Assembly (NCBI GenBank): GCA_026874595.1
Contig: CM049308.1
Span: forward strand, 11,807,501 to 11,871,500
DNA length: 64,000 nt
Source of the DNA: Sipunculus nudus
Taxonomy: Eukaryota; Annelida; Sipuncula; Golfingiida; Sipunculidae
Direction of reading: 5' to 3'
Below the pieces are notes generated by a model, which had not been told where the DNA came from, made no database searches, and worked only from the letters and a program-made list of their open reading frames with translations. Within the stretch, counting starts at the first letter, position 1. Each line of letters starts with the position of its first letter. Below, piece by piece: positions 1-64,000 of this stretch. The position numbers and the translations under genes were made by a program.

Positions 1-546
1 TGAGGCATGAACTCTGGTCACCCATGACCTGACCTGTGTCCTGACCTCTGGTGTATCAGAGTAATTTATTGCTAATAAATCCAATAAAAAAAAATCTTAT
101 TTCATGAATAATACTTATGAGTTAATGATAATATACGGCTACAATAAGTCCTTTATAAGTTTTTGGCTATATCTTTTAAGGTTTTAACAAATTTGCCTAT
201 GGAAGTTATGGAAACAATATTTACTATAATTTATTTGGGACAATAATCAGAGGACAACTTTTCTCATATCAATAAGGTCAAGGGCAGGGTCATGTGACAA
301 TAGATAAACATGACCGCATGGCAGGCTAAAAAAACCAACAGGAGTTGAAAACTTAACAATTTCCTTATATGGGCACTTCTACATAATTTATTTTTACTCC
401 AGAACATTTTATTAGCCATTATTGGTAAGAAATTTGCTAAATTGCCTCCATTTTCTCTGTTTATTTTGCAAATATCCCAATATACCCCTGCTACGCTTTT
501 CCATAAGAGGATCCCCATTAATGAAATCTCATTTCAGTTATGAACC
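1..546 (+). repeat. Duplicated block R1, uninterrupted copy
   Basis: This stretch is nearly identical to 25740-25836 joined to 28989-29455. It starts with TGAGGCATGAACYCTGGTCA and ends in a hairpin-like stretch around CTCATTTCAGTTATGAACCC. The second copy is interrupted by a 3.15-kb element, so this copy is the related empty site. It contains no recognisable coding sequence. It may be a mobile element itself; its left end may lie outside the window. Confidence 0.8.
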
Positions 547-639
547 CATAACAATCTCATTCCCTACTTTAACTCCTACTTTTCCCTGTAGATATCCCTA
601 CACTCAACTCTTCTAACATAAACAACTACTAAGCACCAG

Positions 640-712
640 AAGTCGCCTGAACCGGGAATCGAACCTACAATCTCTAGACCAGGAGCCCTACACGCTACTA
701 AGTGAGCCGTGA
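640..712 (-). repeat. tRNA-like SINE head or degenerate tRNA
   Basis: On the minus strand there is a good RNA polymerase III B box, GGTTCGATTCC (655-665), preceded by an A-box-like stretch (TAGCGTGTAGGG) at a tRNA-like distance. The T-stem and acceptor stem do not pair well, so a working tRNA is unlikely. A tRNA-derived SINE head is the better reading. Confidence 0.45.
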
Positions 713-722
713 AGACAAGATA

Positions 723-788
723 CTTGCCAGAGCAAGTTTTGTTCATTTATATCTGCTTGCCGGAGCAAGTTTTGTTCATTTATATCTG
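723..788. repeat. 33-bp tandem duplication
   Basis: Two adjacent copies of a 33-bp unit starting CTTGCCRGAGCAAGTTTTG, differing at one base. The remainder to 1870 shows only a GC-rich patch around 860-930 (GGGGCTCCGCCCCCACACCC) and no exon that I can support. Confidence 0.8.
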
Positions 789-1872
789 CGATTGAAGAGG
801 CATCTATCGCGAAAATGAGAAACCATTTACTATTTTAACAGGAAATTTAAGCTTTAGGTTGGGGCTCCGCCCCCACACCCCCGTTCAGACAGGGAACCCA
901 GGTTCCTCGGACCCCTCCTCCTCTAATATAATAAACTCCAGCTATGAGCAAAATTAAATACGGGAATTCTGAGGAAAATGATATGTATCGGCCTTTTCCA
1001 GGAAACAATTCATTATGCGACACCCATGTACCGGCGGTAGGCTGAAGCCCGGTTTCTATAGTTCTGCCGTTAATCCAATCGAAGTTCGCGAAAATAGTAC
1101 AATAATTGGCTATATGAATATTTAAATTGTAATAATCATCACTACCAGTACAACTCTATAATTTTATAGTCTTATCACCACAGACATAATGTTAATATTT
1201 TTATAATATTATTCCAGAACCCTAGACCTGTTTTAGAATATGAATTAATGAGTATTGGCAGTGCTTGATTAAACATCAAATGGGGTTGTAATTAAATAAT
1301 GTGTGCCTTTATCTGGTTCTTTTTTTTTCTTTTCAGGAGTTTTTTTAATTGAAAATAATGTTACTTGTGATATACTTGTACACTGTTTGATTGCAACCTG
1401 TGGTCTGGTATATTAGTGTGTGATACACTATAAACTTAACAGCAGAAGATGAAATGCAGGATTTTAGATTATCTCGATATTTATTTGCAATCTTGAATTG
1501 TGTTGTCATTTGGTGTTTGCATGTGAAGGTGTGGAATATGTAATTCTGGCATATTGCATCACAGCACTTCATTGATTATTATATATCAACTAAGTCAGTT
1601 CTGTAACTCAGTAAATTAAGTTTACATCTCGTTAGAACTCCCTTATCCTAACCTTTCACCAACCTACATAAATATGAATGGATGTTTATTACATTTGTTT
1701 ATTCATGTATTATAAATACTGTTATTTGCTAATAATAAGCCCACAAGTATAAAAATATTTCAGAATATGGGTTGTGTCCCAAGTTAAGAATAAGTTTAAG
1801 GATTGTTCTTTTACTGTAAACTCTCCTTGACATATTTTCTTTCTAACTAAAAATCTTGATTTGCTTTTCTAG

Positions 1873-2038
1873 CAAAGACTGTGTCAACTGGGGCCTCCTA
1901 CCACCAGCAACAGAAGACATGAAAAAGCAAGCTCGATTAGCCAAAGGTCGTTTCACTGGAGATCCATCATTTGAATTTGAACACATTGAGGTAAAGAAAA
2001 CTGGGAGTGGAGATGAACAAACAGAAGAGGAGGAAGCG
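1873..2038 (+). CDS. RSPH4A: RSPH4A exon (first in window)
   Basis: Acceptor TTGCTTTTCTAG ends at 1872 and donor GCG|GTAAGA begins at 2039. It encodes the WGLLPPATEDM to EEEEA stretch. A second GTAAAG donor-like site at 1991 would shorten it, but the acidic tail and phase favour 2038. Confidence 0.88.
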
Positions 2039-4987
2039 GTAAGAACAGCAGACAATATATAACTTGAGTTTATTACTACAGCAATGGGACAGGTATAACA
2101 GAGTTTGCGAAAACTTGCAGTTGGCAGCAGGACAGTAGGTCCTGTTGCAGAGGGCTTATAGCCGGTCCTGCTAGATTTCTGCAGGACCTGCCACGAAGTA
2201 TATTTTTGGATATTTTAATGCCCAATTATATTTTTCTATGATTAAAAATTATCATTAATAACTTGTGTCAAGAGAATTATTCATATAATACTGAGAAGTA
2301 TAAATACAAATTAACATCTCTAATATATTCAAAGGGGAAATGTTGTATGGAAATTAAAAAAAAATGAAATTTTATATGGTGAAAATGCCTCGGTATTTAA
2401 TTTATAATGGACAGTCAGTGAGTGTCAATACAAAAAATAAGGCTTGTATCAGTTAAATCTTTTATTGCATTTCCGATCGGTTTAAACTTAAAATGTTGTT
2501 TTGTAACCATGACGTTTTGTACAATCAAATTCGCCCCCCGATGTCCTGATCGCAACGCACGCAGCACACGTAGACTGGTACCCTGCTCTATTATGGCACC
2601 GCTGCTCTAGGCCAATCATAGGGTTGGCTGAGGGCCATAATAGAGCAGGGTACCAGTCTAGCAGCACATGTTGATTTAGGAACGACCTCTGGCGGGACAG
2701 TGGGGCACTATATTCTAAGACACCGCGCACGTCGTGTGAAATTTCTTATGCAGATAGTTCCCATCTGAGGGTCCGTACATAAATTTTTTGACACACAAGT
2801 ATACAAAACTGGCGAGTTATGGTTGATTATCTCATTTCAATTTAAAAATAATTTAGGCTCCTGGCCCCGTTGACAAGAAGTCGCGAAAACGTCTTGGGCG
2901 AAACGGCACGTTTGACGCTGCGAATTGGCATCTTGCGAAATGTCTGAGAACCAAATTATCCAATAATAGCGTCTGTTGTTTAGACTGACGGACTGAATGG
3001 CTAATAAGTAACTCTTATGGCAATTTTGATTGGCTGCGATTTTATCTTTTTAAAGAAATTAAATGCACAGGTGAATCACGGCCATCTGTATTCTGCCTTC
3101 GCTTTGCCATCAAATTTATGACAACAAATGCACATGGAGCAGTTAACGCAGTGACAGTAAAGCAAATTAAGGAAAGTTAGTCTCCAATTCGAATAATATG
3201 TAATGCTGGGAAACAGACGGACACCAGGTCCGGCTGGATTAGAGATTTTATCGGACCCGCACGTTTTCAGCCGGTCAGGTCCGCAGGACCGACGGATTTC
3301 GCATACTCTGGTATAATGATAATCTATATAATTTATAATAAAACTGAAAACATTTTTTTTTACCCTTCTTTCAATCAGGGTTGGCAGGTTTCTACCATGT
3401 ATGGTAATTACTTGGGTAATTTCAATACAGTAAAAATACTTTCTACCATGGGTAGAAATTGTAGATAGGGTTGAAATGGGAATTTAAAACATGTAAAATC
3501 ATTTGTTTAATGGCATAAAAGATAAATAAAAATATCACTGATATAAAGGTAACAAGTTAGTACCTTTATAAAGTTAAGTTAACCATCATCAGGGTTTGTC
3601 AAGCCTAGCTTGGCTTAGTTTTAATAAATATGAACAGATAATTATTATATGTATATTGTACGAAATTTTCTGTGCCATAAACTATAATTTGCTAACTGCT
3701 TATTATTTGTACACATTAGATATTTAAATTTGATCATCCTTTAAACAGGCTAGGCTTATATTTCAATACTTAATGTTGAAAATTTTGCTCTTATTTAAGC
3801 TTTATCATGTTTTATTTTTGGGTTCATTTGAGGTTTTAATTAATAAAAAATATTCATTTTCAATCCCTGACAAAGAAAATGCACATTTTTTTCCAGATAA
3901 TGATTAAAGAGGAAGACAGATTGGCTGCTATTATTTCTGATATTGACCAGGATGTTAATATTGTACCAAGGGCTGCCTTTGTTCGTACACCAACAGGAGA
4001 AGTGTTCCAAAACAGAAGCTTTGAGGGTATGTTATGTACTGTGTTGAATAATGTATCAAAACTAACATTAAAAAGAAAGAAAAGCAGGGCACTGGTTATA
4101 TCAGACTTAATAAATGGTGATTAGTTATTGTTATGCCTTTTAGGAACAGGTTTTAGTCACAAGTTTTTTTTTAGAATTTTTTCATTTTCTTCCCAAATTA
4201 ATTTGAAATCTTTGACAGATTCTTACACTATTTACACTTATATTACTGGTAATGGCTCACTATGTTTTCATTGTATCTTCACCCATTTTCTTAAGTTACT
4301 GAAAGGATAGTTTACATTATTGCATGTAAATCATAAGAACTTAAAATAAATATGCAAAATTTAACTCTGATAATCTTGCTACAGGAGGCAGTTCTAAGTG
4401 TGAATCTCTTGTGGTCCTTTTGTTCTATTGTGTTACTCCATTTTATGGGCACTGGAGGACTCTAAATAGTTGGGATATTATGAAAAATTATCTTAACTGT
4501 CCTTTTCAGGTCTGTCTGTAGCAGAAGCAGCCAAACTGTGCAGCTACATGCACTTCAGGGAACCAGTGAAACTTCAGGAGAAATCCCTCCTTCAAAAGGC
4601 AAACCTGGACCGTTCCCTAGACTTCCTGGATACAATTGATGAAGACATCCCAAAAGGTGAGTCGTGATGGTGCATGGCAAAAAGATGTCTATAATCCCAT
4701 GCAACTAAATATATGTAAGATTTCCTACGATATGCATGATTTGAATGCCATTATGCAAGATTCCCAATGAATGTTAAGTATCTATGTCATTATATGTTTT
4801 CCCTTTGAATATTAAATGACTACATGTGAATAGGCAAACCTCCACAGTAAATAAACATCAGCCACCCCCTCCCCAGATATATGAATAGTAAAGATTTTCA
4901 TTTTAGTATTAAATGATTCATATTAAAGAATCACCATGATATTAGTGTTGTGTTTACCAGATTAGTAATCTGTTCATCATTAAGACA

Positions 4988-5059
<72 letters not shown>

Positions 5060-5953
5060 TTTTTGGTGAAAGTTACTTTCATTGTACAAATGGAAAAGTT
5101 GTTATTGGTGTGAAACATCTGCTTTACCAAGAGGACCAGTTTCAATTAGTGTAAATAGTGAACTGTCCAGCAGCAGATGTTTATAGCAAATATAAAGTAC
5201 CAGGTTAAGTACATCCACAAGTTATTTCTGTCTTTATGTTTAATAATTTTCAAGAGTCCCCACACAACGCCCCTAAAGTTGATTACATGCAGTTTTGAAT
5301 TTTGATGTAGTGCTTGTTCTGTGGCTTAGTGTATTACATTTCATTGCAAGTACATTTACAATTTTTCTCTGAATTAATAATCCTAAATCCATAGTACTTG
5401 AAACATGACAGATAGCTTTAAAGCAAAAATTATTTGTGAAAAACCAACAGGTTAATTTCAGCTACGTTTTTTTCCAACACTCGATGCGGTTGGGCAATTT
5501 TTTTACATTTCTATTATATATTCATATGATCAGGTGACAACATGGTTTTTACAGAATTGTTTTGCTTACAGTTAAAAGCACATCCTAGCTAAACAAAATT
5601 TTATTTATCTAGAAAGAAATATCTGAGCAGCTGGAGCTCAAAATTTATGAATTTCAACTGAAAATCAAAATAACAAATTTTGATGGTGTGGGTTAAAATT
5701 GATACGCATGGTACTTGCAACCTTTGTGACTAATGATTATTTAAACCTCCACTTGAGACAGTGTATGACTGTGTTTGTTATAATTTTTTCAGGCTCCTGG
5801 AGCTTACAATTTGAACGTGGCAGTGGGCTGGTGACCCTGAGGAGTCTGTTGTGGATTGGATACACATTCTACCATGTTCCCGGAAAGCGGGCCTTTGGCT
5901 CGGTTTATGTTGGAACAGGAGAAAAGAACCTTGATCTGCCCTTTATGTTGTAA
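1873..5953 (+). CDS. RSPH4A: Radial spoke head protein 4/6 homologue, 3' exons (partial gene)
   Basis: Four exons with consensus splice sites encode the last ~200 residues: 1873-2038, 3897-4026, 4510-4656 and 5793-5953 (TAA at 5951-5953). Reading frame is kept across all joins (phases 0, 1, 1). The protein shows family hallmarks: PATEDM and KGRFTGDPSFEFEH, an acidic TEEEEA run, KEEDRLAAI, IVPRAAF, NRSFEG, LDFLDTIDEDIPKGSWSLQ, RSLLWIGYTFYHVP, and the terminal GTGEKNLDLPFML. RSPH4A/6A is a component of the head of the axonemal radial spoke in motile cilia and sperm flagella. The upstream exons are not in the window or not recognised. Vertebrates have two paralogues (4A, 6A); invertebrates typically have one, so the symbol is for the family. 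Introns 1 and 2 hold transposon sequence and a T-rich intron lead-in; intron 3 carries a (TA)n tract. Confidence 0.93.
2099..3310. mobile_element. hAT-like non-autonomous element in RSPH4A intron 1
   Basis: Terminal inverted repeats CAGAGTTTGCGAAAA (left) and the inverse of CAGAGTATGCGAAAT (right). Short direct repeats GTATAA flank both ends (six bases, shorter than the usual eight of hAT). The interior has repeated GGTCCTG/CAGGACC and GGTCCGGC motifs and no transposase reading frame. A smaller MITE sits inside it at 2571-2660. Confidence 0.65.
2571..2660. mobile_element. 90-bp Mutator-like MITE
   Basis: Near-perfect fold-back: starts TAGACTGGTACCCTGCTC and ends with its inverse complement, 26 bp arms. 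It is flanked by 10-bp near-identical direct repeats GCAGCACACG (2561-2570) and GCAGCACATG (2661-2670), a length typical of Mutator-like insertion. A longer relative lies at 48405-48933. Confidence 0.8.
3897..4026 (+). CDS. RSPH4A: RSPH4A exon (second in window)
   Basis: Polypyrimidine tract and TTTTTCCAG precede 3897; donor G|GTATGT follows 4026. Encodes IMIKEEDRLAAI through NRSFE plus the first base of a glycine codon. Confidence 0.9.
4510..4656 (+). CDS. RSPH4A: RSPH4A exon (third in window)
   Basis: Acceptor CCTTTTCAG, donor G|GTGAGT. Encodes GLSVAEAAKLCSYMHFREP through DEDIPK. The glycine codon is split at both ends of this exon. Confidence 0.92.
4991..5064. repeat. (TA)n microsatellite with T-run in RSPH4A intron 3
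   Basis: About 30 TA dinucleotides followed by a run of T. It lies in the 1.1-kb intron between 4656 and 5793. Confidence 0.95.
5793..5953 (+). CDS. RSPH4A: RSPH4A terminal coding exon
   Basis: Acceptor TTTTTTCAG ends at 5792. Encodes GSWSLQFERGSGLV through GEKNLDLPFML and a TAA stop; the 3' UTR follows. Confidence 0.93.
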
Positions 5954-6354
5954 CTTGTACTCCAAGTATGGTATGGACACTTGCGTAACACTATGCTGGT
6001 TACCCAGGTCTTTTGGGCCAGTATTGTTGAAGTCTGAGCAGATCAATTACTGCAGTCTAGAGGGGTCATACACAAAACTCTTTATCATGTTATCTTCTAA
6101 CAGTGCATCACAGGTTATATTCAGACAAATGCATGGTCATCAAAGTATTGTCAAAGCCTATCATGTTACATTTAACAAAACTTTGTTAGTAAATGAGAGA
6201 ATATAAAGTAAAGAATACTTTTCTGAGTGGTCTGACCTGTGCAATGGGCCCCATCTTGTTGAATCCATGTTTCATGGTTGATTTGCTGTTCCATGAACTA
6301 TTTGAAGGAATCCCTCTTACATTATACACATATATACAACTTGTATCATTTGTT

Positions 6355-6360
6355 AATAAA
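6355..6360 (+). terminator. Poly(A) signal of RSPH4A
   Basis: AATAAA, about 400 bases after the stop codon, in an AT-rich 3' UTR. It is the first canonical hexamer downstream of the stop. Confidence 0.65.
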
Positions 6361-7129
6361 GTATTTGTGCCAATTTTCTTTAGACTTTTCCTTCATTTCT
6401 CATAACCAGATGACACAATAGGAAAGTGACTGGGCTTCACAAAATGTATACTGTTTTATACTGTATAATTATTCAGTTAATTATTTTGTAAAGTTTGCTT
6501 TAGATTTTGGCTGTATCTGCACTGTCTATAAAATTGTATAACTAAATGCCACAAACTGACTTTTCATCTAGTTTAAGCAAAGATTTCTTCTGCATCAAAC
6601 CTCCCAGTGTTAGGTAATGAGATGCCCTGTATAATTTTTTTTTTCATTGCGTTGTTAATTTACGAGTTGAAAAACCAACTTGTGGACAGATTTTTTATGA
6701 AGCTTTTAGGGATAACTGCACCTATTAATGGAAAGAACCAGTTCTGATTCTTGTCAGGTTTGTTCTCATTCTCCATCGTCTCTTTAAATCAGACTGTAAT
6801 TGTTGCTCATAAATCAGAGAGATTCTTCCATAAAGAGTACATCTTTATTTTATCAGCTTACTGAAAGCAGTCTTATAAGTTAATAGCCCGACCCCCTCCC
6901 CTGGATCAATACTTTGTTCATACCTTACACCCACCACAGGTAAAAAGATTTTGTTTGCACCATTGGCCCACTGGAAAACTTGTCAGTCTCCAGACAGCAC
7001 AATCCACCTCTGTGATCAATATTTTCTCATACAGAATATGAGCGAAGGGTTGTGGAGGGTTGTATACAGACTTCATTTCTTAGTGCAGCACAAACCAACA
7101 AGAATACCGCAAATGGTGCATGATATACC
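6361..7129. other. Intergenic, nothing recognised
   Basis: AT-rich sequence downstream of RSPH4A. No exon, terminal repeat or tandem repeat that I can support. Confidence 0.6.
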
Positions 7130-7612
7130 CATTGCATGTCTTGTGACCTCTGACCTATTTATATGTGTGAATTTTACTGAGAATGTTATAAAAGGCCAGA
7201 AACTATTGGTTATTATTCATAATGAGCTAAACGAAAGTCAATCATATTTTAAGTTAGTCATTATAGCGTCACCTAAGTCTGGTGACCTCTGACCCAATTA
7301 AATATGCATAAATTTTGTTGGAAATCAAACTTAAGCAAGATATTATATTGGTTAAGATTTCTGATGAGTTTCATCAATATCCATCATATTCCTGGTAAGT
7401 TATTGTGGATACACCACAAAGTAGCCCAATGGCCTCTGACCTTATTAAAAAATGCATGAATTTTTGCCAACAGTTGAACTTGGGTGAGAAAATCTACTAC
7501 TAATTACTTATGGTGAGATTCAAGAAAATCCGGCAAAGTTCCAGTAAGTTATTGTGTCAACACTGATAGGCAGACAGACTGTGGGTATAACATAATATGT
7601 CCTGTCATGGAC
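7130..7612 (+). repeat. Three-copy ~143-bp core repeat with GACAGAC tail
   Basis: Three diverged tandem units begin near 7144, 7290 and 7432 with TGACCTCTGACC-like starts followed by ATGCATRAATTTT. The array ends in GATAGGCAGACAGACTG. Core repeats followed by an ACRG-like stretch fit the bivalve pearl/Helentron-associated pattern. The ends are not defined. Confidence 0.55.
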
Positions 7613-7929
7613 AGTCAAACAAGTGACCCATGGGTCATGACGCTCAGCTGACTGGGAAGAGATTCACAAAAGGAAATTTTATCATCAGAATGGTAGTATA
7701 TACTCGTTCAACTGAAGCATCAAACAGATTAACCAACAGACCAAGATTAAGTCTGTATTTATATATCTATAAATAGAGAAAAAATGTGTAAACTTTAAAA
7801 ACTAGAACATGGGTAGCCCACAAGTGACTGTGTATCCGCCAAAATCAGAGTGGAACGGGTGAAGTGAGGCATGGATTGAGTGGCAAGGGGAAAAAAAGTG
7901 AGGTATGTTGCATATTAGCATGAATGTCT

Positions 7930-10290
7930 GCAGCCTGAATGTGTATGTAGGTTGTGCCACCTACTACAAATCCAGAAAGCTGTTCAAGTTGTATACATAT
8001 GCGAAATTTTAGGCAGAAAAGTCAAACCACTACATGTGTATGAGTGATTATAGCCCACGGCAGACAAACAGACAGACGCTGTGCAAAAATTATTGCAGTT
8101 GGCCCCTACAGTTTTGTGTATGATAAAGACCTGTGTGAGATCTAAACACAAACACAATTTTGGCCAAATTAGTCAAACGGTTCCTGAGATATGAGCTTGG
8201 ATTTGTGCAGCGTTAACTAGAATTTAGGTGGCGCCACCTGTCATAAAATCAAGAAAGCTGTCCAGGATGCATAAACCTGCAAAATTTTAGGCAGTCATGT
8301 CAAACCACTACAGAAAAATGAGTGATTTTAGGCCTCAGCAGACAAACAGACAGAAGCTGTGCAAAATTTGAAAAATGGTTGCAGGTAGCCCCTCCAGTTT
8401 TGTGTATGATAAAGACCTATGTGAGATCTATACACATGCAAAATTTTGGCCCAATCGTTCAAACGGTTCCCGAGATATGAGCTTGGATGTCTGCAGCGTA
8501 AACTAGAATGTAGGTGGCGCCACCTGTCATAAAATCAAGAAAGCTATCCAGGATGTATAAAGCTGCAAAATTTTAGGCAGATACGTCAAACCACTGCTGA
8601 GATATGAGTGACATTACCCCATGGCAGACAAACAGACAGACGCTGTGCAAAAATGGTTGCAGGTGGCAACTCTAGTTTTGTATGATAAAGACCTATGTGA
8701 GATCTAAACACATACACAATTTTGGCCCAATCAGTCAAACTGTTCCTGAGATATGAGCTTGGATGTGTGCAGCGTTAACTATAATTTAGGTGGCGCCACT
8801 TGTCATAAAATCAAGAAAGCTGTCCAGGTTGTATAAACCTGCAAAACTTTAGGCAGTTATGTCAAACCACTACAGAGAAATGAGTGATTTTAGGCCTCAA
8901 CAGGCAAACAGACAGCTCTGTGCAAAAAAAATTGCAAGTAGCGCCACCATTTGTTGTGTATGTTATAAAGCTATCCAAGGGCTACATTTGTATAAATTTT
9001 ATTTCCTGATCAGTCAAACAGTTCCTGAGATATGAGCTTGGATGTGTGCAGCGTTAACTAGAATGTAGGTGGCGCCACCTGTCATAAAATCAAGAAAGCT
9101 GTCCAGGATGTATAAACCTGCAAAATTTTAGGCAGTTATGTCAAACCACTACAGAGAAATGAGTGATTTTAGGCCTCAGCACACAAACAGACAGACGCTG
9201 TGCAAAATGTGCAAAAATGGTTGCAGGTAAAGACCTATGTGAGATCTATACACATGCAAAATTTTGGCCCAATTAGTCAAACTGTTCCCGAGATATGAGC
9301 TTGGATGCCTGCAGCGTAAACTATAGTGTAGGTGTTGCCACCTGTCATAAAATCAAGAAAGCTATCCAGGATGTATACGCATGCCTAATTTCAGGTGAAT
9401 TAGTCAATTCACTGCAGAAATATGAGTGATTTTAACCCAAGGCAGATGAACACTGTGCAAACATGGTTACAGGTGGCGCCACCATTTTTTGTGTATGTAA
9501 TGAAGCTATCCAAGGGCTACATTTGTATAAATTTTATTTCCTGATCGGTCAAACGGTTCCCAAGATATGAGCTTGGATGTCTGCAGCATGAACGTGAATA
9601 TAGGTGGTGCCACCTGTCATAAAATCAAGAAAGTTATCCAGGATGTATAAGCATGCCGAATTTCAGGTGAATTAGTCAATTCACTGCAGAGATATGAGTG
9701 ATTTTAACACAAGGCAGATGAACAGATGGACACTGTGCAAACATGGTTACAGGTGGCACCACCATTTTTATGTATGTTATGGACCTATCCAAGGGCTACA
9801 TTTGTATAAATTTTATTTCCTGATCGGTCAAACGGTTCCTGAGATATGAACTTGGATGTCATCAATGTGAACGTGAATATTTGTTGGCGCCACCTGTCAT
9901 AAATTCAAGAAAGCTATCCAGAATGTACAAGCATGCCGAATTTCAGGTGAATTAGTCAATTCACTGCAGAGATATGAGTGATTTTAACCCAAGGTGGTGA
10001 ACAGATGGACACTGTGCAAACACAGTTACAGGTGGCGCCACCATTTTTGTGTATGTTATAAAGCTATCCAAGGGCTACATTTGTATAAATTTTATTTCCT
10101 GATCGGTCAAACGGTTCCTGAGATATGAGGGTTTATGTGATGAAACAGACGCACAAATGGACACTGGGCAGACAGGAAAGGTCAGAGGTCAACGCAAATT
10201 GGTTAGGCACCAGTTCACATGTGACCCGATAATTGGTGCAAGTTTCAGAAAAATCGTGTTGTAGTTATTGAGATACTGCAGTTTTTGTAT
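7930..10290 (+). repeat. E1 array of ~280-bp dimeric units (type I)
   Basis: About seven to eight units, marked by CTGTCATAAAATCAAGAAAG near 8237, 8524, 8802, 9079, 9342, 9616 and 9893. Each unit is itself two related ~140-bp halves, each opening with GGTGGCGCCACC or a one-base variant and closing with GAGATATGAG. Confidence 0.85.
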
Positions 10291-11480
10291 CAAATTTTCC
10301 ATTATTCTGGGGGGGTATTTTGGAGTCATACAGCTTAAAGAATATGGGTAACAGAGACCTTATTTCAGGCTTCCATGGAGACTTTTCATGGGTCTCCCTG
10401 TGTGTCAAGAATGAAGATTCTAGGTCCAGTCTTTATGATTTGTGCCCTGTTAACAGATGTTCATATCTTAAAAGGTTTCAAAAATAGAGAAAAAATTTGT
10501 AAAAAAACCCGAACAAATACAGGTGGCACCACCAGTCTGCATAAACTGATGAAACACTCCATGATCAATACTTGAATGCCAAAAATCATGACCATCAATG
10601 ATGTAGTTAATGAGATATTGAAGTTTTTGTATGAAACTTTTGACTATTCTTGGGGGTACTTTGGGGCCCCATAGCTCGAAGGATATGGGTAACAGAGACC
10701 TAATTTCTGGTTTACATGGAGACTTTTCATAGGTCTCTCAGTGTGTTGAGAATGAAGATTCTAGGTTCAGTAGTTGAGATTTGTGCCACGCTAACAGATG
10801 ACAGCATCCTTAAAGGTCTGAAAAATAGAGGAAAAAATCATTTAAAAAATCGAACAATATAGGTGGCGCCACCAGTCTGCAGGAATTGATGGAACATCTC
10901 ATGATCAATATGTATGCCAAAAATCATGACCATCAGTGATGTAGTTATTGAGATATTGAAGTTTTTGTATGAAATTTTTGACTATTCTGGGGGGTACTTT
11001 GGGGACCCATAGCTTGAAGGATATGGGTAACAGAGACCTAATTTCTGGTTTCCAAGGAGATTTTTCATGGACCTCTCAGTGTGTCAAGAATTAAGATTCT
11101 AGGTCCAGTCTTTACGATTTGTGCCTTGTTAACAGATGTTCACATTTTTAAAGGTCTCAAAAATAGAGAAAAAAATTCGTAAAAATAAAAAAATACAGGT
11201 GGAGCCACCAGTCTGCAGGAAGTGATGGAACATCTCATGATCAATATGTATGCAAAAAATCATGACCATCAGTCAAGTAGTTAATGAGATATTGAAGTTT
11301 TTGTATGAAATTTTTTACTTTTCTGGGGGGTATTTTGGGGCCCCATAGCTCAAAGGATATGGGTAACAGAGACCTAATTTCTGGTTTCCGAGGAGATTTT
11401 TCATGGACCTCTCAGAATCCCAAGATACATGGTTCTAAGTCCAGTGGTTACAATTTGTGCCCTGTTAACGGACAGACGGC
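10270..11480 (+). repeat. E1 array of ~337-bp units (type II)
   Basis: Four units, marked by TATGGGTAACAGAGACC at 10343, 10684, 11022 and 11358. Each carries one GGTGGCGCCACC-like palindrome before CAGTCTGCA. The same unit is repeated six times in the element at 14729-18130. Confidence 0.87.
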
Positions 11481-13082
11481 CGGACAGACGACGGACAAAG
11501 AGTGATCGCTATAGCTCAGATGACTTCCAGTCAGCTGAGCTAATAAAAAGTCAACTTGAATCTACATCCTCTTTACTAGGGCTGTATCAATATATCGATA
11601 TATCGATACACGACGACGATACGATAATCGAAATGCGTTGCATGCTGTATTGGTCGAATCCATTGATTGCTATTGCTTAGGGATATAACTCTAACTTATA
11701 TAATCATGACAATTTATAAATCTAAATGCACTGTATATTTGTTGCTTTGGCTTTTAAGACTTGTTAATAAAAGTATATGCATGCACGTCAGTACTTTCAT
11801 GACAAGCAGGCACATGTGAGCGATAAAAGGAGAATGATACTGACAATTCAATATAATACAAATATTTTATTTATGTCGGTTTTTACAAACAAAGATAACA
11901 TTAACCATAGGCTATTATGACCGACCACACTTTTATCATACATTAATTAAAATTAAATAATTTAAGATATTAAAAATAATAATAACAATACATTAACTTA
12001 CATAAAAATAAGTATCACAAGTCTAATCAATTTTAAGGATTAAAGTTAAGCATGAAGTTGTATAATGCGATTAACATTTGATTTATAGTCCTTATAAATT
12101 ACAGTGACCGATTTATATTGTGTTACATATGTCTGTTTTATTGTGAGCTGTTGACATGTCTCTTTTATTGTGTGCTGTTGACATTCTGGTTCGTGCTTGG
12201 CTCAAGCCCTGGCGTTACTATGCTACACAGTTTTTAGTTTTTAGTTCTAGCTGGCCAGGTGCGGCCCACGTGTAGACACAGCGGTTATGCTTCTCTTGGG
12301 CTTTCTCGCCTGGCCGAGCCCATGTGTGAACCCTGATATGTACAAACTCAGTGATGTTGTTCTAGATGTTTTCTGTAACTTGTGTACTATTGGTTTCTTT
12401 GGATTGTTCGAGAAATGGAAATTTCTCGGCTTGAGGTGAAAAGTTAAATAAAGGGGCTGTTTTTAGAGCCGAGAGAGAGGAGAGAAATATTCCAGCGGAC
12501 ACAGAAGCGTGTACATCAGTTGTGGACCTTTTCCGATAAGTACGGCAGTTATAGATTTTCTTCTTAATTTGTGACGGAACTTATATAGTCTCCAGTTTGC
12601 TTATGGGATTATATCAAGAACTTCACTTTGGGATTACAACGGATTGATTTTGTAAATGAACTGGACTGTTATTCTCTGAGAAGATTTATGTGAACTGTTC
12701 ATCTGGGTTGTACGTTATGAAGGACTCGTTGTTGCTGTGACAGTGGTGATTTACTGTTGTACTGTTGTTATACTGTGTAATTGAATTGATTTAGTGAATT
12801 GTAATGTTAGAATGAATTATTCTATGAATTGTTAATAGTTTTAAGAATAAATTATAATTATTTGTTAACAAAAAATTCATTCCCCTAGACATTTCAAGCT
12901 GCCTAGTGTTAGAGAATCTGATTTTTTTATCTCCTTTACAAAATTTATGTTCGTCACTACTACGTGATCTGTTCATATTAGATTCAGTACCAACTGAAAA
13001 AAAATCACAATAAGGCATGAAGTGACAGAACAAAATGGAAATGGCATACGGCCCAAAGGATGTCAACTTTTTCAAAGTGATA

Positions 13083-13376
13083 TTAAGTATTACACAGATT
13101 ACAACTGCAGGATGCCTCTTTACAGTACGATAACTTTATTTTGAATGCTCTACGGGACTCCGCATTTTTATAGTGTATCAGAAAAGAATTCCATAGCATA
13201 GAACCAAAATGATTTAGCGAGTGGGTACCATACGTAACACTATTTGTTACCGGCACTGCAAGTACATAGGTAGCTAGTCTAGTGACACGGCCAGAAATAG
13301 GTGTAGTGAAGTACTGTTTAAGATACACTGGCCTTAGATTATGAATTACTTTGAAAATCTTTACGCAGTAAGTCAT
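13083..13376 (-). pseudogene. CR1/Jockey-type LINE reverse-transcriptase C-terminus, fragment
   Basis: A 97-residue reading frame shows the typical C-terminal pattern of non-LTR retrotransposon ORF2: VFK-like start with NLRPVYLKQYF, then VTRLAT, LAVPVTNSVTYG, SLNHFGSMLWNS, SRRAFKIKL and a cysteine-rich end CSCNLC before the stop. No catalytic domain remains, so it is a 5'-truncated copy. It lies within the hAT-like element. Confidence 0.7.
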
Positions 13377-13565
13377 AGGTTACTCTGAACTCCTGTGTTG
13401 GACATCAAATGTCAAATAAATGGTTAAAGTCTGGGGACAAATCCTGTACAAACAGGAGAGTGACTAATGGGATTCATATTCACAGAAATATACAAAAACT
13501 GTGTAATGACATGACATAAAAACTATGATCTTCCCCGCCAAACACACTAAACAGTGTTTGTGCAT

Positions 13566-13587
13566 GGGGGGGGGGGGGGGGGGGGGG
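13566..13587. repeat. 22-base G run
   Basis: Uninterrupted G homopolymer. The exact length may be a sequencing estimate. Confidence 0.9.
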
Positions 13588-13986
13588 AGCTAAGGGCTCA
13601 AAGAAGCTCATATTTTGGTAGTCTTGATTAGATAGATTTTGATAATTTAAATCAACTGGTCTGATTATCTATTTAATATCAAGCTTAAGCTGCTTAAGTG
13701 CATAGCATACTAAATATGTTGTATGTTAAAATACAAATATATATATACATAAACAAGAAACAGAGCTTTTATTTAGAAATGGTATACAAAGAAAAATGAA
13801 CGTATTGTCAATACGTATCAGTATCGAATTAACTTTATCGCAATACGTATTGTATCGGAAGAGGCGAACCGATACCCAGCCCTACTCTTTACACTTGCAC
13901 AAAAGCACTTCTACACATTTAAAACCTGTCTAATGAAACTTCACATTGATAAAGAACCAACAGTAAAAGCAGCCATAGCTTATAAA

Positions 13987-13992
13987 TTTATT
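13987..13992 (-). terminator. Poly(A) signal of MRPS18A
   Basis: AATAAA on the minus strand, 27 bases after the TGA stop of MRPS18A (14019-14021). Confidence 0.7.
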
Positions 13993-14018
13993 GTTAAAAC
14001 TGTAATACATGTAGAATT

Positions 14019-14140
14019 TCATGATTTATATTTCACTGGATTTTCAAAATAAGCATTGTATTTTCTCCACTTGTAATTGCTCTCCAATGATGTCGTGATT
14101 TCCCCTCCAGGCAAGTCTGTTTTCAGTTCTGGCATCAGAC
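14019..14140 (-). CDS. MRPS18A: MRPS18A exon 5 (terminal)
   Basis: Acceptor TGTATATTTGTAG ends at 14141. Completes the split glycine codon and encodes LMPELKTDLPGGE through FENPVKYKS and TGA. It is separated from exon 4 by a 5.0-kb intron that holds element E2. Confidence 0.88.
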
Positions 14141-17100
14141 CTACAAATATACAGCAAACAGGGGTTAAAATTCACACAATCTACTTAAACAGCAACGAGA
14201 GGTTCACAAACTTCACAAACTTAACAGATAAACAGCAAGCAAGGGATACAATTTATACAACAGTTATACAGCAAACGGGGGTTAAAATTCACACAATCAA
14301 CTTTTACAATAAAGAGAGGTTAAACTTCACAAAATTAACAGATAAACAGCAAACAAGAGAAACAATTTATACAACAGTTATACAGCAGACAGGGGTTGAA
14401 ATTCACACAACAGTTATACAGCAAACAGGGTTGAAAGTCTTACAATGAACAGCCCTTCAGATAAACAGCAAACAGGTTAAAATGTGCACAACAGTTATGC
14501 AACAAACATAGGTTGAAATTCACACAATGAAAAGCCTTTAGATAAACAGCAAACAGGCGGTAAAATTCATACAATAAACATTTATTCAGTGAACAGGCAT
14601 TAAATTTCACTCAACAGTTGAACAAAGGCAGGGTTCGAATTTCACACAATGAACAGACCTACAGAATACAGCACACAGGTAAGGTTGAAATTTACATAAT
14701 TTTACAAGTCCTCATTCAGAAATATAAACAAGTGACCCATGGGTCATGACGCTCAGCTGACTGGGAAGAGATTCGCAAAAGAAATTTTATCATCAGAATG
14801 GTAGTATATACCCATTCAACTGAAGCATCAAACAGATTAACCAATAGGCCAAGATTTAGTCTGTATTTATATATCTCGAAAATAGAGAAAAATGTGTAAA
14901 CTTTTAAAACTAGAATACGGGTAACCGACAAGTGACTACATGTATCTGCCAAAATCGGATAGTGAGGCATGGATTGAGTGGCAAGGGGAAATAGAGTGAG
15001 GTATGTTGCATATTAGCATGGATGTCTGCAGCCTAAATGTGCATGTAGGTTGTGCCACCTACCACAAATCCAGAAAGCTTTCCAAGTTGTATACACCTGC
15101 AAAATTTTAGGCAGAAAAGCCAAACCACTACATGTATATGAGAGATTTTTGCCCATGGCAGACAAACAGACAAACACTGTGCAAAAATCTTTGCAGGTAA
15201 CCCCTCCAGTTTTGTGAATGATAAAGACCAATGTGAGATCTAAACACATGCACAATTTTGGCCCAATCGGTCAAATGGTTTCTGAGATATGAGCTTGGAT
15301 GTGTGCAGCGTTAACTAGAATGTAGGTGGCGCCACCTGTCATAAAATCAAGAAAGCTGTCCACGATGTATAAACCTGCAAAATTTTAGGCAGTTATGTCG
15401 AACCACTACAGAGAAATGAGTGATTTTAGGCCACGGCAGACTAACAGACAGACGCTGTGCAAACATTGTTACAGGTGGCGCCACCATTTTTTGTGTATGT
15501 TACAGAGCTATCAAAGGGCTACATTTGTATAAATTTTATTTCCTGATCGGTCAAACGGTTCCCAAGATATAAGCTTGGATGTCATCAGCGTGAACGTGAA
15601 CATAGGTGGCGCCACCTGTCATAAAATCAAGAAAGCTATCCTCGATGTATACGCATGATGAATTTCAGGTGAATTAGTCAATTCACTGCAGAGATATGAG
15701 TGATTTTAACCCAAGGCAGATGAACAGATGGACACTGTGCAAACATGGTTACAGGTGGCGCCACCATTTTTTGTGTATGTTATAAAGCAATCCAAGGGCT
15801 ACATTTGTATCAATTTTATTTCCTGATCGGTCAAACGGTTCCCGAGATATGAGGGTTTATGAGTGGAAACAGACCCACAATTGGACACTGGATAGAGAGG
15901 AAAGGTCAGAGCTCAACGCAAATTGGTTAGGCACCAGTTCACATGTGACCCGATAATAGGTGTAAGTTTGGGAAAAATCGGTCCATTAGTCTCCGAGGAG
16001 CTCTCTGGAAACGAACGCCGCCGCGGTGGAGGAACTCCGTCAAAAACATAGTATCCGCAAAACTTCGTTTTGGCGGATACAAAAATACAGGTGGCTCCAC
16101 CAGTCTGCAGAAACTAATAAAAACACTTAATGGTCAATATCCATGCAAAAAATCATGGTGATCTCCCCATTAGTTGTTCAGATACTTCAGTTTTTGTATC
16201 AAATTGTCCATTATTCTGAGGGATACTTCGGAGTCCTATAGCTTGAAGGATATGGGTAACAGAGACCTAATTTCAAGTTTCCACAGGCACCTTTCATGGG
16301 CCTCCTTGCATGACAAGAATGAAGATTCTAGGTCCAGTTGTTGCGATTTGTACCCTGTTGACAGATAACCACATCTTTAAAGGTCTCAAAAAAAAGAAAA
16401 AAATTCGTAAAAATTTGAAAAAAAATAGAAGTGGCACACCCAGTCTGCAGAAACTGATGGAACAGCTCATGATCAATATGTATGCCGAAAATCATGACCA
16501 TCAGTGTTGTAGTTATTGAAATACTGCAGTTTTTGTATCAAATTTTCCATTATTCTGGGGGGGGGGGTATTTTGGACCCATACAGCTTAAAGAATATGGG
16601 TAACAGAGACCTAATTTCAAGTTTCCATGGAGACTTTTCATGGGTCTCCCTGTGTGTCAAGAATGAAGATTCTTGGTCCAGTTTTTATGATTTGTGCCCT
16701 GTTAACAGACGTTCATATCTTTAAAGGTCTCAAAAATACAGAAAAATTTCGTAAAAAAAACCGAACAAATACAGGTGGTGCCACCAGTCTGCAGAAACTT
16801 ATGAAACACTCCATGATCAATATCCATGCAAACAATTATGGTTATCTCTGCATTAGTTGTTCAGATACTTTAGCTTTTGTATCAAATTTTCCATTATTCT
16901 GAGCTGTACTTTGGAGTGCCATAGCTCAAAGGATATGGGTAACAGAGACCAAATTTCAGGTTTCCATGGAGACTTATCATGGGTCTCCCTGTGTGTCAAG
17001 AACGAAGATTCTAGGTCCAGTCGTTACGATTTGTACCCTGTTGACAGATAACTACATCCTTAAAGGTCTAAAAAATTGAGAAAACAATTCGTGAACATTG

Positions 17101-20100
17101 AAAAATACAGGTGGCGCCACCAGTCTGCACAAACTGATGAAACATCTCATGATCAATATGTATGTCGAAAATCATGACCATCAGTGATGTAGTTAATGAG
17201 ATATTGAAGTTTTTGTATGAAATTTTTGACTATTCTGGGGGGTAATTTTGGGCCCCATAGCTCGAAGGATATGGGTAACAGAGACCTAATTTCTGGTTTA
17301 CATGGAGACTTTTAATAGGTCTCTCAGTGTGTCGAAAATGAAGATTCTAGGTCCAGTCGTTACGATTTGTGCCACGCTAACAGATGACAGCATCCTTAAA
17401 GGTCTCAAAAATAGAGGAAAAAATCGTAAAAAATCAAACAGTACAGGTGGCGCCACCAGTCTGCAGGAACTGATTGAACATCTCATGATCAATATGTATG
17501 CCAAAAATGAAGACCATCAGTGATGTAGTTATTGAAATATTGAAGTTTTTGTATGAAATTTTTTACTATTCTGGGGGGTACTTTGGGGCCCCATAGCTCG
17601 AAGGATATGGGTAACAGAGACCTAATTTCTGGTTTCCAAGGAGATTTTTCATGGACCTCTCAGTGTGTCAAGAATTAAGATTCTAAGTCCAGTCTTTATG
17701 ATTTGTGCCTTGTTAACAGACGTTCACATTTTTAAAGGTCTCAAAAATAGAGAAAAAAATTCGTAAAAAATCGAAAAATACAGGTGGCGCCACCAGTCTG
17801 CAGGAAGTGATGTAACATCTCATGATCAATATGTATGCCAAAAATCATGACCATCAGTCAAGTAGTTAATGAGATATTGAAGTTTTTGTATGAAATTTTT
17901 GACTTTTCTGGGGGGTACTTTGGCGCCACATAGCTCGAAGGATATGGGTAACAGAGACCTAATTTCTGGTTTCCAAGGAGATTTTTTATGAACCTCTCAG
18001 AATCCCAAGTTACAAGGTTCTAGGTCCAGCGGTTACGATTTGTGCCTGGTTAACGGACGGACAGACGGACAGACGGACGACGGACAAAGAGTGATCGCTA
18101 TAGCTCAGATGACTTTCAGTCAGCTGAGCTAAAAATGATTTTTTGTATAAGCACAAATTTCACAGCAATGCACAGCATTTTGAAATTACATGTAACATAT
18201 TGATATTTTGTATGATGCAAGAGGACTGATATTATTATTAATGGCTCTGACAAGAATATATACCATAACTGATGGCTCTGTCAAGTCAAAATAAAATTAA
18301 ATATGATTTTCAGGTTTAAGATTATTCTCTATCTGTACCACACAAAATCATATTGCAGCAAAGATTTAGTCAAACAGGACACTTAAAGGCAAAGTAAATG
18401 AAGCCTTTCTGTTGTCTTCATCAAGACCACCCAGTAATTCTACTACTGGAGATCCATGAGAGCAATGCTACCAGGCAAAATTTAATTATATTTCACTGAG
18501 GCTCATACAAAAATATTAGTTTTTAATCATTTATCCCCAAAGCCATTTAAAAATTTTAATATTGCTGTAGATTCTTGCCTAATACTCAGCCATGATATTA
18601 TCAATATCAGTTGTAGAATCCTTCCTGAAATTGATAATCAATGACAACAATTCTAAGGAGAGACCAATCTTTGTTACAGGTAGGGTTGGGACCTATGATC
18701 TATTCAAGTCTATGGTCTATCAGCAGATGCAGATAATCTGTTGATCAATCTTGCATAGCCAAAATTTATTACAGAGTTTTTCTTTTTATAAGGTTAGGCT
18801 TTATAATGACTGAAAGTATGCTTAAATAAAATCTGAGAACAAACTTGAGGACAACCTGGTTTTTCTAAACAGATTTCAACCCAACTTTACTATATACACA
18901 TGTAGGCTACAGTTATCAGATATATTGGCCAATATTTAGGCCTATATATAAATTGAAAGGATGTACAGGCCTATATTTCATAAAATAAAATTTCACACTC
19001 CTAGAGTTTAGCAATTTTTACTGTATATTTGATCATAAAATTGCAACTGATTTCCCAACACTTCTCAAAAAGGACTAATAATTGATCACCAGCTGCTGAT
19101 ATACAGCTGATGATCAATCGTGACTCCCAACACAAGTTAATATCAAGACTGAATGTTCTGCTGATTCTGTAATTACCTGCACGTTTGGCCTGGTGGACCA
19201 TTTTTGCTAGACGTGACTGGGCTTTCCCACACAGTCCAGTGACTTGTCTTGACAGTATTTCGCCATCTGGTTGTAAAAACTGACTGATTATCATCACATC
19301 CTGCAGAAAACAAAATGTAAAACACCCTGTTACAAATCATCCATACGCAAAAGGTGAATTTCTCAGACTTTTATGTAGTACTTGTATACTGAAGTTGGAT
19401 TTATTTTCATGAGGCAAGGGTTTCATTTTTCATGATTTATCCATTTTGCAATTTTCCCGATTGCACCAGAACCTATAAAAATCTGAGTTAGGCAGTATTT
19501 GCATTTATAATAAAATAAAAATAAATCCCACACCTCACTCATTTTTGTTACAGTAATTATATTATGACCTGTGTTAGACTCAACATTTCCCCAGTGAAAA
19601 ATATAAATATCTCTTGCACAACTGGATCTATTCTTTTTCCATTAATTTGCAGTTTCCTTGTAATCACTAAGTAAAAACAGTATACATTTGTACTGAATCA
19701 ATTTAAAGTATTATGTAATATTACACTATTATGTTATGAATTTTAAATATGGTTATCTGGCTATCTATTGCTATAAAATAAATAGGGCAAAAAGGTTCAC
19801 AAACTTATTTGTGCATTGCCCTTGCATATCATGAATTGGTTCGTTTTGTGAGTTGCCTGGCAACACAGCCCTCACAAATACCTACCTGCAATATGTGCAA
19901 CAGAGACAGTACTTACTGTGTACTGGATATCATAATCCAGCTTCTTGGGACACAGTGGACAGAGACAGTACTTACTGTGTACTGGATATCATAATCCAGC
20001 TTCTTGGGACACAGTGGACAGAGACAGTACTTACTGTGTACTGGATATCATAATCCAGCTTCTTGGGACACAGTGGACAGAGACAGTACTTACTGTGTAC

Positions 20101-23100
20101 TGGATATCATAATCCAGCTTCTTGGGACACAGTGGACACAGACCTTTGGGGTTGTCAATACTGGCGAGTTTGTCCACCAACTTCTCTGAACAATTTGTTT
20201 TTATTTTGATTCCTTCAACCTGCAAACAAAGACAAGACCCATCTCCAAATGTCAAACAATGACCTTTAATGACAGATGTAGTGATAACTCTGATATTACA
20301 CTGGCACAACTCTGAACAATCATTTTTTATTTTAACTATCTCAAACTCTGAATAAACAAACATCTAATTTAATAAGAATGATTTATATATGTAATACATG
20401 AAAACACCTTGTTGCTTACTTTTTACAATGGGATTTAAGAACTTGGACAAGACCCATATCCAAACATCAACCAAGAACTTTTAATGATCGTTATGGTGAT
20501 ATTACACAGGCACAACTCTAAACAATCTGGTTTGATTTTATCTCAGCCTCTGAACAAACAAGCAAATTCTTTGGAGCTGGCGATAATAAATTTTCAGACA
20601 GTCACTCCAAAACAAATCCCAACCAAGGTATGCATGAGAGCAATCTGTGACCAAATTCAAATGAAATCGGATAATATTCAGGAAAGTTATCGCATGGAAA
20701 CAAAAACCTGACGGACAGACAGACAGATGGACAGACTAACAAACCCAAATGAATGTCCCCCCTTGCGTGGAAGCATGATTTATATCAGTAATACATGGTA
20801 ACATGGGGTTGAAGAACTTTGACCACTGATATGTTTGAAAATGCTAAAATACATTGTGTATGTTCAGTGGAACCAGTCTTTAAGACCACCAATATATTGT
20901 GAGGGTTTGCCCTTGCTTGTAAAATATTATTTCCATGGACGGGAGAAGTATTGTTGTTTACACTGGATGAAATAAACGCGATAGGCGTTAACAGTACTAA
21001 CAAGGGAGTAAAGCCGATTGCCCGGCAAGCCACCACTTCAGGAGCTGAAACGATGTCAAATTTTGTCATAAAACGCCAGTATTTACCTAAGAAATTTTTG
21101 TCAGGCGTTCAGGGAGGTAAAGCGAATCGTGTGGTCCGATAATTATACAGAAATCCCTTTAATTCCATCCAGAATACACCGGCAGACGCTGGAATTGCAA
21201 TATTCTTTCGTCAGCAACGGACTGCCTTGACCTAGTTGTCAGGTCGTCACGCATGCGCTCGTGTAACCAGGTCATGTTTACGTCCGATGACCACGTGGTC
21301 CCTCCAAAAATGCATAAAAAGAGGCCGAGCGGGCCAGAAGGGAACCATTTGCTCAAGTCGACTCAGACGAGCTGTGTCAGCCAGCCGACTTGCGGTGACG
21401 GCTGCATCATGCAGATGACCAAGGTAGCCACACACCTTATTTGGGCAATAATAGCAGTTAAAATACCGGGAATCACTTGGTATATACCGGTAAACAAAGC
21501 TCCAGATGCAGGCATAAGCATCCCATGTGACGTCCCATACCAATGACAGCTCAGTATGAACCCGGTGACCCCATACCGACCCAGACCATACCGATGACAG
21601 CTCGGTATAAACCTGATGACCTCATACCGACCCCATACCAGAATGTACCCAGACGACCCCAAGTATACCGTGCCCGTATAGGAATGATAGAGAGAAGAAC
21701 ATAGCTTTCTTAGACCAGGGATTGAAGTTTTATTCGTACATCACAAGTGAAGCAATAGAAGTGCAGCATAACTACCGGCCATACACATGCATGAATATTG
21801 ATGGGACTTTCATTTGAGGAATAAAAGTTTGAAGTTAAACCGCTCGGAGTTGCATCTTGACTGGAGTGATCTGTGCTTGCTAGGGAAAGAGAAAAAGAAG
21901 GAGAGAGAGAGAGAGAGAGAGTAATCACCCTAGCAACTTAAAACTGGTGTCAGAAACCTGCAACACCCCCCCCCCCCCCCCCCCCCCCCATTTTTGGTGT
22001 CGGAAGCTTAAACCCCCACATTTCCTGTGTCGGCAGCACAGACCCCCACAATATTAAGACCACCATTCAATAAACTCTCACATTAGTTATGACTGACATG
22101 ACTAATAAGGACACCTGTGAATAAGACAACTTAAATTGACCAATCCCAAACAGTGGTTTTATTGCACAAGTTCCACTGCATATCTGAAAGGAAGCTTCCC
22201 GATGGCTCTGAAAAAAGCAAGAACTACCAAATCACATATGCTCTTTATGCAAAGTAAAGAAAAACGAATTAAAAAAGTCAAATATGTGGACCCAAACCCT
22301 GTGCGAAGTTGGGTGCTCTGCTCAAAGAAAGTATCTCGAGACAGTACCCTGGATTGTTTGACATTAACCGATACTGTCCCTGAGAACTTTTTTCAGTGGC
22401 ATTTTGATATTGCTGCCCTTGATAAAATACAAAATGATCAGCACATATAACCAGGCTACCCATTCACCTACTTTCAGTTTTCCAGGAAACAGCATGTAGT
22501 AAGACATGAAAGATCGTGCTTCATGCCCTGAATAGTGCGTTATGGTCACGTTATATGCCCCCAATGGTAAACAGTGCTGCCAATATTCATAAAACACTAA
22601 TCTACTTTATTTATGGAGGGATTCACACCAAAGTTTAATCACTTTGAGATCTTCACACTCGAGATCTATATATTAAATTTAAATCATTCCATGGTACTGT
22701 TCTTAAGATTACTTGCAGATACACACACACACACACACACACAGAATCAACAAAGAAAAATGTGCATGGCAATTAATAAATTCTCATTCTCAATGTCCCT
22801 TGAAACTTCAATCTCAAATAATCTGAATTATAACTTTATGCACTATACTGACAGTAATCTATGCTAATACAGGATACAATTCAGTTTCTAACAGATATGT
22901 AAAATAGCTACTCACCACTGTTGTATCATTTTCTGTTTTAATGGAAACTGAAAGCAAATATATGTGAAGGTGTACTGAACAGGTATATCAGAAAATTGAA
23001 ATGTTTGTTAGAAACAAATATCACTGGATAGCCAGCTGTTAATTTCAGGAATACATTTTTAGCTTAGCTGATTATAAGTCAACTGAGCTATAGTTGTGGT

Positions 23101-26100
23101 CCATTTTCAGTCATCCGTCTGTCCGTCTGTTAGACTGGCAAATTTTGAAACCGTTAGACCTATGAACCCAAATTTTGCATACTGCTAGATGTCCCCAAGA
23201 TCTCCTACCAAACTGAAGATTTGGTCACTATGGCTTTGTTCCTTAGAGAAATTAAGGAAAAACCTCAAATTTCAATAAAAATCCGATTATCACACTTCAG
23301 GACTGTCTTATATTAAAACCACTGATCTGTTTCCTTAATATTTACCAGAATTATTCTTCAATATATTTTCTATATACATGCCAGAAATTAAGTTTGTGAC
23401 GTGTAATTTCTTGAAGTTATGAGATGAGCCTGGACATTATGCACTTTGTAAAAAGTCAGGAAAAATATTTACTCACTGAACATGAAATTTTTTTAAGCTA
23501 GAGAATTTTTCCCAAGTTTATTACTTTGTTTAATTAAGATTCAATTGTATACCCAAAATAAGATCCATATTTTGTAATTATTTCAAGGAGTAAACCAGAA
23601 GATGCCAATGTTTTGTAAATGTAGCATTTAAAAAAAAATAAATTTTCTTTTCAATGATTTTAACAAATTTAAAATAGAATAAGACCCATCAGTATGCATA
23701 AGCTTATTAAATATAAAGCAAAATTATGGATGAATAAAGGCACAATTTAAAATTGCGAAATCTAAATCAAGTATTATTTTTAGATATTTATTGTTTTGCC
23801 AATTTAAAAGATTGTTTTGTGGTAAAATATAAATATATACATTTGTATGCATGATGTGAAAAGATTGAGATCAATGATGATGCAATTTAGAATTTTAAAT
23901 CAACTTTTAGATTCAGATATATATGTTATATTAGAAATGCATATAAATATAAACTAAACATTAAAAAAAATTGATAAAAAGTGATAAAAAATGAGGATCT
24001 AATACAAACATTTGTTCTTTATTTTACTACCTCGGCAGAATAGGAGATCAGAACATTATTGCAAATGTGTAAAATATATTAAACTTAAAAAATAATTGGA
24101 TGAGAAAAAATTAAAATTAATTAAAACATATTCTTGCCTCCGGAGAATGGAACATAAAGTGATCCCTGTCTGTCCATCATCTCTCAATTATCATTAAATA
24201 TTTATTAATTATGAAACTATTCCTATAAGCACTGCTGAAATAACTTTCATATGCTGTATGTGGATTGATTAAAGCTATTCAGGTCTGAAACTGGAAAGCA
24301 ACTTAAAAATTCAGTTGTGTAATATTGCAGATGTTAAACTTTAAAACAATTTGATATAATAAGAAAAAATTAAGAAATTATTGAAACTTCATATTTTATC
24401 AGCTTTGTTTGTCTACCAGTCTGTTTGTCCTATTTTAAATATTATATTAAGTAATTGTCAATAAACTTCTTTATCCTGTAAGCAGAGTTAAATCAAGTGA
24501 AAATCCTATGTATATACACTATAATAATACAGAGATGTTGTACCTCCCATCATTCCACCCCCCCCCCCCCCAGTCCTTGCACCTGTGGACTGGAGACATA
24601 AGTTATATTTCAACTGTATACATTTTGTAAAATAAAAAAAATACATATATCTAATAATATATATTATAAGAAAAAAGGTCCAATTTAACAAATGTGTAAA
24701 CTGCTCGACTGTCAACAATTAATCAAAAAGTCAACCAATGATCATGGTTATAATATACATCTTATGTTCACAAACTGATCACATGCTTCAATTTTAACAT
24801 TAGGAAATGCATATTCTGGTCATAAAATATTATTTGCAACAAATTATTATTTGCAACACATCAATACAAACCAATCATGTCAACCAGCCATGGCTTATAT
24901 TACCTTTTCCTCTTAGACTTTATCTCCATTTGATAATATTTTTCGGTTTTTACCTTCAAGGTCAACTTCAGCTGAGCACAGTGACCCATGGGTCCTTTGT
25001 TTGATAAATGGAATTGGATCATTTGTTCCAAAGTTACTGGTTCCTATTCCCAGAGAAGTGTACATCAAAGTCATTGTTTGCAATGACATCAGATATTATA
25101 ATTAATTCTATATAATCATGCTTTGAACGAACATTAATTCTTTGCAGAATAAAATTAATTTACTGAAGTCATTAATTGTCTATGTTTTTGCAACTTTCGC
25201 AGACACTTGACTGCACTGGTTGGGTGCTATTCATGTGGATTTATGAGGATTTCCCGCTGGTATACACAATAAAAAGGACTGACAGACTGACACTAGTGAC
25301 AGTCAAATAATTTTCCTTAAAACAGGTATGGATAGAAATTAGCAGTGGGAGAAGTGTATCAGATTAAATAGGTTTTTGTACTAAACAGTCTTTGATGTGC
25401 AAAAGTCAGCAATGCCTATGAAGTGTACTAAAACATGTATATATGTACAAAATGCCTTGGTGCAAGGCTGAGAATTACATGCCAGGTGACCCGGGCTCCA
25501 TACTCAGCCTTGAATATGTTCTTACGAAATATCGTAGCGGTCCTTCTGAAGTATCAGAAGGAAAGAATAAAAGAGTAATTTAGAATAAGATGCAGCTTAA
25601 ACTATGTTCACTCTACCTATATATCCTTTATATATCAGTTTCCATACATGTGGAGTCTCCTGTTTATGTTATATATGATATAACAGCATTTTATCATGAA
25701 GAGAAGAGCAGAAGACCATCACTAACACAGCCATGTTGCTGAGGCATGAACCCTGGTCACCCATGACCTGACCTGTGACCTGACCTCTGGTGTACCAGAG
25801 TAATTTATTGCTAATATAGTAATAAATCTATTAAAACAAGGGACCCATGGGTCACGGCGCTCAGCTGATCGTGATTGGACTATAAATGTTTCTCCACTGT
25901 GATACTATATCGAGTCGATAAAGCTTATGAATATCATGTACATGTTGGGCTATTATAAAGGAATGTAATGTAATATGTGAGTAAATGATAAATGAAATTA
26001 CCTGACTGATGGATTAATAGAGTCAAATAAAGTGGTTCATTTTTTTTATTTATTTAGGAGGGGTTGAAAATTGTGATATATTTGAGCAAATATGAATGCA

Positions 26101-29100
26101 ATGACAGCAGTAATAAGTGCTTAGTAGTAGAATGATGATAAGGCTATTTGTTGAAGGATCTAAAGTGTATGGTAGTCTGCAAGCGTTCAATTTGACAGAT
26201 ATGATGTTATGATTAACTATGCTGAGGAAGTGATTTATGAATATGTGACTGTATGACACAATATCTCTCTAGTCTTGACAAGGTACATTATTGTGATGCC
26301 CACTATGTCTACATATTACACAATATTGACATAATTTCTGGCATGTACATAGGTACCTATGGACGAATAGTTATACAAAATATTAAAGTATGAATATATC
26401 TGATTCATCTTGTTCTTGCTTACTGAGGCTGACTTTGGGATGGGGTTCGGAGAATGGAAAAGTGAGGGCAGCACGGAGGTGGATGTAGAAATATTCTATT
26501 GTAATGTTTTTCATTTATATAAGAATATGAAAAGCTACGAGGAAAGGGGCCCTCCTACTTGGTTTTAGTAAAGTTCTAAATATATGATTGCAAACTAATA
26601 CTCTGACAAGACTGTCATGAAGAAAAACAGTAAAAGTTTTGAGATACTGTGTTGCATACGAAAATTTACAGATGAACAGGCAAGTGGACAGAATGGACTA
26701 ATACCTTTATTTCACTTTCAAGAGAATAATGCAAATAAGTTTATATATAATCCTATTTTTTTAAGCAGATCCACTTTTTCCATTAAGAAGTTTTTATCTG
26801 AATCATTTTTATTTATTTACAGGTTTATAAATTTTTAATTAAAAAACCTGAAAATATAAGTTAAAATATTAGAATTGTTGCAAAAGTTGCAATCATTATA
26901 TATACAGAGTAAAAAACATATTATGCATACACATATATATTTATTATTTTTAAATCATAAATGTTTAAACTGATTTTAAAAGAAAATAATGCCACAACAT
27001 GGCATCTACAAGAATATTACTTGAATCACTATTAAAAAGTTTTGCACATTGGAGTTTTCAGGACATGCTTAATTTTATTCACCAAAATAAAATAAAAGTA
27101 AATTTGATAAAATAAAACATCTTTTCAAATAAAGTATACACACTGTTGGTTGAATGAGGGACAATCAATATCATTGTGCTAACTACTATCCCAGTTTTAA
27201 TTAATTACTGGAATTAATAGTCAATTTCACACCTGGTGAAGTTTTTACTCTTCTGAAGTAAGGAATTACTTATCTCATGAACATCCACACTTTCACAGCA
27301 ATACACCACTTTGTGGACACAATTAAATGTACACTTTAATCAATGTAACCCTGGTGGTTCAATACAAACTCTAAAATGTAGCATGTCCAAGAATAAAATA
27401 AAATACAGAAAAATTATAACATTCATCTAGTTTATGCACCAGCTGGGGGGTGTGAGTGCAGGGCAGAGGGGAAGCCTGCTAGTAGTGGCCAAGCTGGGCC
27501 AAGGTAAGCTGCCTGGGGTGGGTTACATAATGCAAGTGAAGGCTGTACTACTAGGTGGGCTAGATGTAAACAACACTTGACATGGTGTATGAAAACATGA
27601 ATAAAAGCTATTCATTCCAATCAATTTCTTTTGAAAGTTCAGATTTTAAAAGATTAAATCCTTATGCATATATGCTGGGAAAATTAAATCAACAGTGCCA
27701 AAGTTGGACAAAATTTAAGGTATTGATTTTTTATTTATGCTAATAACTTGAAAAATTTGCAAAATTCAGATCTAATTTTGGTAAACAATTGAATCTTGAT
27801 TAAATAAAGTTATATTCCAGAAAAAAAGTCTCTAGGTTCAGCAATTCTCATGTTAGGTGAGTAAATATATTTCCTGATTTTTAAAAAAAATTGCATTATG
27901 TTTTGGCCCATAACTTCAAAATAATACCCAATACTGACCTAATTTTTGGTATGTTCATAGAAAATGTATAAAAGAATGTGAATACTAAATACGATCAAAA
28001 ACAAATCAGTGGTTTTGATATAAGGCAGCCTTGAAGTGTAACAATGGCTTTTTTTATGGAAAACAGAGTTTTTTTTCCTTAATATCTCGAAGGAACAAAG
28101 TCCTAATGACCCAATTTTTGGTATGGTAGGAGATTTTTGGGACATCTAAAAATATGTCAACAGCCTGGGGAGCATAGAGATGTGCACTGAATGACCTACA
28201 GTCATTAAAGTGGACTGCTTGACAATGTAAGGGAATACAACAAGAGCCTCCAAAAAAATTCAATAACTAGCCTAATTTTGCAGCTTTTATTTTCAAATTT
28301 CAGATTTTAACAGATTAAATCCTTATGTATACATGGTGTGAAAATTAAATCCACAGTACTTACAGGAAAAAAACGTGCCATGGCCAAAGTTGGGCAAAAT
28401 TTAAGGTACCAATTTTATATTTTTGCCAATATTTAAAAAAATTTAACAAATTTTGATCTAATTTTTGGTATACAATTAAATTTTGATTAATTAAAGTTGT
28501 ATTACTGGAAAAAAGTCCCTACCTTTAACACTTTTGGTCTTAAGTGACCAAATATCTTCCTGATTTTTTTACAAAGTCCATTATGTTTGGGCCCATAACT
28601 TTTTTAAATTATATAATACTGACTTAATATCTGGCATGTACATAGGAACTATATAGAGAAATATTTATGGTAAATATGAAGAAAACCAGATGAGTGATTT
28701 TGATATTAGGCAGTTCTGAAGTGTGAAAATAGATTTCTAATAAAAAATTGAGGTTTTTCCTTAATATCTCAAAGGAACGAAGTCCTATTGACCCAATTTT
28801 TGGCATGGTAGGAGATTATGGGGACATCTAACTGTATGCCGAAATTCAGATTCGTAGGTCCAACGGTGTCGAAACATGCCAGTCTTACGGACGGACATCC
28901 AGACGGACAGACGGACAGACAGACAGACGGACGGACGACGGACAATGGACCATGACTATAGCTCAGATGACTTATAGTCAGCTGAGCTAAAAATCTTATT
29001 TCATGAATAATACTTATGAGTAAATTATAATATATGGCTTCAATAAGTCCTTTATAAGTTTATGACTATATCTTTTAAGGTTTTAACAAATTTGCCTATG

Positions 29101-30400
29101 GAAGTTATGGAAACAATATTTACTATAATTTATTTGGAACAATAATCAGAGGACAACTTTTCTCATATCAATAAGGTCAAGGACAGGGTCATGTGACAAA
29201 AGATAAACATGACCGCATGGCAGGCTAAAAAAAAAACACAGGAGTTGAAATTTTTTTACAATTTCCTTATAAGGGCACTTCTACATAATTTATTCTTACT
29301 CCAGAACAGTTTATTAGCCATTACTGGTAAGAAATTTGCTAAATTACCTCCATTTTCTCTGTTTATTTTGCAAATATCCCAACATACCCCTGCTACGCTT
29401 TTCCATAAGAGGATCCCCATAACTGAAATCTCATTTCAGTTATGAACCCATAACAAATGTACATATTATTATATAACATATAAAAACATACATTTTATCC
29501 ACACACAAAACCTCCAAAAAGAACTCAAGACTTGCCGCATCCGCGTATAAGGTATCTTTAATTTAATGAGTACCTGGTCACTGTACAAAAACATACATTT
29601 TATCCACACACAAAACCTCCAAAAAGAACTCAAGACTTGCCGCATCCGCGTATAAGGTATCTTTAATTTAATGAGTACCTGGTCACTGTACTTTGCAGTA
29701 TTACTGAATAATCAGTCAAATGTCACTAATTAAGTAATTTTCACTTATTTATGGAACCAGTGCCTTTTAAAAATTCTTGGCATTTTGTTTTCTTTTAATT
29801 TTACTAAGGGTTAAAATATAAAAAAATTTTGAGCAAGTATAAAATCCAGTCTACAATAGTACATGGACAAGGTTATGGGGGTATACGGACGGACGTAATG
29901 CTGTTTAGGATTCATTTAATGGAGAAGTAAAGAAGCATATTGATGATGTCATATCATCAGGCATGTCATGGCTGATGTTGATTACTACTAATATGAGACG
30001 GTCAGTTTAGACCCATCTTGGAAATAAATGCCGGATTCTATACTCTGGCAAAAAATATATATTACCGAATCATACTCTAACAGAATGTAACGATTGTCAC
30101 ATTCTATAATGATAGTAACCTATATAGTGATCAGAGGTAAAAACTGATAATAGTGACACTGATATCATATAGTGATAATGAGACATGCCTCAATATGGGC
30201 GATAATTAAAGCAATTGTAGATACTTACTCTCTTTCAACCGGTGTACTGCTGTTCGAGAGAAATGTCTGACTGAAGTGTCACTGTTGTCACTGTTATGTA
30301 AGATGGCTAGCGCCGGCGTGACACATTGTCTCTTTAAATACAGTGTTTTTGCCACAGACTTTGTGTAATTTAAGGTTCTTGCCAAGGTCGCCGTGGCCAT
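14019..30400 (-). CDS. MRPS18A: Mitoribosomal protein S18A (mL66), complete five-exon gene
   Basis: Exons on the minus strand: 30400-30229, 22947-22916, 20219-20094, 19300-19177, 14140-14019. All junctions are GT-AG and join in frame to 576 nt, 191 aa plus TGA; human MRPS18A is about the same length. Residues 1-57 start MATATLARTLNYTKSVAK, basic and lacking acid residues for the first ~35, as a mitochondrial targeting sequence. Then KTENDTTVVEGIKI, the cysteine motif GLCPLCPKKLDYD (about 97-107), the core DVMIISQFLQPDGEILSR and VTGLCGKAQSRLAKMV, HQAKRAGLMPEL, and end at KYKS. mL66 is an S18-family protein of the mitochondrial large ribosomal subunit; the cysteines are probable metal ligands. 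The gene spans 16.4 kb because introns 1 and 4 hold related repeat elements. Splicing is predicted, not observed. Confidence 0.92.
14147..14700. repeat. Degenerate minisatellite in MRPS18A intron 4
   Basis: Diverged tandem units with CAGCAAACAGGGGTTAAAAT and TTCACACAAY motifs, near 14152, 14270, 14382, 14418, 14466, 14530 and onwards. It begins directly next to the exon-5 acceptor. Confidence 0.8.
14729..18130 (+). mobile_element. Pearl/Helentron-like non-autonomous element E2 (MRPS18A intron 4)
   Basis: Closest relative of E1: same 5' CAAGTGACCCATGGGTCA, same subterminal 250 bp, same 3' GACGGACAGACGG run, GTGATCGCTATAGCTCAG and hairpin ending CAGTCAGCTGAGCT. Flanks are AAA on the left and AAAAA on the right, without target duplication. 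It has about three type I units and six type II units. It is opposite in orientation to the gene. Confidence 0.77.
16090..18050 (+). repeat. E2 array of ~337-bp units (type II)
   Basis: Six units, marked by TATGGGTAACAGAGACC at 16251, 16595, 16934, 17270, 17606 and 17943. Spacing becomes very regular (336-339) in the 3' half, which suggests recent expansion there. Confidence 0.88.
18131..19176. other. MRPS18A intron 4, remainder
   Basis: AT-rich intron sequence. I see no repeats with clear ends and no exon here. Confidence 0.6.
19177..19300 (-). CDS. MRPS18A: MRPS18A exon 4
   Basis: Acceptor TTTTCTGCAG, donor G|GTAATT. Encodes DVMIISQFLQPDGEILSR through HQAKRA plus the first base of a glycine codon. 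This is the best conserved part of the protein. Confidence 0.93.
19903..20138. repeat. 59-bp minisatellite across the MRPS18A exon 3 donor
   Basis: Four tandem, almost identical 59-bp units. On the minus strand each contains the final coding stretch of exon 3 (CCACTGTGTCCCAAGAAG to CCAGTACACA) and the donor GTAAGT. The donors follow positions 20094, 20035, 19976 and 19917. Confidence 0.95.
20094..20219 (-). CDS. MRPS18A: MRPS18A exon 3 with repeated splice donor
   Basis: Acceptor TTTGTTTGCAG, 42 codons from VEGIKIKT to KKLDYDIQYT, donor ACA|GTAAGT. Both ends are phase 0. The last 44 or so bases and the donor are repeated three further times downstream by a 59-bp minisatellite. Only the first donor keeps the frame. 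Confidence 0.9.
20180..20760. repeat. Two-copy repeat with ACRG microsatellite in MRPS18A intron 2
   Basis: Two diverged units share AAGACCCATMTCCAAA, TTTTAATGA and CACTGGCACAACTCTGAACAA-like motifs (about 20180-20370 and 20440-20570). The region closes with GACGGACAGACAGACAGATG (from 20711), again the core-repeat plus microsatellite plan. The left part overlaps MRPS18A exon 3. Confidence 0.5.
20761..22135. other. MRPS18A intron 2, mixed low-complexity sequence
   Basis: Less AT-rich than its surroundings. It holds a short degenerate repeat (CATACCGA and GATGACAGCTCRGTAT, 21530-21670), a (GA)n tract (21899-21921) and a 24-base C run (21966-21989). A 63-codon and several ~95-codon open frames exist on both strands (20785-21660), but none resembles a family that I know. 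Confidence 0.5.
22364..22597 (-). pseudogene. Possible Ty3/Gypsy integrase remnant
   Basis: A 77-codon frame contains EYWQHCLPLGAYNVTITHY, which resembles the W..LP..AYN.T.H.STG region at the end of Ty3/Gypsy integrase cores, followed by a PGKLKVGEW stretch. The DDE residues are not present and no LTR was found. The similarity is short and could be chance. Confidence 0.3.
22720..22742. repeat. (AC)n microsatellite
   Basis: About eleven AC dinucleotides in MRPS18A intron 2. Confidence 0.9.
22916..22947 (-). CDS. MRPS18A: MRPS18A exon 2, 32-nt microexon
   Basis: Acceptor TTTGCTTTCAG, donor GTG|GTGAGT. Encodes the residues ISIKTENDTTV that bridge exons 1 and 3; joining gives KTENDTTVVEGIKI, which matches the conserved TTIIEG-type stretch of the family. 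Without it the frame is lost. It lies 113 bases from the end of element E3. Confidence 0.82.
23061..24999 (-). mobile_element. Pearl/Helentron-like element E3, reversed (MRPS18A intron 1)
   Basis: On the minus strand it begins CAAAGGACCCATGGGTCAC then GTGCTCAGCTGA, and ends with the ACRG run (read here as GTCCGTCTGTCC), CTATAGCTCAG and the hairpin closing CAGCTAAGCT. It is T-rich at both flanks without duplication. The interior resembles E4 (TTCCTGA, GCCCATAACTTC-like motifs), not E1/E2. Confidence 0.72.
24558..24572. repeat. C run
   Basis: Cytosine homopolymer within element E3. Confidence 0.85.
25740..29455 (+). repeat. Duplicated block R1, interrupted copy
   Basis: Left part 25740-25836 and right part 28989-29455 match 1-546 continuously. 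The interruption falls exactly in an A-run of the empty copy. The right part continues through AAAACATAAAC-like sequence to CTCATTTCAGTTATGAACCC. Confidence 0.85.
25837..28988 (+). mobile_element. Pearl/Helentron-like element E4 with a known empty site
   Basis: Begins CAAGGGACCCATGGGTCAC and ends with GACGGACAGACGGACAGAC repeats, ATAGCTCAGATGACTTATAG and TCAGCTGAGCT. Comparison with 1-546 shows that it entered an A-run with no target-site duplication. The interior has two ~655-bp tandem units beginning near 27636 and 28296 (CAGATTTTAAMAGATTAAAT). No reading frame of note. Confidence 0.85.
29482..29691. repeat. 105-bp perfect tandem duplication
   Basis: Two essentially identical 105-bp copies starting AAAAACATACATTTTATCC and containing TTGCCGCATCCGCGTATAAG. 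The identity indicates a very recent event, or an assembly artefact. It lies in MRPS18A intron 1. Confidence 0.92.
30229..30400 (-). CDS. MRPS18A: MRPS18A exon 1
   Basis: ATG at 30398-30400; donor A|GTAAGT after 30229 (phase 1). Encodes the targeting region ending RHFSRTAVHRLKE. The start is chosen as the first ATG of the frame and gives a plausible targeting peptide. The sequence directly upstream (30401-30500) is the likely promoter and 5' UTR, with no TATA box that I can identify. Confidence 0.85.
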
Positions 30401-30528
30401 TTTTCAGTGTTGGCACTTGGTCTCACGAACGTTGTGAGAAAGAGATAACCAGTGCTGAATGTTCACCACTGGAGATCTGTCGTGTTGGCTGTTGTTCTGT
30501 TTTAATGATTTAACACAATATTAGAAAG

Positions 30529-30530
<2 letters not shown>

Positions 30531-30569
<39 letters not shown>
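30531..30569. repeat. (AC)n microsatellite upstream of MRPS18A
   Basis: About 19 AC dinucleotides, 130 bases upstream of the MRPS18A start codon. Confidence 0.95.
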
Positions 30570-30575
<6 letters not shown>

Positions 30576-30599
30576 AATTTCACAAGTCTTAATAGTCAT

Positions 30600-31340
30600 A
30601 TTCAAGGTAAATGTACATACATTTTCAATGATTGGAAGGAGATGCATTGAATATGTACTTTAATTTAAAGTGCTATCTCGTTTTCTTCTTTTTTCATCTT
30701 TAAATTTAAAACAATTAAGCAGTGGTGTATATTGTGATACTTAATATATATTCACTGGTTCTGGTTTAAATAAAAGTAAAAAAAGAAGAAAATTATACTG
30801 GAATTATTTTTCATGAATGTGGCGAAATCAAAATTGACATATATAATTTGTTGTCTCTTCATATACTTTATACATGTATCATGTATATGTAATTTGATTT
30901 GAAAACTTTAAGTTTGGAACACGTAATTTCTTTGGATTCGGGAAAAATCCATTAGTTTAAGAATATTTCTCACAGATCAGTGATATCCAAACATGCAATA
31001 GTAGGCATTTTAAAAATAAATATCCAGTACCGGATATCAATATATATGTATATGTATATATGTTATAGGTCCGACTTAAAGAATTATGAATAGATTTTAA
31101 ATAATTTTAAATGACATACAGATAAAAAAAACATATATACATGTATATAATTAATTCAAGAAAAAGTTATGAGACCATTCTGTATCATATAACAAAAAGA
31201 GAACATCCATGCAGATCTATGTCTTGAATATCTTAAGATTACCAGGAAAAAATCGTTTTTCTGTATACTTAGTCGTGCACCCAAGTGAACCAACTCTTTC
31301 ATAATAAACAACTGATCGATGCAACTGATGTGAAAAGTTA
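30600..31340. other. Intergenic, nothing recognised
   Basis: Very AT-rich, with ATATGTATATGT runs near 31040. No coding sequence is supported. Confidence 0.6.
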
Positions 31341-31349
31341 TATTAATAA

Positions 31350-31600
31350 AAAAAATTGGTTTCCCTAGGCACCGCCCCTGTCACTTTTGACACCAAATAA
31401 AAAATTATTTAGACTACATTTTCATTGGAAATTTAACAGTTTTAACAATTTCTTTCATGGAAATGAAATAATAAATTTTCCCTTTTTCATGTTGTGGTTT
31501 TACCGGTTACACAAGGCAATGAAACCTATAAGTAAAAGTCGTCCGCCCGCGCCGATTTCTGAAACGGTTCCTTTAGAAAGCACCTTTTTCTCGACATCCT
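31350..31600 (+). repeat. Dispersed repeat shared with 61980-62245
   Basis: Both copies open with TAGGCACCGCCC, run through T-rich sequence with TTTTACCKGTT, and close with a CCGCCCGC run and GATTTCTGA. Each lies upstream of a copy of the reductase gene (3.6 kb upstream of the pseudogene, about 150 bases upstream of the intact gene). It could be a repeat family or part of the gene duplication. Confidence 0.5.
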
Positions 31601-31699
31601 CTGAAGTGATATTGAGCGAACTTAAATCATTCTATCTACCATCCTTGTCATGTGTTAAAAGGGCCTATTCACCTATCCTACCTTTATAAACTAAAGATA

Positions 31700-32740
31700 A
31701 TCCCTTGGAGCTTTTATTAAAGAAATTAGACAAAAAACGTGAATATCACTGCACACAGTCTGCTTGTTTTGTTTATATCAACGTGTTTTTAATATGTTGG
31801 GCCCGCAAAAATAAACAAAATCAACAAGGGCATCTGGCAGCAAGTCAGATTAAGCAGAGCTTTGCAAATGGCGTTTTGCAACAAATGACTCTTCTACCTC
31901 CGCATACTACCTTAGGTTACATGTTTTTCTCATTTGTCAACACTGCTGTTTTTACAATCATTATTGATAAACAAGTTCATACATCTTTCACGAAGGCGTT
32001 ATAAGAACTTTTCACAACCAAAATTACCCTTAGATCATTAATATATACCGGAACACAGAGGAAGCCAGGAATTACATAATTTCTTTAAAAAAAGGTGAAT
32101 GGGCATCTTTAAACTTATCTTGCAATAAGTTACAATATGCACGTAAACAGTAACAATATAAATACCAAGTAAAAAAATTACGTCTTCCTGACAATTGCAA
32201 TACTCATAAAGCTCAACAAACACCCTGAACTTTGTAATTTGTGTCAATATAAAAAAAAAATCTGGATTCCTCCAGAGTTCGTCAAGTTATTTTTTGTTGC
32301 AAAACACAGGTGGTAATTTTAAGATCTAGAACGCCTGAGGACATTTAATTATGTCATTTGGGAAACGTGCAACCTTTAACGTCTGTGATCACCCGGTGTA
32401 GGATTACACACGTTTCACTACAAAAATCTGAATCTAACACGGTTATGAGAATATACATAGCCTATACTTTACCATTACGAAACGTTCGGCCGAGCCCCTG
32501 AAGGGACATGGGTGCTATATTTATTTTTTTTTCGTGTTCCGTCGCAAACATTTCGTGTTCGCTCACAATCTTTTCGCGTTCCATCGAGTTCCCTCCCAAT
32601 ACCAATAGACCTACTACTTCAACGAGACGGTGAGATACGAAGGGCTCCGTACGTTACCGCCATCTAGCGAGTAGATGCCGGTTCTGCAAACGAATAATTT
32701 TTTTAGACCTGTATACGGCAGGCCTCTACGTAATTAATAG
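31700..32740. other. Intergenic, nothing firm
   Basis: Open frames of up to 100 codons show no family resemblance. A short degenerate repeat of TTTCGTGTTC and TTTCGCGTTC occurs near 32525-32590. Confidence 0.5.
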
Positions 32741-32747
32741 GTACAAT

Positions 32748-32945
32748 AATGAATAAATAAACTAATGAATATGAACGAATGGATGGATGGATTGATGGAT
32801 GAGAAAGGATAAGAATGAATGAATAAATGAAGGAATGAATGAATGGTAGGAGTGAATTAATAAGTAAAGGAATAGAAAATAAAGGGAATGTATAAATGAA
32901 TAGACGGGTGGATGAATGAATGAATAATGAAAGAAAAGAAGACAC
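32748..32945. repeat. Degenerate (GAAT)n/(GGAT)n microsatellite
   Basis: About 200 bases of interrupted GAAT, GGAT and TAAA tetranucleotides. Long open frames on the minus strand here (IHSF-like repeats) come from this repeat. Confidence 0.85.
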
Positions 32946-33781
32946 AAAGAAAGAGGAAAAATTTGCCATTTATGAAAAGTTTATGTATACAATAATTCTT
33001 ATACATAATAGTAAGGTCCGCATTGTTATATGCTCACACTTAAAATATCATGCATTAAATTTGGCCTCTAAATAAATGCTGTATACTTCCGTTTTTTTGT
33101 TTAAAAAAATTCCACTGAGAACCAAACGAACAGAAGACGATTAGTTCTAAGTGATTTACATTTAATATTTGATTGGGTCATGTATTCCATATTATGACGT
33201 CACAATTTTTCTTGGTGTTTCTGTAAATGATTTTACCACATTTGAACCGCTGGATACAGGGAATGATAAAGTGCAAGTTTGCTCTCAACGATAGTACAGG
33301 TGAGTAATGAATGTGTTGAATGGTCTAGTTGATTAGTAAAAAGGTAAATATGCCTTTTAGAGTTTTTTCAAAGGCTTATTTAACTATCCGCATTATTTAA
33401 ACAATTTTATTGTTCTATTATAGGGTGATATGTATACTTATATAAAAATGAAATGAGGTTCATAGAATTTAATATGTAATTATTTACCTGCCCGAAGCAA
33501 AGGTAATTGTTTCCATTAGATTCTGTGTGTGTGTGTGTCAGCACGATATCTGGAGACGGTACCACGGATGTTATTGAAATTTATCATATAGGTTGGTATT
33601 GAGAAATATTCCAAGAAGTTCAGTTTTGGTGTTGGTGTAAATCCAAGCATTAATAACCCCAGAATACGTGTTTTATGGGTTTTTATAGCACATATGTTTA
33701 CACTAGGAAGTAGCATGGGACGATATGTCCATCTTACCATCTTAAGAGTGCAAGTCATGACGTCACAGAGGGCATGACACG

Positions 33782-33796
33782 GGGGGGGGGGGGGCG
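33782..33796. repeat. G run and nearby (TG)n
   Basis: A G homopolymer at 33782 and a short (TG)n at 33524-33538. The sequence between and around (33000-34790) shows no gene. Confidence 0.8.
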
Positions 33797-34799
33797 CATG
33801 ACTGTAATTTGTTATGTTTATAGTCAAGGACAACAATAATAAGATGTGCAGAATGTTTTTTCAAAATATTTTTAGTTAAAAGGTTTCGAGGATTAACACA
33901 GGTTTAATTAACACTCCATGGCACCAACTTTGAACACTATCTTCCGCGCAGGGCTTGCCTCCCCATATCGCACGCATTTTTCATTTTATAAATTACATGT
34001 ATATATATTAAACAAAAATGCTTGTACAATGCAACTTTTTTTGGCGATGTCATCAACGTCATCAATAACGTTTATGGCAGTGATAAAATTTGAGCGAAAA
34101 ATTCAACTTGCTTCTCAAACACACCAACTTTCATTATATAGCCCTTTTATTTCTAAAAGTATACACCTCGTCTATATTAAAGGATATTACCTTGTTTATA
34201 ATTTACGTGAGAGATTGTAAAATAAGCCTTTGAAAAATAACCCTCTCAGATAAACATTTACATTCATAAGGTATAGACGCTCACATTCGGGGACGCAAAC
34301 AAGTGAACCCACATTTGTATGCAGGAAAACTTTGGGTTAAGTGCATTATAAACAGTCAACCAGTTAACCTACATTTTATTTTTTACGGATTTCAACATTT
34401 CTTCATACCAGTCAGTGCAATTTTTCGATTAACCTGTAAGGTTAAAAACACACGCACACACACACAGTTTAATAGAATATACTATTAACAGTAGACTTGC
34501 TTGTATACATCCTCTTATACAGAATCCTCAAGATTACTGTTCATACACTGAGATTTCTTCCATCATAAAGCTGCATGGGGACCGAGTTATCTTGTTCAAA
34601 ACTGACGAGGAGTTATTTTGCATTACAATACATTGTTTTTGATTCCTTGAACCGTTTTGTATCATTATCATCATTTTCAAACAAGATGATTTAGGTATTT
34701 AACCAATGAGCCCGGGGTGTCTGGATTTCTTTGGTTAAATTAATCACCTTATTGGTTCAACAATAGCTGCATACCTGGCCAGGTAAGTCTATCAACGTT

Positions 34800-34925
34800 T
34801 AAGGGCTTCAGACAAAATTTTGCTGCCTGGACCCCCCTCCAGACCTGGGGACCTTTTTTGGGGGGTTTTCATTGGTCCTCCTGGGTTGGACCCCCCCCCT
34901 TTTCCAAAATCCTGGACCCGCCCCT
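34800..34925 (-). mobile_element. Truncated MITE of the CAGGGGCGGRTCCAGG family
   Basis: Read on the minus strand it begins CAGGGGCGGGTCCAGGATTT and continues like the MITE at 49687-49887, including GGTCCAACCCAGGAGGAC and TCTGAAGCCCTTAAA. The opposite terminal repeat is missing. Confidence 0.75.
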
Positions 34926-35160
34926 GTTCATAATTAGTTAATCCATCTGAACAAACAAAACTGAGACATATAGGTATTTACTTTAAAACAGAAGTTCTTT
35001 TCCCTTGCTCTTAATTGCTTCAGTTTCCTCAAATCAATGATCTGGTGCTCTTGCACAGGCGTGTGAGAAATGGAGGTTTAATTTATCATGTTTACATGAT
35101 AAGGAGATGATAATGAAAATATAATATCATTAGATAATTTCAGAAGTTCAGTGTGTACAT

Positions 35161-36398
35161 CCATGGCAACTGGAGGGGGGCAAATTTGGTGACTGGGGCG
35201 TCGGATGACATCGCAACCCATGTTTTGAAATAGTTGCTTGAAGCTGGGTACAAAGTCCGAGGCATGGTGCGTAGTATATGAAGCATTAGAAAAAAAAAAC
35301 AACCCCGGCCTCCATGACATATATTGAGTCTGATAAGCGATAGCTATACACAGGCGCGAATTGAAGGGGGGGGGGGGGGGCCTTGCCATGCCCTCAACCA
35401 ACCACCCTTTTTTTAGACAAATTTTATTCATGACGGGGGGTTTTGGGGGGTCGAGAGCCCCCCCCCCCCCCTCCCCAACCAACGACCTCTACCCTGCAAA
35501 AATTCTGGATCCGCGCCTGGTACAATGAGTGTTTTTACAATATAAGCCCCAGACTACACACCACCCAATGCGCTTGTAAACAGTGTCAACAGGTGTTTAT
35601 TACCCCGTGCCAGCGTGTCACTCTTCAGAGCTGGGCCCGTTGAAACAAAATGTAACAAACTTCTAGCTGTCAATCACTTTATATGGCAAGGCCTAATATA
35701 ATTGAGTCTTATAAATCGGACTCGGAGGGAATTAACCCTGTCAGTGCTGAGGGCTCATAAAGCTGCAGGTGCAGTCAAAAGGGTGGTCTTAACTATTTCC
35801 ACGGCGTCTGCGGCATACTCGGCCACGAATGGTAAAATCTGCTCAGAGCAAGACTGGACTGACGAAGATGACATACGAAGAAAGTTGAAAGCAGAGAGGG
35901 CAGCTTGGACGTTTATGGAAGAGCTGGGAGAAATAGAAAAATTTGAATTAGCTCTGATCGTTAATTGATTTGTGATGGGACCTCCCTGTGTGCGACAATG
36001 TCGACCAGCATGGAAATCCCGAAACAGCTCATGCAACGAGAGATTCCAATGTTAGCTAGAATAAACTTTTCAGTTTGTGACGTCAGAGTTGTCGCCGTCG
36101 CCCATCTCAGAGCGATGACGATACCCGAGGCAGCGGGTCACCGTCACATCATCGCCAACGGATCGTTTTGCTCAGTGAGCTTGCTGCTATTATCGATTAT
36201 TCCCAACCAAAAATGTTTATTACATCTGTCAGGCATTTTGGACAAGACAGTGAAGGCGACTAGGAGATCTTGGAAGACAACAGACGCGACGGCTCGTAAG
36301 AGTCACGGGTATCAACCAATTTTCTCTGGATAAGACCATTATCGACGTGCTATAGTTTGGTAAACGCTGGTTACATCAGGAAAACTCCCTACGAGCAA
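35161..36398 (+). pseudogene. Broken paralogue of the SDR reductase gene
   Basis: Two blocks match the intact gene at 62390-63469. The first (35161-35290) covers the start codon and cofactor-binding segment, with a frameshift and a stop within the first 45 codons. The second (35737-36398) resumes at TGTCAGTGCTGAGGGCT and includes KICSEQDWTDEDD, but the YxxxK segment is missing because of a deletion (DDIRRKLKAE), and a TGA follows LALIVN. About 195 bases of the original are replaced by 450 bases that include a MITE. Several small deletions and stops follow before the homology fades near TCCCTACGAGCAA. It cannot encode a working enzyme. Because the functional copy has no intron in the coding region, retrocopy and DNA duplication cannot be told apart by introns. 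Confidence 0.92.
35351..35519. mobile_element. MITE inserted in the reductase pseudogene
   Basis: Inverted ends CAGGCGCGAATTG and CCAGGCGCGGATCCAGAATT (the latter on the minus strand). G- and C-runs fill the middle. TACA occurs on both sides as a possible target duplication. It is related to the CAGGGGCGGATCC family. Confidence 0.65.
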
Positions 36399-36648
36399 TT
36401 TGAGGACCGACCTTGCACTTCGAAAGCGAGATTATCGGAGATATTATGATAAAAGAAGCCAAACATGTTACTTAATTTGAAAATAACACCACTTGTATAT
36501 TGCGTCTGAAAATATCAACACTTTAGTACACGTTTCAAGACAGCTGGTTTTATGCATCTACGCGCTGTCATGTGCGTGTGATTAAGAAAGTGGGAAAAAA
36601 AACTGCATGAACTGTTTTATATGGTTTCTTCTCAAAAATATTTTTTTT

Positions 36649-37941
36649 TCATAAGCTTTTATTCATAAATTCCATACATGTATGCAATATGACATCACAG
36701 TTTTTCAACGTTTTTAAACGTATATCCCTCTGTGTCTTATTATTCCTGTTTACGAGATTTATATAAATTTCCGTCTCAAATCTGAATGTTAAGTCTTGGA
36801 GACAAGCAGTAAAACGGACTTTTCTATTGTTAAACTTCTCCACATAAATATACCTTGTCCCTACCAAAATACAATAGTTCAGAATATCATATATCATTCC
36901 ATCTTCACTTCGTATTCCAAAAGAATATCCCTCAAACAGAGCTGTATGTAAATATCAATTATGTCGTTCCACCATGTCTGTAAGGTTTACTAAAAAATTA
37001 CGTACCACATGCATGACATTCAAATAAAAAATGTTCTATAGCGTCGATATCACTGCGATAATTACATCTAGGAGAGCTTATAATTTTTCATTAAATAACG
37101 TTTTATTACAAGGAAATATCAATGTCAATATTTTATATTGTAATGTCTGAAATTTTGTATCTCTGTGAACATGAAAAGGCAAACTGAATGTAACTGACCA
37201 ATCTATATCATCATAACTCTAGCTGTTAACAAATTGATGTCCACTTCACTAGTATAAAGTGTAAATACATCCGTTTAAGTTGTTATTAATGGACCCTCAT
37301 TTATCTGTTTTTTCCATGCTACTGATATAGCATCTACCAAACTAAAATACTTTAAGTATTCTCCTGGCCGTATATTAAATCTCTCCTAAATTCTATCAAA
37401 TATTAATACATTTTTACCTTCTATTATATTTTTTACATAAAAAAAGATTCGTAATAAACCACTTTTCCACCTAACATATGTTTACTGTTAAACCAGAGAG
37501 ACTCATCAAGAATTACCGTGTTACAGAATTCTTTTTTAAATTTCGACAGGATTTTAGGAACTGTTTGTAGAATCTAGGTAAATTTATCGGTATATCTCTT
37601 GGCCCATATGAAAATGTGATAAAGTCTCTTAGAGTGTGCCCTTTGAAATATACATCTATCACCGGATGGTACCATCTGTTACAAAATATTCTGCACCATG
37701 ATAACTTAAAACTTTGCAGAAAACTTTTTATTTCTACCATGTTCAAGCCTCCTTTGGTTATTTCATTACAAATAGCATATCTTTTTATTTTATCAGGCTT
37801 ACCTTTCCACAAATATGCATAAGACTTATGATTATTGTAATATTTCCTTTTAGAGGACAGATCTCTTTGTCTCCAAATATTTAACAAACAATTCAATTTA
37901 TCTAATCTTGAAGAAAAATATATGTTTTTTCTAAATGGCAA
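36649..37941 (-). pseudogene. LINE ORF2, C-terminal part
   Basis: A 142-codon frame (37941 to 37513) shows LDKLNCLLNIWRQRDLS, YLWKGKPDKIKR and GGLNMVEIKSFLQSFKLSW, the post-RT region of L1/Tx1 elements. Further pieces follow to the end of a second frame at 36649 (ILVGTRYIYVEKFNNRK, a YIW..K-like ending). About 250 bases of 3' flank separate this end from the reductase pseudogene. Confidence 0.82.
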
Positions 37942-38070
37942 AACACTTTTATGAGAACATACAGGTCCTATTTCTTGTACCCCCTTTGTTTACCAGTGCG
38001 AGTGCACTGGGTTTGTTGTCATGTGCTGTCCTCCAAGGCTGTATCTGGTGTCCATGACCTGTTTGTGCTT

Positions 38071-38220
38071 ACCCGATACTTTACCCTCCGAGAGATGCCA
38101 TCAGGCCAGGATGTCTGTCTGAACAATGGGATTCCAGCCCGAGCACATAGGTCATACCCACCAGTATATAGCAGAGGGCAGCTTTGACCCAGCCTCTTCT
38201 CCTGCTTGCACCACTGCTAT
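38071..38220 (+). repeat. DIRS element, left direct repeat (A1)
   Basis: 150 bp starting ACCCGATACTTTACCCTCC and ending CCACTGCTAT. About 90% identical to the right copy at 43154-43302. Confidence 0.9.
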
Positions 38221-38437
38221 ATTCACCAGGTTGATGTTATTCCCGGTGAAATAACTTTCAATTACTACTTGCAGGCCGTATATGATGTATATTTTACATT
38301 TTATAACATTGGCAATTGTAAAACGAATTTGCCGTTTTTACAAGCCCACAGGATTTTAATTTGTGCAGACATGGATATGTGACTGTTTGTTTTTCCCCTG
38401 CTGACTTGCTTTTGCTGGTGGAATAATAACTTTTCAG

Positions 38438-39455
38438 ATGCCTCTGAGAAAGCGCAAAGCCCCTCGTCGCCTGGTGGAAGAGGACTTGTCGGCTTCACGC
38501 AAGCAGGGTCGTAGAAGGTCTGCATGCATGTGTGCGGGATGCAGATACGCAGCCGACACCCTCCACTTCTCCATCGTCTGATACTGGGCTGTCCAATGCA
38601 CAATTTCAGGCTTTAGTTTCTGCCATATCGGACAAGGTCGGCTCTGACATGGATACAAGAATGGAAGATTTCCTCCAGTCCAAGGGCCTCCTTAGTTCAG
38701 CCTCTGGACCAGCTGACCAGGTTGCTAACAGTGTAGCCACAACGGTATCAGGTGAGACACCCCCTACCCCGTCGTGTGATGCTGTTACTGACCTGGTTGA
38801 CGAGGTCATCAACATCGCTGATCGTGTTGACCAAGCCCTTCGTGATGCCATCTGGCGGGGAGAGTTCATTGAACTCCACTTGCTGCTTAGTCTGTCCCCC
38901 TTTTACAACATCACAAAACGAGCCGCCCCTGGAGACAAAACCGATACCAAACCCCGCTTGCTCAATATCAGTGAGTGGTCATGGGCCTTTCATGTCTACA
39001 TGGCTGTGTATTGCCTGAACCAGGCTAAAGCTTCAGAAGCATCTGCTATGTGTACATACATGGAAGCCATACGTGCTTTGTATAATAATGGCAATGATTG
39101 GGCAACATATGACATTGAATTCGGCAAGCTTCGCGCACGGACTGCGAGGCACTGGGATAGGCGACATAGGGATCTTTGGATGGAGGCCTTAACTCTGAGG
39201 GGTTCTGGTCAAACAAAAAACAATTATAGATCCTCAAAATCCTCTTTGCCCTTTCGTAAACAACTCTCAACCAACCCCTGTTGGGCTTACAACAAGGATA
39301 GATCCTGTGCCCGCCAACCCTGTCCATTTGTGCACAAATGTACCATTTGCGGCAAACAAAATCCTGCCAGAAATTGTTACATGCAAGAGCACTCCACCCA
39401 ACAGAATCCGTCATTCACGAAATCTGCCCCATCCGCAATACAAATACCAGGCTAA
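38438..39455 (+). pseudogene. DIRS element gag-like protein
   Basis: The likely ATG at 38438 opens a basic N-terminus (MPLRKRKAPRRLVEE); one frameshift before 38532 connects to a 307-codon frame. That frame contains WAFHVYMAVY, DWATYDIEFGKLRA, HWDRRHRDLWMEA and a cysteine-rich CWAYNKDRSC..CPFVHKC..CG..NPARNC motif, which is the zinc-finger end of DIRS-type gag. It is the nucleic-acid-binding structural protein of the element. Confidence 0.78.
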
Positions 39456-39539
39456 ATAATTTTAACAGATCCCCAGTCGCCTTACCTGCCAGTCCCCCTG
39501 CCATTTCCAGGGCCACAAGCAAGTTCCCATTCAAGTCCA

Positions 39540-40587
39540 ATGTCTTGCCCTCCATCAGCCGTGCCCGATAATGCCTTTCTTCCAACTCCAGTGTGCCATG
39601 ACATCTTTGGCCACATGTTACAGAAATATAGCTACCCTAGACACCTCACAGCAGAACTTATACATGGATTCTCTAAAGGTTTTAGCTTAGGGTTTATTGG
39701 CACACCCAACAATCTTTGTCCCAAGAACCACAAATCAGCCTTAGCTCAACCAGAAATTGTAAATAAAACATTAGACAAAGAAAAGTCATTTGGCCGAATA
39801 GCAGGCCCTTTTCAACAGAAACCCTTTACATCTTTTCAAATATCCCCATTAGTAGTGGTCCCTAAAAAGCAACCGAACAAGTTCCGTTTGATTCACAATT
39901 TGTTTTACCCTGAATTCTACTCTGTTAATGCAGGAATCCCTCGTGATGCATCGTCGGTGTCATATGCTTCCATTCAAGATGCCATAGACCATCTACAGCC
40001 TTTAGGAACTAAAGCCTACCTAGCCAAAACTGATATATAAGCTGCATTCCGGCTTATACCCATATGCCCCAAATTCCACCATTTATTAGGTTTTCATTGG
40101 CAGGATCAGTATTATTATGATAAATGTTTATCAATGGGTTGCGCATCATCATGCAACATCTTTGAAAAGTTCAGCTCAGCTTTAGAATTTGTTGCTTCCA
40201 AATTATGTCAAATGGGTGCTATAGTTCATGTTCTGGGTGATTTTCTATTTATCAATGATAGCCCCGCCAAAACAAAGGCTATGCTCAGTGCATTTTTCTC
40301 ACTCTGTGAATCTTTAGGTGTACCTATAGCTCATGAAAAAAAACGAGGGTCCATCTCAAATTCTCATATTTTTGGGTATTGAATTAGATATAAAATCTCA
40401 ATCTGCTAGGTTGCCTGTTGACAAAATTATGAAAACCAAACACATGATCAATACCTATCTGTCTAAAGATAAAATAACTCTCCGAGAGCTGCAGTTCTTG
40501 ATTGGATTTCTCAATTTTGCCTGTGCAGTTGTGCTTCCAGGCAGGGCATTTTTGCGACGCTTATTGATAAGACCAGAGGCTTGTTGA
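39540..40587 (+). pseudogene. DIRS element reverse transcriptase
   Basis: Contains ISPLVVVPKKQPNKFRLIHNL, DAIDHLQPLGTKAYLAKTDI, AAFRLIP and LSMGCASSCNIFEKF. A TAA at 40038-40040 follows TDI in the first catalytic motif. In the catalytic DD box the first aspartate is Gly (GGT at 40236, VLGDFLFI). A frameshift near 40345 moves the thumb region (ELDIKSQSARLPVDKI) to another frame. Each of the first two defects should abolish activity. Confidence 0.88.
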
Positions 40588-41129
40588 AACCACATCATCA
40601 CACCAGATTAAATAAAGAAGTCAAATTAGATCTAAAATTGTGGCTTGAATTTTTAGAGTATTTCAATGGCAAATGTTTCTTTTTGGACGAAGACTGGCCC
40701 AATTCAGATTTGTTAGAGTTATACACTGATGCTGCTAAGGGTCTTGCTTTTGGTGCACTTTTTGGCCCTCAGTGGTTTTATGGAGAATTCCCCTCTAAAT
40801 GGAGCAATTATAACATTGTAACTCTAGAACTATGGCCTATTGTTTTAGCCCTGGAAACGTGGGGCTCACAACTAGCCAAAAGAAAGGTTCTAATTTTTAC
40901 TGATAACCAAGCATTGTTTTTTATTTTGAATAAACAGTCTACACCAGAACCCACCATAATGTATCTTGTTCGACGCTTTGTATTAGCGACATTGCGTCAT
41001 AATATCTTGTGCAAGGCACAACACATTCCCGGCCGTCTGAATTCTAAAGCTGATGCTTTATCCCGTTTTATCCCAACTGCGAACCTAACCCCAACTCAGA
41101 TCCAATCACTTCCTTCGACCCTGAATTAG
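40588..41129 (+). pseudogene. DIRS element RNase H
   Basis: One open frame keeps the four acidic residues of RNase H: ELYTDAAKG, TLELWPIVLALETWG, LIFTDNQALFFILN and GRLNSKADALSRF. This is the best preserved domain of the element. It would degrade the RNA strand during reverse transcription. Confidence 0.87.
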
Positions 41130-41990
41130 TTCAACTGGGGAAACATCTCATCACCAACAGTATATCAGCAAACTCCATAAGAACCTATTCTCGGGGCTGG
41201 GATTCATTCAAGGCCTTTTGTCAACTACACGGTCATCCAGACTTGGCCATTATTCCTGTCACCTCATGGACCATATTTTTGTTTTTGTCTGATAAATTTA
41301 GATTATGCTCTTCTGGCAGCACTCTGACTTCTTTAGCATCAGCAATTGCCTTTCCTCACAGACTTGCCAACAAGCCTGATCCAACGGCCACTGAGATCAT
41401 CCGCAGGCTCCTTGCTGGTGCTCGCAGACTTACTCCTTCTGTTGATTTGCGTTTCCCTATCACTTATTCTGTCTTATACCAATTGCTATCTGCCCTGAAA
41501 CACACCGTTCAGTCCATTTACCTGAGGAGTCTGTTCTCTGCTTTATACCTCACTTGTTTTCATGAGTTAGCGAGCTGATCCCTTCCAGTAAGTATGTAAT
41601 ACACAGTGTCATCCTGGTGTCTGATATATCTTTCTCTTGTGACAAAAATTCAACAGCTCGCATCACACTTCGTCATAGTAAAAATATGCCATTGGGTCGT
41701 TGTCAGATCATTGTAATTCAGTCCAAAGCTGCAGGTCCTTGCCCTGTTGCTTCACTTCATAAATTCTGCAAATCTCGAGGAAGCCTTCCTGGGCTCCTTT
41801 TTGGATCTCCCTCTGGATGCCCTATATCCCGTGCTGAATTTAGCAGTCAACACGTGATCTTCATTTTTGTAACCTTGACACCCAGAAATTTAAAGGCCAC
41901 AGCTTTAGGACTGGAGCTGCCACAGAGGCATCAAGAATCTTGGCCGTTGGAAATCAAATGCATTTAAAAAATATATCAGATTAAACATGG
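41130..41990 (+). pseudogene. DIRS element tyrosine recombinase
   Basis: The N-terminal core-binding part is clear (NSISANSIRTYSRGWDSFK, TSLASAIAFPHRL, RRLLAGARR). After a stop behind FHELAS, catalytic fragments follow in shifting frames: ITLRHSKN, then GHSFRTGAATEAS (His codon at 41898, Arg at 41907) and GRWKSNAFKKYIR (Tyr codon at 41972), with a frameshift between. The first catalytic arginine is not visible where expected. The protein would insert the circular DNA intermediate. Confidence 0.83.
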
Positions 41991-42104
41991 CTCATTGAAT
42001 TCATGTGTAAATGTCATGTTTTCGTAGTAGTTTTACCTGTACCCTTAAAGCCCTGTACCTGCAGTTATGTACCTCTACTGGTCTTTATATGCCTTTATAT
42101 TTTG

Positions 42105-43000
42105 CAGGAAGGGTGGCTCAAATGAGCCTATTTAATGACCATGCAATTGTTATAGCTTTCAGGAATAGTGTCTCACGTGAGCCTATTCCATGATCATTAT
42201 GTAATATAACTTTCCGGGATAGTGTCTCAAGTGACCCTATACCATGATCATCATATAACTGTTATATCTTTTGTGTCTCAAGTGAGCCTATTTCATGACC
42301 ATGTAATTGTAATAGCTTTCAGGAATAGTGTCTCAAGTTAGCCTATTCCATGTTTATTTTGTAATATGTTAAAACTTTCAGGGATAGTGTCTCAAGTGAG
42401 CCTATTCCATGACCATCATATAATTGTTATATCTTTCAGGAATAATGTCTTAAGTGAGCCTATTCCATGATCATTATGTAATTTGTTTAACACTTCAGGG
42501 ATAGTGTCTCAAGTGAGCCTATTCCATGTTCACTATGTAATATGTTATAACTTTCAAGGATAGTGTCTCAAGTCAGCCTATTCAATGTTTATTATGTTAT
42601 ATGTTATAACTTTCAGGGATAGTGTCTCAAGTGAGCCTATTCCATGACCATCATATAATTGTTATATCTTTCAGGTATAGTGTCTCAAGTGAGCCTATTC
42701 CATGATCATTATGTAATTTGTTTAAAACCTCAGGGATAGTGTCTCAAGTGAGCCTATTCCATATTCACTGTGTAATATGTTATAACTTTCAAGGATAGTG
42801 TCTCCAGAGAGCCTTTTCCATAGTGATTATGTAATATTTTATAACTTTCAGGGATAGTGTCTCAAGTTAGCCTATTTTTGAGCATCATGTAATTGCTATA
42901 ACTTTCAGGGATAGTATCTCAATTGAGCTTATTGCCTCATAACATTTAAATTTCAATCTTTCAGGGATGGTGTCTCAAGTGAGCCTATCCCTTGTGCACT
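42105..43000 (+). repeat. ~58-bp minisatellite in the DIRS 3' region
   Basis: About 15-16 tandem units built around GATAGTGTCTCAAGTGAGCC, TATTCCATGATCATTATG and TAACTTTCAGG. It lies between the recombinase and the right direct repeat. Units differ by small indels, so it is older than the 59-bp array at 19903. Confidence 0.92.
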
Positions 43001-43153
43001 GTTATTTTATTTATAGGCATGGGTAGTGTATTATATTAGCCACTGTATATTTTCAATCTGCTGTCTTTTCACTAACAATATGCACATGTTAGTTAAGGCC
43101 CGGCTTACATGTTTTATGTTCTTACTATCATATAATTTGTTTTGTTTTTTTTT

Positions 43154-43302
43154 ACCCGGTACTTTACCCTCCGATAGATGCCATCAGGCCAGGATGACTG
43201 GCTGAACAAATGGATTCTGGCCGTGCACAGAGGTCATACTCACCAGTATATAGCAGAGGACAGATTTGACCCAGCCTCTTCTCCTGCTTGAACCACTGCT
43301 AC
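43154..43302 (+). repeat. DIRS element, right direct repeat (A2)
   Basis: 149 bp starting ACCCGGTACTTTACCCTCC and ending CCACTGCTAC, in the same orientation as A1. Confidence 0.9.
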
Positions 43303-43509
43303 TATTAACCCCCCATTCGCCCCTTTCTCCTCCATGACTTTTTTTTTTTATTTTGATGTGTCTTATACATGTACTTGTATGATGTGTGGCGGTTTTGACC
43401 CCACCATACCTGGGTTTTGTTACTTATAATATTATTTTGTCATTTTTGGGGTGCGGGATAATTAATAATTTTTTTGGCCCCAGTGGGGTCCATTATCAAT
43501 CAATTGATG

Positions 43510-45890
43510 TCTAATGTTTTAATGTGTGCCTGGGCCTGAATGTGGTTCATAAATTCAATTTATCCATCTCTTTTTTTGTTGTTTGTAAACCATACTCCCA
43601 AGATTTTAAACGGTCCCTTGTTAACTTTTATACCAATTAGCGCCTCTCTTGCTGGCAGTGTCTTTCCACGAAATATTATTTCATATTTGTCAACACCAAG
43701 TTTTAATCCAGCGGCCAATTAAAATCCTTCTAGCAGTCTTAAAACTGATCCCAGAATACTGAATCTCAACAAATATTGTTTTATCGTCGCTAGATGTACT
43801 AATCTTTATTCATTTTGCCCTACGCATATTCCCTGATATCTGGAGCATTTCTGATTCTTATTGATAATATTTCAACAGCAGTTATAAAGAGCAGCGCGGA
43901 TATTGGACACCCTTGTCGGATGCCCCTTTCCAATTTAAAAAATCTGGTTGTACTCCCATTATTTATCACACAACTTTCAATGTTTGTACATAAAATTTTA
44001 ACCCATCTTCTTAAACGTGGTCAAAATTAAAATGTTCTAAAGTTTTATTAATAAAGCTCCAACTTAAGCTATCAAAATCTTGTTTAAAATTTGCTATTTG
44101 AATGATGCCCTTCTGGCATTTTTTAATGCAATAATCAAAAAGGCTCTCTATTGTTCTAGTGTTACAACCTTTGCGCCTGTTTTTCAAATAACCAGTCTGA
44201 AATTCACTAATTATTAAAGGTAACACTTTTTGCATACGTATGGCTAAAACTTTTGTTAACAATTTACAGTCCGCATTGAGCAAGGTTTTGGGACGCCAGT
44301 TTTTAAGATATCTCAAATCTTTTTGCCCATTTTTGGTATTAAGTTTATTATCCATCTTCTTTTTTCTACACTGCGCAGTCCATTTTCAAAAGAATAAGAA
44401 TACGATTCTAATAATGAATCTTTTAGATTTAACCAGAAAATTTTATAAAACTCGACGGTAAATCCGTCTGTTCCCGGACTCTTTCCATTTTTCATTAAGC
44501 TTAATGCTTTTTTACATTAACTGAGTGTTATATCTACTTCACAAAAGGATGATTCAACTTCTCCTAAAGTAGGATCTTCATAATACCCTTTGAAAAAATA
44601 ATCTTCATTTATTTCAGATGTATCATCTTTCATATACAATTCTTCATAGAATTCTTTCTGTAGCTCAAGTATAAAGGTTGGATTTTTAATTAAACAATCG
44701 GCCTTCATTAAAGACACGATCAATCTAGCTGTTTTATTTCTCTTTTCTAAATTTAGAGAATGTTTCGTATTTCTTTCCCCTAATTCAACACAACTTGCTT
44801 CCGATCGTATAATAGCTCCTTTGGTATAGTAGGCATTAAATTGTTCAATTTTACACAGTAACTGTTCATATCTCCCTCCATCTTTCTCATTTTTATCATT
44901 ATCTAGTTTCTTTTTTAATATATTTAACTCCCTATTTATCTGATCTTCTTCTAATCTACGTTCCTTCGCTTTTGCAGTGGAGTATTGTGCACAAAATGCC
45001 CTCACATCACATTTAATAATTCTAAAGCCGTGTTTCTATTTATCAATCGCTAATTTGGATCTATACTGGTTTTAACAGTATTTATACATTCCAAAACGAA
45101 ATTATTATCTTTTAATAGATCAGCATTAAATTTCCAAAATCCCTTACCTCTTATCTTTGGTCATTTAGAATTATAGTAATAGAAATTAAACAATGATCAG
45201 TTTTAATTGTCGGGCATATCTGCGTGTTAAGAATATTAAATTGTAAATGCTCACTTACTAACCAGTAATCTAGATTTGACTGCATTTTTGGTCTGTTTTG
45301 CTGATAAGTGCAACCTTTTTTATTGATATTGCGCGATCTTAAGATTTCAACAAGTTTAAAAACATCCATCATGTTTACTATAGCCTAGGCATACCTTGTC
45401 CTAGCTTTGTTCAAAACAGGACATCTATCCAAACTAGGATTTATACAAGTATTTAGATCTCCACCCAATATAATGGTACAATCATTGTATGTCTCTAAAT
45501 ATTCATACACGTGCGATTCTATTTCTTCCTGGAATTTTAATTTATCCTGCATGTGATCACCAGTTGGCGCATAGCAATTCACCATTAAACACTTTTGCTC
45601 GTTTATATTCAACAAAACAAACTAGTATCTTCCATATTCGTCACTAATCTGCACTTGGAAACAAAATGGCTACTCCTTTAATTTTGGAAGTACAAAGTGA
45701 ATATAAAATATTACTACCCCACTCATTTTTCCAAATTTGTTCTATTGATTGCTCAGAATGCGTCTCTTGTAAAAATATAACACCTTTATGGAATCTTTAA
45801 GTTATCTAAATATCTGTCGACGTTTTTTCTTATCTCCTAGACCGTTAACATTTATGCTAGCAAAATAACACTCACTCATAAACTTGAAAA
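43510..45890 (-). pseudogene. LINE ORF2, endonuclease and reverse transcriptase
   Basis: Endonuclease: ASINVNGLGDKKKRR, LQETHSEQS, CYAPTGDH, IILGGDLN and KTDHCLI, the landmarks of APE-type endonuclease, in several frames. Reverse transcriptase: GERNTKHSLNLEKRN, NGKSPGTDGFTVEFY, WRPKTLLNADCKLLTKVLA, SEFQTGYLKNRR, FKQDFDSLSW, then in another frame LERGIRQGCPISALLF and SSDDKTIFVE, in place of the usual ADD box. This is the L1/Tx1 form. Frameshifts near 45860, 45620, 45010, 44500 and 44010 and several stops show it is dead. Confidence 0.85.
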
Positions 45891-46221
45891 GCAATTAAAA
45901 ACTTAATACCCCGCAAAACATCAAATAGATTTAAAACCATATATGTCAGATCGCCATTACATCTACATCCCAACAATACCTTGTCAAAAATGTCAAATTG
46001 TACAAATATAAACAGAATCCTCAGACTTCTCACCATTCCAATATTGATGATCATAACTATCATCGGCTCAATGCCTCCTCGTGATATTTAGTTATTTATA
46101 CCTTGTAGTTATGGTAACAATAATACTGTAGATTATTAAACATCAGTAATCACTTCAAAATAGCGGTTTTATTTCTCAGATGTGAAACTGTAAACCCATA
46201 CCACAAGTACCCAGAATGTCA

Positions 46222-46662
46222 CTATTTCATAAAATCCCGGACTCTCATCAAGATATCACCAAACACATTTCTACCTCGCCACTTGGATTTTATATTTGCA
46301 TTGGCATCATTTAGACTGAGTCCAGCACCCAAAAATTTGTCAAATTTATTACAGTCTATCATAGGTCTGTCACCAGTTTCTACGAGTTCTTTTCTCAGGG
46401 CAATGTTTTGTTCATATTTTTCTCTTTCCGCTGCTTCCATTATTTGTTCGGCCCCTGTGTTGTTCCATCGATCTTTATCCCTTTGCACTCTGCGACCCAT
46501 CTTGTACTGCTCAACAGGTATATTTGTTTTCATAATCTCACCGGCGACATCTTCATTTCCTATGACCATAGCTCTCTGATACTGAAAATACTGATTTACT
46601 GAACTGTATTGTCTCCCATTCAGTATAAAGCAACAGGCACTAAAACTACTGAAATTTGAACT
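46222..46662 (-). pseudogene. NADAR (YbiA-like) domain downstream of LINE ORF1
   Basis: About 146 codons with the NADAR pattern: SNFSSFSACCFILNG and YSSVNQYFQYQRAM (family: LSNF...F..dG..f.svEqyyqy.KA), KMGRRV..DKDRWN, REKYEQNIALRKELVETGD (family: KF.QN..L...L..T), DKFLGAGLSLND, KWRGRNVFGDILMRVRDFM, then a stop. NADAR domains act on NAD/ADP-ribose derivatives, and members remove ADP-ribose from guanine. The usual glutamate of the EQ motif is Asn here and the Trp of the WG motif is Leu, so this copy may be inactive. It follows ORF1 on the same strand, parted only by a TAA and one frameshift near 46665, with related linker sequence (LIIEGRRNTLDNLDTLPDGL) in between. I read it as the ORF1 C-terminal domain. 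Confidence 0.82.
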
Positions 46663-46778
46663 TGCCCATAGAATAAAATGGCATTCTCACAGGAGCGCAT
46701 CGCTAACTGACGAGGCTGCAGTCCGTCAGGAAGAGTATCTAAGTTGTCCAATGTGTTCCTGCGTCCTTCAATAATCAG

Positions 46779-47114
46779 TTAGTCGGCCACCAATGTAGCC
46801 TTCATTATCATTATGCGCGCTTTCTTCTTAATCGCGTACATTTTTACCCGCCTTTGTTCAATTTCCATCGGAAAGTCCTCCATCATAACTATGTCGGTTT
46901 CCTTCAGTTTATTTCTCAGCCTCCATACACAATCTCTATCACCAAACCGAACAAACCGAACAATTATATCTCTACACTTATTCCGGTTTCTCGAAGGATC
47001 CCCCAACCTATGACAGCGCTGAAATTCAATATCTACCACATTGTCTACCCTCAGCTTATCTATAAACAGATTCTGTACTTTCTTTGTACTTACGCTCTTT
47101 ACACAGCGCTTAAC

Positions 47115-47163
<49 letters not shown>

Positions 47164-47956
47164 TCAACTACCTATATCGTAAGCGCTGTTTGTTTTGACC
47201 TTGTATCCTGAATCTCTACACTAGAGGGGAGCACTGTATTTTGGTCCAATCAGATGAGACCCTGTGCTGGAAGACAAAACGGTTTACCAGCCAAGCGAGG
47301 AATACACGAAGTCAATGTTGTTCATTTCGTTTTTAATGACAGCTAATCGCCCCGGCGACAGTTTCAACAGGCCACAGGCTCAGAGAGAATGGCCCCGCGC
47401 GTGGTTTCTGGGCGGAGCCTGATGCCTGTCGATTGTTTGTTGACTTGCATTTGGATGGCTACTAGTCACATCAGCAGTTTTTTTCAGCAGACAGGCCCAT
47501 TTGCACCACCTGGTGTTTAAGTGCATCATAAACAGTCAAAGCAAGCAGCGGGAATATCAATAGCTTCTTTTGAAGCGCAGGATTTCCGCCGCCTCGCGAG
47601 CGTAATAGTACTCGATTCGTTAGAATCTTCAAGTAGTCCAGAAAATTTCAACTTCCCTCTCCTTAAATAAGTGTCGAAATGTAAAAGTCTCTCTTTTAAA
47701 TCATGATTTTCTGATTTATTTTCTTCTAACTGTTGCAATATTTTCGAGTACTCCCCTTTTTGTTCTTTTACTGTCTCAATTCAGATTTAGTCCCTTTTAA
47801 CTCAACCTGTGTGTGTTCAAGAGAATCTTGTTAACTTTAAAAGTTTTCAAATTCAGCTCTTAACTGACCAACCTCTGTAGCAAGACCAACCATGGAATTA
47901 TTCATTTTCTCAATCTGGCTTTGTAGCTCTCTCATACTTTTATTCAAATCTGTCAT
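46779..47956 (-). pseudogene. LINE ORF1: coiled coil, RRM and C-terminal domain
   Basis: The frame starts at ATG 47954-47956 with a heptad-rich coiled coil (LNKSMRELQSQIEKMNNSM, then LEENKSENHDLKERLLHFD), with stops in between. An RRM opens with RRGKLKFSGLLEDSNES and continues after an insertion at FIDKLRVDNVVDIEFQRCHR and RDIIVRFVRFGDRDCVWR, then the C-terminal part EDFPMEIEQRRVKMY. This is the L1 ORF1p (Transposase_22) plan: an RNA chaperone that coats the element's RNA. About 400 bases (47119-47560, including an (AT)n tract) interrupt the RRM. A TAA follows TLVAD, but homology to an extended protein continues towards the NADAR domain. Confidence 0.8.
47119..47160. repeat. (AT)n microsatellite in LINE ORF1
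   Basis: About 21 AT dinucleotides at the edge of the insertion that splits the ORF1 RRM. Confidence 0.9.
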
Positions 47957-48404
47957 TTATATTGCTTGTGTTCCTTGCTCACCTCTATCAACATCTGGCA
48001 AAGTAAGTTCTTGGCCTTTGGGGTTCTGTCGAATGTTTTACTGTCACCACTTTTGTTCGTGCCTTGTATCCATTTTATGTCTATGTTCATGTGCCGTGTG
48101 TATCGTCAAACAGCCCTGGTCGCGTGTGTCACAGTTCATTAATTTGCAGTTGAGACCCCGGCATGATCTTAAAGCCGATTACGTAAGAGCTCAGAATAAT
48201 AGAAATGTGTCCGGCCACGTATTGGTTACCTTGTTCACATAATTAAAAATATCAACTTCAAAAAGCAGATGTTGATCTTTCCCGTTACGAAATTTTTTTT
48301 ATAGAAAATACACATTACCTCCGCATGCCGATTTGTAAGACTTATGGTGAACAATATCCCCACAGTTGGAAGCATTTCGCTGCTACTCTGATCACACACG
48401 TCCG

Positions 48405-48933
48405 TAGACTGGTACCCCCGCTCTATTATGGCACCGCTGCTCTAGGCCAATCATAGAGACGGGCGTACAACGCCATGTTATGTACTCCCGGCAGACTGGT
48501 TCCAACTCCAGTATATATTAAATATGATAAAAATAAGCATTTCGTTTGCTCAGAGAAGTTATCAAAAGTTGGCTGTACATTACGTGTGACATTAATGATT
48601 GGATTAATAGATATTAATAATAAATCACTGCTACGCACAGTGGAATATCAAAGATTCAGTATATCGTATTATCTATACATCCGGCCCATTATTCAATTTT
48701 TGTGCAACAACTCATTTTTCAATATTTGAAAACTAGAAATAAGAATAAGAAATCTTCACGGATACTCAACAAGGATCGCGTACACGTCCATGTCAACCGG
48801 TATGAGCGTGCATGCTGGAGGTGGAACCAGTCTACAGGTAAGTCAGGAGTTGCAACTGGGAGTGTTTAAGATGGCGTTGTACACCTGTCTCTATGCTTGG
48901 CTGAGGGCCATAATAGAGCAGGGTACCAGTCTA
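48405..48933. mobile_element. Mutator-like MITE with long inverted repeats
   Basis: Starts TAGACTGGTACCCCCGCTC and ends with the inverse of TAGACTGGTACCCTGCTC. The arms stay complementary for ~110 bp, through CATAGAGACRGGYGTACAAC and the inner AGACTGGTTCCAACTCCAG. Perfect 9-bp duplication ACACGTCCG at 48396-48404 and 48934-48942. No transposase inside. Confidence 0.9.
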
Positions 48934-49099
48934 ACACGTCCGATCCTCAAAGGTCACGTGACGCCGTTCTTCTAACTGGATGTGTCGGAACGACACGAAT
49001 GCCCCCGCCTGGGGCAAATTAGAAACATTTGTTAAATTTTGTAAAATTTTTTAAGTTCAGGAAGTGTTGTATGGTCAAAAGTCGGTCAACAAGGGCAAA

Positions 49100-49672
49100 A
49101 TGCAATATAATATATTACCTTTAAAAGTAGGTCAAGATCACCCATCTTTGAACTTGACCAAGATTTTGTAAATATAATGCAATAGCACTGAAGAAATGAA
49201 GTTCCTGTGTTGAATACCTTTGGAGATATCCTGCACAAAGGGCCAAAATTGAAAAAATCCGATAAAATTTCATTAAAAAATCAGAAATTGCAGGTGGCGC
49301 CACCAAAATTGTGCAGCACATACAGACCATCAGTCCCAATGATCATAGTAAGTTTTGTGAAAATCCACACAATGGTTCCTGAGATATAAACTTCTGAGTG
49401 TTTTTCTATAATCAGCTCTAAAATGTAGAAAAATGGGTCAAGGTCACCCATCTTCGAACTTGACCGAGATTTTATCGATATACATCTTCACTGATGAAAT
49501 AAAATTCCAACGGGGAATCCTTTTAGAGATATCCCGCCCACAAGGTAAAAGTTAACAGACGCGGAACGCACGGACGGACGGACGGACAGACACCGGACAG
49601 ACAGATGGACAGACGGACAGCTTGGGTGACGACAATAGCCCATCAGCCTATGAGCTGAGGGATAAAAACAGC
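49100..49672 (+). mobile_element. Inserted core-repeat element E5 with ACRG tract
   Basis: Two diverged units (GGTCAAGRTCACCCATCTT near 49131 and 49437), one perfect GGTGGCGCCACC at 49293, a GACGGACGGACGGACAGAC tract (49572-49620), and an end AATAGCCCATCAGCC..GAGCTGAGG. It interrupts the first core unit of the element at 49003-51047. The left end is approximate. Confidence 0.55.
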
Positions 49673-49686
49673 TGTACATGTGTATT

Positions 49687-49887
49687 CAGGGGCGGATCCA
49701 GGATTTAGGAAAAGGGGGGGTCCAACCCAGGAGGACAAATGAAAACCCTAAAAATAGGTCCTCAGGTCTGAAAAAGGGGGGGTCCAGGCGGCAAAAGTTT
49801 GTCTGAAGCCCTTAAAAAAACGTTGTTTCTGATGAAAAAGGGGGGGGTCCGGACCCCCTGGACCCCCCCCCCCTGGATCCGCTTCTG
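49687..49887. mobile_element. 201-bp CAGGGGCGGATCC MITE with 5-bp duplication
   Basis: Inverted ends CAGGGGCGGATCCAGG and CAGAAGCGGATCCAGG (minus strand); flanked by GTATT at 49682-49686 and 49888-49892. The surrounding repeat units supply the empty site (ATGTGTATTTGTCATG), which confirms the ends. Relatives are at 34800 and 35351. Confidence 0.85.
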
Positions 49888-49888
49888 G

Positions 49889-50975
49889 TATTTGTCATGA
49901 AAATTTCTATTTTTCATGAATTTTTCTAAGTTTAGGAGCCGTAAAACGGTCAAAAGAAGGTCAACCGGGACGAAACGCGAACTCGATCTGTAACTGGTCA
50001 TTATCTGCCCATACACCAAAAATCAGGCCAATATCTGCAGGCATTGCAAAAAAAGGTCAGTACATGTGTATTTGTCATGAAAATTTCTATTTTTCATGAA
50101 ATTTTCTAAGTTTAGGAGACGTAAAACGGTGAAAAGTAGGTCAACCGGGACGAAACGCGAACTCGATCTGTAACTGGTCATTATCTGCCCACACACAAAA
50201 AATCAGGCCAATATCTGCAGGCATTGCGAAAAAAAGTCCGTACATGTGTATTTGTCATGAAAATTTCTATTTTTCATGAAATTTTCTAAGTTTGGGAGCC
50301 GTAAAACAGTCAAAAGTAAGTCAACTGGGACGAAACGCAAACTTGATCTGTAACTGTTCATTATCTGCCCACACACCAAAAATCAGGCCAATATCTGCAG
50401 GCCTTGCGAAAAAAAAGTCCGTACATGTGTATTTGTCATGAAAATTTCTATTTTTTCATGAAATTTTCTAAGTTTAGGAGCCGTAAAACTGTCAAAAGTA
50501 AGTCAACCGGGACGAAACACGAACTCGATCTGTAACTGGTCATTATCTGCCCACACACCAAAAATCAGGCCAATACCTGCAGGCATTGCGAAAAAAAAAA
50601 GTCCGTACATGTGTATTTGTCATGAAAATTTCTATTTTTCATGAAATTTTCTAAGTTTAGGAGCCGTTAAACTGTCAAAAGTAGGTCAACCGGGACGAAA
50701 CGCAAACTTGATCTGTAACTGGTCATTATCTGCCCACACACCAAAAATCAGGCCAATACCTGCAGGCATTGCGAAAAAAAAAGTCCGTACATGTGTATTT
50801 GTCATGAAAATTTCTATTTTTCATGAAATTTTCTAAGTTTAGGAGCCGTAAAACTGTCAAAAGAAGGTCAACCGGGACGAAACGCGAACTCGATCTGTAA
50901 CTGGTCATTATCTGCCCACACACCAAAAATCAGGTCAATATCTGCAGGCATTGCGAAAAAAAGTCCGTACAACTG
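49889..50975 (+). repeat. 181-bp core repeat, six copies
   Basis: Six units beginning TATTTGTCATGAAAATTTC at about 49889, 50069, 50249, 50430, 50616 and 50795. Each has TAAGTTTAGGAGCCGTAAAA, AACCGGGACGAAACGCGAAC and AAAATCAGGCCAATATCTGC, and is joined to the next by an A-run and GTCCGTACATGTG. A more diverged part-unit occurs near 49025-49085. Confidence 0.95.
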
Positions 50976-51047
50976 TTTGATTTCGGAATGACGGAATGAC
51001 GGACATGGGTAAAACTATATGCCCCGGCCACTTTGTGGCGGGGGCAT

Positions 51048-52555
51048 AAAAAAAAGCTTTGATTTATTATCCTCAACATTAGACAACCTTTTAAATAGGC
51101 ATACCATCTGCAATCAAGTTTGAATGATTTCACAACATTTCTTTATTTTCTTATTGTATTGTTTGGATACTGGCTTATGTTTTACGGATATTTGACTCCA
51201 CGGTCATACGTTCAAAGTTTTCTCAATTCGGCCTTACCTACGGAGACTTTGGTTGTTGGGGTCACCAGAGGTCTTTTCATATTCAATAAAATGATTCTAA
51301 TAACATTCATGCTCGATACAATCAATAGTTTTAATAATAATGTCAAACATTTGACATATTTACAAGTTCTCGCAGGCAAGGCAGATCTGCTCCTTATATC
51401 TTATGTGCATTGGTTTTTCAGAATTTATGGTTAACTTTTGGACTTGATTTAGTTGAGGAAAGATTTACCGTTTCTCGCAAACATCAGAAAAAATACTTGA
51501 GCATAACAGTCCAACCTTCCGGGCAATTTAGACACTGTGAGCCTCATATATAGATCTAATCCTATTATACACCCGGTGATGGGCCTGTGAAAATGGAGAC
51601 ACGGGATTTTATATTAATGAATGTAAACATGCAAAGATAATGAAAGGCAGCTGGGGTAAGAACATTTTATTAACTATATAAAACAGTATGTAGACGACCG
51701 ACCTATTTGCGAGTCCGATATCTAGTTTGCGACTGTTTCTTCGTATCGTTTTAACACAAAAATGTTTGAAGAATATTTTGTTAATGTGGTTGAAAATGTT
51801 GTATCTTTAACATGAGCATTGTCCTTTGACCAGGAAGGCGAGTAGAAAATTCAAAACCAAAGCAAGATCAACTGATTGAACTCCAGCTTCCCAAAACAAA
51901 AATACTTACATCGATTTTAAAGAACCGATAATTTGTAGCAAAGCAGAAAACCTGAAATTGCTGAAAAAGCATTTATGCCAGTTTTTCATCATGCTCAGTT
52001 ATGGGTACAGAATATGATGGGCTTTTAGGCTTTTTTTAGGATTAACAAAGTTAAAGTTACGCCTCTTTGGGTCGCTGGTTTGGGGTTCACAGTTACGTAC
52101 ATCTGATCTCCAATTACTGCTCACAGACGCCAAGCTTCCCTGATGAATCATGTAAGAGTCCATGACTCTGAGATTTTAAAATCGGTAAGCACGTCTTCAT
52201 GTCTGTAAATTTCCTCTTGAGTATGATTAAAATAGCTTTAATGTATACGATAACTCTTATAACATGAGCTTCACATCAATTTAAGGCTAGTTGGATTATC
52301 CTTCTAACCTTTTATAAAATATTATTGTCAATGCTACATACCTTAACATGGACTTTTCATTTCCAATTGTGAGAGTCCTTACTGTGAGTCACCATGACGT
52401 GTTCATAAGGGAGAAATGCTTGATTATATGATGCAAAGGTTTTACACAAGAAATGTTACAGTCCTGTTTGACTATACAGTTACTTATACTTTATACGTTT
52501 GCTTTCTTAATTAGTTTAAAATGCCCAGTGTACATGTCTGATAAACTTATAGATT
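51048..52555. other. Intergenic, nothing recognised
   Basis: A 104-codon frame (51120-51434, +) is rich in hydrophobic residues but shows no family resemblance and no splice context. No terminal or tandem repeats seen. Confidence 0.55.
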
Positions 52556-52559
52556 TATG

Positions 52560-53035
52560 ATCCCGTCGCAACGTCCGCCCGTCCGAATTGGCTTGTGGAC
52601 CGATTTTAAGCAAAGCCGTTTGACCAAAACCTTTCATCTTTCAAATATTGACCCCCCCCCCCCCCCTAAAGATGAAGAACCTTATAGATTTTGAGGTCAT
52701 GGGGTCAAAGAACAAGGCCACAGGACCTACTTCTTGAAAAAAAATTGTGGACCCTTATTAAGCAAAACCGTTTGACCAAAACCTTTCATCTTCTACGTAT
52801 GGCTCACCGAACCACCAATTAAGAACCCTATTGATTTTGAGGTAATGGGGTCAAAGGTCAAGGCCACATGACCCACTTTTTGGAAAGCCTGTGGACCGAT
52901 TTTTAACTAAACCGTTCGACCAAAACCTTTCATCTTTCAAATATGCTTCGCCCATCTACCGATGAAGTTCCCTATTGATTTTGAGATCATGGGGTCATAG
53001 TCAAGGCAACAGGACCCACTTCTTGAAAAATAGGT
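52560..53035 (+). repeat. Three-copy ~135-bp core repeat
   Basis: Three units with GTGGACCGATTTTAAGCAAA, CCAAAACCTTTCATCTT, ATTGATTTTGAGGTCATGGG and GGCCACAGGACCCACTTCTT. A short GTCCGCCCGTCCG precedes them. Pattern as in pearl-type elements; the ends are not defined. Confidence 0.7.
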
Positions 53036-53709
53036 GGCCAGCTGGCTAAGCGCTTGACTTCTACCGTGACCGAATTTTCAAGGTTTTCAGTTACTTGGTT
53101 TACAAGATGTGCGGTTATTGCAGAAAACTGGTTGTTTATCTCAAAAGGATGACGTCGCGATGTGAATATCCCACATTTAATTCACTTTTCATCGTCTGCA
53201 TTTCTGCGTCGTAGGGCTACAAAGCTAGCACTCTACACGTTTCAGCTCGGAATCTACATTAAGACTTACATGCCCGGATCTCGGGCATATATTTCCTTCG
53301 GAGTAAGACTATCTATTTATAGTGAAGAACTCACTCTCAACTACTCTTCCGGTGTATATGGTTTGCAAGGGATGACAAAACTGCATGCAGACAACATTGT
53401 GAGCAGAAATACTTACAACAAATTTGCCTATAGATTTGTCGTGTGAAAGAAGTTACCCATATACGTAATAATCTGCATGGCGCTTGGTTTTGTTGTTAGA
53501 ATAATTGACTTCTCTGGGGTCACCTTATCATGCATCATATGGCTTTAGTGTTTCCGGATAGAGTTCTCTCTTATCATCTTGTTTGAGAGATAGACTTCTC
53601 TTGAATCATCCATTTGTAGACTTAACGTTTCTTGCTGGCGTTTGTGAGTGCTCGAATAACGGAACAACACCGTATATAGTCCAAACAAAGAACTTTTATT
53701 CCCGTCCGT

Positions 53710-54475
53710 AAAGGCCGGCATACACGTTGCGACCCGATTCAACTCAACTGGGCCCGACTAAACAGGTTTCCTCAAGTTTTCTACAGTTTCTTCCAGTTTT
53801 TGACCCTGCAGACTGACGAAAACTGGGGTGCATACACATAACGACCCGACTCAACTCAACTGGATCGACGGCAGAGGCGGTACATTCAAATCAACAAAAA
53901 TGGTGATAAGCTTGTGACATATGAAAGCAAATTCATTAATACATGTCATATTATTAATCAGTATACATGTATGTATCTGTATGTCGCCCTTTCAATTCTT
54001 CTCATCGCATAGTTTGATAAATTTTAGTCTAGAAAATAGTATTCGATGTCCTGTGATATACACTATATATTCTACATCCGTGAACATGAAGCATATTGAT
54101 ATTATGCTGACTTTGTACTGGTGACATTGGTTATACAGATCGATATTCATATATAATGCGCGCATAGTGCTCATGTAATGTATTGCTGTCTTTCTCTGCA
54201 CCATACGATTTTGGCCTAGAAGATCACATGACCGAGGTACTCATGTGATCAGAGACGTAGATGTGATTGGTTGCTGACTGTACTTCTGAACGACGCGACT
54301 CAACTGGACACGATTTTTTCTGACACTGCCAGAAACCAAAAACTGACGCCGACTGGTGACGACTCTGGTTGAGTCGGGTCGTTTTCGCACATACACATTG
54401 CGACGCGACTCAACTCAACTAAACAGTTTTTGACCTGTTGAGTTGAGTCGGGTCGCAACGTGTATGCCGGCCTTA
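53710..54475. mobile_element. MITE with ~40-bp inverted repeats (AAGGCCGGCATACACG)
   Basis: The left end AAGGCCGGCATACACGTTGC continues GACCCGATTCAACTCAACT; the right end is its inverse. The motif CGACSCGACTCAACTCAACT recurs at least four more times subterminally in both directions. I could not find a clear target duplication. It sits within a degenerate minisatellite (53540-53700 and 54630-54850). Confidence 0.82.
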
Positions 54476-54629
54476 ACACACACGTATAGAACACACAATC
54501 TGAGAGTGACCTCTGACCTTTAGGTCAATGGTGTCAAAGAATATCGTATCTCGCATAAGGTGTTACGGAATATTCTTTACCATGCTTAAAACACACATTC
54601 TAAATAGAATACTGTACATTACATAGACA

Positions 54630-54850
54630 TAAAGAGTTTTCTTGATATATTTTACCTGAGATATAAGGTGCTCTTGAATGATTTGTCGGTGGGAAAGAGT
54701 TCTCTTGATTCATTAATTGGTGGAACAGAGTACTCATGATATATTTTGTATGAAGCATAGAGATCTATTATTCATGCTGTCAGAAAGATCAAGTTCTCTT
54801 GGTTCATCCTGTTGGAGAGAAAGTGTTCTCATGGATCATAGTGATTAACC
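54630..54850. repeat. Degenerate ~55-bp minisatellite
   Basis: Four or so units around GAGTTCTCTTGATTCAT and TTGGTGGAACAGAG; related units flank the MITE at 53540-53640. A similar, longer array is at 60410-61150. Confidence 0.65.
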
Positions 54851-55820
54851 GTAGACATTTATTTTACATAAGTAAGTATACGTCAGTCACGAAACAAGTC
54901 ATACGGTTAAATGCACTGAAATGACCATCCATATTATTGCATGGATATCATGGTAAACAGCCGGTTATCTTACCATTAGGCTACTTGCGATGAATCAATA
55001 CATGTAAACTTGAAAATCGAAGTGTGAAACAATCTCTGTAATAACTAGTCATTTCTGGGTCATGTATACAATCCAGTAAACCGTGCGAGACATATTTGTA
55101 TTCATGAGGTCAGAAATTGCAGGGGGGACGGGGGTGGGGGGTGTTGCAAACATTGAGGATTGTCAAACATTCGACAGACGACATCCTGGTCGAGCGTTGC
55201 ATTGCGGTTGTCGTTATTGCTGAGCTTGGTCCTCTGACATCGGGTAGACTCTCATGTCAGAGGGGCAAGGTTGCGTTAAGCTCTTATATTATACCTGGTT
55301 TTTCTGTCATCCTACTGCTACATTGTGTTTTAAAACAAAACTAAAACTCAGGTATTATTCAAGAATGTGTTGTGACCCATTCATTTTGTGATTTTGATCA
55401 CAGGTCAGCCGTTTGTCTCCAGTTTCGTTCTACTTTGAATGTGCAAAGATCTCAATTAGATGTTGAAATTCGCCCCCTCGGACAGGGAATTTTTTTTCTA
55501 CGCCTCATTTTCGACAGTCTCAGGGTAAACCTCTATATGCATAAAAAGATCCTATGGGAGGTTCTTAGCGAAAACAACTTACTTTTTTTTTCAGAGGTAG
55601 AGTAGATACAACTAGGATGATGGGAAGTGTTTCCGAAAACGTCTTAAAAAATAAGCAAACTCTGTCCATGAGATTTTGTGAAAAGTTATTAACAAGCACC
55701 AAAAGCAAGTGAACAAGCAAAGTAGGTATAAGAAACTACATAAAATACAAATCTTTATTAAGACCTTGCCAAAATAAATTATAAGGATTTGTTTACGGTA
55801 TTGGAAAAGAGAAGTCGTAG
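54851..55820. other. Intergenic, nothing recognised
   Basis: Open frames of 75-77 codons at 55117-55605 (+) have no recognisable motif. No repeat ends seen. Confidence 0.5.
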
Positions 55821-55828
55821 TTGCTGAA

Positions 55829-55871
55829 CAGTGGCGTCAATTTTTCTCCAAGGGCGGGGGGGGGATGAGTT

Positions 55872-55926
<55 letters not shown>

Positions 55927-56300
55927 TTTCAGCGTCTCTGAGTGACATATTCAACTATATATATATAAATATATATATATATACGTTATATATATAATTG
56001 TTATATATATATAATATATATATTTATATATATACATAAACTCAATCATATTTCAGATAATTATAAAATTTTAGAAAATAAGTATATTCGTGAATCTAAG
56101 CAAGGTTTATATATCACATTTTTTAGTAAATGGATCCAATTATTAATTTATTAATATTAATTAATATTAATTTATTTCATTTGCAATATTATTTTATTAT
56201 TATCTGAAAAGTGGGGCGGATGATAACATTGACCATCCCCCCCTTGCCAAAAAGTGGGGGGTATATATACCCCCTATCCCCCCCTATATTGACGCCCCTG
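55829..56300. mobile_element. hAT-like MITE with 8-bp target duplication
   Basis: Ends CAGTGGCGTCAATTTTT and the inverse of CAGGGGCGTCAATATAG. Perfect 8-bp duplication TTGCTGAA at 55821-55828 and 56301-56308. The inner part is (TA)n (55875-55921 and 55956-56037) plus AT-rich and G/C-run sequence; no transposase. Confidence 0.92.
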
Positions 56301-56670
56301 TTGCTGAACAAACACACAGCTCGGAAAAGTTACTTCTTTGTCACGTGATTAAAATCTCGGCTACTATTATATAACGTCATCAACCGAGAGAGTGTATCGA
56401 TCCATATAACTATTATTTGCACGTTGGAGTATGCAGTGGCCAAGAAATCTTTGGACCTTAATTTACAGTCCTTTTTAACTGTACTACATATGGTCTGCTT
56501 AGCACACTCCCTGGGAAGAGGCCTTGCAGAACAACCACTCTGACATTTTAGATTGGTATGTAAAAATCCCCGGATTCTGTATAGGTTTCATTTGATTTTG
56601 TAAATTTATTGTCAGCTACTCTTTATGTGTATTTACATTTGCAGTACTGTCTAGTAATATGTTAAGTCGT

Positions 56671-56673
<3 letters not shown>

Positions 56674-56729
<56 letters not shown>
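56674..56729. repeat. (TA)n microsatellite
   Basis: About 28 TA dinucleotides; further (TA)n tracts lie at 58116-58138, 58543-58588 and 61837-61853. Confidence 0.93.
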
Positions 56730-56732
<3 letters not shown>

Positions 56733-56739
56733 TATATCT

Positions 56740-58540
56740 GCTAAAAAGAATATCATCTGATTACATATATATGGTCAGTAAACATTGCATACGGGCCTGA
56801 CATGTTCACACATTATGCTGGGCAAGTTATTGTCAGCTGAGGTTAGACAGTGCTGCTGCAGTACTTCTGATGTTTGAGTACTTCAGAGGTAGGCAGTCTG
56901 CTTGTCCTAACCTCTGATATGAGTTATTTAGTGATGCCACAGAGAGTGAATGAGGCCCTGTTTGTACAAACCAAGCAGTATCTTTTAGTCTAAGTTGGCT
57001 TGAACTATGGCTTGAACTTTGAAAATCTAATGTTTATCTTGTGTAATAAACATCTCAAGATAAATTAAATTGGACTAATCTAAAGAGATTTAAAAAATTG
57101 GTGGTAGACACGAAATCCACATTATATGTTCTATAATAAAAGGGATACAGAAATACACACATATTTCTTGGTTATATTGTATTGAACAGGAACTGATCGT
57201 ATTTAATTACACTAATTTACACCAAATATTTCTTTAATATTTTTTTGTGTTTCAGGATTATTCAAACCGAACTCTTTTTCCTTTTAAACTGTGCTTAACA
57301 TGAAGTTGTTTATTTAATTAAGTATTTGTTTATTTAATCTTCTGTTGAACATTGTGTGTAATGTATAATTAAATGTAAAAGATATTCTTTGACTATGGGG
57401 AATATGAACAACATAACTGGTTTTATATTCTCCTGATCATGAACTAACTGGAAATAATGCTGAACTTAGGCAAATTGTGCGCATTAATTGCGAGAGAAAC
57501 CCCATTTTTTTTAAATCTAGGACAAAAATTGCAAGAATTACAATTTAAATATACGAACACGTGATTTTAATTGGATAGAAATAATTATTGTACAAACAAT
57601 TGAACGGAACTACTGTATATTTCCCCAAATTGAAGAAACCCCTGACACCTAAAATGTGTCGGCTTTTATCTCTTGTGACTTTCCTTAAGAAAGACATTCT
57701 CGCTTTTCCAGTCTATACCATTGTTTCGTTAAGGCATCTGACTGCATATGGGATAAAGCCCATGGCAGTGGTAATGGTAACAGGTAACGCATCTCACGTG
57801 ATGTATCACTGGGTACTATATATAGGAAAATATACGTTTACTGTATAACGCACATAGCCTACTTTATCCATATTTATTGGGTACACGCGATTCAAGTCAG
57901 GCAGAAACTTACAGCAACAGCTCAGGGATTCTGATTTCCCAGTTAGCATGTGCGTCTATATTTCCATAATATGTATTTTATACAGTATAAACGTAATTTC
58001 ATTTTTACAAAATAAGTAAGCCTTCACATTGGCTCATTGTTCATTATATTCTCCTATCTCACATTTCCTGTGCATAAGCCTATTTAAATCTTATTTGGAT
58101 TAACTGCAATGGTATTATATATATATATATATATATATGCACCAACTGTTGTTCCTTCAAGCATTGGGAAGAGGGGAACATGGCACAGGTGTTGGCATTA
58201 CTGATATGCTGAGTCACCGTTCTTCATTTGAGGGTGTTTTTTTTCAAGGGCAGTATGTAAATTTCCCCTGAATCAGGTAGAAGGGTCGTATCGGTTGAAT
58301 CTGACTGACTGCACAAGTCTGCTCACAAACTGACTTTATTTAACAGATCATTCTTAAATATTCTGAGTCATAAATGATGACATACGTGTTTCATATCTGA
58401 GCATTCGGCGGCCGGGATTATATGAAACAACAACATTCTTTCAGCACATATTGTCTACTATGTATTTTCCAATGAAAATAATTTCTACTACAATTTGCTT
58501 AAACAGTATAGGGAACAATGTACATAAATAAATCAATATA

Positions 58541-58590
<50 letters not shown>

Positions 58591-59825
58591 TGTGAAAGGT
58601 AGCTCATTTTGGTACGTACGTTGTACTGTGATTTATGCGGTCATAGGGGCTGCATAAATGGCAAAGTTCAAGAGGCTTATCTGTGGAAAAGGGTCATATC
58701 TTGAATGTTGACCACGTGAACAAGACCTGAGCTACTATTATGAACTGTTTTTTGTCAACCGAGAGCCTATCAGCCCAAATAAACCATCAACAAACATTGA
58801 TCTTACGGCTTCGAAACCTTTGGACCTTACTTATACCTGTCCCAGTATAGCTGTAATGCAAATCGTCGTTAATACAGTTACTGAGGGGTCGTGCTGTGTT
58901 TTTGAAGGTGTGGTAAAGGTATGTAAATGCAGATGCGTATTTCCGGGTCCTCTGGACTGATTCATTTTATTGTTAGTGCATGTTTACTAGACCTGTTGGT
59001 CGTTTTCCTTTATTAGAATATGATTTGTATAAAAAAAACTGGTTTGAGCGATATCACTGTATAGATGGGGCTAGAGGTATAGCGTCCCCGGCTAAAATCA
59101 TCTCGTTTAATATCAATCCAAAAGTCGTTTTAAGTTCATATAAATCTACGTTTTTCAGCACCATCTACATCTCAAAAGCTTGTCCTTGTTATAATTCACG
59201 TATAAAATTTAATTTATACTTATCTCAGTACACATAAGAAATTTGGAAATGAATAAGACACATGGGAGTCGATGGTTATTTTGCATGTTATCATGTGTAC
59301 TACTAAAAGCAATACATATATAAAAATATTTAAACATTATTTCTATCAGTCTAAAAGAAGGACTTTGAGCCTGAAATGTTACCTCAAAGAAATGGCATTA
59401 TGTATTGTGAGCAAAAATTTCTAGAGCGTATTTGTCTCGAGCGTTAATGTATATGTTTCATATAAAAGTATATTGGGCCACCGTGTTGTGTGGGAGGATA
59501 TACATTATATGCTGAGTCATTGTGACGCTTGCCGTAAAGCACAGCATTTGGGGGGGGGGGGGGGGTCATCATGTACGTTAATTATTAAGACAGTAATCTT
59601 GATTATACATTTTATGCTGAATCATTGTGGCGATAGCCGTGTACCACAGCCTGGTGGGTCATGAACGTCATGTCAGTCTTGGTTACTTTTACGTTTCCTT
59701 GACTATAGTTTTCCTCATGAAACGAGCTCTTTGTTCATTTTTGTGTAATCAGATCACAAGCGCTTGAACTGCTATTAGTGTAGGTTCCGGTTAAATGTGT
59801 TACTTTTCTGGGTCATTTCCATAAA
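56740..59825. other. Intergenic, microsatellites only
   Basis: Apart from (TA)n tracts, a G run (59550-59565) and a weak two-copy repeat around it (TATGCTGARTCATTGTG), I see no gene or delimited element. Frames at 57588 and 58980 (85-86 codons) show no family signature. Confidence 0.5.
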
Positions 59826-60200
59826 ACTATTACTAATCTGACATTTTCCTAGCCTATTTCATACTATACGGTCTGTCTCTTCATTATTTACCTAATATTT
59901 GAGATAGGCAGGCAAGAAGGCCCGTTGTTAGGTCGGGGCATATATAGCAAACATGGACGCGCTTTCTGATTGGTTGATATGTCTACTACTGGAGTCTTCA
60001 CATGGTGAAACCGCTGATGTAACAATGGTTCAGCCAATCATGCATGTACTTCAAATTTAGCCTGAAACCGATGTGTCATGGCTGTTTGGCCTTACAACGG
60101 GGGCTTCTTGCCTGCTTATCTCAAATATTAAGTAAATAATAAAGAGATGGACCATTTAGTGCAAAACAACGCTAGGAATATGTCAGATAAGTAATAAGGA
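59826..60200. mobile_element. Fold-back element with ~110-bp arms
   Basis: The left arm (ATTACTAATCTGACATTTTC, TAATATTTGAGATAGGCAGG, CAAGAAGGCCCGTTGT) is matched in inverse on the right (ACAACGGGGGCTTCTTG, CCTGCTTATCTCAAATATTA, GACAGTAT-like end). The loop is ~120 bp. No target duplication was established. Probably a MITE. Confidence 0.78.
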
Positions 60201-60409
60201 AAAAAATCTAGCGCCTGTGATCAGATGATCAGATTTTCGCTTATTTTGAGATGTGCTGAGTTGGTCAGTGTGTGTGACATGTATATGTAGTTGTTACTCT
60301 CTAAATTTGCTGTCTAAATCTGGATCATTCATATTCACCTTTCACCTGCTCTTGTAATATATACTGAATGTGAGATAAGACATCATTTTAACATTCCATC
60401 ATCATTCAT

Positions 60410-61150
60410 CATGGTGAGATGTGTTTCTCCGTATCGTTTGGTCGAGAAAGAGTTTCTTGCATTACACACTGGTGGTGAGATTAAGATATTTGCATCACAC
60501 TGTCGCATAGACAGATATCTCTTGCTTTACCTTGTCAGAGAGGTACAATATTTGTTTACTTGCATTACGACGATGAGAGAAATTCTTTCAGCCCATTACA
60601 GTGTGCATTTGTTTATTTTACTGGACAGATAATATACCCTAACACCATTTTGATGGAGGTTAGAATCCCCTTACATCACACTCTTCAAGAGAAGTAAGGA
60701 GAAAAACAAAAGAGTTCTTTTGCAGCATTATGTTTTTAGAGAGATACATTTGGGTTTTACAGTTTTCTTGCAGCATCATGTTTTTGAGAAATCAATTTTG
60801 TTGAATAGGAGTTTCTTACAGCATTAAATTTTGGGAGATTTTAATTTTGTTGGAAAAAATTATCATACGGCATTTTTATAAATAAATTTTGTCAGATATA
60901 GTTCTCTTACGGCATACTTTTTTGAGAGGTGAAGTTTATTGGGTAGAGTTTTCTTACAGCAATACCTTTTTTTGATTACATTTTCTTGCACGTTGGACAA
61001 TTACGATCTTTGCATCACACTTTTCGAAACTTTTGATCTTGTGTCGGAATTTTCGAAACTCCTGCACTCTCATATTGGATAGGTAGTTGTCTTGTATTTA
61101 CTGACGGAGATATCGGTTCATCTTGCACTCTACTGTTGGACAGAGAGTGT
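60410..61150. repeat. Degenerate ~58-bp minisatellite
   Basis: A dozen or so loose units with TTCTTRCAGCATYATGTTTT, TGAGAGATYAATTTTGTTGG and ATAGAG. The strongest copies are at 60700-60970. Confidence 0.65.
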
Positions 61151-61979
61151 GAATTTCCCGGTTACATACTAGTATTGTAGGGCATTTCGAGCGCATCATT
61201 ATGTTGAATAATTTTATTTTTCTTTATATTGATGGAAGTTCAGGGTATCTGCCATTGGCGTAGACTTATGTCTGTTGATTTTCGCCATCTCTGTAGACAT
61301 ATCAGATAATTATGGATGTATTTAAATCCGCTGTTAAAAACAATAACTTGAAGTTTCCATTGTATTTATGAAACTTGAAATATTTTGCTGAATTGCATTC
61401 ATTCAACATGAAGGAGGAATTGTTAAGGTAATAAATGTAAAATACCATGGCACGTGGAGGTAGAAAAAATGGCTATGATCTTTTTCTACTGAAAATGCAA
61501 AGCAAAAACAAATACGGCGACTTTTGCCGAACACAGATTAATAGCTACCATTTATTAATAGGTTGCGTGCCGTGAAGACCTAGTCTGACCGGATTTCTGT
61601 CAGTTAAATTTAGTTTGAGTGTATATAAAGCCAAGTGTTTAAAAATCACAGGGATAAATGAATATATAGTGTATTTTTACACAAATTTATTAATTTTGTA
61701 TTAAAGGGATATTTTACCCATATGAATAGAGTAAAAGTTTGAAATTTCTTTTCCTCAGGGCCAGTTTTCTCTTAAAACAATGATACAAAGCGCTTCGAAA
61801 CTCCGTCGACTTCAATGTTGACATTAGTATGCTTTATATATATATATATATATAGTACAAACGTGTGGCTAAAGGTCATTTATAAAATTAGTTACCAAAC
61901 CTTTCATGCTCATTATAGGTTGTGAATGTGAATCAAGATGCATTAGGCCAAAAAAAGTTAAATAATAAATTAATAAATG

Positions 61980-62245
61980 GTGTTTTTTTAGGCACCGCCC
62001 ACGTCAATTTTAACCCCCGCTTCAATTTTTTTTCTTTATGTTCATCTTTCAAGAAGATAATATAATACATGCAATTTTGTTAATTTTTCCTTTGTTATGT
62101 AGTGCTTTTACCTGTTTAGAGAAAAAAATATGTTATTATTATGCTTTATACAGATCATATGACATTCTAATTGAAACATACAAAACAGGTAATAAAAAAC
62201 TGACCGCCCGCCCGCCCGCCCGCACTGATTTCTGACAAAAAAAAG
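61980..62245 (+). repeat. Dispersed repeat shared with 31350-31600
   Basis: Opens TAGGCACCGCCC, closes with (CCGC)n and GATTTCTGA. It directly precedes the reductase gene and may contain part of its 5' region. Confidence 0.5.
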
Positions 62246-62360
62246 TGCCTGAAAACTTTATACTTTTTTGGCCTTAGTTCTCCTTTATACCTGGCACTTG
62301 TATCTACATGGTAACAACAAAAATGTCTATGATATGAGAATGCTCACCAAAATTTTTCTC

Positions 62361-62370
62361 TTTTTTTTAG
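62361..62370 (+). promoter_or_regulatory. Predicted splice acceptor upstream of the reductase start
   Basis: A pyrimidine run CTCTTTTTTTTAG ends at 62370, just before the start codon at 62390. It implies a 5' UTR exon upstream and that transcription starts before the window's 62 kb repeat or within it. Predicted from sequence only. Confidence 0.55.
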
Positions 62371-62389
62371 AATTTAATTGGATACAGAT

Positions 62390-63469
62390 ATGGCAACGGG
62401 AGGTGGAACGGTTCTGGTAACAGGAGCCTCGGGTTACATCGCAACTCATGTTGTAAAACAATTACTTCAAGCTGGTTACAAAGTCCGCGGTACTGTACGT
62501 AGTTTGAAGAATGAGAAAAAGGTACAGCCCCTACGTGACATCTGTCCTGAAGCCAAGGGCGCCTTGGAACTAGTTGAGGCGGACTTGATGGACGAAAGCT
62601 CATGGGTTCCCGCAGTAGAGGGTTGTGATTTTGTGATGCATTTAGCAAGCCCATACCCTGCTACTAATCCGAAGACAGATGACGAATTAATCAAACCTGC
62701 TGTTGAAGGAACACTGTCAGTGCTGAGGGCTTGTAAAGCTGCAGGTACAGTCAAAAGAGTAGTCTTGACAAGTTCAGTAGCGTCTGTTGCATATTCGGCT
62801 CCGAATGGTAAAATCTGCACTGAGCAAGACTGGACCGACGAAGATGACATGACCAACGGAGCTTACATACGGAGCAAGGTGAAAGCTGAAAAGGCAGCGT
62901 GGAAGTTTATGGAGTCTCTGGGAGAAGGAGAAAAGTTTGAACTAGCTGTGGTCAACCCAGGCTTTGTGATGGGACCTGCTCTGTGTGGGACAATGACCAC
63001 AAGCATGGAAGCCCCGAAACAGCTCATGCAAAACGAGATGCCAATGTTAGCTAGAATAAGCTTTGCACTATGTGACGTCAGAGATGTTGCTACAGCCCAT
63101 CTCAGAGCGATGACGATACCCGAGGCAGCCGGTCATCGCCATATCATCGCCAACCGATCGATGTGGCTCCAAGAACTTGCTGCTATTATCGATAAGGAAT
63201 TCCGACCACAGGGATATAAGGTCCCATCCAAAAATGCGCCTAAATGGTTACTGCGTTTGATAGGCCTGTTTGATAAAACAACGAAGCTGATGCTTCCAAT
63301 GATCGACAAAGAAATCTTAGTAGACAACAATCGGCTCGTGAAGGTCTTGGGTATCAACCCATTTCCTGTGGAGCAGACCATTATCGACATGTGCTATGAC
63401 ATGGTTGACTCGGGTCACATCAAGAAAACCCCGCAGTACAAATCCCGCGCCACCGGAGCACAGACCTAG
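62390..63469 (+). CDS. Extended SDR NAD(P)-dependent reductase (dihydroflavonol/cinnamoyl-CoA-reductase-like)
   Basis: An uninterrupted 359-residue frame from ATG 62390 to TAG 63467-63469. Residues about 5-20 hold the Rossmann cofactor motif TGASGYIATHVVKQLL (TGxxGxxA/G), followed by RGTVRSLKNEKK, typical of NADP-preferring members. The LASPYP and VVLTSSVASVAY strands lead to the catalytic YIRSK (YxxxK) around residue 163, and NPGFVMGP follows. Length and order match the extended SDR family that includes dihydroflavonol reductase, cinnamoyl-CoA reductase and yeast YDR541C-type aldehyde/ketone reductases. The substrate in molluscs is unknown. A strong acceptor (TTTTTTTTAG, ending 62370) 19 bases before ATG suggests an upstream non-coding exon. 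A broken paralogue lies 26 kb away at 35161-36398, on the same strand. Confidence 0.93.
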   Translation: MATGGGTVLVTGASGYIATHVVKQLLQAGYKVRGTVRSLKNEKKVQPLRDICPEAKGALELVEADLMDESSWVPAVEGCDFVMHLASPYPATNPKTDDELIKPAVEGTLSVLRACKAAGTVKRVVLTSSVASVAYSAPNGKICTEQDWTDEDDMTNGAYIRSKVKAEKAAWKFMESLGEGEKFELAVVNPGFVMGPALCGTMTTSMEAPKQLMQNEMPMLARISFALCDVRDVATAHLRAMTIPEAAGHRHIIANRSMWLQELAAIIDKEFRPQGYKVPSKNAPKWLLRLIGLFDKTTKLMLPMIDKEILVDNNRLVKVLGINPFPVEQTIIDMCYDMVDSGHIKKTPQYKSRATGAQT

Positions 63470-63555
63470 AACAATCCTGTAGGAGAAGAAGGAGACCAGA
63501 CTCTAAATTGTGTGTTGAAACATATCAAGGTGGTCTTTAAAATGCTATTCTTTTT

Positions 63556-63765
63556 CATGCGTTTGGGATATCCTTTCATAATCAGTGTCATGCGTTTGGG
63601 ATATCCTTTCATAATAAGTGCCATGCGTTTGGGATATTCTTTCATAATCAGTGCCATGCGTTTGGGATATTCTTTCATAATCAGGGCCATGTGTTTGGGA
63701 TATCCTTTCAAAATCAGTGCCATGCGTTTGGGGTATCCTTTCAAAATCAGTGACATGCGTTTCTG
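63556..63765. repeat. 33-bp minisatellite after the reductase gene
   Basis: Six to seven tandem units of ATGCGTTTGGGATATCCTTT plus CATAATCAGTGCC. The unit is a multiple of three and lacks stops on the plus strand and in two minus-strand frames, so it gives 91- to 119-codon open frames on both strands. It begins 87 bases after the stop codon and probably lies in the 3' UTR. Confidence 0.93.
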
Positions 63766-64000
63766 CATGATATACTATCAGAATCAGATGTCTTTCTGTA
63801 AATACTCGGCGACCAATCAAGTAACATCATTTTCAGTTCAACTTTTTTTCAAACGTTTTATCAAACTTTGATAATACCCAGGCTCATTCCCTTTGACCTG
63901 ATGCTCCTCCATTTAATTAGACTGCAGTTGCACCTTTGACACTTTAGATGATAAGATGAAAATGTCAGCCTCAAAATATTGTGAGAAAATAAGAAATGAA

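Follow-up and report, generated by a model that had tools for sequence, protein, structure and literature searches.

A Decayed LINE Copy in Sipunculus nudus From a Family Whose ORF1 Protein Carries a NADAR Domain

The window (the whole 64,000-nt stretch of DNA analysed here) contains on its minus strand a decayed copy of a LINE, whose family encodes an ORF1 protein (ORF1p) that runs from coiled coil through RRM and C-terminal domain (CTD) to NADAR in one frame and is followed by ORF2. The fusion of NADAR to ORF1 in this LINE family is close to certain. It is real and inherited, and since the available sections of one paper report NADAR in the ORF1 of oyster LINEs, it is also known in kind (PMC12477816). 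The window copy itself is dead, as stop codons, a frame shift within NADAR, an insertion of 525 nt, and an element nested in ORF2 interrupt it.

NADAR Domain, ORF1, and ORF2 of the Window Copy

The NADAR domain that the initial annotation had proposed for the minus strand lies at 46225-46686(-) (Pfam E=1.8e-32). A predicted model and its match to the YbiA fold also support the domain, so that both profile and fold place it in the NADAR superfamily. The ORF1 of the window copy has coiled coil, RRM, and CTD in the L1-type order. Pfam matched no ORF1 family in the two ORF1 pieces, which speaks against an easy L1 label; the Pfam check that the annotation had suggested for the minus-strand translation was therefore positive for NADAR and negative for an ORF1 family.

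The ORF1 frame at 47171-46779(-) closes with a TAA at 46779-46781. Translation beyond this stop in the same frame yields linker and ...SCENAILFYG as far as 46665, where AILFYG corresponds to the first NADAR strand in the model of the family protein P0002 (residues 283-286). Because this first strand stands in the ORF1 frame and the remaining NADAR is read in a different one, the frame break falls inside the domain. The TAA and frameshift described earlier, with linker reading across, are thus present. In tblastn searches, family proteins align collinearly from 47950 to 46225, P0002 and others ending at 46225, with the homology interrupted at 47609-47085 by an insertion of about 525 nt. The parts of the element are as follows:

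47610-47950 (-): ORF1 coiled coil and the first part of the RRM, interrupted by stops (tblastn, P0002 residues 27-84 and 101-144)
47085-47609 (no strand): insertion of about 525 nt within ORF1, with (AT)22 at 47117-47160 (seen as a break in the collinear tblastn alignment; the C7 copy lacks it and has a continuous frame)
46665-47084 (-): ORF1 RRM, CTD, linker, and first NADAR strand, all in the same frame but for the stop at 46779-46781 (P0002 residues 149-288, 54% identity; translation)
46222-46686 (-): NADAR domain as the ORF1 C-terminus, in the other frame, with a stop at 46222-46224 (Pfam E=1.8e-32; model and fold match)
45154-45879 (-): ORF2 start and AP-like endonuclease, broken (motifs; Exo_endo_phos_2 E=1e-4, under its cut-off, two pieces joined)
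43563-44516 (-): ORF2 reverse transcriptase, broken (RVT_1 E=6.5e-8 on 44011-44385; motifs)
38060-43310 (+): retroelement inserted at a later time within ORF2 (each end has a direct repeat of about 168 bp, the two being 88% identical; RT_RNaseH E=3.5e-7 at 40473-41129)
36652-37989 (-): ORF2 continuation to the C-terminal part, broken (open frames like the ORF2 of the C7 copy, compared by eye)

Across the 64-kb window, tblastn with family proteins found no second copy of NADAR-ORF1 at E<=1e-3, and Rfam gave no match at the gathering score. ORF2 begins about 340 nt past the ORF1 stop (MSECYFASINVNG at 45879) and contains AP-like endonuclease motifs and a reverse transcriptase, both broken, the combination expected of an AP-endonuclease/reverse transcriptase LINE. 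The endonuclease piece matched none of the LINE chains in the PDB at E<=1, a further point against an easy L1 label, and Pfam gave no match on the ORF2 continuation at 36652-37989(-). Among solved LINE proteins, a piece of the ORF2 of the C7 copy matches L1 ORF2p only, and weakly (E=0.002). The nested retroelement at 38060-43310(+) includes a 59-bp tandem array at 42095-42994; it may be kin to DIRS/Ngaro elements, which is a guess.

Copies of the Family in the Same Genome

Scoring 150 of the 204 NADAR candidates in the genome searched (1.43 Gb in 153 contigs) yielded at least 141 matches at E<=0.001. The window NADAR as query gave 77 genome matches, the best apart from itself being a copy on contig C7 (the C7 copy), at 84% identity within a 350-aa open frame. 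This frame (L018:1584-2636) reads through RRM, CTD, and NADAR uninterrupted by stops and is followed by ORF2 pieces at 3461-5766, and most of its coiled coil is missing. Local profiles applied to 40 loci, some of which are the same place, identified five ORFs at three places (C7, C5, and C11) that join RRM and NADAR pieces in one frame; at other loci near the window's family, the two pieces stand in adjacent broken frames.

A DNA search with window 45400-47080 recovered 23 pieces. Besides the window itself, C7 (92%) and C5 (86%) contain the query in full; C13 (79%) contains the greater part and C12 (91%) two thirds. Since the same-genome copies share this arrangement in DNA, the NADAR belongs to the element, and the order RRM-NADAR-ORF2 that they retain confirms the position first assigned to the domain, between the RRM part and ORF2.

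With the C7 copy as reference, NG86 dN/dS for NADAR is 0.63 (window), 0.64, 0.76, 0.30, 0.59, 0.45, 0.53, and 1.68 (74 codons), and for RRM-CTD it is 1.04 (window), 0.55, 0.82, 0.64, 0.30, and 0.59. These ratios would weakly support purifying selection on the NADAR and RRM-CTD of the subfamily, the support being weak because every value shares one reference and includes drift in dead copies.

Single-ORF Relatives and Co-Inheritance

Proteins with the fusion in a single ORF numbered 11 in a first search and 69 in a wider one, and 54 of 66 aligned unnamed public proteins fill both the RRM and the NADAR parts of the layout. The two parts are co-inherited (r=0.74, reached by 0 of 2000 permutations), and a relative has the L1 ORF1p fold ahead of its NADAR. 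As judged from aligned sequences, this shows a NADAR inherited together with the RRM part throughout a large family. As to a possible single origin of NADAR in this family (class A below), a tree of 68 rows (60 ORF1 and 8 free NADARs) requires three changes, and constraining all 60 ORF1 NADARs together is not rejected (AU p=0.475). Collections of viral contigs and genome contigs yielded pattern matches, none of which was confirmed as a relative.

The claim that NADAR is fused to a LINE ORF1 therefore stands on both the single-ORF relatives and the same-genome copies. Relatives do have ORF1 and NADAR in one frame, and the pattern that would have spoken against the fusion, an ORF1 ending at the TAA with no NADAR, did not appear. 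That a fragment of a host NADAR landed by chance behind ORF1 in the window copy has a single point in its favor, the broken frame of that copy. The DNA arrangement common to same-genome copies and the existence of single-ORF relatives rule it out, and the first NADAR strand lying in the ORF1 frame also speaks against it, so that its probability is vanishingly small.

Active Site

YbiA-type NADARs hydrolyse guanine-ADP-ribose, according to the available parts of two papers (PMC11543638, PMC11125620), in agreement with the initial annotation, which had ascribed to NADAR proteins the reversal of guanine ADP-ribosylation. The accessible text of the former names E43, K50, R79, W89, E125, D130, and W133 as some of the residues that contact ligand in the Phytophthora nicotianae NADAR (PMC11543638). 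For the E. coli C7 NADAR, the same text describes the E125 equivalent as an Asp that is required; Ala at the E43 equivalent has a minor effect in vitro and Gln is inactive, and Arg at the K50 equivalent hydrolyses in vitro but fails in rescue (PMC11543638).

These positions were mapped onto the family via 8bau, and 55 of the 66 family rows have letters at the six sites that remain once R79, ranking 99th of 157 columns in conservation, is left out as poorly conserved. The other contacts rank 4th (W89), 7th (E43), 23rd (W133), 26th (D130), 28th (K50), and 32nd (E125). E43 is Glu in 54 of the 55 relatives, 42 combine E43 with K/R50 and E/D125, and all six sites are canonical in 32, leaving 23 that deviate at one or more. 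A set of 25 representatives at 50% identity has Glu at E43 without exception, and 18 of them are canonical at all six sites.

The window copy reads N, R, W, D, D, and L at E43, K50, W89, E125, D130, and W133. Its subfamily, counted over nine copies in this genome (the window and C7 among them), has N at E43 in 8/8 readable copies, R at K50 in 7/8 (one stop), D at E125 in 6/7 (one A), and W at W133 in 5/7 (the window has L and C5 has M). With N, R, and D, as in its subfamily, where a YbiA-type site has E43, K50, and Glu at E125, the window copy is therefore not classed as a YbiA-type hydrolase. Mere decay of the window copy was considered as the origin of N, R, and D and is ruled out, as these residues are common to the subfamily. 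The Leu at W133 is probably decay, because no other readable copy has it. Arg at K50 and Asp at E125 may be tolerated, judging by published mutants and Asp-type NADARs (PMC11543638, sections available). Asn at E43 would be the main doubt, and whether the window's subfamily erases ADP-ribose is uncertain because its site is changed at E43, K50, and E125. A more distant copy in the same genome (L032, on C1) has M at E43 and canonical residues at the other sites.

A Second Class of NADAR LINE

Twenty stretches around NADAR places, mainly chosen for long frames, were fetched. Half of them are LINEs in which the ORF1 zinc knuckles precede NADAR, here called class B (L019, L020, L022, L023, L024, L025, L026, L027, L028, and L031); the other ten comprise five NADAR-GDSL stretches (L013-L017), two of class A (L018 and L032), two of RING type (L021 and L029), and one bacterial-looking contig (L030). 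Two further class B LINEs, L058 and L059, were recognized by eye in a smaller fetch. Pfam identifies both zinc knuckle and NADAR in L019, L020, and L028, and NADAR alone in L022 and L025, where the zinc knuckle was assigned by eye. Endonuclease and reverse transcriptase lie downstream of ORF1 in L019, L022, and L025 (Pfam), and pieces of the L022 ORF2 match L1 ORF2p at 1.5e-51 and 2.6e-35, the R2 match being far weaker.

Class B copies are young: overall identity among them is 97-99%, with L022/L023 at 99.2% over 5.0 kb, L022/L024 at 98.8% over 5.5 kb, and L025/L026 at 98.2% over 5.8 kb. The L022 ORF1 as genome query matched at least 109 stretches (94 of 327 candidates scored). Five related ORF1s (L060-L064), picked for matching the L022 ORF1 only in its N-terminal part, have a tail after the zinc knuckles instead of NADAR, and a local NADAR profile found the domain in none of the five at E<=10. 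Since related ORF1s without NADAR exist, the domain is a variable module in class B. Four class B NADARs all have Glu at E43, together with K, R, R, or C at K50 and N, Y, L, or L at E125, so that the acid is absent from the last position in all four. Between copies of class B, a crude pN/pS ranges from 0.53 to 1.87, with the two pairs that include L023 inflated by a frame change in its N-terminal part.

Other NADAR Genes and the NADAR Tree

NADAR also occurs outside LINEs in this genome. L005-L007 are stand-alone NADARs, 190-198 aa long (L007 by Pfam), and L021:596-2524(+) has RING, B-box, and NADAR by Pfam in one unbroken frame. By eye, L057 resembles L021 and L029 starts RING-like, both ending in NADAR within one unbroken frame. 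L021 and L057, as RING/B-box genes, have Q at the E125 position. Several RING/B-box-NADAR genes lie near one another on C5. In L014 and L016, Pfam joins NADAR to a GDSL esterase; the NADAR-GDSL ORFs of L013-L017 are multi-copy, some copies being 98-99.6% identical, and L014 has an upstream PHD-finger ORF with a weak Ulp1-protease match. L030 (contig C133), where the neighbour of NADAR is an apparent bacterial leucyl-tRNA synthetase, judged by eye, is probably a bacterial contig within the assembly.

A tree was built from 36 chosen NADARs, with classes named beforehand and long branches present. Four class B LINEs, together with L021 and L029, are separated from class A by a starred branch (100/98), and a topology constrained to unite the two classes is rejected (AU p=0.0055, log-likelihood lower by 36.5). 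Class A is not one clade in this tree (three changes), as the divergent P0066 and P0067 fall near YbiA and the GDSL type. The support for two NADAR lineages in the LINEs of this genome, as read from the tree, is good but not final. A broader reading is that LINEs of this animal acquired NADAR on two or more occasions, in two ORF1 types of different structure (coiled coil-RRM-CTD and zinc knuckle), and that a unit of zinc knuckle plus NADAR moved between host RING/B-box genes and the ORF1s of LINEs; the handling of ADP-ribose would then be contested repeatedly by host and retrotransposon, with some of the domains hydrolases and others, perhaps those of the window's subfamily, readers. This reading is tentative and somewhat unlikely.

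Relation to Known Systems

Among the papers listed in literature searches, only one reports such a fusion; available in part, it describes NADAR in the Pol of Ectocarpus Gypsy elements and in the ORF1 of several Crassostrea gigas Tx1 LINE families from Repbase (PMC12477816, 2025). The C. gigas families, mollusc LINEs of the L1/Tx1 type, have a YbiA-family NADAR within ORF1, and as far as this description goes the window LINE would be of a like kind. The Ectocarpus elements are likewise retrotransposons with a NADAR, but they are LTR elements with the domain in another protein and another place; the likeness is one of description. The same applies to invertebrate RNA virus polyproteins, where NADAR also sits on a replicating RNA-based element, in this case a virus polyprotein, as far as the available text describes it (PMC9503650). 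Class B LINEs, the RING/B-box grouping, and the changed site were not found among the matches listed in searches of NADAR/retrotransposon literature, for which RING and B-box were not query terms, and NADAR and YbiA have no occurrences in PMC11203168.

Human LINE-1 ORF1p, unlike the ORF1 of the window LINE, has no NADAR domain. E. coli YbiA and the P. nicotianae NADAR share the fold, and share site residues with most class A relatives; they differ in being free-standing, unfused to an RNA-binding protein, and the window's subfamily departs from them with its N, R, and D. An ORF1p with an ADP-ribose hydrolase fold links the control of LINEs to nucleic-acid ADP-ribosylation. As the site is kept in many ORF1s and changed in some subfamilies, natural variants allow a test of erasing against jumping. 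If class B LINEs and RING/B-box genes truly exchanged NADAR, a host pathway would be indicated. The two NADAR LINE classes in one genome and their residue patterns would be the points for a specialist to take further.

Proposed Role of the Fused Domain

L1 ORF1p binds L1 RNA. By analogy, the ORF1p of this family would coat its element's RNA and, because of this coating, the fused NADAR would be carried on the retrotransposition particle and act there on ADP-ribose. In most of the family, the domain would probably be an active hydrolase, removing ADP-ribose in guanine-linked (or similar) form from the element's nucleic acid or from nearby ADP-ribose derivatives. For the window's subfamily, the domain may have reduced or altered activity, or it may serve instead to bind ADP-ribose or nucleic acid. 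As a whole, a LINE fused to a NADAR that acts on ADP-ribose is the best explanation, with about an even chance of being correct; ADP-ribose processing as the role of NADAR in the wider family, as read from its residues, falls just short of even. Points against the explanation are the N, R, and D of the window's subfamily, the 23 relatives that deviate at one or more sites, the poor conservation of R79, NADAR dN/dS values that lie only slightly under 1 and in one case exceed it, and the missing E125 acid in class B. The site kept in most of the family argues for hydrolysis, and the window's subfamily and class B suggest that the fold may be used otherwise in some lineages.

The residues N, R, and D of that subfamily, along with N, Y, or L at E125 in class B LINEs and Q in L021 and L057, would also fit a NADAR fold that binds ADP-ribosylated molecules or nucleic acid without cutting and so helps ORF1p hold RNA or reach ADP-ribose-rich sites. 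However, the site columns are strongly conserved in most class A relatives, which mere binding need not require, and we consider this rather unlikely. A narrower form of the hydrolase explanation is counter-defence, wherein host CARP-1 or pierisin-like enzymes would ADP-ribosylate guanine in the element's DNA or RNA and the ORF1p-NADAR would erase the mark. CARP-1 and pierisins do modify guanine (PMC11543638) and NADARs reverse guanine ADP-ribosylation (PMC11125620), according to the parts of these papers available, and the active site is retained in most of the wider family. The changed site of the window's subfamily counts against counter-defence, which is unlikely. To our knowledge, no ADP-ribose mark on LINE nucleic acid is known.

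The hydrolase could instead act during retrotransposition on ADP-ribose derivatives that are present at RNA ends or arise from RNA repair, removing them with no link to host defence. Such a role was suggested for the Ectocarpus and oyster elements (PMC12477816), and the trans-splicing protein SNA-3 is inactive when its NADAR residues are mutated (PMC9303266), both as given in the accessible portions of these sources. No substrate is known for it, and the present data do not separate it from counter-defence; processing of the RNA intermediate is quite unlikely as the specific role. The preferred explanation remains a NADAR that acts on ADP-ribose on the particle.

Other Features of the Window

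Two blocks, at 7912-11469 and 15010-18059, each include a tandem array of about 280-bp units followed by a tandem array of 336-bp units. An unbroken 363-aa frame at 62378-63469(+) is of the NAD-dependent epimerase/3-beta-HSD kind (Pfam Epimerase E=1.3e-26).
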